From assembly GCF_037975245.1 (NCBI RefSeq), contig NC_092576.1, positions 30,978,611 to 31,042,610 of the forward strand: a stretch of 64,000 nucleotides of DNA, in the 5' to 3' direction. The notes under the pieces are model-generated. The model did not search any database. It was not told the DNA's origin and saw only the letters and a list, made by a program, of their open reading frames with translations. The position numbers and the translations under genes were made by a program. This DNA comes from Apostichopus japonicus. Lineage: Eukaryota; Echinodermata; Holothuroidea; Aspidochirotida; Stichopodidae. The number at the start of each line of letters is the position of its first letter. Position 1 is the first letter of the stretch. Positions 1 through 64,000 of this stretch are shown here, piece after piece.

Positions 1-725
1 TGCGTGTCATTTGCTCCGCTCTTATTGAGTTGCCCCCTGTTGACCTGTCACGGCCGGCCCTCGTTCTCAGTTCCTTGCGGGATAGGGCCTTGAATGCAAT
101 TTTTGTACAGGGACGTCATCCTGTCGAAGTATGGCGTTCGGTGTGCATTCAAGGCTGAATGGTTGCAGGCTCCGTGATCTTGCATGGAGAATTGCACACG
201 GTGCCTTGGTGACCGACCGACCGACCGTTTATCGGGAGACCGTTCCTGGTCGGTAGGACAGGGTTTTGTTTTATATGGATTAGATCCCCCAGTTTGTTCC
301 GTTGCTGTGTTGCAGCGTATTATTTATGTTTGTTCTGTTGTAAAAAAAACTTATTTGGAGGAATAGATGTGATGTTGTTTTTAGGGGGAAATTTGCCAGT
401 TGGCAAGCAGTCCTGGAGGCGGTGAAGTCTGACATTCGCCTTCAGGTTGAAGGCGATTTTCGCCGTTTATCTAGGGCTGCCTTTTTTGGACGGTGGTGTG
501 CTGGGGAAGGGTGTTTTGTTTCGCTGCGTGCTGGTCGTCCTTTTGTAGTTTTTTAATATTTCAGTGGGGGGGGGGGGGTTGGGCGTTTTGTCTCTGCAGG
601 TCGGTGAGCGTATGTACTTTTTTTTGGCTCGCTTGACCTGAAGTTCGTTTGTAAGAATGGGATGGTTTGGTAGTGCCGTTTGGCCGTGACGTTTTGTATC
701 CCGTATGACGGGTCACGTAAAAAGC
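1..725 (+). mobile_element. Decayed Tx1-group-like LINE, 3' end (first copy)
   Basis: The plus strand holds a broken C-terminal part of a LINE ORF2. An early segment reads like an ORF2 C-terminal region (DLAWRIAHGAL at about 172-215), and a later one (about 300-550) resembles the last 80 residues of the ORF2 proteins in the U2 array (KTYLEE / VEGDFRRLS style). Stops and a deletion separate the two. The segment from about 270 to 725 is repeated at 33794-34253, where the copy has a clean 12-bp target duplication; that copy fixes the 3' end at ...CACGTAAAAAGC. A poly-G run lies at about 566-578. The 5' part is outside the window or truncated, and no intact frame remains. Confidence 0.7.
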
Positions 726-727
726 AC

Positions 728-924
728 ACTGCATACGATGGTGTGTGACCCAGCATTGGTTTGCGTGTAACGTTAGCTTAGTTAGCTATAGTAGCACTAG
801 CAGAAAACATGTACACGTGCATAGGGTCGTTATAAAGAAGACTTCTGACTGATTTTTTTTTATGAAAAACCAGATGATACAAACCGTGCTACAAGCACAA
901 TGTGTTTGCATATGACATTCAGTT
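728..924. other. Short interval between LINE remnant and last host-gene exon
   Basis: This interval probably holds the 3' UTR of the minus-strand host gene. I see no coding potential and no clear polyadenylation signal that I would commit to. Confidence 0.3.
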
Positions 925-3900
925 TCAAAGAAGATTTTTTATACCAACCTTCCCAATGTCTTCTACTGTCCCAGGAGCTGACTGCAAAGGTGGTGTCTGT
1001 GCTGGCTGCAAGGTAGCTAAAGGTTGTCTAAGTTTGGTGATAGCTGATAGTGATGACGGTGTCATTGGCACAGGAAGCTCAATAGGCGAGGGTTGTTTTG
1101 GTGGGGAAGCAGTTGAAGGTGGCGGTGTTACTGGCACATGAAATGTGGACAAGGGCCGTCTCGGTGGGGTTGCTGGTGGTATTATTCTACACCTTTTTTG
1201 ATTCAAAGTTGCAATTGCATCTTTTAACTCTGTTAGCGTGTCTGGTAGCACTGAGAACAGAAAATCAAATAAAAATAAAGTTTGTACTGACCAAAACATT
1301 GACCGAATTGGTCTATTAAACTTGGAGCAAATTTAGTCATATTAATATTTGGAAGTGCATTCCTCCTTAAAGCACTACTTTAATTCCCATTCATTTAGAT
1401 TCTTCTAAGTAAAATACCCATTTATGTCTCTGATTATCCTAAAATGAATATAATAAATGAAAAAACCGTATCGAAGTTTCAGCCGAAGAGCATAGCACAG
1501 TTTGACAGAAAGGCTATGTTAAGGGTCTGCAGAAGCAAATTTAACAAATTTTAGTGCCAGACATTGAATTACTGATAGTTATAACATTAACTAAAAAAAC
1601 AGCCTGTCTGAACAGTCATAGGTCAGATTTCATATCAGATCAGTTGCTATAACATTTCTTTAATGCTGGTCTTCTTTCTGCAGGTGATGAAATCACCTCA
1701 TGCGATTGCAACAATCAATGACATAAAAGTTTGTGTGATTTAAAAGGAACATGTTAACAGTTTACGATGGACTGTTAAGAAATAATATTAAGTTATTTAC
1801 CAATAAACACTTACAGTTCTGTAGCAGGTTGTTCTGTTTTTCCAAATCCTCTATGCGTTTTTGTAAGCTTGCAACCTCAGACTTCAAGCTCGCAATCAAG
1901 CTGGCCTCTACAAAATTGTCATCAACCGCATCATCTTCTTCTGTATTTTGCATAAGTTTTGCAATGATTCTGTCTCCAGCATCATCCCTCATTTTTCTTT
2001 TGACAACTTTCTGCAAATTAATAAAAAGGGGTTAAAAACTGTTGCTGACATGTGGCTCCTGTTCCCACTCATGCTGTATTCATAACATAGATCTCAAGGG
2101 AATTGATAATTCTCTGAATAAATAAGCAACTACCCAGGAAACTCATTGGCTAATGGTTACTACATCACAACAGAAGAAGATTCACTGTACAAATTATATA
2201 GACAATATTCTTTCCCAGAGTACTGACATATAAGCTAACACACAATATAATCTGTGAAAGGCTATAGCGTACAGGTTTGGCATTCAAAATATATTTTACA
2301 AAGTATACATACAGGTACCTAGTTCGATGCAAACAGAAATAATTGCTTACCTGTGAAGGAGCTTTTGACGTAGACTGACTGTTGGACTTCTCCAAATAAC
2401 AGTCTCCTTCCAAGAAATCTTCTCGTACCACCTTCTTGACCACACGATGTCCCCTTCCTTTTGGAGAGTCACTTGGAGGATGGTACACAGACTGCACAGC
2501 AGAAAGCCTCTCCTTCATTGAATCCAAATCTTCGAAAATAACAAAACAAAGAATGTCAGGGTGAACTAGTTACACTTAAATAACAATAAAAATGATCTAA
2601 ACAGTCTAATATAACGTAGAATCCAGCAGAGTATAGTGATCATTTCTAGCAAGAACACACTGCAGGAAAATAAAGGCTTTGTGTACCATATTTAATTATG
2701 AACCTACAACTTAGCTTAATCAGTCTACCAAATTGTATAATTGAAGTAGCCACGGCTATAGTCCAACCATAGTAATAATTAAGTAACATATACTGGAGGG
2801 ATCGAGTTCCATTCCCCATATGGACAGGCGGGCCTAGGAAGAGTGAAGAAACCAATATACAGTGCACTTGTTGAAGATGAAATAACAGTATCAGCATAAT
2901 TTTGACAATCACTTGAATTTGAACCATCAATTGTCCTAACAAAATAATCATTGTTCTGAGAGTTTCTTGTTCCCACGAAATGACACGGCCCTCGGTCGTG
3001 CTGGAACTAAAAGTACTACATGCACTGTAGCTGTAGGCCTACACAGGACATGATTACTCTATAACTTAAGCTATAGCCTAACTAGCTATTACAGGCTAGT
3101 GTAGCTTATTATGATCATAGTGCAGTAACAGTAATACTGTGAAACCTTGCCTATCCTACCGCGTTAGGCTCGATGGTTAGGCTTATGAATCCTAACTAGA
3201 AATCAAACGTTAGGCTACGTATCGATTTGTTGGTGCGTTACGGCTACACTCTAAAAAAAAATTACATAGGTTGTGTAAAATTCTACACAACCGCTGTGTA
3301 ACTAGTGCACCTATCAACCTTGTGTAGAAACTACACAACTGTTGTGTAAGTGATCATTTACACAACAGTTGTGTTAAATCTACTCACAGTTGTGTATATC
3401 CCAATACACAATACTTGTGTAAATTGTACACAACCAGTTTGCAATTTCAGCACACCTTGTGTAAAAAAACATACACAAGTTGTGTTAATTCTACACAACC
3501 TTTTTACAATTGATTAGTGTAATGTACACAACTATGAGCACATATTACACATACTTTGTCCAGTCTTAACACATTCTGTAGCTATAGTTCATAGCCCAGA
3601 GCATAAGTATCAATTAAAAAATAATATCCAGTATAGACTATACACAGCCTCAATGTTTTGGTATGTATCAACCATGTCCGGAATAAGGTTATCAGTTCTC
3701 CTGTTGTGCTTTACATATCTTTGGATGTTATAAATAGTAGCTTGCTAATTGTGTGGATTCTACAGTAAGACCTGTGTTTAACTTAACTGCAAATTGCTTA
3801 ACTATAGATGTACAGTAGGACACTATTCACGATACAAAAAAGGATATCAATTTTCTTGGTATATATTTATTTTGGGGAGATCAAAACAAATGCTCTCCAT

Positions 3901-6900
3901 TACAATGAATAAAACCGTAAAACATAATACGTAACATAACAAGAAATAAAACAGAAATATGTACTTTAATAGATATAAACTATAAATCAATGGATTGGTC
4001 ATTTCCACATCATCATTGAAAGAATAAGTTGTAGGCTATTCTTCCTTTGAAACAAGTAATGGGTTTTACAATATTCACCATCATGGAAGTCACCCATAAC
4101 ACCATCAGTGCTCCCCCTATGTTCATTGACACATTCTACAAAGCCAGGACTCTCAAAAATAAGTTTGATGACATCTTTGATAGGAACATAGTAGAAAACA
4201 CGAGGGGTTGATACCTGCATCACTACTGAAAGATTTAAGTTTGCAAATTAGCATGAGAGCTCGTTCCTTAAGTTGCTGTTCATCAATGTGATCCCACTCT
4301 TCATTATATGCATCATCATCACTATCTTCATCCATGTCATCAATGCAAATGTCATCTTGCTGTATGTTTCCTATCACAGCCTCCACAGGCAAATCATCAT
4401 CTTGCTCTTGGATATGTTCTCCATTGCAAATATTAGGCATTGTGTGTTGTTTAATGATGTGCCTTTTGAAGCTGTAACTTTTCCAGAAGCTTTGCTGACA
4501 TCCATTTTGTTCACACACTGCAATAGATCTAAAATCACTTCCTCTAAGCAAAGAAAAGGCTCTGAAATGTGCAAAGAGCCCCTTTATGCCACCATTAACT
4601 TCAGTTTGACAGTGGAAACACTCTAGCGCCATTGTTAATACAAAATTATATATTTCTTTGTAGTGTTTACTTGTTTTGCTAACTCCCTGGCAGTAATAAC
4701 AGCTTCCTTATCAAAGTTTGTGGGATCAGAGAGAGCTTTATTATTTGTCCTGTTTGATTTTGTTCAAACCCTTACTGCACCTCCACTTGAAAAAAAAATC
4801 ATCACCGTTTCTTTTCCTTCATTCTTCAGGGCCTCAAAGTTCCTCATAAACGTGATTCTCGGTCCAACTTTTGGGAACGTTCTTTTATGTCTTCCTTTTC
4901 CAGCAACAGGAAATTGTCTATGTCAATCTCATTTTCTTAAATTAAAAGAAAAAGATGATTTACTTGAAGTGTTACAAACAAGATATGGAATGGAAATGAA
5001 CATTAGTCAAAATGACAGTTATTAACTGAACTGGTACTAAAGGTGTGTATGCTGGAACATCCACATGCCATTCATTACTTTGGAGGTATTCCCTGTTACT
5101 ATCAGCACATAGAAATTGTTTCTTTTGCAAATCTGTGAACTAGCCTTTCATTGTCATTAATGAAAACTTATACCATAACTTCTGCACTTACAGATGGTCA
5201 GAGTGCATGACAAAACTACACAGAGGGATAAGCTTTGATAGGATTTTAGAGGCACAAACTGAAAACACTCAGCCTTTAATGCAAATGCACACAAGATTGC
5301 CCTATGCATTCAATATCCCCTTTCCCAACTTAAGGGAAAGCTGTAGTAATTAATCAATGATTTCTAATATATTGAAAAAATAGGTCAAGGCTTCTAGCCT
5401 CTGCTATACAGTATTAACATTAGCATTCTTGGGTTACAATAGCAATTGCCTAATCTATGTGAATTTCTATTGTGATATTTATGCAAACTTCAACAGCAAC
5501 ATGCCGAAAACATCGGTTCATATAGTTCACTACATAGGCCTAGCCTACACTACGCTCTGCACGCGACTTTCGTAATTTAAACTTACTGTAGTGCACAGCA
5601 GATTCATAATGCTCTATGAAAAGTTCTGCTGGAGTATAATCAAAGTTTGATTTGAATACAGTAACCAATTTAGTGCTGTGCTTGGTAGTTAAAGGCTAGA
5701 TGAACAGCTAAACAGCAAAACTGCTGTACATAGTTGGTTGGGATTTTGATTGACTATAGCCTATTGACGAATGTGATCTGATCGCTGCATTGATGATTGC
5801 GCAAGGTGTCAGCCTGCATCGTTGACGCTAGCAGCCACAAAGTGCAATTGCATAACGCAGCTGATAATAGTAAAATATGATCAACTACGTAGTTTAATGA
5901 CCGTTGTTAGTATCCTAGGAAAATACTATAAGCCTACAGGATGAAAATGGGTTCAGAAAATGAAGCAGACATGCACTCATAATACTTAGCAAATTTAGAA
6001 AACTTAGTTGCCCTTCTCATTAACAAGAATGTAGAATTATAGGCCTCAACTTTATAAAAAGGCCGTTACAGGGGAAATATTCAACTACATCATCAGCTCC
6101 AAGTCCAAGGGCTTAGAGTATAAGAAGCATATGTATTAAACCTGGCACCTGAGCAACATCAATTTGTCAAACTAAGGGGAGAATTCCTGGGAACAACCTT
6201 GGTTTGTTTTGTGTAGGCTTAGATTTAGAAGTAAGACATCAAATCAGGATAGGCCTATCTTCATGAGCTAGGATTGTACTTGTAGCCTCTACTCTAGTCA
6301 TGAGTAATTTTCTCTTTCAATTCAAAATAAAAAAAACCCTATAATGCAGGATTTAAGAAATATCCTATGATATTTTAAAAGGAGATAAATAAGTGCAATA
6401 GATTCGGCGCAGCCGTTTACTTTGATAAATAAAACGCTTTCGTTGATAAACAAACTATGCCTAGGCTATAGGCCTACTACTGTACTAGATATAGGCCTAT
6501 GCCTATACTGTGTAACGTTAGGTCTAACGTTAGTAATTATTACTTGTACTAGGCCTATTACTAGTCAGTACACTACATTGTACGACTACGTGAGCCTGTG
6601 ATTTGCATGAAGTTGCGTTGGCAAACCAAATTAGTTTCAAGAAATATTTTCAACTAACCTTCATATATGTCCTGCATATAAGAAAGACCCCATTCCTTGA
6701 GTTTTTCTTGGACAAAGTTCATAGTTGACAGGTAAAAAATAGGTAATTATAACAGCAGACGGTTACCAGCGTAAGTATTGATGACTGATAGAACGGCGTC
6801 AGTAAAGAGCAGTGCAGTGATATATAAAATTCCCGGGCAGCAGTTTATTGCCAGATAAAGCTACGAAATCTTAAAAAAACATTTTTACTCAACTTAAAAA

Positions 6901-7425
6901 TCCAGGAAAAATTAAAAGTAAAGTGCAAATGAAATTATAAACTGATTTTAATTTTATAATCTGCTTACAGTACTGAATAAATTAATACATTGAAATTAAA
7001 GCAGGAAAGTGGTTGTGTAACTGACGAACATAGCTCGAACTACACAACCAAGTGTTAGTTTCAATTACAATTGTGTAAAATGACATTTACACAGAGCCTG
7101 TGTAGAAATATTTACACAACTGTTTTAAGAGTGTAGTCTCACAGGCATAATTTTCAGGCGAATGTTATGCACCAAACAGGTTGCATATAAACAATTATTG
7201 AAACTAAATCGAACAATGCAAGATTAGTCGTATTAAACTGAGTAGAAACTTTGATATCTTACCTCCGATAAAAAGTATCTTGGCATCGTAGGGACTATTG
7301 CGGTACGTCGCTGTGACGGTAGCACCAACTTCAAAGCTACCACATTTGACGTCAGTTTCTGCGATAAGTCCCATACTTGTAACTCTGGAAGATGTCCATC
7401 TAACAACTGCATACATGTTTTCCAT
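925..7425 (-). CDS. Four-exon host gene, coiled-coil protein with BEN-protein-like N-terminus
   Basis: Four minus-strand exons join in phase: 7425-7263 (ATG; donor GTAAG), 2529-2351, 2010-1815 and 1250-925 (stop). Lengths of 163, 179, 196 and 326 nt sum to 864 nt, i.e. 287 residues, and every junction has AG acceptor and GT donor sites. Exon 1 (MENMYAVVRWTSS...) resembles the small beta-rich domain seen at the start of invertebrate BEN-domain proteins. Exon 3 encodes an acidic stretch and a heptad-like coiled coil (LKSEVASLQKRIEDLEKQN). Exon 4 is Pro/Ser/Thr-rich. No BEN domain is visible, so this may be a short isoform, or further exons may lie to the left. Intron 1 is 4.7 kb and contains a CACTA element. 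Function unknown; the gene model is an inference from splice phase. Confidence 0.6.
3247..3550. repeat. Left TIR and subterminal repeats of the CACTA-like element
   Basis: About ten copies of a roughly 10-bp word (TTGTGTAAAT and its complement) occur in both orientations within 300 bp of the CACTCT terminus. Confidence 0.7.
3950..6722 (-). pseudogene. Broken SAM-domain / C2H2 passenger gene inside the CACTA element
   Basis: Exon 1 (6722-6659) encodes MNFVQEKLKEWGLSYMQD.. and ends at a GT donor. An AG acceptor at about 4936 continues in phase with ENEIDIDNFLLLEKEDIKER, then after a 1-nt frameshift with PKVGPRITFMRNFEALK; together these are a SAM domain. Further down, an ORF from 4632 encodes two zinc fingers (CFHC... 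and CEQNGC..., the second CX4CX12HX4H) and an acidic segment. A frameshift at about 4215 leads into VFYYVPIKDVIKLIF..., and another near 4010 into FNDDVEMTNPL. The order SAM, zinc finger, YVP...DGE...DDxEVxNPLGS is familiar from multi-copy uncharacterised genes of fish and marine invertebrates. At least three frameshifts make it non-functional here. Confidence 0.6.
7010..7133. repeat. Right TIR and subterminal repeats of the CACTA-like element
   Basis: The same TTGTGTAA / TTACACAA words recur (GGTTGTGTAAC near 7012, TTTACACAACTG near 7111), ending in AAGAGTG, the complement of the left CACTCT terminus. Confidence 0.65.
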
Positions 7426-8031
7426 ATTTTAACTTATTTTGTATTAAACTGGTGAAATACAGATGAAAATAGCAGCGTTAGTTATAGACTGCAAGTACTA
7501 CAAAGACGCGGTTAAAAGTTCTAATATACCGGCCGCGGAGCTCTAGCACCCTATAGGCTGGGAGACGCGACGCGATACATGCCTGTGGCATGAATATGCA
7601 TAATCATACAAAGGGTTTAAAAATATCAATTAAAAGTTAACAAACATTTACATATTTCAGTCGGTAAAAATGCAATAATTTAATAGTCATTTGTATATAT
7701 ATTGAGCCTTTAACACATGTTATTTAGAAAAAAAAGGAACCAATGATTGATTAAACCTTCATTAATTGTGTATATAATCTCCCGCTTATTTAGTAACATG
7801 GTATCATCATTGGACGCAACCACTAATTGATGCAAAAGAAAATATTCTCGATCTTTTTTACCTATAAATGTTGCATAATTTCAATTGTATTTTCCGTTCA
7901 GAACTATATAGTTTCCTGTATTAGAGGAATTTATGTTTCCTTTACTGACTGTAAATTGTTTGTAAACATTTTCACCCCCAAACGTAAAATTGTTAGATCC
8001 TTATTATCTGCTAACATATGCATCTAAACAG
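7426..8031. other. Intergenic interval between divergent genes
   Basis: This is the presumed 5' flank of the minus-strand host gene and of the plus-strand transposase gene. It is AT-rich from about 7600. I find no RNA gene, repeat or convincing first coding exon. Confidence 0.3.
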
Positions 8032-9545
8032 GACGCCTCAAGCAGCGACACGGACAATCACGAAAGGTACGCGTTACATCGTAAAATCTCATTTGCTTTT
8101 TCCCATATTGTATTTTCATGTGTACTCAAACTCATTAAACAAGGTGATCATTTAATACGCGAGATGGATGGAGAAGAACAAAATTATAAACGCCGGAAGC
8201 TTGTTCGAGGGAGTTATGTATAATGTAATGAAGCATTCTTACCTACCGTTATATCATCCTTTTGGCATACTGCAGACCAACGTTACTATACCTAGCCTAA
8301 CCTGTGCCAAACAATTAAGGAAATTAGGCGCTGAGACGTGAGAGAGAGAGGTGAGCAGTTCGGCAGAGGTAACCATGCCGTATGCACAGGCTTTATCTTA
8401 GTTGACTTTCTTTACATGGTTTCTGTGCGGAACAATCGTAACTAGGCAGCTCAGGACAAACCCGATGCTATATAAAGTAAGCTAGCCTATGCTACGATAA
8501 CCTCACGTTATTGTTCCGCCGTAGAATTTTGCCACCCTTTAAAATACCAAAGCGTTAAAAAAAAACGCGTCAAAATATGTCCATAAGGTGGTTAAAGAAT
8601 GAATATTCAGTGTCGCCTTAGGCTACGCTGGTTGACTTACCCTTATATAATTATATCTAAGCTTCAACATCTTCTGCACTGTACATGTATGATGAAGGCC
8701 TAGCCTAGCTACTAAGAAAGTGCAGCTAAGGCTAGGTATATTGCCTAGGCCATAGCCCAACCTACCAGTACCAAAGTCAAAGATTAATACGTGATATTTT
8801 TTTTTCTTATGAAAGGTATTTGCATGATGAAAATGTTGGAATACCACGACAAACTATAAGCAGGTGGAAACGTGAAACTTTGGTGTCAGTGGTGAGTATT
8901 ATGATTTGAAGTAATTAGTAGTAAGAAATTCAAATTAATGCACCTTTAATTTTGTGACGCACCATACGCCCCCTAGGAAATGTGCCTCATTGTCCAAAAT
9001 TTAGCTGGAAATTGAAAGCTCTTGACGCACCAGTGCATAATTAATTAATGGTGCCTCTCCAAGAGGATGTCATTCAATATCTTAAAATAATCTTTGTACA
9101 TTTGCAGCGTTTCTTGTCTTAATACTAAATATCTCAGAGCATGGACAAAATAGTTCTGGGATAGATTCCCAAGCCTTAAAACAAACCCAAAATTTGCATG
9201 ACAGTGTACATCTTGAGCCTTATATTAATAAATAGGAATATAGAGAATGCGTATCCATTTAGCCCAATGTTTAAAAGTGTAAAGGGGGGGGGGGGGTGAA
9301 TATGCTAGTTGATGGTACCTCTCCAAAACCATCAACCCAGAATATAGGTTGGTTCAATTTATGTATGTATCCATTATCCTTGCATATGAAGCTACTGATC
9401 GTATTTGCTTCATGTTGCCGAGTAAAAGCATGTTTCCATATGCCCACTTTCAACTTTTAAAGATACATCCTTTTTCTCAGTCTTCAAAATGTAGCGTTTT
9501 TTTCTGTAAAGGTATGCTGTATTGGTCCCAAATATGTCCAAAAAT

Positions 9546-9588
9546 AGCCTCCATGGCTTCTTTCGCGAGTTCCTGCTTGCGGGAAGAT
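9546..9588 (+). repeat. SINE 3'-region fragment
   Basis: 43 bp (AGCCTCCATGGCTTCTTTCG...GAAGAT) match, with one difference, the 3' part of the tRNA-derived SINE at 24477-24519. No tRNA head precedes it here, so it is a truncated copy or a shared LINE-like tail. Confidence 0.55.
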
Positions 9589-9690
9589 GCTAGATTTTCA
9601 GACTGGGACATTCAGTCATATTGTGTGTTCCTTTAAGAGTGTCTGAGAACAATGTGGAGAGTAAAGACGACCTTGAAATTTTGTTTTGAA

Positions 9691-9745
9691 AAACTTCTAG
9701 TAATTATAGCATGCTATAATTTGGGGCCTATACAGACTACCTTAA
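9691..9745 (+). repeat. Arm 1 of a dispersed inverted repeat with palindromic core
   Basis: The core AATTATAGCATGCTATAATT is a perfect 20-bp palindrome. The reverse complement of the 55-bp block matches 15552-15605 along most of its length (AGGTAGTCT...GGCCC...AAATTATAGC). Confidence 0.5.
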
Positions 9746-10165
9746 GGGCATTTTTTTACCTTCCAAAAAAAAAATAACACCGTTGGTTCCTCAGAGTCGA
9801 GACCCCATCTATTTTCTTAGGAACATGGAAACAAGGTGTGGCTAATAGTATTGGCACAAAAAAAAGGAATTTATAAAAAAAAAAAGATTAATTACTTAAA
9901 ACACTGTATCCTCTGGGTTTTCTAAAGAAATAACAATTTCTTGCCTCTTTCGAATTAGGACCATGGAGAGGTCAGTCATCATATGCACTATGAAGAACAA
10001 GAAGGCCATCCAGTAGAAGCCGGCAATGACTTATACCAGGAAGCTGATAACAATGACTATGAAGATGTTGGAAATGATCGTTATGAGGTATGTTTATGGT
10101 TCAGTTTAATATAGTTTTTGGATTAGGGCTGTGTTGTTTCCATTAAATAACAAACCGTTTTGAAA

Positions 10166-10329
10166 ATCCGAAGGGTAAACAGTTATCGTAACCAGAGCCA
10201 TTAGAAAATTCAGTATACACTTGCCAATTGGGGAGGCATGTGCATAATCCGAAGGTTAAACAGTTATCGTAACCACAGCCATTGGAAAATTCAGTATACA
10301 CTTGCCAATTGGGGAGGCATGGGCATATT
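10166..10329 (+). repeat. Two-copy tandem duplication, period about 82 bp
   Basis: The block beginning ATCCGAAGGGTAAACAGTTA is repeated immediately at about 10248 with a few substitutions. It lies in the intron before the last exon of the TNP2-like gene. Confidence 0.8.
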
Positions 10330-13300
10330 CTAACCTAGGCCTACACGTTACAAGAAAGGCCCCACGATAAAGTTCTTTCAAGAGAGAAAAAAAGTTTCAG
10401 TCCAAAAAAGTTCTCTCCAAAATGCAATGTTCATGTTTTGATCTTATTTATATTCAATGATTGTTCCAATTTGTAGTTTTAATATCATTATTGAAGATAC
10501 AAGCACAAGTTTATGATTATTTTCAAGTGTTTTATCAAGAATCCATGAGCCTGCACAAGTTTCCTCTGCTTGCAGACATATCACATATAATTAATTGGCT
10601 TTAAACATTTGAATTTGACCACAAAAAAAGGGAAACTTTGGATAGCATTAACTTCTATTTCCCTGGACAGCACTTTTGTATGTTACTTGAATCAGTAAGT
10701 CACTGAGATGATCATGTCACACCATTCAACCTCATGGGCTCAACATTCAGGAAAGACATGACTAACCTTTATCTGCTCCCCCCCTTTAAATATCCCCTTT
10801 TTTCCCTCTGTCACCCCTCTTCTCCTAGCTCTCTGAATTCCACCTCTTTTCTCCACTCTTTCCTGTCTTTGTTCTTTTGTTTATTCCCCACCCATTTCAT
10901 TAATCTTCGTTTTGTTCCTTCTGCCGCTCCTCTTCACCCGGTTGGTTTCTTTCTTCTCTCCATCCTTTGTCAACTAATCCTGATACTTTAATCTCTTGTG
11001 TTCGCCAGGCTCATTAACCTGTATGTATTTTGTGCTTGAATTTTGTCCCTTGTAGTTTCTGTTTCTAGTCATGCAGCTAGGATTGAAACCCTTTTACTTT
11101 TACAAATTCTCTGACACAAGCTCTTTAGTGGATAAGCAGTTTGCTAACAGTTTTTGATTTATTTTGACGATCATGTCACCTTAGAATTTAGAAGTCCCTG
11201 TAATGACTATCAGTTGATTTAATTTTCTTTATATTATTTGCTTTCCTTCAGGATGATGTTCATGACGTTGACATATTTTACGATGCTGAACTGCCTGATG
11301 AGCCAAATCCAGACAATCAACTGCTATATGAAGGGGCTCCTTTGTCTAAAGGTCAGAGTACTTTGCTGATTCGCCATAACCTGACACAAGTTGCAACACA
11401 AGATTTGCTCAGATTAATTAATGAACACCTACCAATACCAAGTGTGCCATTGAGCAGTTATCATCTTCGAAAGGAGTGCATCTTTGATCTGGAAAAGAGG
11501 ATATAGTATATCATGCATACTGTCAAAACTGTTTTGCATATTTAGGAACCGATGAGGACTTATCGTGTGAATGTTGTGGCCAAATAACAACTAAAGCTAA
11601 GAATATTAAAGATGGATTGTTCTTTGTGACTATATCACTTTCCTCACAACTAAAACACTTACCGGAGACACCATCCATAACTGCCAAGCTCCAGCCCCAT
11701 GAACAGGAAGACGAAGATGATTCAATTGGAGATGTCATGGATGGATCTGTGTACAAAAAGCTTGCCAGGGATGATTTGTCTTTAACATTTAATTGTGATG
11801 GGATTTCAGCATTTCATTCTTCCAATGCTAGTGTTTGGCCAATTTTGTGTACAATCAATGAAAAAGGCATGTCCTTATGGCTGGTATTTGGTTTGGACCT
11901 GGCAAGCCTGAGATGCAAACTTTCTTGCAAAGCTTTGTTGCAGAATGTGAGACGTTAGCAGAGGAAGGAATCGTTTGGACCAACCATCAAACAGGAAGGG
12001 ATGTTCACAGCAAAGTGTATGCTATAGCATGTGCATGTGACTCTGTGGCAAGATGCCAACTCCAGGGATTAGTGCAGTTGAATGGTTATCATGGCTGTAG
12101 CTGGTGTACCCATCCAGGAGCAAGAAACGAAGGAGTCCGACATGTATATTCCTTTCATGATCCTTCAGACATTTGTCGCACACATGAAGATTTTGTGAAC
12201 AATGCATTACAGGCAAGGGCTACAGGACAAAATTGCAATGGTGTAAAGCCGCATCCTTCTCCGTTATTACTGCTACCACATTTTGACATTGTTCATGGTT
12301 TCCCTGTGGATTACATGCATTCTGTGTATGAAGGTGTTACAGAGAAGATGCTTTCCCTCTGGTTTGACTCTGTGCACCACCAGGCAAATTGGTACATTGG
12401 TCGATCGCTGACTACAATTGAGAAGCGAATGGAAAATATCATCCCCCCAGCAGAGATCACAAGACTTCCATCTTCACCTCTCAGAAAGCCCAATGGAAAG
12501 CATCAGAATTCCGCAGTTGGTTACTGTTTTATTGTCTACCACTTTTGAATGGAATATTACCTCTCCCGTACCTGCAACATATCTTGCTCCTTGTACAAAG
12601 CATATGGATTTTAACAAAGCCAAGAATCGCACATAGCGATGTTGCAATTGCTAGGACATTCCTGACCAAGTTTGTGAAGAAGATGGAAGCTCTATATGGT
12701 ACCGAGCACATGTCATACAATGTGCACACTTGACAACATCTACCTGACACTGTATTGTCATGGGGTCCTTTATGGTCATCATCATGCTTTTTGTTTGAGG
12801 GATACAACAGAACAGTGAAATCTCTTTTTCATGGAACCAGAGGGGTACCACATCAGATTGTGAATAACTTTGTGATTGTTCAGGGACTTTCAAAGCGCCT
12901 TGCTTCAATGAACCAAGGCACTCCGGAACTTGCAGCATTCTTCCGGTCTCTTGTAACAGGTTACCCATTGGTTCCTTCAATTTGCAAAGTACATGAAGAT
13001 GCCTCAGAAGTTTTATTGAAAGGAAATCCTACTGACTGTCATGTTATAGATAATGATGAAGAGTTATGTTTTTCTAACTACTTTCACAAGCAATTTGCAG
13101 ACCTTCAAATAACATCATATCACAAGGTTATTTTCCATGGAGTTATCTATGAAAGCAGTAGCCATATGATCTAACAGAAGATCTAACAGTGTTGTAGCGT
13201 ATGGCCCAAAGCAAATTGGAAGAATCAAACGAATCCTCCATGTACAGCATGAACAGACTTCCAGTGTAGTGTTAGTGATCCAGCCTTTCCTGGTTGCAGG

Positions 13301-13431
13301 CAACCAAATTGTCTCGGATGCCCAAGTTGGTGCTCAGGCAGATCATATTACAATCATCACAGAAGAGCCATTGCTGCCTCCACTGATCCTGCCTGTGTCG
13401 TTCCCATTATTGAAGTGTGTTCAGATTATAC

Positions 13432-14725
13432 AGAATAATGTTCACTTTTGCTGCATACTACCAAATATGATCGAGTTAGATTGAGACATTTTCTAAACTA
13501 AAAATATGTCATAGTCACAGGGTTCCCGCGACCCTGAAAAATTATGGTCCTTGGAGGTCATGGAAAAAGTTAAGAAATTTTGTAAAGACTGTGTATATAG
13601 AGTGGGGTATGAATTCTTTAACCTTTTTGGCTCCCCACAGGTCCTTTGATTGAGGATTGGACAACCCACAAAATTTCCAACCAAAGTTAACTTTCTCTCG
13701 TAATCTGTAGTCACACACTCACACTGTTCATTCATATGTACTATTGTGATATGAGATGTTATGTAATAACCAAGTGGTCAGTTGGCATCGTCTAGTGGCG
13801 AATGACCCTCTAATAATTATGTTTGTATATGTATATTGTATATTATACAGAATAATGTTCACTTTTGCTGCATACTACCAAATATGATCAAGTTAGATTG
13901 AGACATTTTCTAAACTAAAAAAAAATAACATAGTCACACTTATGTTGAAACCAATTGGTCAGTTGGCATCGCAGAGTGGCGAATGACCCTCTAATATTTA
14001 TGTTTGTATAAGTTCACCTGTTTGAGTTATACCCAGATTGGCAAGTGTGTCGTATTGTAAGCTTTGGAGCCTATCTGGTTAAATTGCCCTTAGGCACTAT
14101 GTGTTAGTGACTGTAGAGGTGTTAGACTGAGACATTTTCTAAACTAAAATATGTCATAGTCACAGGGTTCCCGCGACCTTGAAAAATTAGGGTACTTGGA
14201 AGTCATGGAAAAGTTAAGAAATTTTGTAAAGACTTTATATAGAGTGGAGTATGAATTCTTTTACCTTTTTGGCTCCCCATCGGTCCTTTGATTGAGGATT
14301 GGACAACCCGCAAAATTTCCAACCAAAGTTTATCTGTAGTCACACACTGTTCATTCATATGTACTATATCAAAAAGCTTGCATTTTCACCTTTTATGGCA
14401 ACTAAAAAGCTCTATGAGGTAAATATGTATTCCATTTGTATTTTTCTGAAGATTGATTAAGTCGAGGGTAAATACCCTGTATTTTATTAGCTACAGCAAG
14501 TATCTTTCTTAGACTACTGCTTGTGCTATGAGATCTTATGTACTAACCAAGTGGTCAGTTGGCATCGCGTAGTGGCGAATGACCCTCCAATATTTATGTT
14601 TGTATATGTTCACACGTTTAAGTTATACCAGATTGGCAAGTGTGGTGTATTGTAAGCTTTGGAGCCTATCTGGTTAAATTGCCCTTAGGCAGTATGTGTT
14701 AGTGACTGTATAGGTGTTTGCTAAT
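13432..14725 (+). repeat. Complex direct duplications behind the TNP2-like gene
   Basis: Blocks recur in the same orientation. The coding tail plus flank 13432-13505 recurs at 13849-13925. The block ACATTTTCTAAACTAAA...CCAACCAAAG at 13487-13686 recurs at 14132-14330. GTCAGTTGGCATCG...GAATGACCCTC occurs near 13778, 13958 and 14557. A further block (AGATTGGCAAGTGTG...TAGTGACTGTA) occurs near 14034 and 14630. The copies are diverged, so the duplications are not recent. Confidence 0.75.
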
Positions 14726-15551
14726 AGCTTCCTCGGATCGTCCGTAAAATGGCTGCGCCCATGTTTCGCTAAATGAAATTGTTGCACACATATACCTGTG
14801 TAGGGGTTGGTACTGACTTGTATCCAACCGGATCTTGTTAAATTCAGTATAATGTATAGAAAGAGTTGAAGCAACCAAATGTTAACTCAATTTTTGAGCT
14901 GCCATTTATTTTTCATAATACATTTTTAAACAAAGTTGATAGGGTTATATGAAAGTGAGCCCCTCCAGTGGTGTTACATTTTATACCTATGTCAAGAGAT
15001 AAACTGCATGTATTGTGTAATTTCCAGTCATTGTTGTGTCTGAGGATATATCACCTAGATATGTCTACATTAATTGTTATTTTCATGTGCCACGGTTAAT
15101 TTTAGCTTTTAACTTACACAAGCATTAATTGCCATGTTAAAGTAACCCACTCACTCTGTTGGTAAGGCACCTCATATAATAAGCTGAAGTACTTAGTGTT
15201 AAAGGAGCCTTCCAATTTCTTTCTAACAAATTAAAGGGGTGTTACCCTTCGAGGAATTGTGAGATTATAACTGGTTTGTAATTCCTTAAGATACTATTTA
15301 AGTGTTTTTCTTGTTTTCTTTATTCACTTTTAGAGCTCGCTAGTAGGGAGCAACAATTAAAAAACCATGTGCTGCCTATGTACCATGCCCACCAAACCAA
15401 CCTCCTAGAGTTCTGTCATTTTTCTATCCACTTCAGGCTTTACATATATTTTAATCATAATGCTGTATGTAAGTAATCATGTTCAATTAAAAGTCGCTCT
15501 GTTGGTCATGAAATGGTTATGGAGAAGTCATATGGAATTATATTTTCTTCA
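14726..15551. other. AT-rich interval without recognised genes
   Basis: No open frame, RNA gene or repeat that I can support. Confidence 0.3.
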
Positions 15552-15605
15552 AATTAGGTAGTCTATTTGGCCCAAATTATAGCGTGCTATAATTGCTAAA
15601 AGTTC
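15552..15605 (-). repeat. Arm 2 of the dispersed inverted repeat
   Basis: Inverted, slightly diverged copy of 9691-9745, with core AATTATAGCGTGCTATAATT. It directly precedes the minisatellite. Confidence 0.5.
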
Positions 15606-15914
15606 TCGCAACTCCTCGTGAGATTATGAGAACTTTTCATGAGATCTTTTGCGAGATCTCATAAGTTCTCATATACTCTTGTGAGATCTCATAAACGTCT
15701 AAGCAAGATCTCATGACCAGTTGCAAACATCTCGCGAGATCTCATATGTTTTCATGAACTTCTCGTTAGAACTCCTGCTTTTCTCGTGAGAACTCGTAAA
15801 CTTCTCATGAGATCTCATAAGTTATCACAAACTTCTCGTGAGATCTCATAAGTTCTCGTGAAATCTTGTTTATTTCTCGTGAGATCTCGTAAACTTCTCA
15901 CGAGATCTCACGAG
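15600..15914. repeat. Palindromic 20-bp minisatellite (TCTCGTGAGATCTC)
   Basis: About 15 imperfect units of roughly 20 bp follow the pattern ACTTCTCGTGAGATCTCATA. The core CTCGTGAGATCTCACGAG is nearly self-complementary, so neighbouring units can also pair with each other. The array runs directly into the broken reverse-transcriptase gene of copy A. Confidence 0.8.
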
Positions 15915-18349
15915 GAAATTTTATAAGGGTAACAACTTTTCTCGAAACCAACTCCGTTTTCCCGGACCAAAGGAACGAAAAAGAGACTTTTAAAACCTTC
16001 TTGACCACCACCTCGGGTACAGGGAAAACTGCAGCTAAAAAGTAAAACAATAGATATACTACGACATTATTGAGTATGACCCTACCCAATAATGTTAAAA
16101 CCCTACCCTTCCACATATTAATAACTCCATTTTGTCAAACTTTTTAATCCAATTACTATAAATCGAGTTTGGAGTACCAAAAACAATTCCAGTGATTTTT
16201 ATGGCCGTCTCACTCCAGTTAATATTAGCTGGAAGCTTCCGCCCAACAAAACCACCTAACTTTAACCCACATGTCTTAGATAAATTAATACACGCACCTG
16301 TGGCTCTACGAAACAAATCAATAGTATTAAAAAACCCTTTCACATCCCCATGGCAACTAGCGACGCACGTGGCGTCGTCAGCATACTGTAAAAATTTCAA
16401 AGTCTTGCCGCTACTACCAGGGAGTGAAAGACCCCTGATACCTCTAAAGGAAGAAATCTAGCGAGCAAGAGGCTCGATAACCTTGTCGAACCCCTCTCTT
16501 AATAAAAACATCATCGGATAAACGACCGTTGATCATTATACGGCTACAAATATTGGTACACAAAATACGGATCCACTTACCAAAATATTCACCAAAATTC
16601 ATCCTACGCAAAACCTTTAACAAAAACGCCCGGTCGACCTTGTCGAAAGCTTTGTGCTGATCTAATGAAATCAGTGCACAGGAATTTCCTTTCAAATAAA
16701 CATAGTCAATAACATCACGAATAAGAAACAAATTCTGATGAATAGAACGACCGGGAACGGAACACGTTTGAAATTCATTTACAACGGAAGACATAACAGA
16801 AGAAATTCTTTTCTGTAATACTTTGGAAATAATCTTGTAATCAACAGTCAGGAGGCTGATAGGCCTCCTGTTGGCGGGGTCGAGGGCGTCCCCCATTTTA
16901 GGCAGGAGGGTAACGACCGCCGTCCGCTGTGAGTTACATAAAAAACATGACTGAAGATTTCATTAAACAACTCCAATAAATCCAGTCCTAAAATATCTAA
17001 GAAACACTTATAACACTCACATGGCAACCCATCAATACCTGGCGACTTATTGTTCGCCATACTCTTAACTGCAAACTCAATTTCACACAATGTTAAGGGC
17101 TGGTCGAGCCGAAAACGGTCCGCATCAGCCACCTCGGCATGAATACAATCTAAAAATATATCTTGAGCCTCGCTTTCATTATCCTCAACAACAGAATACA
17201 AATTACTATAAAACATGAAAAACACCCACAACATCCTCCCCCTGTATCACCCTACCCCCAGAGTACCTAACCTCTTTAATGACCTTTCCCTCCGCACAAC
17301 TACGCTCCTTTATGACAAAAAAATTCCCCGAACTTTCCCCTTCCTCTAAAACCTTCTCTCTCGAACGAACAAAAGCACCCCTTCTCTCCTCCGCAAGGAG
17401 CCGGGATACAGACTCTTTATCCCCGAAGAGACATCGAGACTGTACACCACGTAAAACACTGCGCTTCTCCCTTGCTTGGCGGACGCCGTGAAAAATACAT
17501 AAAGATTTAATTCTTTCTTTAACTACCTCCCACCACGCTGCTAAAGAATCAAACTCCGGAATAAGCGTACGCCACAACCTGTAATGAGATCTAAAATCAT
17601 CGATAAACAAGACATCAGTTAAAATAGATACGTTAAATTTCCAATACCCTTTGCCCCGCACACTAACAATAGGGATTTCAACTTCGACTTCTAAGACCTC
17701 GTGGTCAGAAAACGGAAAGCTCATAACAGAGCTCTGTCGTGTACCAAACTCAATAGGAACATAAATACGATCAATTCGAGAACTTAAACCTTTTCCGGAA
17801 TGCAACAATCCGATAAATTAGATACACTTGTAAAGGAATTAATTTCCTCCCTCCCAACAAAACAAGAAGTATTTGCAGAGTCGCCGGAGCGATCCTGCTC
17901 AGACATAATACAATTAAAATCTCCCCCGATAATGAAAGGAACATTTCCCCTAGTGTATAAAGAAAGACTCTTTAGAAAAGTAACACGTTCGCCTGGAGTA
18001 CACGGCGCATACAAATTACAAAAACGAATTGAATAAGAATCATGAAAAGTACAAAGCACAGTAATACAACGCCCTAAATTATCGTGTTTAACTTGTGAAT
18101 ACGTACAACGTAACTTAGATGAAAATGCAATAGCAACACCGCACGAGTGCGTTGAAGCTGCCGGGGAATAGAAAACGGGCCCATTCCACATACTTTTAAA
18201 ATACGTAAAATCATTGGAACACAAATACGTTTCTTGTAGAAAAACAATATCAAACTTAAACAACTTAAGCCAATCAACACTCGACACTTGGTGCTGTCAC
18301 GTGCGCCATGCACGTTAACCGTGCCGAGTGAAATGAACAAATTCTCCAT
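15915..18349 (-). pseudogene. ORF2 (APE endonuclease-reverse transcriptase) of copy A, broken
   Basis: The likely start is ATG at 18349 (MENLFISLGTVNVHGARD). Endonuclease motifs FLQETY and GGDFNCIMSE, and RT motifs ANRRPISLLTVDYK, SLDQHKAFDKVDR and LQYADDATC, are spread over several frames. Comparison with copies C and D shows a 4-nt deletion near 18280, a roughly 40-nt deletion near 17805 and a roughly 46-nt deletion near 16480; the last removes the PLSPxLYVLF block of RT. There are further shifts near 17220 and 16110. No functional protein is possible. Confidence 0.85.
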
Positions 18350-19759
18350 TGAGCAAGTGAAAAACACAAATTACACTTCCAAAAGGAAATACGTGTCGAA
18401 CCAATGGACATCGTGCTGCGTAACAAAATCAGGGTGTTTCGTCGCTAGGTGGTTCGCCCACTCGCTTGGACTGTTGCACCCGGTAGCACACATTCTTAAG
18501 GGGCACTGAAATCTTTGCGGTTTATCACCAGGGTGACGATCTTTCAAATGGCAAAGCGCGTCACGAAAAGAACGAAACTTCATACTACATCCATTGGAGG
18601 GACATTCATACCACGGCTTTTCTTCGGTAATTACATTCGAGGCACGAACAATATCCCTCGCTCTTTGTACCGCTGGTGTAAACCTTGGTAAGGAGCGAGA
18701 CCTTCTCGGTGGCGAAGATGGCGGTCTTTTCAGGCCGCGGCGAACCTCGATGAAGGGAGACATATCTTCATCCGAACCCTTTTTAACATGTTTTGTGGCA
18801 GGCGTATGGTGCACATCAGCCTGAACGTCCATCAACTCTGGTTCTTGTGCTGGTGTATCCGGTTGGGAATCAGCCCAGCACTGTCCGGAGACCAAATCTT
18901 GGAGCACAGATTCCCCTTCCATACCAGACAGGGTAAAGTCGGTCGGGGTCTCTGGGATCACCTCAGTAGAGTCGTCTGATGTGGTGACGTCATCGATTGC
19001 GTCGGACGAAACAAGGGAGGTCTTCTCTTGGGTAACAGACTGACAACCCTTTTCAACACCGCACTCCTGAATTGGCTGTTCCTCTGCAACTTCAGCTCCT
19101 CCTCTGATCCAAGCCGTAGAGCACTTCAACTTGTTGGAAAAGGACACAGGACAATTTCTGAAGCTGTGGCCTGGTTTTCCACAGGTGGTACACTTCTGGT
19201 CAGCAGTGCAATTTCTGACAACATGTCCAAACTGGAGGCATTTGTAACATTTCGTGACGTCGCACTCCTTCGCTTCATGTCCGCACTTGAGGCATGTACG
19301 AGGTTGACCAGCATACCTCACCCAGCAATCACGACCCCCAAGATTAAGTGAGGACGGGATGTCTGTTGTCAACTCCATCTTATACTGACGTACACCGTTG
19401 TACAAACTCGGGTAGTCTCTGTGGGTGAGAAAGCGGCCACAGATCACCTTTCCAAACTTGCCGAGAACAAATCTAACCGCATTGTCATTCAGTTCATGTG
19501 GTACATGGAGCACAGATACTACTTTCACTGTATCAGCATATGATGTAGCAGTGACATTCGTCGATGAACTAATTGTTGGCCAGAAGCGTCGTTTAAAATC
19601 TTCACTCAAAGACGTTACATCCACTTTTCCACCAGGAAGGGCCTGGACAGCAGTCAAATGGTGAGCAGGATTGATACTGAGGGACTTCAGATACTCAAAA
19701 ACATTTGCTCCAGAACTAAGTTGAAGTTGGATACTGCAATCTCTTCTCGTATGGCGTGC
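15915..19759 (-). mobile_element. Copy A: U2-specific Tx1-group LINE, 3'-truncated
   Basis: The element lies on the minus strand, in the same direction as U2. Its 5' end is joined to U2 nt 1-31 at 19759/19760. ORF1 is open and ORF2 is broken. The lower end stops inside ORF2, just after the ...SGKTELVSRKVVTL region, where the minisatellite begins; the last 300 or so codons and the 3' UTR are missing. Loss of a LINE 3' end is not a normal insertion outcome, so a later deletion or array breakpoint is likely. It belongs to the same subfamily as copy D. Confidence 0.85.
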
Positions 19760-19762
19760 CAT
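18371..19762 (-). CDS. ORF1 of copy A, CCHC/C2H2 nucleic-acid-binding protein
   Basis: Open frame of 463 residues from the ATG at 19762. That ATG is U2 nt 29-31, so the host gene supplies the start codon (MARHTRRDCS...); upstream the frame stays open through U2. The N-terminal 160 residues hold two RRM-like blocks (VKVVSVLHVPHELND). Zinc knuckles follow (CxxCxxxxHxxxxC), but the first is damaged compared with copy D, which has three extra residues (KCG) there. An acidic, Ser/Thr-rich linker leads to an RS-like patch and two C-terminal CX4C...HX4H fingers ending FDTYFLLEV. It probably coats the retrotransposon RNA as ORF1p does in other LINEs. Confidence 0.75.
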   Translation of the reverse strand: MARHTRRDCSIQLQLSSGANVFEYLKSLSINPAHHLTAVQALPGGKVDVTSLSEDFKRRFWPTISSSTNVTATSYADTVKVVSVLHVPHELNDNAVRFVLGKFGKVICGRFLTHRDYPSLYNGVRQYKMELTTDIPSSLNLGGRDCWVRYAGQPRTCLKCGHEAKECDVTKCYKCLQFGHVVRNCTADQKCTTCGKPGHSFRNCPVSFSNKLKCSTAWIRGGAEVAEEQPIQECGVEKGCQSVTQEKTSLVSSDAIDDVTTSDDSTEVIPETPTDFTLSGMEGESVLQDLVSGQCWADSQPDTPAQEPELMDVQADVHHTPATKHVKKGSDEDMSPFIEVRRGLKRPPSSPPRRSRSLPRFTPAVQRARDIVRASNVITEEKPWYECPSNGCSMKFRSFRDALCHLKDRHPGDKPQRFQCPLRMCATGCNSPSEWANHLATKHPDFVTQHDVHWFDTYFLLEV

Positions 19763-19790
19763 GATCTTAGCCAAAAGGCCGAGAAGCGAT
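19760..19790 (-). pseudogene. U2 snRNA locus 1: 5' fragment (nt 1-31)
   Basis: ATCGCTTCTCGGCCTTTTGG... to ...GATCATG, read on the minus strand. The rest of this U2 is missing, replaced by copy A and the minisatellite. Its promoter-side spacer is intact, so it could drive copy A. Confidence 0.85.
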
Positions 19791-20239
19791 AACGATAACT
19801 AATGACAATTCCCAGCGTTAGGCTGCCTTACAACTTACCTTCGTTCTGAAACTGACAGATATGGTAAGCCGATGACTGCTCTGATATCTAAATATCACCT
19901 AATATGTACCCTCGTTACGCCATTCTATATAACTTGAATGTGTCTACAAACTTCGTTGTCCGCATTATCACCGTTCCGCCCGGGTCCAGTGTTAGGCCTG
20001 AAAAATGAAAAGGTCTATCTTATCCGCATGCTTTGACTGTGCCGAGAAATCGTCGGCCGGGAAACACTATGTGACGTCACAGAAAGAATTTTCCTGTGAC
20101 GTCACCGGAAAGTATTTCCGATTGGTTGTATGAATGGAAATTCCTGCGTATCAATTCGCTTAATCCGCGAGGGAAGATCAACAGGTAGGTAAGGTATCTC
20201 TTTTAACTTTCTTTTTGTATTATTGATGATATCCCCGAA
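19791..20239 (-). promoter_or_regulatory. U2 intergenic spacer / promoter of locus 1
   Basis: Typical spacer of this array: TSS-proximal block ending at 19791, then the variable region that is amplified in the next spacer, then two TGACGTCA palindromes (20072-20079 and 20097-20104), then TATCTCTTTTAAC (a 3'-box candidate for locus 2). Confidence 0.6.
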
Positions 20240-20397
20240 GGGAGTGGGCCGAATCCCGGAGGTAGTGCAAGACCGGGCCAACCCGTGACCAGGACGGAGC
20301 AAGCTCCTATTCCATAGTCCATGTGCAAAAATCAGTTTAATATACAAGCGACTCGATGAGTCGCGTTTCAGATATTAAGCTGAAAAGAACAGATACT
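20240..20397 (-). pseudogene. U2 snRNA locus 2: 3' fragment (nt 35-192)
   Basis: 158 nt containing the Sm-site region (GATTTTTGC) and 3' stem-loops of U2, cut off from its 5' end by copy B. Without a promoter it should not be expressed. Confidence 0.9.
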
Positions 20398-20541
20398 TTT
20401 CTTTCAAGTGTATTGACACAACAAGTTATTTACATGGTATTTTACAAGTTATTTACATAATGAAAAAGTATCGAAATCATCGAAAGACAAAACAAGTCGT
20501 ACAACTTCTCGCTTATTTACTTAAACAGAAATGACATGACT

Positions 20542-23500
20542 TTAAGGAAGATGACATTGAAAACCACCATGATCTAACGTAACAAGAGAAGAACCCTCTA
20601 CCCAAATTTTCTTAAACTTATACCCCGTCCACCTTTTAAAATCAATCGAGATCCTTCTCGTAACGTTCTTTTTCACAAACTTAATGAAAACATCATCACA
20701 TGATCGCTTGCCTTCAAAAACATATTGGCACCGGCGATCCCATAAGGCCTTGCGAACCCAAACATAAATATACCACAGACGACCCCAGATTACCTTAGTT
20801 GTATCTGGGGACGGATAGCCATAAACGAATATACTGAAAGTAAATGCACTCAATGGACCGATAAGATTTTCGGTGACCTTATTCACCCAACAAAGGATAC
20901 TATAAACAGACTTACAATCCCAAAATACATGACGAAATGATTCTAACTCCGAACAAAAGGGACACCGCCCGTCTCCTAACCCCCACTTTAGAAGTTTTAC
21001 CCTAGTATACAAAACCCTGTGCGTGGACTTCCAACTAAAAGACTTAAGAGAATTACAAAACAAAGGATGCATCGTCCCGTTCCAAATCGAGGGCCAATCC
21101 CAGTTCGGGTAGGACTCCTCTATCCTTGGGACCACCCTTTCAGAAACAAGCAACAGAACAATATCTTTTGTACTCTTACAAAGAGAAAGAAAATCGTTGT
21201 TTACATTACTCATAGCAAACAAAGCAACACTCGCGTGATAATACGAATTAGAAACAGAATCACAATGCGGCACTGCATTGGACCAAAGAAAAGGAAAAAT
21301 AACTCTCAGAGTTCTGGCTAGAAAATAACGGGCAAACATAAAATTACATGAGTAATCGTCACACCTCCTTAAAAAAGGTAACATAGGCCGAACTAATAAC
21401 GCTTTCATCTTGTACTTAAAATTATCCAGGCCAAGGCCTCCATTCTCTTTGCTAAGCATGACGACCTTCCTGCTAACTAATTCTGTTTTGTTCTTCCAAA
21501 GGAAAGAGAAAACCAAACGCAGAATATCATGGAAAATAAACAGGCGCGATGTAATAGAACAGTGAAAAAATACACATGTGAATAATGTTGACTTTACCCA
21601 GGAGCGTAAGGCAACGATTCTCCCAGGCACGTAACTTAGTCTTGGCCTTCTCGAACAAAGACCGCCAAAAGGAACGGATATAAATATCTTTTCCAAAACA
21701 AATACCATTTATAAAAATTTCACCTTCTCTCCACTGAATATCACCCATTACTCTACGTCCAACAAAAGCACCCAATTTTAGACCCTTGGTTTTATTTAAA
21801 TTAAGGGATGCACCTGTAGCCCTTTCAAACAAAGTATAGGCTTTCAAATAATTTACAACGTCACTCTGTGATGAGGCAATACACGTGGCATCATCTGCAT
21901 ATTGCAGTAACTTAATAACTCTCCCCCCAGACCCTGGAATGTGAAAACCTCTTATATTGTTACACTGTAGAATATACTGAGCTAAAGGCTCTATAAACAA
22001 AACATACAAAGCAGGAGACAATGGGCAGCCCTGACGAACACCTCTTTGGATTGATGACGTCATCAGAGAGCTGCCCATTGACGAGAACTTTACTACGAAT
22101 ATCAGTGTAAAGGATCTTAACCCACGATAAGAAATACGAACCTAAGTTCATTTTCTTAAGGACTTTAAAAAGAAATGACCAATTTACCTTGTCACAGGCT
22201 TTGTGTTGGTCCAGCGAAATAAAAGCACATGCATTTCCCCAAAACTTAACCATATCAGCAATATCTCTCAAAATCGAAAGGTTCTGGTGAATAGATAGAC
22301 CAGGCACCGAGCAAGTTTGAAAGATACCCACAATACTAGACATAACACGGGACAAACGTAATTGTAAAATTTTGGCAATAACTTTGTAGTCAGCTGTTAG
22401 CAGACTAATCGGCCTACGATTTGCGGGATCTAAGGCATCCCCTTTCTTCGGCAACAGAGTAACAACCGAAATACGCTGTGAAACTGATAACAATTTTCTA
22501 CAAAATACATCATTATATAAACACAACAAATCTTCACCAAGCAAATCCAAGAATTCTAAATAAAATTCAGCGGGGAGCCCGTCGATTCCTGGTGACTTAT
22601 TCTTAGCCATGGCAGATAATGCCAGCTTAATTTCACTTAACTCAATCGGCTTCTCCAAATCCTTAAGTTGATCGGCCGAAACCGAACAAGCAATAGAATT
22701 TAAGAGAGAAGACTGAGACTCTCGATCGACGGAATTATCCGCAGAATACAAATGACTGTAGAACTCATGAAAAACAATAACCCCAGTACCCTTAACAATA
22801 CAACCATTAGAATCCCGAACTTGTTTAATAAACTTAGCTTGAGCGCGGGCTCGCTCCTTCAAATAAAAATACCCAGGAGTTTCCCCATCCTCCAAAAATC
22901 TCTCCCTAGAACGAATAAAAGCGCCCTCTCTCTCCTCAGCGAGGATACGAGCAACAACTTCATTATCCCCCGAGAGACAACGAGACTGAAGCTCTTTTAA
23001 CACTTTGCGCTTTTCCCGAGCTCGGCGAACGCCATAAACAATACACAAATCTCTGATTCTGGACTTGATGGTTTCCCACCATTCCGCTACAGAAACAAAC
23101 CCTGCTTTAAGTGTCCGCCACAAACGTAAATACATTGACAAATCTTTTTTAAATTTAACATCATTAAGAATCGATAAATTACACTTCCAATAAAGCTTCT
23201 TAAAACCATTGCAATTAGAAATCTTCAAAGTAACCGAAAACGCATCATGATCAGAAAAAGGAAAGGGAATAACCTTATCATTGTACAGCGTAAAGTTACT
23301 ATTAACATAAATTCTGTCGAGACGAGAACTTAAACCTTTGCCGTGGTGCACCCACGTGCGACAACGTCTCGACGAACTGTCAATTAACGAGAAAGAATTC
23401 AGATAAGAATGGAGTTCCTGTCGCCCCACAAAACACGAAGTATTCAGAGAATCGCTTAATCGATCCTCTGCAAAGAATACACAATTGAAGTCTCCTCCAA

Positions 23501-23915
23501 CAATAACAGGTACGTCTCCACGTGAATAGGAAACCAAATCATTAAAAAATATGCTACGTTCTTTAGGCACGTTGGGTGCGTAGACATTACAGATACGAAC
23601 TGAGGAATTTTCAAAAGTACAAAGTACAGAAATACAACGCCCACCCTGGTCAGATCTTATTTGTGAAAAAGAGCACCGAAAATTGGGTGAAAAAGCAATA
23701 GCTACACCACACGAATGGTTAGACATAGCTGACGAATAAAACACCGGTCCCTTCCAAATATTTTGAAAATGAAGAAAATCATCAGCACATAAATACGTTT
23801 TTTGCAACAAAATAATATCAAAAGCGAAAATCTTTACCCAATGTAGAACATTTGAACACTTAACAGAATCCCTAATCCCGTGTACGTTAAGTGTCCCAAT
23901 AGAAAAATTAAACAT
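20542..23915 (-). pseudogene. ORF2 of copy B, two frameshifts
   Basis: ATG at 23915 (MFNFSIGTLNVHGIRD). The first segment (to about 21960) holds the APE domain (ILLQKTYL, where others have FLQETYL; GGDFNCVF; FSDHDAF) and the RT fingers and palm (ANRRPISLLTADYK). The second segment (22078-21527) carries [14 protein letters not shown] and LQYADDATC; the third (21708-20542) carries the thumb and C-terminal CPFCSELESFRHVFWDC knuckle. Frameshifts fall near 22040 and 21600. The Glu-to-Lys change in the conserved QET motif would disable the endonuclease even without the shifts. Confidence 0.85.
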
Positions 23916-24289
23916 TAGAGCGGTCGAGAGGATGAAGAACAAAACAGATTACACGTCCAAAAGAAAATAATTGTCGAACCACTGTATGTCGTGTTGTAAA
24001 ACAAACTCCGGGTGCTTCGTCGCAAGGTGGTTCACCCGCTCCTTTGGATTGTTGCACCCGGCATCACATTTCGTTAAGGGGCACTCACATCGCCCTAAAT
24101 CCATCTCGCTATGAGCAAACTCCACGTGGGTTCTAAAACCCCGAAAAGAAACAAAATCATCACCACATCCCTCACTCGGGCATGTGATCCACCTCTTTTC
24201 TTCCTGCACAATTTGGGATTGATTTACTAGCCCCTTTGCTTCAGAAGTGGTATCCTTCCTCTCAGCCGAACTAGATCTGTCTTGCCGCT

Positions 24290-24562
24290 TACTGAGTGGA
24301 GTGTATAGCCTAGTGGTTAACGCCGGCGTCTCCCAGTCATGAGATCCCCGGTTCGATTCCCCGCCGACAGCAATGTGTGTCGTCTGGCAAGGGTGTTGTT
24401 CAATAACAACTTCCTGACATGGACGTTAAATGAATGTGTGCCGAGAGATTGGCTTCGGTCAGCTTGCGAGTCTATAAGCCTCCATGGCTTCTTTCGCGAG
24501 TTCCTGCTTGCAGGAAGATCACATATACATACATACATACATACATACATACATACATACTG
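24290..24562 (+). mobile_element. tRNA-derived SINE inserted in ORF1 of copy B
   Basis: Perfect RNA polymerase III promoter boxes: A box TAGCCTAGTGG at 24306-24316 and B box GGTTCGATTCC at 24350-24360. A tRNA-unrelated body follows, then a (CATA)n tail at about 24527-24560. It runs opposite to the ORF1 it interrupts. The body shares 43 bp with 9546-9588. The target duplication is not clear. Confidence 0.85.
24527..24560 (+). repeat. (CATA)n microsatellite, SINE tail
   Basis: About eight CATA units end the SINE, consistent with tail-primed reverse transcription and later slippage. Confidence 0.85.
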
Positions 24563-25593
24563 GTCAACTTTCTTTCTTTCTTGCGTGACATCAACTGCCA
24601 GGGAGCGTCTTCAGCCGGTCGCTTAGCTAGGGATGTGGACTGGTCGACGTGCTCCTGAGCAATGGCGTTCTCCCCTGTAGTTTCCACTACCAGTGAGGAC
24701 TGCTTAACAATATTTACTTCCTCCATCTCGGAGGACCAAGACCCTCCATCACGACGTTGGGAGTGTCGGACAATGCCTTCAAAGGACCTTCTGACGTTGT
24801 GGTCTCGCTGGCAGCGGAAGCTGGCGAGACTTTCTCCTCAACCGGCATTTCCGAGTCAGAAGCCGATTTGCCCTCCTCCTGCGTTTCTGGTAACACTGAT
24901 GCGCCTCCGCTGACCCATGCTGCCGTCGTTGGATGGAGCTTATTCGCAAAGGACACCGGACATGCTTTGTATCCGTGCCCTGACTTGCCACATGTTGTAC
25001 ACGAAGAGGGAGCTTGGCAGTTTCGGGCAGAATGTCCAACCTCATGGCAGTTGTAACACCGGATTACAGCACAGTCTTTGGCCAGATGACCCTCCTCACC
25101 ACACTTTAAACATGTCCTGGGTTGGCCTGGATACCTGACCCAGCAAGATCTCCCACCCAAACTAAGAGATGAGGGGATTTCCTTCGCAAGCTGCATCTTG
25201 TATTGCCGAGTTCCCTTGAAGACAGGGAACTCGCTGTACCGGAGAAAACGGCCTCCAAGGACTTTACCAAAACGACCCAGGGCGAGTCTCACCACGTTGT
25301 CATCCAGTTCGTGTGGGACATGCAAGACAGTGACTATCTTCATGTTACTTGCATACGATGTTGCAGTGAATTTGCAGGAAGCAGACATCGATGGCCAGAA
25401 CTGTTTACGAATTTCCACAGTCTTGAAGGTAACGTCAAAGACTTGCCCTGGTAACGCTTGTACTGCCACCAGATGGTCAGCTGGTAACACACCTAACTCT
25501 TTCAATACCCCGAATACATTAACACTAGGTTCTTCGGCTTGAAGCCTTAACTGTACAGATCTCTCACGCAAGAGTTGTTTCATGTTGAGTACG

Positions 25594-25622
25594 TGATCTT
25601 AGCCAAAAGGCCGAGAAGCGAT
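25594..25622 (-). pseudogene. U2 snRNA locus 2: 5' fragment (nt 1-29)
   Basis: U2 5' end followed directly by copy B (CGTACTCAACATG). The AUG present in other U2 copies is cut here, so ORF1 of copy B uses its own ATG. Confidence 0.9.
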
Positions 25623-28012
25623 AACGATAACTAATGACAATTCCCAGCGTTAGGCTGACTTACAACTTACCTTCGTTCTGAAACTGACAGATATGGTAAG
25701 CCGATGACTGCTCTGATATCTAAATATCACCTTATATGTACCCTCGTTACGCCATTCTATATAACTTGAAGGTGTCTACAACCTTCGTTGTCCGCATTAT
25801 CACCGTTCCGCCCGGGTCCAGTGTTAGGGTCCAGTTTCAGATATGGTAAGCCGATGACTGCTCTGATATCTAAATATCACCTTATATGTACCCTCGTTAC
25901 GCCATTCTATATAACTTGAAGGTGTCTACAAACTTCGTTGTCCGCATTATCACCGTTCCGCCCGGGTCCAGTGTTAGGGTCCAGTTTCAGATATGGTAAG
26001 CCGATGACTGCTCTGATATCTAAATATCACCTTATATGTACCCTCGTTACGCCATTCTATATAACTTGAAGGTGTCTACAAACTTCGTTGTCCGCATTAT
26101 CACCGTTCCGCCCGGGTCCAGTGTTAGGGTCCAGTTTCAGATATGGTAAGCCGATGACTGCTCTGATATCTAAATATCACCTTATATGTACCCTCGTTAC
26201 GCCATTCTATATAACTTGAAGGTGTCTACAAACTTCGTTGTCCGCATTATCACCGTTCCGCCCGGGTCCAGTGTTAGGGTCCAGTTTCAGATATGGTAAG
26301 CCGATGACTGCTCTGATATCTAAATATCACCTTATATGTACCCTCGTTACGCCATTCTATATAACTTGAAGGTGTCTACAACCTTCGTTGTCCGCATTAT
26401 CACCGTTCCGCCCGGGTCCAGTGTTAGGGTCCAGTTTCAGATATGGTAAGCCGATGACTGCTCTGATATCTAAATATCACCTTATATGTACCCTCGTTAC
26501 GCCATTCTATATAACTTGAAGGTGTCTACAAACTTCGTTGTCCGCATTATCACCGTTCCGCCCGGGTCCAGTGTTAGGGTCCAGTTTCAGATATGGTAAG
26601 CCGATGACTGCTCTGATATCTAAATATCACCTTATATGTACCCTCGTTACGCCATTCTATATAACTTGAAGGTGTCTACAAACTTCGTTGTCCGCATTAT
26701 CACCGTTCCGCCCGGGTCCAGTGTTAGGGTCCAGTTTCAGATATGGTAAGCCGATGACTGCTCTGATATCTAAATATCACCTTATATGTACCCTCGTTAC
26801 GCCATTCTATATAACTTGAAGGTGTCTACAAACTTCGTTGTCCGCATTATCACCGTTCCGCCCGGGTCCAGTGTTAGGGTCCAGTTTCAGATATGGTAAG
26901 CCGATGACTGCTCTGATATCTAAATATCACCTTATATGTACCCTCGTTACGCCATTCTATATAACTTGAAGGTGTCTACAAACTTCGTTGTCCGCATTAT
27001 CACCGTTCCGCCCGGGTCCAGTGTTAGGGTCCAGTTTCAGATATGGTAAGCCGATGACTGCTCTGATATCTAAATATCACCTTATATGTACCCTCGTTAC
27101 GCCATTCTATATAACTTGAAGGTGTCTACAAACTTCGTTGTCCGCATTATCACCGTTCCGCCCGGGTCCAGTGTTAGGGTCCAGTTTCAGATATGGTAAG
27201 CCGATGACTGCTCTGATATCTAAATATCACCTTATATGTACCCTCGTTACGCCATTCTATATAACTTGAAGGTGTCTACAAACTTCGTTGTCCGCATTAT
27301 CACCGTTCCGCCCGGGTCCAGTGTTAGGGTCCAGTTTCAGATATGGTAAGCCGATGACTGCTCTGATATCTAAATATCACCTTATATGTACCCTCGTTAC
27401 GCCATTCTATATAACTTGAAGGTGTCTACAAACTTCGTTGTCCGCATTATCACCGTTCCGCCCGGGTCCAGTGTTAGGGTCCAGTTTCAGATATGGTAAG
27501 CCGATGACTGCTCTGATATCTAAATATCACCTTATATGTACCCTCGTTACGCCATTCTATATAACTTGAAGGTGTCTACAAACTTCGTTGTCCGCATTAT
27601 CACCGTTCCGCCCGGGTCCAGTGTTAGGGTCCAGTTTCAGATATGGTAAGCCGATGACTGCTCTGATATCTAAATATCACCTTATATGTACCCTCGTTAC
27701 GCCATTCTATATAACTTGAAGGTGTCTACAAACTTCGTTGTCCGCATTATCACCGTTCCGCCCGGGTCCAGTGTTAGGCCTGAAAAATGAAAAGGTCTAT
27801 CTTAACCGCATGCTTAGACTGTGCCGAGAAATCGTCGGCCGGGAAACACTATGTGACGTCACAGAAAGAGAATTTTCCTGTGACGTCACCGGAAAGTATT
27901 TCCGAATGGAAATTCCTGCGTATCAATTCGCTTAATCCGCGAGGGAAGATCAACAGGTAGGTAAGGTATCTCTTTTAACTTTCTTTTTTTTATTATTGAT
28001 GATATCCCCGAA
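25623..28012 (-). promoter_or_regulatory. Expanded U2 spacer of locus 2
   Basis: Same design as the 450-bp spacers but 2.39 kb long, because an upstream segment is amplified (25689-27777). The single-copy remainder keeps the TSS-proximal block (25623-25688), the TGACGTCA pair (27854-27861 and 27881-27888) and the TATCTCTTTTAAC block before locus 3. Confidence 0.65.
25689..27777. repeat. Tandem array of a 150-bp U2 upstream segment, about 14 units
   Basis: The unit AGATATGGTAAGCCG...GTCCAGTTTC recurs every 150 bp from 25689 to 27777. Copies are almost identical; an ACC/AAC variant (ACAACCTTCG) marks units 1 and 5. It corresponds to roughly -67 to -210 relative to the U2 5' end. In all other spacers the segment is single-copy. 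Confidence 0.95.
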
Positions 28013-28170
28013 GGGAGTGGGCCGAATCCCGGAGGTAGTGCAAGACCGGGCCAACCCGTGACCAGGACGGAGCAAGCTCCTATTCCATAGTCCATGTGCA
28101 AAAATCAGTTTACTATACAAGCGACTCGATGAGTCGCGTTTCAGATATTAAGCTGAAAAGAACAGATACT
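28013..28170 (-). pseudogene. U2 snRNA locus 3: 3' fragment (nt 35-192)
   Basis: 158-nt U2 3' part. Three insertions lie on its 5' side: a short element (28171-28238), copy C and copy D. Confidence 0.9.
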
Positions 28171-28238
28171 TTTTAAGAAAAAGTCACCCAGGAAAGAACC
28201 TGGGCACGAAAACCAAACTACCAAACGACTGATCCGCT
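28171..28238 (-). mobile_element. Short U2-specific insert (second 3'-end family), 68 bp
   Basis: The minus-strand sequence ends ...TGGGTGACTTTTTCTTAAAA against U2 nt 35, exactly where the Keshi-like elements end, but is unrelated to their 3' UTR. A 16-bp target copy (28239-28254) follows. The same sequence, longer on its 5' side, recurs at 43033-43174 and 43186-43282. Probably a 5'-truncated LINE 3' end or a U2-targeted SINE. Confidence 0.75.
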
Positions 28239-28254
28239 GAAAAGAACAGATACT
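28239..28254 (-). repeat. 16-bp target duplication between short insert and copy C
   Basis: GAAAAGAACAGATACT on the plus strand (U2 nt 35-50), present again at 28155-28170. Confidence 0.85.
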
Positions 28255-28379
28255 TTTCTTTCAAGTTTATTCAAACTTAAAAACAATACAACATACATCA
28301 AATTACATCATATAAAACTTTACAGTATATTTACAAAATGTGAAAGAAGTGAAAAATAATATGCCAACGTAAAACTACT

Positions 28380-31300
28380 CCATACAAGTATCATAACATA
28401 ATTCATCATTAATAACACGAACAAATGTACTTCCATTGTCCATAACTTTTATCTCCCGAAAAACGCTTAAAATCTGCCCTAATACGAATCTTGATATCGT
28501 TTTTAATTAAATAAATAACATCATCATCCGAAATGAAACGGGATTCAAAGACATGAATACAACGAGCTTTCCAAATATAAAACCTACATACGCAAAAAAC
28601 AAACCAAATCCTATCATACCCCTCCTTTGGAATACTGGGCGCCGGAGCGCCGAACAAAAAGAAACTTTGACTAAAGAAAACATTTCCCACTAATTTGGTA
28701 AACACCCGGCTCACCCACAGGAGAATACCATAAACCCTTCGACACTCCCAGAAAAGATGTGACAAGGACTCACTCTTACCACACCCTGCAAAAGAACAGA
28801 CACCCATCCCTATACCCCACCTTTTAAGTCTCTCCCTCGTATTCAAAACCCTATGTGAAAAACGCCATTGAAAGGCAACAAACTTATTCTCTAAAGCCGG
28901 GTGAAAAACCGCCTTCCAAATGTCACACCACGGTAATAAAGGAAAATTCCTTGTAACGTTAGGTAAAACATTCTCCCTTTCACGGAGAAGGGACACGATA
29001 TACTTTACAGAAAAACGATTTAATACAAAATGGCTGACATTCCTAAATAAATATTCAATTACATCACAAGCAAGTGCCAAAGACGGCGTACACTGGTCGC
29101 TATTAGGTCGTGAATTTGACCACAGCTCCGGCTGAAACCTGCGTAATCGCTTACTGATAAAATAGCGAACTAAGTATGCTGAACATAACAAAGGATCGTC
29201 GGTGAGAATACTCAAGACAGGCCTTACCAACATAGCATTAAGTTTGAGCTTACAATTCTCCAAACCCAGACCCCCTTCCCTCTTGTCGAGCATAACAACT
29301 TTTCTCGAAACCAGCTCCGTTTTCCCTGACTAAAGGAACGAAAAAGAGGCTTTTAAAACCTTCTTGACCACCACCTCGGGAACAGGGAAAACTGCAGCTA
29401 AAAAGTAAAACAATGGATATACAACGACATTAATGAGTAGGACCTTACCCAATAATGTTAAAACCCTACCCTTCCACATATTAATTAATAACTCCATTTT
29501 CTCAACCTTTTTACTCCAATTACTATAAATAGAGTTAGGAGTACCAAAAACAATTCCAGTGATTTTTATGGCCGTCTCACTCCAGTTAATATTAGCTGGA
29601 AGCTTCCGCCCAACAAAACCACCTAACTTTAACCCACATGTCTTAGATAAATTAATACACGCACCTGTGGCTCTACGAAACAAATCAATAGTATTAAAAA
29701 ACCCTTTCACATCACCATGGCAACTAGCGACGCACGTGGCGTCGTCAGCATACTGTAAAAATTTCACAGTCTTGCCGCTGCTACCAGGGAGTGAAAGACC
29801 CCTGATACCTCTAAAGGAAGAAATATAGCGAGCAAGAGGCTCGATAAACAAAACATATAATGACGGTGACAAGGGACACCCTTGTCGAACCCCTCTCTTA
29901 ATAAAAACATCACCGGATAACCGACCGTTGATCATTATACGGCTACAAATATTGGTATACAAAATACTGATCCACTTACAAAAATATTCACCAAAATTCA
30001 TTTACGCAAAACCTTTAACAAAAACGTCCAGTCGACCTTGTCGAAAGCTTTGTGCTGATCTAATGAAATCAGTGCACAGGAATTTCCTTTCAAATTAACA
30101 TAATCAATAACATCACGAATAACAAACAAATTCTGATGAATAGAACGACCGGGAACGGAACACGTTTGAAAATCATTTACAACGGAAGACATGACAGTAG
30201 AAATTCTTTTCTGTAATACTTTGGAAATAATCTTGTAATCAACAGTCAAGAGGCTGATAGGCCTCCTGTTGGTGGGGTCGAGGGGGTCCCCCATTTTAGG
30301 CAGGAGGGTAACGACCGCCGTCCGCTGTGAGTTACATAAAAAAACCATGACTGAAGATTTCATTAAACAACTCCAATAAATCCAGTCCTAAAATATCAAA
30401 GAAACACTTATAAAACTCACATGGCAACCCATCAATACCTGGCGACTTATTGTTCGCCATACTGTTAACTGCAAACTTAATTTCACACAATGTTAAGGGC
30501 TGATCGAGCCGAAAACGATCCGCATCAGCCACCTCGGCATGAATACAATCTAAAAATATATCTTGAGCCTCGCTCTCATTATCCTCAACAACAGAATACA
30601 AATTACTATAAAACTCATGAAAAACACCCACAACATCATCCCCCTGTACCACCCTACCCCCAGAGTCCCTAACCTCTTTAATGACCTTTCCCTCCGCACA
30701 ACTACGCTCCTTTATGACAAAAAAATCCCCGAACTTTCCCCTTCCTCTAAAACCTTCTCTCTCGAACGAACAAAAGCACCCCTTCTCTCCTCCGCAAGGA
30801 GCCGGGATACAGACTCTTTATCCCCGAAGAGACATCGAGACTGTACACCACGTAAAACACTGCGCTTCTCCCTTGCTTGGCGGACGCCGTGAAAAATACA
30901 TAAAGATTTAATTCTTTCTTTAACTACCTCCCACCACGCTGCTAAAGAATCAAACCCCGGAATAAGCGTGCGCCACAACCTGTAATGAGATTTAAAATCA
31001 TCGATAAACAAGACATCAGTTAAAATAGATACGTTAAATTTCCAATATCCTTTGCCCCGCACACTAACAATAGGGATTTCAACTTCCACTTTTAAGACCT
31101 CGTGGTCAGAAAACGGAAAGCTCATAACAGAGCTGTGTCGTGTACCAAACTCAATAGGAACATATATACGATCAATTCGAGAACTTAAACCTTTTCCGGA
31201 ATGCAGCCACGTGTGGCCACACCCGGAATGCCGCTCACGCAGCCAACAATCCGATAAATTAAATACACTTGTAAAGGATTTAATCTCCTCCCTCCCAACA

Positions 31301-31824
31301 AAACAAGAAGTATTTGCAGAGTCGCCGGAGCGATCCTGTTCAGACATAATACAATTAAAATCTCCCCCGATAATAAAAGGAATGTTTCCCCTCGTGTAAA
31401 AGGACATACTTTTAAGAAAAGAAACTCGCTCGCCGGGAGTACACAGTGCATATACATTACAAAAACGAACTGAATAAGAATCATGAAAAGTACAAAGCAC
31501 AGTAATACAACGCCCTAAATTATCGCGTTTAACTTGTGAATACGTACAACGTAACTTAGATGAAAAGGCAATAGCAACACCGTACGAGTGCGTTGAAGCT
31601 GCCGCGGAATAGAAAACGGGCCCATTCCACAGACTTTTAAAATATGTAAAATCATTGGAACACAAATACGTTTCTTGTAAAAAAACAATATCAAACTTAA
31701 ACAACTTAAGCCAATCAATTAAATCTCGACACTTGTTGTTGTCACGTGCGCCATGCACGTTAACCGTGCCGAGTGAAATGAAAAAATTCTCCATTGAACA
31801 TGAAAATAGGTGAAAATCAAACAT
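28380..31824 (-). pseudogene. ORF2 of copy C, broken
   Basis: ATG at 31824 overlaps the end of ORF1 by 8 nt (ATGTTTGA). The first 370 codons are open: APE motifs GTVNVHGARD, FLQETYL, GGDFNCIMSE and FSDHEVL. Frameshifts follow near 30720, 30345 and 30000. RT motifs include ANRRPIS (here TNRRPIS), [27 protein letters not shown] and [12 protein letters not shown] replaces the Trp of FLWSGKTEL at about 29330, and the frame resumes (MLDKREGGLG) to the C-terminal CSFAGCGKSESLSHLFWEC knuckle. Confidence 0.85.
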
Positions 31825-33130
31825 CCTTCAAGAAATAGTTGTCAAAAAAGGCTAGGTCGTGTTGACACACGAACCCGGGGTGCTTCGATGCCACATGCAT
31901 CCTCCACTCCGCTGGGTTGTTACATGTACACTCACAGCCCTTCACAGGGCACTCCACCCTGCCAACACTGTAATCAGGGTGCGAACTCGCGGCATGTACA
32001 AGGAAAGCTCCGAAGGATGAAAAATTCTCCTTGCATTTCGGAACAAGGCACGAGAACCAGTCCTTCTTTTCACAAATGATCTGCGACAGCTTAACACAGG
32101 TGCGCGCCCTCTCCACTAGGGGCGTGTGACGCGATCGCGAACGCGATCGTCGTGACGGCTGGGCTCCTTCAAACTGCCGCTTACGTCGGCGTACCGTCAT
32201 CCACAGATCGCTTTCGTCGTCTCCTGGGACCGAGTCCGGCTCAGACTCTCCATCTGCCCAGCTGCCCTTGGCTGCCCCTTTTACCTCTTCCGGGACGTCA
32301 AAGATGCTATCCGTAGCCGTATCGGCACTACCGTCTGAGCCTAGATCAGACATCGACTGTGCCGTCTCGACCACCTCATCAGCCGGGCCCGGGGGACTCG
32401 CACCCGTAGTCGGCGTCTCCATCACAACATCTTCTCCTGAAACGTCCCCTGCCTCCTCAACTTCGACAGGGTCAACCTCTGGCTCCTGTTGCCTCACTTT
32501 GCTGGCAAAAGAGACACCGCACGAACGGAAACCGTGACCGGCTTGGCCACAGGTCTCACAGACGGTAGTCTCCTTGCATGTTGCTGCCACGTGCCCCAGT
32601 TGACCACAGTTGTAACATCTGACTTGGTTGCAGTCAGATGCCAGGTGCCCGACGTCTCCACATTTCAAACAGGTCTTCTGCTGTCCTGAGTATCTCACCC
32701 AGCAGTTTCTCCCGACGATGCGGATGGAGGACGGGATATTCTTCTCCACCTTCATCCTATACTGGCGGGTGCCGTTGTAAAGGTTTGGGAAGTCACGGTG
32801 ACAGAGGCGTCTGCCACTTTCAACTTTTCCAAACCGTCCAAGAACCGACCGGACCACGCTATCATCCAACTCCACCGGAACGTACAGAACCGTTACAATC
32901 TAGGAGGTGGTCACGGAGTCCGGCATCTCAATCAGTTTTGGGAGGAAGTTCCGTTTGACCTCATCGGATTTGAAAGTGACATCAAATCCTCTTCCTGGTA
33001 ACGATTGGACGGCTACGAGATGCTCAGCAACGGACACTCCTATAGCTTTCAGACACTCAAACACATCTTTAATCGATTTTGCCGTAGCAAAACGAACATG
33101 AGCACTTTTGCTCCTTAGAAGTGGCTCCAT
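31817..33130 (-). pseudogene. ORF1 of copy C, one nonsense codon
   Basis: ATG at 33130 (MEPLLRSKSAHVRF). An in-frame TAG at about 32900 falls in the RRM-like region (TTS*IVTVLYVPVELDD). The rest is open: knuckles CLKCGDVGHLASDC, CYNCGQLGHVAATC and CETCGQAGHGFRSC, an acidic linker, an RS patch (RRSRSRSRH) and two C2H2 fingers ending FFDNYFLKDV. Only about 45 percent like ORF1 of A/D by eye, although the adjoining ORF2 start is nearly identical to A/D. Confidence 0.8.
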
Positions 33131-33164
33131 CACAAGATCTTAGTATCTAGAAAGAACAGATACT
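33131..33164 (-). pseudogene. Scrambled U2 target between copies C and D
   Basis: Minus-strand order: U2 nt 35-48 (AGTATCTGTTCTTT), then CTAGATA, then CTAAGATCTTGTG (U2 nt 21-33 with one mismatch), then ORF1 of copy C. U2 nt 1-20 and the promoter are absent, so copy C has no adjacent U2 promoter of its own. Confidence 0.75.
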
Positions 33165-33289
33165 TTCTTTCAAGTTTATTCAAACTTAATAACAATACAA
33201 CATATATCAAATTACATCGTATAAAACTTTACAGTATATTTACAAAATGTTAAATTAGTGAAAAACAATAAGCCAACGTAAAACTACTT

Positions 33290-34697
33290 CATACAAGTAT
33301 CATAACATAATTCATCATTAACAACACGAACAAATGTAATTCCATTTGTCATCATCATCATCCGAAATGAAACGGGATTCAAAGACATGAATACAACGAG
33401 CTTTCCAAATATAAAACCTACATACGCAAAAAACAAACCAAATCCTATCATACACCTCCTTTGGAATACTGGGCGCCGGAGCGCCGAACAAAAAGAAACT
33501 TTCACTAAAGAAAACATTTCCCGCTAATTTGGTAAAGACCCTGCTCACCCACAGGAGAATTCCATAAACTCTCCGACAAACTCAATAGGAACATATATAC
33601 GATCAATTGGAGAACTTAAACCTTTTCCGGAATGCAGCCACGTGTGGCCACACCCGGAATGCCGCTCACGCAGCCAACAATCCGATAAATTAGATACACT
33701 TGTAAAGGAATTAATTTCCTCCCTCCCAACAAAACAAGAAGTATTTGCAGAGTCGCCGGAGCGATCCTGCTCAGACATAATACAATTAAAATCATACAAT
33801 TATATGGGGTAGACCCTCCAGTTTCTTCGGTAGCTGTGTTGCACCGCATCATTTTTGTTTGCTCTATTGTAAAAAAACATGTTTGGCGGAATAGATGTAA
33901 TTTGGTTTTTAGGGGGATTTTTGCCAGTTGGCAGGCAGTCCTGGAGGCGGTGAAGTCTGACATGCGCCTTCAGATTGAAGGCGATTTTCGCCGTTTATCT
34001 GGGGCTGCCTTTTTTGGACGCTGGTGTGCTGGGGAGGGGTTTTTCGTTTCGCTGCGTGCGGGTCGTCCTTCTGTACGTTTTTGAATGTTTGAGTGGGGGG
34101 GGGGGGGGGGTTGGGCGTTTTGTCTCTGCAGGTCGGCGGGCGTATGTTTTTTTGGCTCGCTAGACCTTAGTTTCGTTTGTCAGAATGGGATGGTTCGGTA
34201 GTGCCGTTTGGCCGTGACGTTTTGTATCCCGCATGGCGGGTCACGTAAAAAGCACAATTAAAATCTCCCCCGATAATGAAAGGAACATTTCCCCTAGTGA
34301 ATAAAGAAAGACTCTTTAGAAAAGTAACACGTTCGCCTGGAGTACACGGCGCATACAAATTACAAAAACGAATTGAATAAGAATCATGAAAAGTACAAAG
34401 CACAGTAATACAACGCCCTAAATTATCGTGTTTAACTTGTGAATACGTACAACGTAACTTAGATGAAAATGCAATAGCAACACCGCACGAGTGCGTTGAA
34501 GCTGCCGGGGAATAGAAAACGGGCCCATTCCACATACTTTTAAAATACGTAAAATCATTGGAACACAAATATGTTTCTTGTAGAAAAACAATATCAAACT
34601 TAAACAACTTAAGCCAATCAATTAAATCTCGACACTTGGTGCTGTCACGTGCGCCATGCACGTTAACCGTGCCGAGTGAAATGAACAAATTCTCCAT
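33290..34697 (-). pseudogene. ORF2 remnant of copy D
   Basis: Starts at ATG 34697 (MENLFISLGTVNVHG). The endonuclease part is cut at GGDFNC by a nested insertion and continues (YDFNCIMSEQDRSG) to IDRIYVPIEF; it is then fused near 33579 to the C-terminal segment (LLWVSRVFTKLAGNVFF...). The RT domain is absent and another small deletion lies near the C-terminus (SDDDDDKW). Confidence 0.85.
33794..34253 (+). mobile_element. Nested Tx1-group-like LINE 3' end (second copy)
   Basis: A 460-bp, 5'-truncated plus-strand insertion in copy D, flanked by the 12-bp duplication ACAATTAAAATC (33782-33793 and 34254-34265). It encodes the last 80 residues or so of an ORF2 (VWRNRCNLVFRGIF..., GDFRRLSGAAFFGRW...), clearly related to the C-terminus of the U2-specific ORF2s but from another family. 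A poly-G run and the 3' end CACGTAAAAAGC are shared with 1-725. It has no U2 target, so this family does not need that site. Confidence 0.85.
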
Positions 34698-34718
34698 TGA
34701 GCAAGTGAAAAACACAAA

Positions 34719-36119
34719 TTACACATCCAAAAGAAAATACGTGTCGAACCAATGGACATCGTGCTGCGTAACAAAATCAGGGTGTTTCGTCGCTAGGTGG
34801 TTCGCCCACTCGCTTGGACTGTTGCACCCGGTAGCACACATTCTTAAGGGGCACTGAAATCTCTGCGGTTTATCACCAGGGTGACGATCTTTCAAATGGC
34901 AAAGCGCGTCACGAAAAGAACGAAACTTCATACTACATCCATTGGAGGGACATTCATACCACGGCTTTTCTTCGGTAATTACATTCGAGGCACGAACAAT
35001 ATCCCTCGCTCTTTGTACCGCCGGTGTAAACCTTGGTAAGGAGCGAGACCTTCTCGGTGGCGAAGATGGCGGTCTTTTCAGGCCGCGGCGAACCTCGATG
35101 AAGGGAGACATATCTTCATCCGAACCCTTTTTAACATGTTTTGTGGCAGGCGTATGGTGCACATCAACCTGAACGTCCATCAAATCTGGTTCTTGTGCTG
35201 GTGTATCCGGTTGGGAATCAGCCCAGCACTGTCCGGAGACCAAATCTTGGAGCACAGATTCCCCTTCCATACCAGACAGGGTAAAGTCGGTCGGGGTCTC
35301 TGGGATCACCTCAGTAGAGTCGTCTGATGTGGTGACGTCATCGATTGCGTCGGACGAAACAAGGGAGGTCTTCTCTTGGGTAACAGACTGACAACCCTTT
35401 TCAACACCGCACTCCTGAATTTGCTGTTCCTCTGCAACTTCAGCTCCTCCTCTAATCCAAGCCGTAGAGCACTTCAACTTGTTGGAAAAGGACACAGGAC
35501 AATTTCTGAAGCTGTGGCCTGGTTTTCCACAGGTGGTACACTTCTGGTCAGCAGTGCAATTTCTGACAACATGTCCAAACTGGAGGCATTTGTAACATTT
35601 CGTGACGTCGCACTCCTTCGCTTCATGTCCGCACTTTCCGCACTTGAGGCATGTACGAGGTTGACCAGCATACCTCACCCAGCAATCACGACCCCCAAGA
35701 TTAAGTGAGGACGGGATGTCTGTTGTCAACTCCATCTTATACTGACGTACACCGTTGTACAAACTCGGGTAGTCTCTGTGGGTGAGAAAGCGGCCACAGA
35801 TCACCTTGCCAAACTTGCCGAGAACAAATCTAACCGCATTGTCATTCAGTTCATGTGGTACATGGAGCACAGATACTACTTTCACTGTATCAGCATATGA
35901 TGTAGCAGTGACATTCGTCGATGAACTAATTGTTGGCCAGAAGCGTCGTTTAACATCTTCACTCAAAAACGTTACATCCACTTTTCCACCAGGAAGGGCC
36001 TGGACAGCAGTCAAATGGTCAGCAGGATTGATACTCAGGGACTTCAGATACTCAAAAACATTTGCTCCAGAACTAAGTTGAAGTTGGATACTGCAATCTC
36101 TTCTCGTATGGCGTGCCAT
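34719..36119 (-). CDS. ORF1 of copy D, complete CCHC/C2H2 protein
   Basis: 466 residues from the ATG at 36119, which is U2 nt 29-31. Three intact knuckles (CLKCGKCGHEAKEC, CYKCLQFGHVVRNC, CTTCGKPGHSFRNC), an acidic linker, an RSRS patch, and two CX4CX12HX4H-type fingers (CPSNGCSMKF..., CPLRMCATGC...) ending FDTYFLLDV. Nearly identical to ORF1 of copy A. The next ATG in the ORF2 frame lies 21 nt past the stop, so the two ORFs do not overlap in this subfamily. Confidence 0.8.
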   Translation of the reverse strand: MARHTRRDCSIQLQLSSGANVFEYLKSLSINPADHLTAVQALPGGKVDVTFLSEDVKRRFWPTISSSTNVTATSYADTVKVVSVLHVPHELNDNAVRFVLGKFGKVICGRFLTHRDYPSLYNGVRQYKMELTTDIPSSLNLGGRDCWVRYAGQPRTCLKCGKCGHEAKECDVTKCYKCLQFGHVVRNCTADQKCTTCGKPGHSFRNCPVSFSNKLKCSTAWIRGGAEVAEEQQIQECGVEKGCQSVTQEKTSLVSSDAIDDVTTSDDSTEVIPETPTDFTLSGMEGESVLQDLVSGQCWADSQPDTPAQEPDLMDVQVDVHHTPATKHVKKGSDEDMSPFIEVRRGLKRPPSSPPRRSRSLPRFTPAVQRARDIVRASNVITEEKPWYECPSNGCSMKFRSFRDALCHLKDRHPGDKPQRFQCPLRMCATGCNSPSEWANHLATKHPDFVTQHDVHWFDTYFLLDV

Positions 36120-36147
36120 GATCTTAGCCAAAAGGCCGAGAAGCGAT
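36117..36147 (-). pseudogene. U2 snRNA locus 3: 5' fragment (nt 1-31)
   Basis: U2 5' end joined to ORF1 of copy D at the AUG. Confidence 0.9.
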
Positions 36148-36597
36148 AACGATAACTAATGACAATTCCCAGCGTTAGGCTGTCTTACAACTTACCTTCG
36201 TTCTGAAACTGACAGATATGGGAAGCCGATGACTGCTCTGATGTCTAAATATCACATCACCTCATATGTACCCTCGTTACGCCATTCTATATAACTTGAA
36301 GGTGTCTACAAACTTCGTTGTCCGCATTATCACTGTTCCGCCCGGGTCCAGTGTTAGGCCTGAAAAATGGAAAAGGTCTATCTTAACCGCATGTTTTGAC
36401 TGTGCCGAGAAATCGTTGGCCGGGAAACACTATGTGACGTCACAGAAAGAGAATTTTTCCTGTGACGTCACCGGAAAGTATTTCCGATGGGTTGTATGAA
36501 TGGAAATTCCAATTCGCTTAATCCGCGAGGGAAGATCAACAGGTAGGTAAGGTATCTCTTTTAACTTTTATTTTTTATTATTGATGATATCCCCGAA
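36148..36597 (-). promoter_or_regulatory. U2 spacer of locus 3
   Basis: 450-bp standard spacer; TGACGTCA pair at 36435-36442 and 36463-36470. Confidence 0.6.
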
Positions 36598-36789
36598 GGG
36601 AGTGGGCCGAATCCCGGAGGTAGTGCAAAACCGGGCCAACCCGTGACCAGGACGGAGCAAGCTCCTATTCCATAGTCCATGTGCAAAAATCAGTTTAATA
36701 TACAAGCGACTCGATGAGTCGCGTTTCAGATATTAAGCTGAAAAGAACAGATACTACACATGATCTTAGCCAAAAGGCCGAGAAGCGAT
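36598..36789 (-). ncRNA. U2 spliceosomal snRNA, intact (locus 4)
   Basis: 192 nt, minus strand, 5' end at 36789 (ATCGCTTCTCGGCCTTTTGG). GUAGUA branch-site recognition at nt 33-38; stem-loop II with GCGACUC/GAGUCGC; Sm site GAUUUUUGC; stem-loop III around AGGAGCUUGCUCC; stem IV GGCCCGG...CCUCCGGG. In the spliceosome U2 pairs with the intron branch site through GUAGUA. One of only three uninterrupted copies here, with a complete upstream spacer, so a good candidate for an active gene. The 3' end is placed by comparison with vertebrate U2. Confidence 0.93.
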
Positions 36790-37242
36790 AACGATAACTA
36801 ATGACAATTCCCAGCGTTAGGCTGTCTTACAACTTACCTTCGTTCTGAAACTGACAGATATGGGAAGCCGATGACTGCTCTGATGTCTAAATATCACATC
36901 ACCTCATATGTACCCTCGTTACGCCATTCTATATAACTTGAAGGTGTCTACAAACTTCGTTGTCCGCATTATCACTGTTCCGCCCGGGTCCAGTGTTAGG
37001 CCTGAAAAATGGAAAAGGTCTATCTTAACCGCATGTTTTGACTGTGCCGAGAAATCGTTGGCCGGGAAACACTATGTGACGTCACAGAAAGAGAATTTTT
37101 CCTGTGACGTCACCGGAAAGTATTTCCGATGGGTTGTATGAATGGAAATTCCAATTCGCTTAATCCGCGAGGGAAGATCAACAGGTAGGTAAGGTATCTC
37201 TTTTAACTTTTTTTATTTTTTATTATTGATGATATCCCCGAA
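36790..37242 (-). promoter_or_regulatory. Promoter/spacer of intact U2 locus 4
   Basis: Standard 453-bp spacer upstream of a complete U2. A PSE-type element should lie 40-65 bp from the TSS, i.e. within about 36829-36853 (TTACAACTTACCTTCG on the plus strand). CRE-like TGACGTCA occurs at 37077-37084 and 37105-37112. No TATA box is needed for Pol II snRNA genes. PSE placement is inferred from distance only. Confidence 0.5.
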
Positions 37243-37400
37243 GGGAGTGGGCCGAATCCCGGAGGTAGTGCAAAACCGGGCCAACCCGTGACCAGGACGG
37301 AGCAAGCTCCTATTCCATAGTCCATGTGCAAAAATCAGTTTAATATACAAGCGACTCGATGAGTCGCGTTTCAGATATTAAGCTGAAAAGAACAGATACT
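37243..37400 (-). pseudogene. U2 snRNA locus 5: 3' fragment (nt 35-192)
   Basis: Separated from its 5' end by copy E. Confidence 0.9.
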
Positions 37401-37519
37401 TTCTTTCAAGTTTATTCAAACTTAATAACAATACAACATATATCAAATTACATCGTATAAAACTTTACAGTATATTTACAAAATGTTAAATTAGTGAAAA
37501 ACAATAAGCCAACGTAAAC

Positions 37520-40500
37520 CTACTTCATACAAGTATCATAACATAATTCATCATTAACAATACGAACAAATGTACTTCCATTTGTCCATAACTTTTTAAA
37601 CTTATCTCCCGAAAAACGCTTGAAATCAGCTCTAATACGAAACTTTAGTTCGTTTTTAATTAAACAAATGACATCATCATCCGAAATGAAACGGGATTCA
37701 AAGACGTGAATACAACGAGCTTTCCAAATATAAAACCTACATACGCAAAAAACAAACCAAATCCTATAATACACCTCCTTTGGAATACTGGGCGCCGGAG
37801 CGCCGAACAAAAAGAAACTTTGACTAAAGAAAACATTTCCCGCTAATTTGGTAAAGACCCTGCTCACCCACAGGAGAATTCCATAAACTCTCCGACAATT
37901 CCAGAAAACGTGTGATAAGGACTCACTCTTACCACACCCTGCAAAAGAACAAACACCGCTCCCTATACCCCACATTTTAAGTCTTTCCCTTGTATACAAA
38001 ATTCTATGTGAAAACCGCCATTGAAAGGCAACATACTTATGCTCTAAGGCCGGATGAAAGACCGCCTTCCAAATGTCACCCCATGGCAACAAAGGAAAAT
38101 TCCTTGTAACAGTAGGTAGCGTATTATCTCCTTCGATGAGAAGGGACACAATGTACTTTGTGGAGAAACGATCAAATACAAAATTACTAACTTTCTTAAA
38201 TAAATATTCAATTAAATCACAAACAAAGGACAACGATGGGGTACATTGGTCGCTGTTAGGCCGGGAATTCGACCACAGCTCCGGCTGAAACTTACGTAAC
38301 CGCTTACTGATGAAAAAACGAATGAAATATGCAGAACTTAACAAAGGATCATCAGACAGAATACTCAGGACAGGCCTGACCAACATAGCATTTAGTTTCA
38401 ACTTAAAATTATCCAAACCCAAACCCCCTTCCCTCTTGTCGAGCATAACAACCTTTCTCGAAACTAGCTCCGTTTTCCCGGACCAAAGGAACGAAAAGGA
38501 GGCCCTCACAACCCTCCTGACCACCACCTCGGGAACAGGGAAAACTGCAGCTAAAAAGTAAAACAATGGATATACTACGACATTAATGAGTAGGACTTTA
38601 CCCAACAGTGTCAAATTTCTACCCTTCCACATATTAAATAATAACTCCATTTTCTCAAACTTTTTACTCCAATTACTATAAATAGAGTTAGGAGTACCAA
38701 AAACAATTCCAGTGATTTTAATGGACGTCTCACTCCAGTTAATATTAGCTGGAAGCTTCCGCCCAACAAAACCACCTAACTTTAACCCACACGTCTTAGA
38801 TAAATTAATACACGCACCTGTGGCTCTACGAAACAAATCAATAGTATTAAAAAACCCTTTCACATCTCCATGGCAACTAGCGACGCACGTGGCGTCGTCA
38901 GCATACTGTAGAAATTTAACAGTCTTGCCGCTGCTACCAGGGAGTGAGAGGCCCCTAATTCCTCTAAACGAAGAAATGTAGCGAGCAAGAGGCTCGATAA
39001 ACAAAACATACAAAGACGGTGACAAGGGACACCCTTGTCTAACCCCTCTCTTAATAAAAACATCACCGGATAAACGACCGTTGACCAGTATACGGCTACA
39101 AATATTATTATACAAAATACTGATCCACTTACAAAAATTTTCACCAAAATTCGTTTTACGCAAAACTTTTAACAAAAACGACCAGTCGACCTTGTCGAAA
39201 GCTTTGTGCTGATCTAATGAAATCAGTGCACAGGAATTTCCTTTCAAATTAACATAATCAATAACATCACGAATAACAAACAAATTCTGATGAATAGAAC
39301 GACCGGGAACGGAACACGTTTGAAAATCATTTACAACGGAAGACATAACAGTAGAAATTCTTTTCTGCAAAACTTTAGAAATAATTTTGTAATCAACAGT
39401 CAGGAGGCTGATAGGCCTCCTGTTGGCGGGGTCGAGGGGGTCACCCTTCTTTGGCAGGAGGGTGACGACCGCCGTCCGTTGCGACTCACTTAAAAACCCT
39501 GTACTAAAAATCTCGTTATACATAACTAATAAATCAGGCCCTAGAATATCAAAAAAAGATTTATAAAATTCACAGGGCAGGCCGTCGATACCTGGCGATT
39601 TGTTATTCGCCATACTGTCGATAGCACATTTAATCTCTAACAAAGACAACGGCTGATCAAGACCAGCCCGTTCTATGTCAGACACCTTTGTGCCAACACA
39701 ATCTAAAAAAATTCCTTGAGCCTCGCTCTCGTTATTGTTAACGACAGAATACAAATTACTGTAAAAATCATGAAAAACATTTATAATACCATCACCGTGC
39801 ACGATTGTACCCCCCGAATCCCTAATCCCCCTAATAACTTTTCCCTCGGCACGATTTCTTTCTTTTCTATAAAAATAACTTGTAGGGTTTTCCCCTTCCT
39901 CTAAAACTTTTTCCCTCGAACGAACAAAGGCCCCCTTTTTCTCCTCTGATAACAGCCGGGATACAGTCTCTTCATCCCCGGAGAGACACCGCGACTGTAA
40001 CTCCCCCAGCTGCCGCCGCTTCTCCCGGGCCCGACGCACCCCATGACAAATAAAAAGACCTTTAATTCTTCCCTTAACAACCTCCCACCATTCAACAATA
40101 GTATCAAAACCAGGCATTAAGGTACGCCACAAATTATAATACGTTTTAAATGCATTAACAAACACATGGTCATCAAGAATGGAAGTATTACACTTCCAAT
40201 AACCTTTACTGTATAGCGCATTTCCAATGGGAATAGCAACTTCTACATTTAACACGTCGTGATCAGAAAAGGGAAAATTGAAAACAGCTGGCTTTCTAGA
40301 ACAAAAATGATTTGGAAGATAAAGACGATCGATTCTAGAACTTAAACCTTTTCCGGAATGCTTCCATGTGTGGCCGCCCGAACTAAAACCACGAAGCCAA
40401 CAATCGGATAAATTACAAGACTGTAAAAAGGACTTAATTTCTTCCCGCCCTACAAAACAAGAAGTGTTTAAAGAATGACCCGATCGATCCTCTTTAGACA

Positions 40501-40972
40501 TGATACAATTAAAATCTCCCCCAACAACCAAAGGAACACGTCCTCGCGTGTAGAAAAACAGATTCTTAAGAAAGGAAACCCGCTCTTTTGGAGAGCAAGG
40601 CGCGTACACATTACAAAAACGAATAGAATAAGAATCTGAAAAGGTACAAATTACTGAAATACAACGTCCTACATTGTCGCTGTTAACTTGCGAAAACTTA
40701 CAACGTAATTTGGAAGAAAAGGCAATTGCAACCCCACAGGAATGAGAAGAAACCGCCGGAGAATAGAAAACCGGCCCGTCCCAAACAGTTTTGAAATACG
40801 TAAAATCATCAGTACATAAATATGTTTCTTGTAGAAAAATAACATCAAATTTAAACAATTGCATCCAATTTAAGACATTTCCACACTTTGCAAGATCACG
40901 AATACCATGAACATTAATAGTTGCTAAGGAAATATAGATATTAGCCATTAGAAAAGTGATGAAAAAATACAT
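37520..40972 (-). CDS. ORF2 of copy E: APE endonuclease-reverse transcriptase, 1150 aa
   Basis: Open from ATG 40972, which overlaps the ORF1 stop as TAATG. The N-terminal APE-like endonuclease has ATINVHGIRD, FLQETYL, GGDFNCIMSK and FSDHDVL, i.e. the catalytic Asn, Glu, Asp-x-Asn and Ser-Asp-His set. Central RT motifs: [55 protein letters not shown]. The C-terminal knuckle is CSFAGCGKSESLSHVFWNC. Expected to nick the U2 target and prime reverse transcription from it. All key residues are present, so it may still be active, possibly supplying ORF2 to broken copies. Confidence 0.92.
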   Translation of the reverse strand: MYFFITFLMANIYISLATINVHGIRDLAKCGNVLNWMQLFKFDVIFLQETYLCTDDFTYFKTVWDGPVFYSPAVSSHSCGVAIAFSSKLRCKFSQVNSDNVGRCISVICTFSDSYSIRFCNVYAPCSPKERVSFLKNLFFYTRGRVPLVVGGDFNCIMSKEDRSGHSLNTSCFVGREEIKSFLQSCNLSDCWLRGFSSGGHTWKHSGKGLSSRIDRLYLPNHFCSRKPAVFNFPFSDHDVLNVEVAIPIGNALYSKGYWKCNTSILDDHVFVNAFKTYYNLWRTLMPGFDTIVEWWEVVKGRIKGLFICHGVRRAREKRRQLGELQSRCLSGDEETVSRLLSEEKKGAFVRSREKVLEEGENPTSYFYRKERNRAEGKVIRGIRDSGGTIVHGDGIINVFHDFYSNLYSVVNNNESEAQGIFLDCVGTKVSDIERAGLDQPLSLLEIKCAIDSMANNKSPGIDGLPCEFYKSFFDILGPDLLVMYNEIFSTGFLSESQRTAVVTLLPKKGDPLDPANRRPISLLTVDYKIISKVLQKRISTVMSSVVNDFQTCSVPGRSIHQNLFVIRDVIDYVNLKGNSCALISLDQHKAFDKVDWSFLLKVLRKTNFGENFCKWISILYNNICSRILVNGRLSGDVFIKRGVRQGCPLSPSLYVLFIEPLARYISSFRGIRGLSLPGSSGKTVKFLQYADDATCVASCHGDVKGFFNTIDLFRRATGACINLSKTCGLKLGGFVGRKLPANINWSETSIKITGIVFGTPNSIYSNWSKKFEKMELLFNMWKGRNLTLLGKVLLINVVVYPLFYFLAAVFPVPEVVVRRVVRASFSFLWSGKTELVSRKVVMLDKREGGLGLDNFKLKLNAMLVRPVLSILSDDPLLSSAYFIRFFISKRLRKFQPELWSNSRPNSDQCTPSLSFVCDLIEYLFKKVSNFVFDRFSTKYIVSLLIEGDNTLPTVTRNFPLLPWGDIWKAVFHPALEHKYVAFQWRFSHRILYTRERLKMWGIGSGVCSFAGCGKSESLSHVFWNCRRVYGILLWVSRVFTKLAGNVFFSQSFFLFGAPAPSIPKEVYYRIWFVFCVCRFYIWKARCIHVFESRFISDDDVICLIKNELKFRIRADFKRFSGDKFKKLWTNGSTFVRIVNDELCYDTCMK

Positions 40973-42382
40973 TACAAATCTTTAAGAAAATACTGATTGA
41001 AATACGAAACATCATGCATACATACAAAATGTGGGTGTTGTGAAGACAAATGCATAGCCCACTCGAACGGATTGGTACAATGTTTATTGCACGACTTCAA
41101 TGGGCACTCGAATCGCGTAGGGCTGATCCCGGGGTGGCGTTCCTTTAGATGACAGAGAAAGTCGCGGTACGATCTAAAACTCGTCTTGCACTTCCCTTGA
41201 GCACACGAAAACCACGGCTTTTCCTCCGTCACGACATTCGCGGCGCGGACAACGTCTTTCGCTTTCTGTACTGCGGGCGAAACTCGGTACAGGGAACGGG
41301 ACCTCCTGGGTGGCGTAGAGGGCGGTCGCTTCAGTCCCCGTCTGACCTCGGTGAAATCGTCACCCACATCGCTCTCCATACCTCGCTCATCTGACGCACC
41401 GGTTCCTGGTGGGACGTGTATGGTGGCCTGGACCTCCAAAACCGTGGGCTCTTGGGCGGGGGTGTCTGGTATGGCGTCGGCCCAAGACTGACCGATAGTC
41501 ATAGCCTCATCCAGCTCCACCTCTCTTTCCGGGCTAAACAGTGAACTGCTGCTGGTCGGTGTGTCATCGACCATGGTGACGTCATCACCAGACTTGGTGA
41601 CGTCAACAGCGCTGACATCCTCGGACGGGACGGGCTCCCCGTCACCAGACTTGGTGGCGACACTGACTTCTGGTGGGGTGGGCTCCTCCTCACTAGGTGG
41701 TAAAACCTCGGCTGCACCGCCCACCCAAGCTGTCGAAAGCTTCAGCTTGTTTGCAAAGGAGACCGGACAGGCTGTGTAGGCGTGCCCGGCATTACCACAT
41801 GTGGTACAAATCTGCTTCTCGCTGCATGCACGAGACACGTGGCCAACCTGGAGGCATCTAAAACAACGGATGACGTCACAATTCCTGGCATCGTGGCCTG
41901 CAGCTCCACACTTCAGACATGTGCGGGGCTGTCCTCCATACCGCACCCAGCAGTTACGGCCACCCAGACTCAGAGAGGACGGAATGTCGGTTGCCATCTC
42001 CATCCTGTACTGCCTCACGCCGTTGTACAGCTCCGGGTACTCTTTGTGGGTGAGATACCGGCCGGAAAAGACTGCCGTATCTCCCCAGGACGTAGCGGAC
42101 GGCGTTGTCGTTCAACTCGTGGGGCACGTGCAAGACAGTCACGATCTTGACAGCATCAGTGTATGCTGTCGCCGTGACGTCACTGGCCTCTCGGAAAACT
42201 GGCCAGAACTTCCGCTTCATCTCCACCGACTTGAATGTTACATCGAACTTGCCACCAGGCAGGGACTGGACGGCAGTTAAATGTTCTGCCGGACTGACTA
42301 AATATCTTTTCAAAACTTCGAAAACATTTCCTCCATCAACTTTCAAGAGGATACTACAATCTCTCCTCGGATTATGCTCCAT
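40972..42382 (-). pseudogene. ORF1 of copy E, one frameshift
   Basis: ATG at 42382 (MEHNPRRDCSILLK). A 1-nt shift near 42075 breaks the frame in the RRM-like region: VLGRYGSLF... should continue as GRYLTHKEYPELYNGVRQY. From 42018 the frame is open with knuckles CLKCGAAGHDARNC, CFRCLQVGHVSRAC and CTTCGNAGHAYTAC, an acidic linker, an RRSRSLYR patch and two C2H2 fingers ending YFNQYFLKDL. A sequencing error cannot be excluded because only one base is involved. Confidence 0.85.
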
Positions 42383-42396
42383 AACGCTGCATAAAA

Positions 42397-42421
42397 CTTA
42401 GCCAAAAGGCCGAGAAGCGAT
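42397..42421 (-). pseudogene. U2 snRNA locus 5: 5' fragment (nt 1-25)
   Basis: Shortest 5' U2 remnant in the array; the AUG at nt 29-31 is lost. Confidence 0.88.
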
Positions 42422-42874
42422 AACGATAACTAATGACAATTCCCAGCGTTAGGCTGTCTTACAACTTACCTTCGTTCTGAAACTGACAGATATGGGAAGC
42501 CGATGACTGCTCTGATGTCTAAATATCACATCACCTCATATGTACCCTCGTTACGCCATTCTATATAACTTGAAGGTGTCTACAAACTTCGTTGTCCGCA
42601 TTATCACTGTTCCGCCCGGGTCCAGTGTTAGGCCTGAAAAATGGAAAAGGTCTATCTTAACCGCATGTTTTGACTGTGCCGAGAAATCGTTGGCCGGGAA
42701 ACACTATGTGACGTCACAGAAAGAGAATTTTTCCTGTGACGTCACCGGAAAGTATTTCCGATGGGTTGTATGAATGGAAATTCCAATTCGCTTAATCCGC
42801 GAGGGAAGATCAACAGGTAGGTAAGGTATCTCTTTTAACTTTTTTTATTTTTTATTATTGATGATATCCCCGAA
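42422..42874 (-). promoter_or_regulatory. U2 spacer of locus 5
   Basis: Standard 453-bp spacer with the TGACGTCA pair at about 42708 and 42736. Confidence 0.55.
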
Positions 42875-43032
42875 GGGAGTGGGCCGAATCCCGGAGGTAG
42901 TGCAAAACCGGGCCAACCCGTGACCAGGACGGAGCAAGCTCCTATTCCATAGTCCATGTGCAAAAATCAGTTTAATATACAAGCGACTCGATGAGTCGCG
43001 TTTCAGATATTAAGCTGAAAAGAACAGATACT
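42875..43032 (-). pseudogene. U2 snRNA locus 6: 3' fragment (nt 35-192)
   Basis: This U2 is interrupted only by two short inserts, not by a long LINE. Confidence 0.9.
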
Positions 43033-43174
43033 TTTTAAGAAAAAGTCACCCAGGAAAGAACCTGGGCACGAAAACCTAACTACCAAACGACTGATCCGCT
43101 CTCAGCCCCAGTCCCCTTGCATCGGGACTGTGACTGTGTGATCATCGTCAGGTGTGTATCACCATTCCCTAGGG
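43033..43174 (-). mobile_element. Short U2-specific insert, 142 bp (longest copy)
   Basis: Longest version of the second 3'-end family. On the minus strand it starts CCCTAGGGAATGGTG, has a hairpin CCCAGGTTCTTTCCTGGG, and ends TTTTCTTAAAAA at U2 nt 35. An 11-bp target copy (GAACAGATACT, 43175-43185) follows on the 5' side. No coding capacity and no obvious Pol III boxes. Confidence 0.75.
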
Positions 43175-43185
43175 GAACAGATACT
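43175..43185 (-). repeat. 11-bp U2 target duplication between two short inserts
   Basis: GAACAGATACT, also present at 43022-43032. Confidence 0.8.
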
Positions 43186-43282
43186 TTTTAAGAAAAAGTC
43201 ACCCAGGAAAGAACCTGGGCACGAAAACCAAACTACCAAACGACTGATCCGCTCTCAGCCCCAGTCCCCTTGCATCGGGACT
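43186..43282 (-). mobile_element. Short U2-specific insert, 97 bp
   Basis: Same 3' end, truncated 45 bp further in than its neighbour, and inserted in the target copy left by it. The 5' junction is GGGACT / GATACT. Confidence 0.75.
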
Positions 43283-43322
43283 GATACTACACATGATCTT
43301 AGCCAAAAGGCCGAGAAGCGAT
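43283..43322 (-). pseudogene. U2 snRNA locus 6: 5' fragment (nt 1-40)
   Basis: U2 5' end including the AUG and GUAGUA, then the 97-bp insert. Confidence 0.88.
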
Positions 43323-43775
43323 AACGATAACTAATGACAATTCCCAGCGTTAGGCTGTCTTACAACTTACCTTCGTTCTGAAACTGACAGATATGGGAAG
43401 CCGATGACTGCTCTGATGTCTAAATATCACATCACCTCATATGTACCCTCGTTACGCCATTCTATATAACTTGAAGGTGTCTACAAACTGCGTTGTCCGC
43501 ATTATCACTGTTCCGCCCGGGTCCAGTGTTAGGCCTGAAAAATGGAAAAGGTCTATCTTAACCGCATGTTTTGACTGTGCCGAGAAATCGTTGGCCGGGA
43601 AACACTATGTGACGTCACAGAAAGAGAATTTTTCCTGTGACGTCACCGGAAAGTATTTCCGATGGGTTGTATGAATGGAAATTCCAATTCGCTTAATCCG
43701 CGAGGGAAGATCAACAGGTAGGTAAGGTATCTCTTTTAACTTTTTTTATTTTTTATTATTGATGATATCCCCGAA
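43323..43775 (-). promoter_or_regulatory. U2 spacer of locus 6
   Basis: Standard spacer, one private substitution (ACAAACTGCG). Confidence 0.55.
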
Positions 43776-43933
43776 GGGAGTGGGCCGAATCCCGGAGGTA
43801 GTGCAAAACCGGGCCAACCCGTGACCAGGACGGAGCAAGCTCCTATTCCATAGTCCATGTGCAAAAATCAGTTTAATATACAAGCGACTCGATGAGTCGC
43901 GTTTCAGATATTAAGCTGAAAAGAACAGATACT
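43776..43933 (-). pseudogene. U2 snRNA locus 7: 3' fragment (nt 35-192)
   Basis: Interrupted by K1; the last 16 bp (43918-43933) are one copy of the target duplication. Confidence 0.93.
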
Positions 43934-44145
43934 TTTCTTTCAAGTTTATTCAATGTCAATACAATTTACAAAGGTATATTTATCACAAAATCATTTACGT
44001 ATAACGCAAAGTCATTATAGAGTATTTATGTTAAAATTAAACGTCCGTCATGTAACAACAAGTGACAAGTGATACTGAATACAGAATATAACATATGATA
44101 TATTGTATACCCCCACACTGACAATCCCAGAGGACTTAACTCAGA

Positions 44146-47100
44146 CTACGGTAATGAAACTACTGGCTGGTTATTTACGACGCTCACGAAGGAACTGCCC
44201 TTGACCCAGACCTTGTTAAACTTCACCTCGGGGAGACGTATAAAATCTGCCCTCACTCTTTCGTTTACGTCGCTTTTGATCATGTTGATGACGTCATCAT
44301 CACTCAACCTACGATTTTCAAAGGTCAACAAACATCTACTCCTCCACATAAAATACTTTGTAACGGTAAATATGAACCAAGCCCTGTCGAAGGCTGCTGT
44401 GTCTCCGCTGGGGCTCGGTGTACCGTACAGAAATATTTCCTTCCTGAGCGTCGCATTGTTACCGAAAAGCAGCTGGAATGACCTAAAGGTCCAATGTAAA
44501 ATACCGATTGTGCTAGAACATTCCCAGAAAACATGATCTATTGTTTCTTTCTTTCTACAATTAGTGTGCGGACAGAGCCCGTTTCCTATCCCCCACAGCT
44601 GTAACTTAGCCCGGGTAAAGAGAACCTTATGTACAAGCCGCCATGCAAACACAGTTAATTTGTTCTCTAATACGGGGTTGAATGCCCTCTTCCAAATATC
44701 TTTCCACGGTCTGTCGGGATCATGGTTTTCTACGGACGGCCTAACTACTTCGTGGCGAAGGTGACGCACGATATCTTTCAGCTGTTTAACTTCATCCACA
44801 AAAGCACGGTTTCTGTGAAAGATTGCCTTAATGTGGTGACAAGCCGTGTTTAAAGTAACAGTCCCTGAATCTGAGTTGGGTTTCGAATTAGACCAGAGGA
44901 TGGGAAAACAAGCCCGGAGAGGCTTAGCTATGAGGTACCTGACGAACATTAGGTGGGGCAAAGAGAAATCCCCTGACAATACGGGCAGAATAGGCTTTAC
45001 TAGTAGGGCAGAAGCCTTCTCCCCTACACGGTCCAACCCTAACCCTCCCTCCGTTTTACTGAGGGTAACAACTTTTCTCGACACCAATTCTGTTTTACCG
45101 GACCACAAGAATGTGAATGCAGCCCCTTGTATTTTACGGATTAATTGGTCCGACATGGGAAAAACTGGGGCGACAAAGAAAAACAAGGGATAAATTACCA
45201 CGTTTAAAACTAAGACTTTACCGATAAGAGACAATTGCCTGCTCTTCCACGCGTTTAAACAATTCTTTGCCGTTTCTAGTTTCTGTGACCAGTTGCTAGT
45301 CACTGCATTGACTGTGCCGAACACTACACCTGTTATTTTAATCTCCGTGTCCTTCCAGTCTATGTTGCCTGGTAGTTTCCTCCCTACAAAACCCCCCAGC
45401 TTTAAACCGGCTGTTTTGTTCATGTTAATGGTCGCACCGGTAGCTTTGTGAAAAAGTTCAAAAGCGTGAAAGAACTGACGAATGTCACTTCCGTTGGTTC
45501 CGATACACGTGGTATCGTCCGCGTACTGTAACAATTTAACAACTTTCCCACCCGCCCCGGGAATGGTGAATCCCCGAATATTCTTAGAAAGGTTGATGAA
45601 CCTGGCTAGCGGCTCAATGAATAACACATACAGCGAGGGTGACAAGGGACACCCTTGTCTTACACCCCTCTTGATCCTTACGTCATCGGAAAGATGACCG
45701 TTAATTAAAATACGGCTAGTAATGCCGTTGTACAAAATACGAATCCACTTCCGGAAGTTTTCTCCCAGCTTAAACTTCAACAATATTCTGTGAAGGAAGT
45801 CCCAATTAACTTTATCAAAGGCTTTCTCTTGATCTATGGAGATAAGCGCACAGGGAGTCTGACTGTCTTTCACGTAGTCGATGATGTCACGACAAAGCAA
45901 TAAATTATGATGAATAGACCGGCCCGGCACAGAACATGTTTGGCTCTCACTCGCTAATAGCGGCATACAACGTGTCAATCTGTTTTGAATAATCTTTGAC
46001 AAGATCTTATAATCAACACTCAGGAGACTTATTGGTCTACGGTTGGCCGGGTCGTGGGGGTCACCTTTCTTCGGCAGAAGAACGATAATAGCCGTTTTCT
46101 GTGTCAGAGAGAGAGAGCCTTTACTGAAAATTTCGTGGAATACCGAGAGTAGATCTGTGCCGAGGAGGTCAAAGAACTGTGCGTAAAACTCGCACGGCAA
46201 ACCATCAATCCCAGGTGTCTTATTGAATGCCATTAACGATAATGCTTGTTTAAGTTCAGAGAGTTCAATCGGTCTCTCCAGTGCGTCGATTGAATCATCG
46301 TCTAACACAGAACCAATACAATCTAATAGTTGATCTTGCACGCCGGTAGCGGCGTCAAATTCTACGTTGTAAAGTGATGAATAAAACTCGTGATAGGCTT
46401 TGATAATTTCTTTCTGATCACGGGTCACGTGACCCTGTGTAGTACGGACAGAGCAAATCGACTTGCCTTCAGCGCGATGCCTTTCTTCTTTGAAGAAGAA
46501 AGACGAGGGGCTTTCCCCGGCTTCTAAATGTTTCACCCTAGAACGGATGAGAGCGCCCTGATGTTCGTTCTTTAAAAGAGATTCTAACTCAGTTTTGTCG
46601 GCGTTAATACAACTATTCTGCAGGGTTGAAATTCGGTCGCGCCTTTCGTTAGCCAGGCGAACCCCGTGCTTGATGATAAGTCGCTTTGCTCTGTCTTTGA
46701 AATCCTCCCACCAATCAATAATAGAATCATACCCCGGTTTAAGGGTAGACCAAAGATGAAAATATTGAACGAAATCAGATTTGAATTCAGAATCGTTCAG
46801 AACAGAAACATTACATTTCCATACACCTTTACCCTTACGTTGGGCATTAACAATATCAAAACGAATAGAGACCAAGTTATGGTCGGACAAAGAAAATGAC
46901 ACATTCGAAACATTTTTAATTGAAATAATATTACGGGGGTAATAAATTCGGTCAATGCGGGAACTCTGTTCCTTCCCCGGGTGGCCCCAAGTGTGCCCAG
47001 GGGACTGAGGGTAAATATCTCGCCAGGCATCGCCAAGATTCCGAGAAGCGGTAAAAGCTTTCAATTCCTGCCAACCCACGTGGCAGGAGGAATTTGTAGA

Positions 47101-47598
47101 TACACCCGATCTATCGACATTCTTCTCAATGGAGTTAAAGTCACCAGCGAGTAGTACTGATTGATTACCACGTGTCATATTATACAAATTATTGAAAAAT
47201 GAGACTCGCTTCCTGGGGCTGTTCGGTGCATAAATATTACAAAACCTGACGCACGTGGAGTCGGGGAAACTGACCAGGGCTGAAATGTATCGCCCTTCTA
47301 AATCCTTACGGATCTGATCTATCTTACCTTTGAAGGAGGTGGAGAAGGCTATGCCGACTCCACCGGACTGCGGGGAGGGGGAAGGGGAAAAAACAAAGTT
47401 CCCGTTCCACTCTTTGTTAAAATGAAAACAATCTTCCTCATTACGAAAATGAGTTTCTTGGAGAAACACGATATCATAGTTAAACAATTTTAAATATTGA
47501 GCCACTTGACGGCATTTCACTTTGTCACGCAGACCGTTGACATTTAATGTGCAAAGAATAAACATTGAGATAATAAAAGGGGCATTAACAGGTTTCAT
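44146..47598 (-). CDS. ORF2 of K1: APE endonuclease-reverse transcriptase, 1150 aa
   Basis: ATG 47598, starting inside the ORF1 end (14-nt overlap). APE domain at about residues 15-245: LNVNG near 20, FLQETHF near 47-52, AGDFNS near 152-157 and SLSDHN near 237-242. RT domain at about 445-720: NRRPISLLSVDYK near 520, IDQEKAFDKVNW near 589-600, [15 protein letters not shown] near 645-659, and YADD at 693-696, the catalytic aspartates. C-terminal zinc knuckle CPHTNC...HVFWEC at about 1010-1028. Performs target-primed reverse transcription at U2. No stops, no missing key residue; it may be active. Confidence 0.95.
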   Translation of the reverse strand: MKPVNAPFIISMFILCTLNVNGLRDKVKCRQVAQYLKLFNYDIVFLQETHFRNEEDCFHFNKEWNGNFVFSPSPSPQSGGVGIAFSTSFKGKIDQIRKDLEGRYISALVSFPDSTCVRFCNIYAPNSPRKRVSFFNNLYNMTRGNQSVLLAGDFNSIEKNVDRSGVSTNSSCHVGWQELKAFTASRNLGDAWRDIYPQSPGHTWGHPGKEQSSRIDRIYYPRNIISIKNVSNVSFSLSDHNLVSIRFDIVNAQRKGKGVWKCNVSVLNDSEFKSDFVQYFHLWSTLKPGYDSIIDWWEDFKDRAKRLIIKHGVRLANERRDRISTLQNSCINADKTELESLLKNEHQGALIRSRVKHLEAGESPSSFFFKEERHRAEGKSICSVRTTQGHVTRDQKEIIKAYHEFYSSLYNVEFDAATGVQDQLLDCIGSVLDDDSIDALERPIELSELKQALSLMAFNKTPGIDGLPCEFYAQFFDLLGTDLLSVFHEIFSKGSLSLTQKTAIIVLLPKKGDPHDPANRRPISLLSVDYKILSKIIQNRLTRCMPLLASESQTCSVPGRSIHHNLLLCRDIIDYVKDSQTPCALISIDQEKAFDKVNWDFLHRILLKFKLGENFRKWIRILYNGITSRILINGHLSDDVRIKRGVRQGCPLSPSLYVLFIEPLARFINLSKNIRGFTIPGAGGKVVKLLQYADDTTCIGTNGSDIRQFFHAFELFHKATGATINMNKTAGLKLGGFVGRKLPGNIDWKDTEIKITGVVFGTVNAVTSNWSQKLETAKNCLNAWKSRQLSLIGKVLVLNVVIYPLFFFVAPVFPMSDQLIRKIQGAAFTFLWSGKTELVSRKVVTLSKTEGGLGLDRVGEKASALLVKPILPVLSGDFSLPHLMFVRYLIAKPLRACFPILWSNSKPNSDSGTVTLNTACHHIKAIFHRNRAFVDEVKQLKDIVRHLRHEVVRPSVENHDPDRPWKDIWKRAFNPVLENKLTVFAWRLVHKVLFTRAKLQLWGIGNGLCPHTNCRKKETIDHVFWECSSTIGILHWTFRSFQLLFGNNATLRKEIFLYGTPSPSGDTAAFDRAWFIFTVTKYFMWRSRCLLTFENRRLSDDDVINMIKSDVNERVRADFIRLPEVKFNKVWVKGSSFVSVVNNQPVVSLP

Positions 47599-49075
47599 CA
47601 ATAAAATAAAGGTCGAAAAACTCTGTGTTGTGACTCAGGACATAATTGGGGTGCCTGTTGGCTAAGTGGTTAGCCCATTCCTGATGATCATTGCACCGTA
47701 CAGTGCAACCACGTACGGGGCAATCAATACGTTCAAGGGAAGTAACCTGGTGGTCTCTTACTTGGTGAATATTATGCAAATCCGAAGAATTAAATTCTTC
47801 GGAGCACCCGTCCCTCCCACACGTGATCCAGTTCCCGGTCTCGGTGAAGATTTTTGACCTGAGAACAATCTCCCGTGCCGAGTCTACTACCCCTTCCCGC
47901 TTAGCGGGTCTACTCTGAGAGCGCGACCGTTGTGAAGATCGGCCTCTTTTCAGACTATTACGGTCCCGCTGCCTTCCCGCCCCCTCCCCATCTACTTCCC
48001 CCATTCCCGTAAACATACCCTCGGATGGGTCAGAATCTAATCGCTGACCCATTTCTCCAACGCTCTCGCTCCAGTCTCCTTGACTCCATTCCATCTGTGT
48101 TTCTTCTGGATTCACAGTTTCGCCTTCGGCCTTGCTCGCGGATCTGGCGTTGCCCGCCCTCTCCTGCCCCACCCCTTCGTCCGACTGCTCGGACAACACT
48201 TCGTCTGCCTCAGTACTCGTCTGTGGTACGTCTCCTTTCCCTTCGCTTAAATCATCCTTATCCGCTGTCTCAGGGAGTTTGGGGGCGTCGACCTCGGCCC
48301 CTTCCCCCTTTTCACTCCCCGTGCCTTCCTCTGCAGTCGTAGGTGGTACGTCTTCCCCTTCTTTCTCGTCGTTACCCTGGACCCTGGCTCCTCCGCTGAC
48401 CCACTCCGATGTGGGGTTGATCAGTCGGTTCGCGAAAGAGACGGGGCACTTCCGGTAGCCGTGACCCTCTTTGCCGCACGTCGTGCACACCACCTTCTCC
48501 ACACACTGGCTCGCTACGTGCCCCAGCTTGAAGCACTTAAAACACTTCACTTGATTGCAAGCGGCTGCCAAGTGGCCTGTCCCGTCACATTTCAGGCAGG
48601 TGATCGGCTGACCCCTATACCTGACCCAACACTGCCTGCCCGCTAGTTTGAGAGAAGACGGCACGTCTTTCTCAAGGACAACTTTGTATTGACGTATTCC
48701 GTTGAAGACGCCAGACTGATCCTTATAAGTTAAGAATGTTCCGCCAACAACTTTGCCGTACCTCCCTAGCACAAAACGAACAACGTTGTCGTCCAGTTCA
48801 TACGGTACGTGAAGAACGGTAATAATTTTCACGTTCTCCACGTAATTGTTTGTCACTACTTCAGGTTCCTCACTTAAGATTTTCACATATTTATTTTTAA
48901 TGTCTGCCGATTTAAAGGAGACATCATACAAACGCCCAGGCAGAGACTGAACTGCCACTAAATCTTTGGTCTCAATTCCATTTTTCTTTAAAAGTTGAAA
49001 AACATCACTAACTGTGACATCCTTCTGAAACTTCAGGGATAAAGTCAAAACTCGTTGAAGCGAGTTTCTTTCCAT
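47585..49075 (-). CDS. ORF1 of K1: RRM-like, CCHC and C2H2 protein, 496 aa
   Basis: ATG 49075, 1 nt after the stop of a leader ORF. Residues 1-155 hold two RRM-like blocks (KDLVAVQSLPGRLYDVSF; VKIITVLHVPYELDD). Knuckles of CX2CX4HX4C form at about 160-173, 178-191 and 197-210. An acidic Glu/Gly-rich linker spans about 225-375, an RGRSSQRSRSQSR patch lies near 380-400, and two CX4CX12H... fingers at about 415-475 end FFDLYFIDETC. This resembles ORF1 of Tx1-group elements. Role: nucleocapsid-like binding of element RNA; the C2H2 pair might contact U2 DNA, which is speculation. Confidence 0.93.
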   Translation of the reverse strand: MERNSLQRVLTLSLKFQKDVTVSDVFQLLKKNGIETKDLVAVQSLPGRLYDVSFKSADIKNKYVKILSEEPEVVTNNYVENVKIITVLHVPYELDDNVVRFVLGRYGKVVGGTFLTYKDQSGVFNGIRQYKVVLEKDVPSSLKLAGRQCWVRYRGQPITCLKCDGTGHLAAACNQVKCFKCFKLGHVASQCVEKVVCTTCGKEGHGYRKCPVSFANRLINPTSEWVSGGARVQGNDEKEGEDVPPTTAEEGTGSEKGEGAEVDAPKLPETADKDDLSEGKGDVPQTSTEADEVLSEQSDEGVGQERAGNARSASKAEGETVNPEETQMEWSQGDWSESVGEMGQRLDSDPSEGMFTGMGEVDGEGAGRQRDRNSLKRGRSSQRSRSQSRPAKREGVVDSAREIVLRSKIFTETGNWITCGRDGCSEEFNSSDLHNIHQVRDHQVTSLERIDCPVRGCTVRCNDHQEWANHLANRHPNYVLSHNTEFFDLYFIDETC

Positions 49076-49076
49076 G

Positions 49077-49253
49077 TTAAAGTACCCGAGCCCGAAGGCT
49101 GGGTATTTCCGAATTACTCAAAAACCAAAACAAAATTATAGTCACCACGGATTCCGCAGGCACAGCCCACGCGCTCACTGAAACGTAGTACAAATCACGA
49201 GAGAGCTGTAAAACACGTCCGCTCACACCGAGAAAAGAACAGATACTACACAT
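49077..49253 (-). CDS. Chimeric U2/element leader ORF, 58 codons (K1)
   Basis: Starts at the AUG of U2 nt 29-31 (MCSICSFLGVSG...), crosses GUAGUA and the target duplication, spans the whole 156-bp leader and stops at TAA 1 nt before the ORF1 ATG (TAACATGG). It has a hydrophobic stretch (SVVTIILFWFL). Either a real coupled cistron that hands ribosomes to ORF1, or a chance opening; chance alone would leave 58 codons open in only a few percent of cases. Expression not shown. Confidence 0.4.
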   Translation of the reverse strand: MCSICSFLGVSGRVLQLSRDLYYVSVSAWAVPAESVVTIILFWFLSNSEIPSLRARVL

Positions 49254-49281
49254 GATCTTAGCCAAAAGGCCGAGAAGCGAT
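49232..49281 (-). pseudogene. U2 snRNA locus 7: 5' fragment (nt 1-50)
   Basis: Includes the second copy of the 16-bp duplication; full promoter spacer upstream. Confidence 0.93.
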
Positions 49282-49734
49282 AACGATAACTAATGACAAT
49301 TCCCAGCGTTAGGCTGTCTTACAACTTACCTTCGTTCTGAAACTGACAGATATGGGAAGCCGATGACTGCTCTGATGTCTAAATATCACATCACCTCATA
49401 TGTACCCTCGTTACGCCATTCTATATAACTTGAAGGTGTCTACAAACTTCGTTGTCCGCATTATCACTGTTCCGCCCGGGTCCAGTGTTAGGCCTGAAAA
49501 ATGGAAAAGGTCTATCTTAACCGCATGTTTTGACTGTGCCGAGAAATCGTTGGCCGGGAAACACTATGTGACGTCACAGAAAGAGAATTTTTCCTGTGAC
49601 GTCACCGGAAAGTATTTCCGATGGGTTGTATGAATGGAAATTCCAATTCGCTTAATCCGCGAGGGAAGATCAACTGGTAGGTAAGGTATCTCTTTTAACT
49701 TTTTTTATTTTTTATTATTGATGATATCCCCGAA
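49282..49734 (-). promoter_or_regulatory. U2 spacer driving locus 7 / K1
   Basis: Standard spacer; one private change (TCAACTGGTAGG). Likely promoter for a U2-K1 read-through RNA. Confidence 0.55.
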
Positions 49735-49892
49735 GGGAGTGGGCCGAATCCCGGAGGTAGTGCAAAACCGGGCCAACCCGTGACCAGGACGGAGCAAGCT
49801 CCTATTCCATAGTCCATGTGCAAAAATCAGTTTAATATACAAGCGACTCGATGAGTCGCGTTTCAGATATTAAGCTGAAAAGAACAGATACT
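49735..49892 (-). pseudogene. U2 snRNA locus 8: 3' fragment (nt 35-192)
   Basis: Split by K2; target duplication copy at 49877-49892. Confidence 0.93.
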
Positions 49893-50104
49893 TTTCTTTC
49901 AAGTTTATTCAATGTCAATGCAATTTACAAAGGTATATTTATCACAAAATCATTTACGTATAACGCAAAGTCATTATAGAGTATTTATGTTAAAATTAAA
50001 CGTCCGTCATGTAACAACAAGTGACAAGTGATACTGAATACAGAATATAACATATGATATATTGTATACCCCCACACTGACAATCCCAGAGGACTTAACT
50101 CAGA

Positions 50105-53100
50105 CTACGGTAATGAAACTACTGGCTGGTTATTTACGACGCTCACGAAGGAACTGCCCTTGACCCAGACCTTGTTAAACTTCACCTCGGGGAGACGTAT
50201 AAAATCTGCCCTCACTCTTTCGTTTACGTCGCTTTTGATCATGTTGATGACGTCATCATCACTCAACCTACGATTTTCAAAGGTCAACAAACATCTACTC
50301 CTCCACATAAAATACTTTGTAACGGTAAATATGAACCAAGCCCTGTCGAAGGCTGCTGTGTCTCCGCTGGGGCTCGGTGTACCGTACAGAAATATTTCCT
50401 TCCTGAGCGTCGCATTGTTACCGAAAAGCAGCTGGAATGACCTAAAGGTCCAATGTAAAATACCGATTGTGCTAGAACATTCCCAGAAAACATGATCTAT
50501 TGTTTCTTTCTTTCTACAATTAGTGTGCGGACAGAGCCCGTTTCCTATCCCCCACAGCTGTAACTTAGCCCGGGTAAAGAGAACCTTATGTACAAGCCGC
50601 CATGCAAACACAGTTAATTTGTTCTCTAATACGGGGTTGAATGCCCTCTTCCAAATATCTTTCCACGGTCTGTCGGGATCATGGTTTTCTACGGACGGCC
50701 TAACTACTTCGTGGCGAAGGTGACGCACGATATCTTTCAGCTGTTTAACTTCATCCACAAAAGCACGGTTTCTGTGAAAGATTGCCTTAATGTGGTGACA
50801 AGCCGTGTTTAAAGTAACAGTCCCTGAATCTGAGTTGGGTTTCGAATTAGACCAGAGGATGGGAAAACAAGCCCGGAGAGGCTTAGCTATGAGGTACCTG
50901 ACGAACATTAGGTGGGGCAAAGAGAAATCCCCTGACAATACGGGCAGAATAGGCTTTACTAGTAGGGCAGAAGCCTTCTCCCCTACACGGTCCAACCCTA
51001 ACCCTCCCTCCGTTTTACTGAGGGTAACAACTTTTCTCGACACCAATTCTGTTTTACCGGACCACAAGAATGTGAATGCAGCCCCTTGTATTTTACGGAT
51101 TAATTGGTCCGACATGGGAAAAACTGGGGCGACAAAGAAAAACAAGGGATAAATTACCACGTTTAAAACTAAGACTTTACCGATAAGAGACAATTGCCTG
51201 CTCTTCCACGCGTTTAAACAATTCTTTGCCGTTTCTAGTTTCTGTGACCAGTTGCTAGTCACTGCATTGACTGTGCCGAACACTACACCTGTTATTTTAA
51301 TCTCCGTGTCCTTCCAGTCTATGTTGCCTGGTAGTTTCCTCCCTACAAAACCCCCCAGCTTTAAACCGGCTGTTTTGTTCATGTTAATGGTCGCACCGGT
51401 AGCTTTGTGAAAAAGTTCAAAAGCGTGAAAGAACTGACGAATGTCACTTCCGTTGGTTCCGATACACGTGGTATCGTCCGCGTACTGTAACAATTTAACA
51501 ACTTTCCCACCCGCCCCGGGAATGGTGAATCCCCGAATATTCTTAGAAAGGTTGATGAACCTGGCTAGCGGCTCAATGAATAACACATACAGCGAGGGTG
51601 ACAAGGGACACCCTTGTCTTACACCCCTCTTGATCCTTACGTCATCGGAAAGATGACCGTTAATTAAAATACGGCTAGTAATGCCGTTGTACAAAATACG
51701 AATCCACTTCCGGAAGTTTTCTCCCAGCTTAAACTTCAACAATATTCTGTGAAGGAAGTCCCAATTAACTTTATCAAAGGCTTTCTCTTGATCTATGGAG
51801 ATAAGCGCACAGGGAGTCTGACTGTCTTTCACGTAGTCGATGATGTCACGACAAAGCAATAAATTATGATGAATAGACCGGCCCGGCACAGAACATGTTT
51901 GGCTCTCACTCGCTAATAGCGGCATACAACGTGTCAATCTGTTTTGAATAATCTTTGACAAGATCTTATAATCAACACTCAGGAGACTTATTGGTCTACG
52001 GTTGGCCGGGTCGTGGGGGTCACCTTTCTTCGGCAGAAGAACGATAATAGCCGTTTTCTGTGTCAGAGAGAGAGAGCCTTTACTGAAAATTTCGTGGAAT
52101 ACCGAGAGTAGATCTGTGCCGAGGAGGTCAAAGAACTGTGCGTAAAACTCGCACGGCAAACCATCAATCCCAGGTGTCTTATTGAATGCCATTAACGATA
52201 ATGCTTGTTTAAGTTCAGAGAGTTCAATCGGTCTCTCCAGTGCGTCGATTGAATCATCGTCTAACACAGAACCAATACAATCTAATAGTTGATCTTGCAC
52301 GCCGGTAGCGGCGTCAAATTCTACGTTGTAAAGTGATGAATAAAACTCGTGATAGGCTTTGATAATTTCTTTCTGATCACGGGTCACGTGACCCTGTGTA
52401 GTACGGACAGAGCAAATCGACTTGCCTTCAGCGCGATGCCTTTCTTCTTTGAAGAAGAAAGACGAGGGGCTTTCCCCGGCTTCTAAATGTTTCACCCTAG
52501 AACGGATGAGAGCGCCCTGATGTTCGTTCTTTAAAAGAGATTCTAACTCAGTTTTGTCGGCGTTAATACAACTATTCTGCAGGGTTGAAATTCGGTCGCG
52601 CCTTTCGTTAGCCAGGCGAACCCCGTGCTTGATGATAAGTCGCTTTGCTCTGTCTTTGAAATCCTCCCACCAATCAATAATAGAATCATACCCCGGTTTA
52701 AGGGTAGACCAAAGATGAAAATATTGAACGAAATCAGATTTGAATTCAGAATCGTTCAGAACAGAAACATTACATTTCCATACACCTTTACCCTTACGTT
52801 GGGCATTAACAATATCAAAACGAATAGAGACCAAGTTATGGTCGGACAAAGAAAATGACACATTCGAAACATTTTTAATTGAAATAATATTACGGGGGTA
52901 ATAAATTCGGTCAATGCGGGAACTCTGTTCCTTCCCCGGGTGGCCCCAAGTGTGCCCAGGGGACTGAGGGTAAATATCTCGCCAGGCATCGCCAAGATTC
53001 CGAGAAGCGGTAAAAGCTTTCAATTCCTGCCAACCCACGTGGCAGGAGGAATTTGTAGATACACCCGATCTATCGACATTCTTCTCAATGGAGTTAAAGT

Positions 53101-53557
53101 CACCAGCGAGTAGTACTGATTGATTACCACGTGTCATATTATACAAATTATTGAAAAATGAGACTCGCTTCCTGGGGCTGTTCGGTGCATAAATATTACA
53201 AAACCTGACGCACGTGGAGTCGGGGAAACTGACCAGGGCTGAAATGTATCGCCCTTCTAAATCCTTACGGATCTGATCTATCTTACCTTTGAAGGAGGTG
53301 GAGAAGGCTATGCCGACTCCACCGGACTGCGGGGAGGGGGAAGGGGAAAAAACAAAGTTCCCGTTCCACTCTTTGTTAAAATGAAAACAATCTTCCTCAT
53401 TACGAAAATGAGTTTCTTGGAGAAACACGATATCATAGTTAAACAATTTTAAATATTGAGCCACTTGACGGCATTTCACTTTGTCACGCAGACCGTTGAC
53501 ATTTAATGTGCAAAGAATAAACATTGAGATAATAAAAGGGGCATTAACAGGTTTCAT
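50105..53557 (-). CDS. ORF2 of K2, 1150 aa, intact
   Basis: Protein identical to ORF2 of K1, with all endonuclease, RT and knuckle residues. Its ATG (53557) overlaps the ORF1 stop by one base as TGATG, unlike the 14-nt overlap of K1 and K3. Confidence 0.95.
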   Translation of the reverse strand: MKPVNAPFIISMFILCTLNVNGLRDKVKCRQVAQYLKLFNYDIVFLQETHFRNEEDCFHFNKEWNGNFVFSPSPSPQSGGVGIAFSTSFKGKIDQIRKDLEGRYISALVSFPDSTCVRFCNIYAPNSPRKRVSFFNNLYNMTRGNQSVLLAGDFNSIEKNVDRSGVSTNSSCHVGWQELKAFTASRNLGDAWRDIYPQSPGHTWGHPGKEQSSRIDRIYYPRNIISIKNVSNVSFSLSDHNLVSIRFDIVNAQRKGKGVWKCNVSVLNDSEFKSDFVQYFHLWSTLKPGYDSIIDWWEDFKDRAKRLIIKHGVRLANERRDRISTLQNSCINADKTELESLLKNEHQGALIRSRVKHLEAGESPSSFFFKEERHRAEGKSICSVRTTQGHVTRDQKEIIKAYHEFYSSLYNVEFDAATGVQDQLLDCIGSVLDDDSIDALERPIELSELKQALSLMAFNKTPGIDGLPCEFYAQFFDLLGTDLLSVFHEIFSKGSLSLTQKTAIIVLLPKKGDPHDPANRRPISLLSVDYKILSKIIQNRLTRCMPLLASESQTCSVPGRSIHHNLLLCRDIIDYVKDSQTPCALISIDQEKAFDKVNWDFLHRILLKFKLGENFRKWIRILYNGITSRILINGHLSDDVRIKRGVRQGCPLSPSLYVLFIEPLARFINLSKNIRGFTIPGAGGKVVKLLQYADDTTCIGTNGSDIRQFFHAFELFHKATGATINMNKTAGLKLGGFVGRKLPGNIDWKDTEIKITGVVFGTVNAVTSNWSQKLETAKNCLNAWKSRQLSLIGKVLVLNVVIYPLFFFVAPVFPMSDQLIRKIQGAAFTFLWSGKTELVSRKVVTLSKTEGGLGLDRVGEKASALLVKPILPVLSGDFSLPHLMFVRYLIAKPLRACFPILWSNSKPNSDSGTVTLNTACHHIKAIFHRNRAFVDEVKQLKDIVRHLRHEVVRPSVENHDPDRPWKDIWKRAFNPVLENKLTVFAWRLVHKVLFTRAKLQLWGIGNGLCPHTNCRKKETIDHVFWECSSTIGILHWTFRSFQLLFGNNATLRKEIFLYGTPSPSGDTAAFDRAWFIFTVTKYFMWRSRCLLTFENRRLSDDDVINMIKSDVNERVRADFIRLPEVKFNKVWVKGSSFVSVVNNQPVVSLP

Positions 53558-55032
53558 CAATAAAAAAGGTCGAAAAACTCTGTGTTGTGACTCAGGACAT
53601 AATTGGGGTGCCTGTTGGCTAAGTGGTTAGCCCATTCCTGATGATCATTGCACCGTACAGTGCAACCACGTACGGGGCAATCAATACGTTCAAGGGAAGT
53701 AACCTGGTGGTCTCTTACTTGGTGAATATTATGCAAATCCGAAGAATTAAATTCTTCGGAGCACCCGTCCCTCCCACACGTGATCCAGTTCCCGGTCTCG
53801 GTGAAGATTTTTGACCTGAGAACAATCTCCCGTGCCGAGTCTACTACCCCTTCCCGCTTAGCGGGTCTACTCTGAGAGCGCGACCGTTGTGAAGATCGGC
53901 CTCTTTTCAGACTATTACGGTCCCGCTGCCTTCCCGCCCCCTCCCCATCTACTTCCCCCATTCCCGTAAACATACCCTCGGATGGGTCAGAATCTAATCG
54001 CTGACCCATTTCTCCAACGCTCTCGCTCCAGTCTCCTTGACTCCATTCCATCTGTGTTTCTTCTGGATTCACAGTTTCGCCTTCGGCCTTGCTCGCGGAT
54101 CTGGCGTTGCCCGCCCTCTCCTGCCCCACCCCTTCGTCCGACTGCTCGGACAACACTTCGTCTGCCTCAGTACTCGTCTGTGGTACGTCTCCTTTCCCTT
54201 CGCTTAAATCATCCTTATCCGCTGTCTCAGGGTGTTTGGGGGCGTCGACCTCGGCCCCTTCCCCCTTTTCACTCCCCGTGCCTTCCTCTGCAGTCGTAGG
54301 TGGTACGTCTTCCCCTTCTTTCTCGTCGTTACCCTGGACCCTGGCTCCTCCGCTGACCCACTCCGATGTGGGGTTGATCAGTCGGTTCGCGAAAGAGACG
54401 GGGCACTTCCGGTAGCCGTGACCCTCTTTGCCGCACGTCGTGCACACCACCTTCTCCACACACTGGCTCGCTACGTGCCCCAGCTTGAAGCACTTAAAAC
54501 ACTTCACTTGATTGCAAGCGGCTGCCAAGTGGCCTGTCCCGTCACATTTCAGGCAGGTGATCGGCTGACCCCTATACCTGACCCAACACTGCCTGCCCGC
54601 TAGTTTGAGAGAAGACGGCACGTCTTTCTCAAGGACAACTTTGTATTGACGTATTCCGTTGAAGACGCCAGACTGATCCTTATAAGTTAAGAATGTTCCG
54701 CCAACAACTTTGCCGTACCTCCCTAGCACAAAACGAACAACGTTGTCGTCCAGTTCATACGGTACGTGAAGAACGGTAATAATTTTCACGTTCTCCACGT
54801 AATTGTTTGTCACTACTTCAGGTTCCTCACTTAAGATTTTCACATATTTATTTTTAATGTCTGCCGATTTAAAGGAGACATCATACAAACGCCCAGGCAG
54901 AGACTGAACTGCCACTAAATCTTTGGTCTCAATTCCATTTTTCTTTAAAAGTTGAAAAACATCACTAACTGTGACATCCTTCTGAAACTTCAGGGATAAA
55001 GTCAAAACTCGTTGAAGCGAGTTTCTTTCCAT
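53557..55032 (-). CDS. ORF1 of K2, 491 aa, altered C-terminus
   Basis: As ORF1 of K1 except that a 2-nt deletion near 53566 replaces the last residues (FDLYFIDETC becomes FDLFY) and moves the stop onto the ORF2 start. All zinc-binding residues are kept, so it is probably still functional. Confidence 0.92.
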   Translation of the reverse strand: MERNSLQRVLTLSLKFQKDVTVSDVFQLLKKNGIETKDLVAVQSLPGRLYDVSFKSADIKNKYVKILSEEPEVVTNNYVENVKIITVLHVPYELDDNVVRFVLGRYGKVVGGTFLTYKDQSGVFNGIRQYKVVLEKDVPSSLKLAGRQCWVRYRGQPITCLKCDGTGHLAAACNQVKCFKCFKLGHVASQCVEKVVCTTCGKEGHGYRKCPVSFANRLINPTSEWVSGGARVQGNDEKEGEDVPPTTAEEGTGSEKGEGAEVDAPKHPETADKDDLSEGKGDVPQTSTEADEVLSEQSDEGVGQERAGNARSASKAEGETVNPEETQMEWSQGDWSESVGEMGQRLDSDPSEGMFTGMGEVDGEGAGRQRDRNSLKRGRSSQRSRSQSRPAKREGVVDSAREIVLRSKIFTETGNWITCGRDGCSEEFNSSDLHNIHQVRDHQVTSLERIDCPVRGCTVRCNDHQEWANHLANRHPNYVLSHNTEFFDLFY

Positions 55033-55033
55033 G

Positions 55034-55210
55034 TTAAAGTACCCGAGCCCGAAGGCTGGGTATTTCCGAATTACTCAAAAACCAAAACAAAATTATAGTC
55101 ACCACGGATTCCGCAGGCACAGCCCACGCGCTCACTGAAACGTAGTACAAATCACGAGAGAGCTGTAAAACACGTCCGCTCACACCGAGAAAAGAACAGA
55201 TACTACACAT
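55034..55210 (-). CDS. Chimeric U2/element leader ORF (K2)
   Basis: Same 58 codons, same 1-nt gap to ORF1 as in K1. Confidence 0.4.
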   Translation of the reverse strand: MCSICSFLGVSGRVLQLSRDLYYVSVSAWAVPAESVVTIILFWFLSNSEIPSLRARVL

Positions 55211-55238
55211 GATCTTAGCCAAAAGGCCGAGAAGCGAT
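55189..55238 (-). pseudogene. U2 snRNA locus 8: 5' fragment (nt 1-50)
   Basis: 5' end at 55238; TSD copy 55189-55204. Confidence 0.93.
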
Positions 55239-55691
55239 AACGATAACTAATGACAATTCCCAGCGTTAGGCTGTCTTACAACTTACCTTCGTTCTGAAAC
55301 TGACAGATATGGGAAGCCGATGACTGCTCTGATGTCTAAATATCACATCACCTCATATGTACCCTCGTTACGCCATTCTATATAACTTGAAGGTGTCTAC
55401 AAACTTCGTTGTCCGCATTATCACTGTTCCGCCCGGGTCCAGTGTTAGGCCTGAAAAATGGAAAAGGTCTATCTTAACCGCATGTTTTGACTGTGCCGAG
55501 AAATCGTTGGCCGGGAAACACTATGTGACGTCACAGAAAGAGAATTTTTCCTGTGACGTCACCGGAAAGTATTTCCGATGGGTTGTATGAATGGAAATTC
55601 CAATTCGCTTAATCCGCGAGGGAAGATCAACAGGTAGGTAAGGTATCTCTTTTAACTTTTTTTATTTTTTATTATTGATGATATCCCCGAA
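55239..55691 (-). promoter_or_regulatory. U2 spacer driving locus 8 / K2
   Basis: Standard 453-bp spacer. Confidence 0.55.
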
Positions 55692-55849
55692 GGGAGTGGG
55701 CCGAATCCCGGAGGTAGTGCAAAACCGGGCCAACCCGTGACCAGGACGGAGCAAGCTCCTATTCCATAGTCCATGTGCAAAAATCAGTTTAATATACAAG
55801 CGACTCGATGAGTCGCGTTTCAGATATTAAGCTGAAAAGAACAGATACT
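55692..55849 (-). pseudogene. U2 snRNA locus 9: 3' fragment (nt 35-192)
   Basis: Split by K3; target duplication copy at 55834-55849. Confidence 0.93.
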
Positions 55850-56061
55850 TTTCTTTCAAGTTTATTCAATGTCAATGCAATTTACAAAGGTATATTTATC
55901 ACAAAATCATTTACGTATAACGCAAAGTCATTATAGAGTATTTATGTTAAAATTAAACGTCCGTCATGTAACAACAAGTGACAAGTGATACTGAATACAG
56001 AATATAACATATGATATATTGTATACCCCCACACTGACAATCCCAGAGGACTTAACTCAGA

Positions 56062-59000
56062 CTACGGTAATGAAACTACTGGCTGGTTATTTACGACGCT
56101 CACGAAGGAACTGCCCTTGACCCAGACCTTGTTAAACTTCACCTCGGGGAGACGTATAAAATCTGCCCTCACTCTTTCGTTTACGTCGCTTTTGATCATG
56201 TTGATGACGTCATCATCACTCAACCTACGATTTTCAAAGGTCAACAAACATCTACTCCTCCACATAAAATACTTTGTAACGGTAAATATGAACCAAGCCC
56301 TGTCGAAGGCTGCTGTGTCTCCGCTGGGGCTCGGTGTACCGTACAGAAATATTTCCTTCCTGAGCGTCGCATTGTTACCGAAAAGCAGCTGGAATGACCT
56401 AAAGGTCCAATGTAAAATACCGATTGTGCTAGAACATTCCCAGAAAACATGATCTATTGTTTCTTTCTTTCTACAATTAGTGTGCGGACAGAGCCCGTTT
56501 CCTATCCCCCACAGCTGTAACTTAGCCCGGGTAAAGAGAACCTTATGTACAAGCCGCCATGCAAACACAGTTAATTTGTTCTCTAATACGGGGTTGAATG
56601 CCCTCTTCCAAATATCTTTCCACGGTCTGTCGGGATCATGGTTTTCTACGGACGGCCTAACTACTTCGTGGCGAAGGTGACGCACGATATCTTTCAGCTG
56701 TTTAACTTCATCCACAAAAGCACGGTTTCTGTGAAAGATTGCCTTAATGTGGTGACAAGCCGTGTTTAAAGTAACAGTCCCTGAATCTGAGTTGGGTTTC
56801 GAATTAGACCAGAGGATGGGAAAACAAGCCCGGAGAGGCTTAGCTATGAGGTACCTGACGAACATTAGGTGGGGCAAAGAGAAATCCCCTGACAATACGG
56901 GCAGAATAGGCTTTACTAGTAGGGCAGAAGCCTTCTCCCCTACACGGTCCAACCCTAACCCTCCCTCCGTTTTACTGAGGGTAACAACTTTTCTCGACAC
57001 CAATTCTGTTTTACCGGACCACAAGAATGTGAATGCAGCCCCTTGTATTTTACGGATTAATTGGTCCGACATGGGAAAAACTGGGGCGACAAAGAAAAAC
57101 AAGGGATAAATTACCACGTTTAAAACTAAGACTTTACCGATAAGAGACAATTGCCTGCTCTTCCACGCGTTTAAACAATTCTTTGCCGTTTCTAGTTTCT
57201 GTGACCAGTTGCTAGTCACTGCATTGACTGTGCCGAACACTACACCTGTTATTTTAATCTCCGTGTCCTTCCAGTCTATGTTGCCTGGTAGTTTCCTCCC
57301 TACAAAACCCCCCAGCTTTAAACCGGCTGTTTTGTTCATGTTAATGGTCGCACCGGTAGCTTTGTGAAAAAGTTCAAAAGCGTGAAAGAACTGACGAATG
57401 TCACTTCCGTTGGTTCCGATACACGTGGTATCGTCCGCGTACTGTAACAATTTAACAACTTTCCCACCCGCCCCGGGAATGGTGAATCCCCGAATATTCT
57501 TAGAAAGGTTGATGAACCTGGCTAGCGGCTCAATGAATAACACATACAGCGAGGGTGACAAGGGACACCCTTGTCTTACACCCCTCTTGATCCTTACGTC
57601 ATCGGAAAGATGACCGTTAATTAAAATACGGCTAGTAATGCCGTTGTACAAAATACGAATCCACTTCCGGAAGTTTTCTCCCAGCTTAAACTTCAACAAT
57701 ATTCTGTGAAGGAAGTCCCAATTAACTTTATCAAAGGCTTTCTCTTGATCTATGGAGATAAGCGCACAGGGAGTCTGACTGTCTTTCACGTAGTCGATGA
57801 TGTCACGACAAAGCAATAAATTATGATGAATAGACCGGCCCGGCACAGAACATGTTTGGCTCTCACTCGCTAATAGCGGCATACAACGTGTCAATCTGTT
57901 TTGAATAATCTTTGACAAGATCTTATAATCAACACTCAGGAGACTTATTGGTCTACGGTTGGCCGGGTCGTGGGGGTCACCTTTCTTCGGCAGAAGAACG
58001 ATAATAGCCGTTTTCTGTGTCAGAGAGAGAGAGCCTTTACTGAAAATTTCGTGGAATACCGAGAGTAGATCTGTGCCGAGGAGGTCAAAGAACTGTGCGT
58101 AAAACTCGCACGGCAAACCATCAATCCCAGGTGTCTTATTGAATGCCATTAACGATAATGCTTGTTTAAGTTCAGAGAGTTCAATCGGTCTCTCCAGTGC
58201 GTCGATTGAATCATCGTCTAACACAGAACCAATACAATCTAATAGTTGATCTTGCACGCCGGTAGCGGCGTCAAATTCTACGTTGTAAAGTGATGAATAA
58301 AACTCGTGATAGGCTTTGATAATTTCTTTCTGATCACGGGTCACGTGACCCTGTGTAGTACGGACAGAGCAAATCGACTTGCCTTCAGCGCGATGCCTTT
58401 CTTCTTTGAAGAAGAAAGACGAGGGGCTTTCCCCGGCTTCTAAATGTTTCACCCTAGAACGGATGAGAGCGCCCTGATGTTCGTTCTTTAAAAGAGATTC
58501 TAACTCAGTTTTGTCGGCGTTAATACAACTATTCTGCAGGGTTGAAATTCGGTCGCGCCTTTCGTTAGCCAGGCGAACCCCGTGCTTGATGATAAGTCGC
58601 TTTGCTCTGTCTTTGAAATCCTCCCACCAATCAATAATAGAATCATACCCCGGTTTAAGGGTAGACCAAAGATGAAAATATTGAACGAAATCAGATTTGA
58701 ATTCAGAATCGTTCAGAACAGAAACATTACATTTCCATACACCTTTACCCTTACGTTGGGCATTAACAATATCAAAACGAATAGAGACCAAGTTATGGTC
58801 GGACAAAGAAAATGACACATTCGAAACATTTTTAATTGAAATAATATTACGGGGGTAATAAATTCGGTCAATGCGGGAACTCTGTTCCTTCCCCGGGTGG
58901 CCCCAAGTGTGCCCAGGGGACTGAGGGTAAATATCTCGCCAGGCATCGCCAAGATTCCGAGAAGCGGTAAAAGCTTTCAATTCCTGCCAACCCACGTGGC

Positions 59001-59514
59001 AGGAGGAATTTGTAGATACACCCGATCTATCGACATTCTTCTCAATGGAGTTAAAGTCACCAGCGAGTAGTACTGATTGATTACCACGTGTCATATTATA
59101 CAAATTATTGAAAAATGAGACTCGCTTCCTGGGGCTGTTCGGTGCATAAATATTACAAAACCTGACGCACGTGGAGTCGGGGAAACTGACCAGGGCTGAA
59201 ATGTATCGCCCTTCTAAATCCTTACGGATCTGATCTATCTTACCTTTGAAGGAGGTGGAGAAGGCTATGCCGACTCCACCGGACTGCGGGGAGGGGGAAG
59301 GGGAAAAAACAAAGTTCCCGTTCCACTCTTTGTTAAAATGAAAACAATCTTCCTCATTACGAAAATGAGTTTCTTGGAGAAACACGATATCATAGTTAAA
59401 CAATTTTAAATATTGAGCCACTTGACGGCATTTCACTTTGTCACGCAGACCGTTGACATTTAATGTGCAAAGAATAAACATTGAGATAATAAAAGGGGCA
59501 TTAACAGGTTTCAT
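56062..59514 (-). CDS. ORF2 of K3, 1150 aa, intact
   Basis: Translation identical to K1 and K2; ATG 59514, 14-nt overlap with ORF1. Confidence 0.95.
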   Translation of the reverse strand: MKPVNAPFIISMFILCTLNVNGLRDKVKCRQVAQYLKLFNYDIVFLQETHFRNEEDCFHFNKEWNGNFVFSPSPSPQSGGVGIAFSTSFKGKIDQIRKDLEGRYISALVSFPDSTCVRFCNIYAPNSPRKRVSFFNNLYNMTRGNQSVLLAGDFNSIEKNVDRSGVSTNSSCHVGWQELKAFTASRNLGDAWRDIYPQSPGHTWGHPGKEQSSRIDRIYYPRNIISIKNVSNVSFSLSDHNLVSIRFDIVNAQRKGKGVWKCNVSVLNDSEFKSDFVQYFHLWSTLKPGYDSIIDWWEDFKDRAKRLIIKHGVRLANERRDRISTLQNSCINADKTELESLLKNEHQGALIRSRVKHLEAGESPSSFFFKEERHRAEGKSICSVRTTQGHVTRDQKEIIKAYHEFYSSLYNVEFDAATGVQDQLLDCIGSVLDDDSIDALERPIELSELKQALSLMAFNKTPGIDGLPCEFYAQFFDLLGTDLLSVFHEIFSKGSLSLTQKTAIIVLLPKKGDPHDPANRRPISLLSVDYKILSKIIQNRLTRCMPLLASESQTCSVPGRSIHHNLLLCRDIIDYVKDSQTPCALISIDQEKAFDKVNWDFLHRILLKFKLGENFRKWIRILYNGITSRILINGHLSDDVRIKRGVRQGCPLSPSLYVLFIEPLARFINLSKNIRGFTIPGAGGKVVKLLQYADDTTCIGTNGSDIRQFFHAFELFHKATGATINMNKTAGLKLGGFVGRKLPGNIDWKDTEIKITGVVFGTVNAVTSNWSQKLETAKNCLNAWKSRQLSLIGKVLVLNVVIYPLFFFVAPVFPMSDQLIRKIQGAAFTFLWSGKTELVSRKVVTLSKTEGGLGLDRVGEKASALLVKPILPVLSGDFSLPHLMFVRYLIAKPLRACFPILWSNSKPNSDSGTVTLNTACHHIKAIFHRNRAFVDEVKQLKDIVRHLRHEVVRPSVENHDPDRPWKDIWKRAFNPVLENKLTVFAWRLVHKVLFTRAKLQLWGIGNGLCPHTNCRKKETIDHVFWECSSTIGILHWTFRSFQLLFGNNATLRKEIFLYGTPSPSGDTAAFDRAWFIFTVTKYFMWRSRCLLTFENRRLSDDDVINMIKSDVNERVRADFIRLPEVKFNKVWVKGSSFVSVVNNQPVVSLP

Positions 59515-60991
59515 CAATAAAATAAAGGTCGAAAAACTCTGTGTTGTGACTCAGGACATAATTGGGGTGCCTGTTGGCTAAGTGGTTAGCCCATTCCTGA
59601 TGATCATTGCACCGTACAGTGCAACCACGTACGGGGCAATCAATACGTTCAAGGGAAGTAACCTGGTGGTCTCTTACTTGGTGAATATTATGCAAATCCG
59701 AAGAATTAAATTCTTCGGAGCACCCGTCCCTCCCACACGTGATCCAGTTCCCGGTCTCGGTGAAGATTTTTGACCTGAGAACAATCTCCCGTGCCGAGTC
59801 TACTACCCCTTCCCGCTTAGCGGGTCTACTCTGAGAGCGCGACCGTTGTGAAGATCGGCCTCTTTTCAGACTATTACGGTCCCGCTGCCTTCCCGCCCCC
59901 TCCCCATCTACTTCCCCCATTCCCGTAAACATACCCTCGGATGGGTCAGAATCTAATCGCTGACCCATTTCTCCAACGCTCTCGCTCCAGTCTCCTTGAC
60001 TCCATTCCATCTGTGTTTCTTCTGGATTCACAGTTTCGCCTTCGGCCTTGCTCGCGGATCTGGCGTTGCCCGCCCTCTCCTGCCCCACCCCTTCGTCCGA
60101 CTGCTCGGACAACACTTCGTCTGCCTCAGTACTCGTCTGTGGTACGTCTCCTTTCCCTTCGCTTAAATCATCCTTATCCGCTGTCTCAGGGAGTTTGGGG
60201 GCGTCGACCTCGGCCCCTTCCCCCTTTTCACTCCCCGTGCCTTCCTCTGCAGTCGTAGGTGGTACGTCTTCCCCTTCTTTCTCGTCGTTACCCTGGACCC
60301 TGGCTCCTCCGCTGACCCACTCCGATGTGGGGTTGATCAGTCGGTTCGCGAAAGAGACGGGGCACTTCCGGTAGCCGTGACCCTCTTTGCCGCACGTCGT
60401 GCACACCACCTTCTCCACACACTGGCTCGCTACGTGCCCCAGCTTGAAGCACTTAAAACACTTCACTTGATTGCAAGCGGCTGCCAAGTGGCCTGTCCCG
60501 TCACATTTCAGGCAGGTGATCGGCTGACCCCTATACCTGACCCAACACTGCCTGCCCGCTAGTTTGAGAGAAGACGGCACGTCTTTCTCAAGGACAACTT
60601 TGTATTGACGTATTCCGTTGAAGACGCCAGACTGATCCTTATAAGTTAAGAATGTTCCGCCAACAACTTTGCCGTACCTCCCTAGCACAAAACGAACAAC
60701 GTTGTCGTCCAGTTCATACGGTACGTGAAGAACGGTAATAATTTTCACGTTCTCCACGTAATTGTTTGTCACTACTTCAGGTTCCTCACTTAAGATTTTC
60801 ACATATTTATTTTTAATGTCTGCCGATTTAAAGGAGACATCATACAAACGCCCAGGCAGAGACTGAACTGCCACTAAATCTTTGGTCTCAATTCCATTTT
60901 TCTTTAAAAGTTGAAAAACATCACTAACTGTGACATCCTTCTGAAACTTCAGGGATAAAGTCAAAACTCGTTGAAGCGAGTTTCTTTCCAT
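59501..60991 (-). CDS. ORF1 of K3, 496 aa, intact
   Basis: Translation identical to ORF1 of K1, including the FIDETC end. Confidence 0.93.
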   Translation of the reverse strand: MERNSLQRVLTLSLKFQKDVTVSDVFQLLKKNGIETKDLVAVQSLPGRLYDVSFKSADIKNKYVKILSEEPEVVTNNYVENVKIITVLHVPYELDDNVVRFVLGRYGKVVGGTFLTYKDQSGVFNGIRQYKVVLEKDVPSSLKLAGRQCWVRYRGQPITCLKCDGTGHLAAACNQVKCFKCFKLGHVASQCVEKVVCTTCGKEGHGYRKCPVSFANRLINPTSEWVSGGARVQGNDEKEGEDVPPTTAEEGTGSEKGEGAEVDAPKLPETADKDDLSEGKGDVPQTSTEADEVLSEQSDEGVGQERAGNARSASKAEGETVNPEETQMEWSQGDWSESVGEMGQRLDSDPSEGMFTGMGEVDGEGAGRQRDRNSLKRGRSSQRSRSQSRPAKREGVVDSAREIVLRSKIFTETGNWITCGRDGCSEEFNSSDLHNIHQVRDHQVTSLERIDCPVRGCTVRCNDHQEWANHLANRHPNYVLSHNTEFFDLYFIDETC

Positions 60992-60992
60992 G

Positions 60993-61169
60993 TTAAAGTA
61001 CCCGAGCCCGAAGGCTGGGTATTTCCGAATTACTCAAAAACCAAAACAAAATTATAGTCACCACGGATTCCGCAGGCACAGCCCACGCGCTCACTGAAAC
61101 GTAGTACAAATCACGAGAGAGCTGTAAAACACGTCCGCTCACACCGAGAAAAGAACAGATACTACACAT
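60993..61169 (-). CDS. Chimeric U2/element leader ORF (K3)
   Basis: Same as in K1: starts at the U2 AUG, stops 1 nt before ORF1. Confidence 0.4.
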   Translation of the reverse strand: MCSICSFLGVSGRVLQLSRDLYYVSVSAWAVPAESVVTIILFWFLSNSEIPSLRARVL

Positions 61170-61197
61170 GATCTTAGCCAAAAGGCCGAGAAGCGAT
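61148..61197 (-). pseudogene. U2 snRNA locus 9: 5' fragment (nt 1-50)
   Basis: 5' end at 61197. Confidence 0.93.
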
Positions 61198-61650
61198 AAC
61201 GATAACTAATGACAATTCCCAGCGTTAGGCTGTCTTACAACTTACCTTCGTTCTGAAACTGACAGATATGGGAAGCCGATGACTGCTCTGATGTCTAAAT
61301 ATCACATCACCTCATATGTACCCTCGTTACGCCATTCTATATAACTTGAAGGTGTCTACAAACTTCGTTGTCCGCATTATCACTGTTCCGCCCGGGTCCA
61401 GTGTTAGGCCTGAAAAATGGAAAAGGTCTATCTTAACCGCATGTTTTGACTGTGCCGAGAAATCGTTGGCCGGGAAACACTATGTGACGTCACAGAAAGA
61501 GAATTTTTCCTGTGACGTCACCGGAAAGTATTTCCGATGGGTTGTATGAATGGAAATTCCAATTCGCTTAATCCGCGAGGGAAGATCAACAGGTAGGTAA
61601 GGTATCTCTTTTAACTTTTTTTATTTTTTATTATTGATGATATCCCCGAA
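61198..61650 (-). promoter_or_regulatory. U2 spacer driving locus 9 / K3
   Basis: Standard 453-bp spacer. The block TATCTCTTTTAAC at 61603-61615 (minus: GTTAAAAGAGATA) resembles the snRNA 3' box (GTTTN0-3AAARNNAGA) and lies 35 bp past the 3' end of U2 locus 10, somewhat further than usual. Confidence 0.5.
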
Positions 61651-61842
61651 GGGAGTGGGCCGAATCCCGGAGGTAGTGCAAAACCGGGCCAACCCGTGAC
61701 CAGGACGGAGCAAGCTCCTATTCCATAGTCCATGTGCAAAAATCAGTTTAATATACAAGCGACTCGATGAGTCGCGTTTCAGATATTAAGCTGAAAAGAA
61801 CAGATACTACACATGATCTTAGCCAAAAGGCCGAGAAGCGAT
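61651..61842 (-). ncRNA. U2 spliceosomal snRNA, intact (locus 10)
   Basis: Uninterrupted 192-nt U2 with all conserved segments, 5' end at 61842, and a full spacer on its promoter side. Like every U2 here it reads GAUCAUGUGUAG where vertebrate U2 has GAUCAAGUGUAG, creating an AUG. Candidate functional gene. Confidence 0.93.
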
Positions 61843-62295
61843 AACGATAACTAATGACAATTCCCAGCGTTAGGCTGTCTTACAACTTACCTTCGTTCTG
61901 AAACTGACAGATATGGGAAGCCGATGACTGCTCTGATGTCTAAATATCACATCACCTCATATGTACCCTCGTTACGCCATTCTATATAACTTGAAGGTGT
62001 CTACAAACTTCGTTGTCCGCATTATCACTGTTCCGCCCGGGTCCAGTGTTAGGCCTGAAAAATGGAAAAGGTCTATCTTAACCGCATGTTTTGACTGTGC
62101 CGAGAAATCGTTGGCCGGGAAACACTATGTGACGTCACAGAAAGAGAATTTTTCCTGTGACGTCACCGGAAAGTATTTCCGATGGGTTGTATGAATGGAA
62201 ATTCCAATTCGCTTAATCCGCGAGGGAAGATCAACAGGTAGGTAAGGTATCTCTTTTAACTTTTTTTATTTTTTATTATTGATGATATCCCCGAA
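61843..62295 (-). promoter_or_regulatory. Promoter/spacer of intact U2 locus 10
   Basis: The TSS-proximal 65 bp and the 61881-61905 block (a candidate PSE by distance) are conserved in all spacers. Distal part: two TGACGTCA palindromes at about 62127 and 62155, 28 bp apart, near -285 and -313, where a distal enhancer element of an snRNA gene would be expected. Confidence 0.5.
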
Positions 62296-62487
62296 GGGAG
62301 TGGGCCGAATCCCGGAGGTAGTGCAAAACCGGGCCAACCCGTGACCAGGACGGAGCAAGCTCCTATTCCATAGTCCATGTGCAAAAATCAGTTTAATATA
62401 CAAGCGACTCGATGAGTCGCGTTTCAGATATTAAGCTGAAAAGAACAGATACTACACATGATCTTAGCCAAAAGGCCGAGAAGCGAT
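62296..62487 (-). ncRNA. U2 snRNA, intact transcript region but no upstream spacer (locus 11)
   Basis: 192 nt identical in layout to locus 10. Only about 12 bp of normal 5' flank remain (AACGATAACTAA); beyond about 62499 the sequence is unrelated, so PSE and distal elements are missing. This is the array end; probably silent unless the new flank supplies a promoter. Confidence 0.85.
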
Positions 62488-62499
62488 AACGATAACTAA

Positions 62500-62580
62500 C
62501 AACAATAAAGGAATTTACCCCTGTTCGACCTCGCAAGAGGTCCTACGGGGGATAATATTTAAGTTTTGTAGAATAGACAC
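62500..62580. other. Junction DNA beyond the U2 array
   Basis: 81 bp between the last U2 and the T-run; contains a short hairpin (GACCTCGCAAGAGGTC). Not recognised. Confidence 0.4.
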
Positions 62581-64000
62581 TTTTTTTTTTTTTTTTTTTT
62601 TTTCTAGGGAAAGTTGTCTATTATTCAAACAGGGAGATGCTGAGAAGTGAAGTATTGTTCGATTAACATTGTTAAGAAGCCATAAGTACACAGGAGGTCG
62701 GAGCTGAGGAGCCAATTAGGTATGGATCACTAAAGGGGGAGGAATTTCTATTTAAATGGGATAAAGAAGACAGAGCGGATTCTATTGTTTTGGACGGAAA
62801 TGGTTGCTACTTATTGGGACTAGTGGAGTTGTACTTAGAGTATAAGTACACCTGGAGTTTGTGGTTAGACCCACTTAGGAAATGGACTTTCTAAAGGGGA
62901 GAGGCTTTAGGTAAGAAGTTTGAATACAGAGAGGTGGTGGTTTTTACGGAAGTAAGTTAATGCTACATTATGTTTCAATAGAAGTTTATTGATCAATGGA
63001 TCATTCTCTAGGTTGTTTTTGTATAGTTTGGTATTAAATTCTAAGAGTAGGGTGAATAAGGATTTTGTATTTCCTGCGAGGAGAACGTGAGAGGTAGCTA
63101 TATAAGAAGGGATTTTTAGGGCAAGTCGGTAAGCTGTAGTGTGGATTCTACTTAGGATTTGTTTATTGGAGTCTGAGATGGTAAGCAGAGAGATGCTTCC
63201 GTAACTGAGAATTGGTTTTATTTTGGAGTTGTAGATTTGGATAGTGGTTTTCGCAGGGAAATTATACTTATGTGAGAGGATTTGGATGTATTTAAGGTGG
63301 GACCAGCAGCGGCCTGCGGTTCTAGTACAGTGTAGGTTAAAGGATAGTTTATTATCAAAAGTGATACCAAGGAAGGTTGCATTGGGAGAGGCAGTGATTG
63401 GGGAGTTGAACAGGTTAATTTTGGAAATATAGTTACGAAGTTTTGAGTTTTTAAAGGAGAAATTGACTAAGTTAGATTTTGAGGGGTTTATTTTTATTCT
63501 CCACATTGAGCACCAGTTTTCGAGATGTGTAATTGCTTTTTTGAGATTAAGTTCCGTTATATGAATATTTTTACTGGTGCTCCAGATGGCTATATCGTCA
63601 GCGTACTGACTATAGTTGCAGTTTGAGAGAGGAGGGATGTTTAGATCATTTACAAACAGGGTGTAGAGGAGGGGACTGAGAACAGCGCCCTGAGGGGTGC
63701 CTGCACGAAGTGGAATGGGGTTAGAATGATGGTTTTTGTAGTAAATTTTTGTGTTGCGATCATTAAGGAAAGAGGATAGGAGTCTGGTGTAATTGGGGGG
63801 AAGATTATAGTTTAGTAGCTTAATTCTTATGCCGTTGTGCCAGGTTTTGTCAAATGCTTTTTCGGCATCAAGGAAGAGGGCAGTGGTATATTGTTTTTTA
63901 ATGAATCCGATTCGGATTTCTTCGGAAAGACGAAAAGTTTGATTTAAGGTAGATTTGTGTGTACGGAAACCTGATTGAGATGGGGAGAAATAATCATTTA
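62581..64000 (-). mobile_element. Jockey/CR1-like LINE, 3' part, runs off the window
   Basis: Minus-strand LINE: poly(A) tail seen as 23 T at 62581-62603, 3' UTR 62604-62906, then the RT reading frame to the window end. It is unrelated to the U2-specific elements in RT sequence and does not use the U2 site. Confidence 0.85.
62907..64000 (-). CDS. Reverse transcriptase, C-terminal part (partial, jockey/CR1-like)
   Basis: The frame is open from 64000 down to the stop at 62907 (about 363 codons) with no break. RT motifs in order: SPSQSGFRTHKST, FLDAEKAFDKTWHNGI, GTPQGAVLSPLLYTLFVND, YSQYADDIAIWST, then WCSMWRIKINPSKSNLVNF and a thumb region (LGITFDNKLSF; KIKPILSYGS; LALKIPSYIA). This is the pattern of jockey/CR1-type LINE ORF2 proteins that lack a C-terminal RNase H. 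All YADD and GxPQG residues are intact, so this is a recent, perhaps active copy. The N-terminus and endonuclease lie outside. Confidence 0.85.
   Translation of the reverse strand, partial: NDYFSPSQSGFRTHKSTLNQTFRLSEEIRIGFIKKQYTTALFLDAEKAFDKTWHNGIRIKLLNYNLPPNYTRLLSSFLNDRNTKIYYKNHHSNPIPLRAGTPQGAVLSPLLYTLFVNDLNIPPLSNCNYSQYADDIAIWSTSKNIHITELNLKKAITHLENWCSMWRIKINPSKSNLVNFSFKNSKLRNYISKINLFNSPITASPNATFLGITFDNKLSFNLHCTRTAGRCWSHLKYIQILSHKYNFPAKTTIQIYNSKIKPILSYGSISLLTISDSNKQILSRIHTTAYRLALKIPSYIATSHVLLAGNTKSLFTLLLEFNTKLYKNNLENDPLINKLLLKHNVALTYFRKNHHLSVFKLLT

Follow-up and report, generated by a model that had tools for sequence, protein, structure and literature searches.

Non-LTR retrotransposons resident in the U2 snRNA genes of Apostichopus japonicus stand in different, lineage-specific relations to an AUG in the host U2 RNA, and this set of relations is a stronger finding than the upstream frame that first drew attention to one of the lineages, K. 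The three K elements in the window (the whole 64-kb stretch of DNA that was analysed) each represent a full-length copy of a Keno-like non-LTR retrotransposon that targets U2 snRNA genes. A 58-codon upstream frame that opens at the U2 AUG and crosses their leader is most probably incidental and tolerated, not an evolved ORF0; the latter reading is possible, but less likely. The account that we favor by a modest degree joins these points to a scheme in which the U2-resident lineages handle the U2 AUG in three ways. Elements A/C and H join right after the AUG, which would thereby become the start codon of ORF1. Four other lineages (E, G, B/F and I) no longer have it intact, the AUG being deleted, cut or replaced. 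Finally, K alone keeps the AUG upstream, with its frame shut 1 nt before ORF1, so that there would be no run-on into ORF1 if the frame were ever translated. The junctions, sequences and counts are observed directly; where the RNAs start, what is translated and why the pattern arose are inferred from them.

The window is part of a U2 snRNA gene array on the minus strand with a 645-bp unit, located on contig C16 of a 671-Mb genome, and the elements described below lie on that strand. The mitochondrial COX1, read by eye under several genetic codes, makes best sense with AAA=Asn and ATA=Ile (table 9), which speaks for an echinoderm and not a fish. Junctions were collected in a census of C16:30950001-31172610, a region of 222,610 bases that includes the window and contains no N, in which all U2 matches of at least 16 nt were recorded. 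The array has 56 intact U2 copies, 55 of them identical to the reference, and seven Keno-like lineages (A/C, H, E, G, B/F, I and K) that differ in their relation to the U2 AUG. This AUG occupies nt 29-31 of the host U2 RNA, where human U2 has AAG, and it lies only a few bases upstream of the insertion site; it would therefore be the first AUG on any element RNA beginning at the U2 cap. At the other end of the elements, 22 of the 29 3' junctions in the census (SINEs included; A and E9, whose 3' junctions lie outside the stretch read, excluded) resume at U2 nt 35, and the other 7, all from G, resume at nt 38. Part of the U2 spacer recurs at positions 25688-27778 of the window as a tandem array with a 150-bp unit (13.9 copies, 99% matches).

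Keno, in its original description, is reportedly a U2-targeting, APE-type non-LTR retrotransposon. The present elements resemble it in their insertion into the U2 snRNA gene at one 3' site and in having an APE-type endonuclease and a reverse transcriptase, a likeness that is drawn from site and domains. They are unlike it in that several lineages with differing 5' junctions share one array. Keno is described in the same terms in PMC4640811, the available part of which makes no mention of use or removal of the U2 AUG by Keno.

The host AUG in sister lineages

The 5' junctions of A, C and H all fall after U2 nt 31 (3/3), and the U2 AUG is the first codon of ORF1 in each. ORF1 of element A (463 codons; 18371..19762, minus strand) has its first codon at 19762-19760, and that of element C (466 codons; 34719..36119, minus strand) at 36119-36117, both being U2 nt 29-31; H (L017) belongs to another family. 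The AUG in A/C has A at -3 and G at +4, and the A/C ORF1 start aligns with the position of the own ATG in B, E and K. The start of ORF1 cannot be far downstream, because the N-terminal segment is conserved: RRDCSI is shared with E and, further on, AVQ.LPG with K, F and E. All three elements are decayed, with ORF2 broken in A, C and H and ORF1 frameshifted in H, so any use of the U2 AUG is read from relics. Of the 463 codons of ORF1, A and C differ synonymously at 6 and non-synonymously at 7, with no sign of purifying selection. The reading from relics, the lack of purifying selection and the lack of a demonstrated separate insertion of A and C (see below) all weigh against the three-way scheme.

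It is tempting to suppose that the host U2 supplies the ORF1 start codon in A/C and H. ORF1 would then be expressed only from U2-resident copies read off the U2 promoter, and the other lineages would have had to remove the AUG or, as in K, to close its frame before ORF1. We hold this extended reading tentatively, at clearly less than an even chance. Another interpretation, to which we give about an even chance, is that the AUG of A/C and H is the element's own and coincides with U2 through microhomology (ATCATG) at the 5' junction. Five dispersed copies (L025, L026, L029, L032 and L033) have ATCATGGC at the start of ORF1 with no adjacent U2; the sequence sits at or very near the point of upstream divergence, and it reads as U2 nt 26-31 plus GC. 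A comparison of A with C over all aligned blocks (70/3,723 differences in the element versus 10/391 in the flank, p 0.34) gives no sign of separate insertion, which also favors an element-born AUG. Against it, the inserted site has one ATG only, in the U2 register, the identical junction recurs in H, a different family, and A and C, over their first 1,850 aligned bases alone, are less diverged than in the flank (16 differences versus 10/391, p 0.009). A search for chimeras of a U2 head with C outside the array found none; among the 91 scored of 930 candidates, protein identity to C above 57% was confined to A and C.

The dispersed copies belong to a set of sister elements (L019-L026, L028, L029, L032 and L033), several of which lie, as judged by eye, beside tRNA-like stretches. 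The ORF1 ATG of these dispersed sisters is just a few bases from the point of upstream divergence, and they thus seem to have almost no 5' UTR. Upstream of ORF1 in L026 are repeated GGCTATCATG-like units, as though the reverse transcriptase had slipped or jumped on reaching the RNA 5' end.

The U2 AUG has been deleted from the E lineage. Element E0 retains U2 nt 1-25 only (42397..42421, minus strand), followed by a short leader of its own, and the E 5' junctions fall after nt 25 in 5/5 cases, the U2 fragment of L001 having one extra letter. A comparison of E9 with E1 gave no significant evidence of separate insertion (p 0.11 on the first block, with the remaining two blocks differing more). 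E has an upstream AUG of its own, which opens a 6-codon frame (M-Q-R-Y-G-A-stop) overlapping ORF1; upstream AUGs are therefore not strictly avoided, a point that counts against the favored account. In the B/F lineage the AUG has been replaced. The ORF1 fragment of element B (24714..25583, minus strand) starts with its own ATG and is preceded by U2 nt 1-29 or 1-32 with ACG in place of ATG; B, F1 and F2 (3/3) share the ACG and the appearance of their own ATG within about 10 nt, and B versus F gave p 0.007 in the separate-insertion test. Full-length G copies join after U2 nt 30 in 5/5 cases (ATCAT followed by T), which cuts the AUG, and the two truncated G copies both join after nt 45. The comparison of G1 with G5 (21/5,042 differences in the element, 3/900 in the flank) gave no indication of separate insertion.

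The 5' end of element I lies inside C (33128..33164, minus strand) and consists of U2 nt 35-48, a 20-nt leader and the element's own ATG. This leader is similar to U2 nt 22-33, though with TTG at the place of ATG, and the likeness was equalled by 23/20,000 letter shuffles. Since 55/56 array copies are exact and ATG is present in 4/4 fetched U2 genes of C15, both the ACG of B, F1 and F2 and the TTG of I differ from the local U2 letters. Element C itself (window positions 28171-36116) is a composite: after its decayed body come U2 nt 35-48 and, in tandem, element I, and its 3' end holds a SINE fragment.

If a retrotransposon does draw its promoter, leader and start codon from a host snRNA gene, site specificity would be tied to protein expression and off-target copies would be silent. 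The expression of leaderless site-specific LINEs would become testable, and a minor sequence difference between host snRNAs (AUG here versus AAG in human) could shape the resident parasites. A search of one open-access library, in the parts of it that were available, found no report of a host snRNA start codon being used for a retrotransposon protein.

The K elements and their upstream frame

K1 is preceded by U2 nt 1-50 (49232..49281, minus strand), with the AUG at 49253-49251, and U2 nt 35-50 (49247-49232) are repeated at the 3' junction as a 16-bp duplication. The element begins with an ATG-free leader, or 5' UTR, of 156 nt (49076..49231, minus strand), followed by ORF1 (47585..49075, minus strand; 496 aa with a CCHC zinc knuckle) and ORF2 (44146..47598, minus strand; 1150 aa), which shares 14 nt with the end of ORF1 and encodes an endonuclease and a reverse transcriptase (Pfam Exo_endo_phos, 3.3e-19; RVT_1, 3.5e-38). 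The corresponding genes of K2 lie at 53557-55032 (ORF1) and 50105-53557 (ORF2), and those of K3 at 59501-60991 and 56062-59514. K2 has 2 nt fewer than K1, and ORF1 of K2 stops earlier, at the ORF2 start. ORF1 and ORF2 are both open in K1, K3, K4 and K6, and K5 (L013) has a stop within ORF1. The spacing between the ORF1 stop and the ORF2 ATG varies by family, from the 14-nt overlap of K and a 1-nt overlap in E (TAATG) to gaps of 8 nt in G, about 21 nt in C and 33 nt in F.

All six full-length K copies join after U2 nt 50, as does the one 5'-truncated K-like copy. Several pairs of K copies are less diverged in the element than in the flank: K1 and K6 differ at 1/5,298 element positions versus 5/900 in the flank (Fisher p 0.0003), K1 and K4 at 3 element versus 4 flank positions (p 0.011), and K1 and K2 at 2 versus 3 (p 0.024). 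The difference between element and flank was not significant for K1 versus K3 (p 0.057) or K4 versus K6 (p 0.38). Some K copies thus look like separate insertions, beyond duplication of the array, and the same 5' junction is seen throughout.

A first-pass annotation of this DNA had reported that the U2 AUG opens a frame of 58 codons in K1-K3 that ends TAA-C-ATG at ORF1, and the letters bear this out. The frame (K1, 49077..49253; K2, 55034..55210; K3, 60993..61169; all minus strand) is 177 nt long and is composed of the ATG of U2 nt 29-31, 57 further codons and TAA, after which come a C and the ORF1 ATG. All 177 letters are the same in K1 (49253-49077), K2 (55210-55034) and K3 (61169-60993), and three further K copies of the array (L012-L014) have the identical frame, making six in all.

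The same annotation had also proposed that the leader became fitted to the host AUG for coupled translation. This proposal has fared well in part, in that the frame does close 1 nt before ORF1 and the U2 AUG does matter in sister families; its other part, an evolved coding ORF0, has not, with a codon score at the off-frame level and no Pfam match. Dinucleotide shuffling of the 156-nt K leader (20,000 shuffles) gave 2,184 leaders (11%) in which the frame reached to within 12 nt of ORF1 or ran past that point. The stop lay within 6 nt of the ORF1 AUG in 236 (1.2%), and the exact K spacing of 1 nt arose in 140 (0.7%), an unusual outcome, though one assessed post hoc. The rarity of the exact TAA-C-ATG spacing speaks against an incidental frame, and so does the retention of the arrangement across K copies that look separately inserted. 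Some weight can be given to the idea that the K leader evolved so that the host AUG drives a 58-codon ORF0, with coupled termination and reinitiation at ORF1: the frame spans the entire leader to close 1 nt before ORF1, and the U2 AUG upstream of K has A at -3. We nonetheless judge this idea unlikely. The frame scores -0.01 bits per codon, versus -0.02 (sd 0.09) off frame and 0.20 (sd 0.09) for in-frame windows of ORF1 and ORF2, and a Pfam search of it detected no domain at E 0.01. Comparison among K copies adds no support, as it consists of the six identical frames and L015, the sole diverged copy found. L015 is 89% identical over the aligned part of ORF1 and has leader gaps of 9 nt and 86 nt, the latter not a multiple of 3; its ORF1 too has an early stop, so it counts as dead and argues neither for nor against the frame. 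The fold of the K leader is unremarkable (z -0.74 without U2 and -1.50 with U2), and the leader contains a promoter-like motif that also weighs against the ORF0 idea. No chimera of a U2 head with K was found off the array, all 8 matches to the K leader (7 loci) being on C16.

The K arrangement may be compared with known upstream and coupled frames. Primate LINE-1 carries ORF0, an antisense, element-encoded frame. Like ORF0, the K frame is an extra one located 5' in its LINE, but it is sense, host-started and without a coding signature. Stop-start coupling has a non-LTR precedent in SART1 (in the available part of PMC5972666), with adjacent stop and start codons, and this precedent lends the ORF0 idea some support, as does the TAATG at the ORF1/ORF2 joint of family E, the sole junction of this kind among those compared. 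The K joint differs from the UAAUG of SART1-type coupling in that TAA-C-ATG has no overlap, stands before ORF1 and closes a frame that begins in host RNA.

The promoter-like motif in the K leader, GGACGTG (49214..49220, minus strand; DPE-type), is common to dispersed sister families: [A/G]GACGTGTTT occurs in the K leader and in 3/3 d3 and 5/5 d4 leaders, both families being dispersed. Several non-LTR elements are reported to have DPE motifs in their promoters, which lie at +25 to +28 in L1Tc (CGTG) and at +28 to +32 elsewhere (from the available part of PMC4748587). A spacing of +25 to +34 for CGTG, based on that source, would place the K start at about U2 nt 35-41, downstream of the AUG. From such signals K is perhaps transcribed, at least in part, from its own 5' end. 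A stronger form of this argument is that the K mRNA comes from this internal promoter and starts past the U2 AUG, in which case the frame would be absent from the mRNA and the leader would be an ordinary ATG-free 5' UTR; we consider this quite possible, at somewhat under an even chance. Besides the position predicted by motif spacing, the ORF1 tree joins K with d3 (87/89), and the nt-50 junction is common to truncated and full-length K, which argues that a U2-headed RNA is unnecessary for K and that nt 50 is the second-strand cut site. The long leaders of K, G, d3 and d4 are all ATG-free (4/4), though so are 5.5-29% of shuffles of each. On the other side, d3 is joined with F rather than K in the ORF2 tree (95/97), the motif is absent from the G leader, and its distance from the 5' end of the leader is 26 in d3, about 20-23 in d4 and 11 in K (U2 letters not counted). 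Because the spacing varies among families in this way, an internal K start is a lead and not a proof.

The trees of ORF1 and ORF2 are internal and contain no reference Keno or Tx1 sequences; the partner of K depends on the tree, and G and d4 form long branches whose joining is possibly false. Two further candidate signals were set aside. An apparent homology of the d3 5' end to U2 nt 35-50 was equalled by 884/20,000 shuffles and by 123/20,000 random 16-mers of the array, and the ATG-free leaders were dropped as a sign of selection, shuffles being ATG-free in 627 (K), 1,410 (G), 1,433 (d3) and 277 (d4) of 5,000.

U2-headed SINEs and a possible U2-headed element RNA

The contrast in 5' junctions between full-length and truncated G copies is compatible with an RNA headed by U2 nt 1-30 whose head anneals upstream at the target, a model of the kind proposed for R2, which inserts into 28S rRNA genes. 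R2 RNA is co-transcribed with the target, and any target letters at its 5' end are proposed to guide formation of the 5' junction (PMC6895275, in the part available). The G pattern could also have come from one odd founding insertion that was multiplied within the array. The leader of I and the SINE head described below also suggest a U2-initiated RNA, and an RNA of this kind may have served as template in the case of A/C, H, G, I and the SINE. The likeness to R2 thus lies in the target-headed element RNA proposed here for G, I and the SINE. R2 is unlike these elements in having an HDV-like ribozyme and another type of endonuclease, and a host start codon is not mentioned in the available part of the same paper (PMC6895275).

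U2-headed SINE material (element D; 43033..43322, minus strand) occupies the same U2 site as the retrotransposons. The head of this SINE is U2 nt 1-45, and some copies reside in the U2 array at the retrotransposon site. SINEs with snRNA-derived heads were reportedly described by Kojima in 2015, and the present SINE resembles them, by description and not by sequence, in its use of the snRNA 5' end as a head. Array copies S2-S4 have 187 bases each between their junctions, the SINE head being merged with the target's own U2 5' end. The U2-headed SINE appears to be abundant in the genome: the 21-mer at the 5' end of U2 has 616 exact matches genome-wide, 454 of which extend through ATCATGTGTAG, and 16/16 dispersed matches that were fetched, a non-random sample, match array copy S2. 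In two of the copies (L053 and L059), the match to S2 ends at position 131 of 187.
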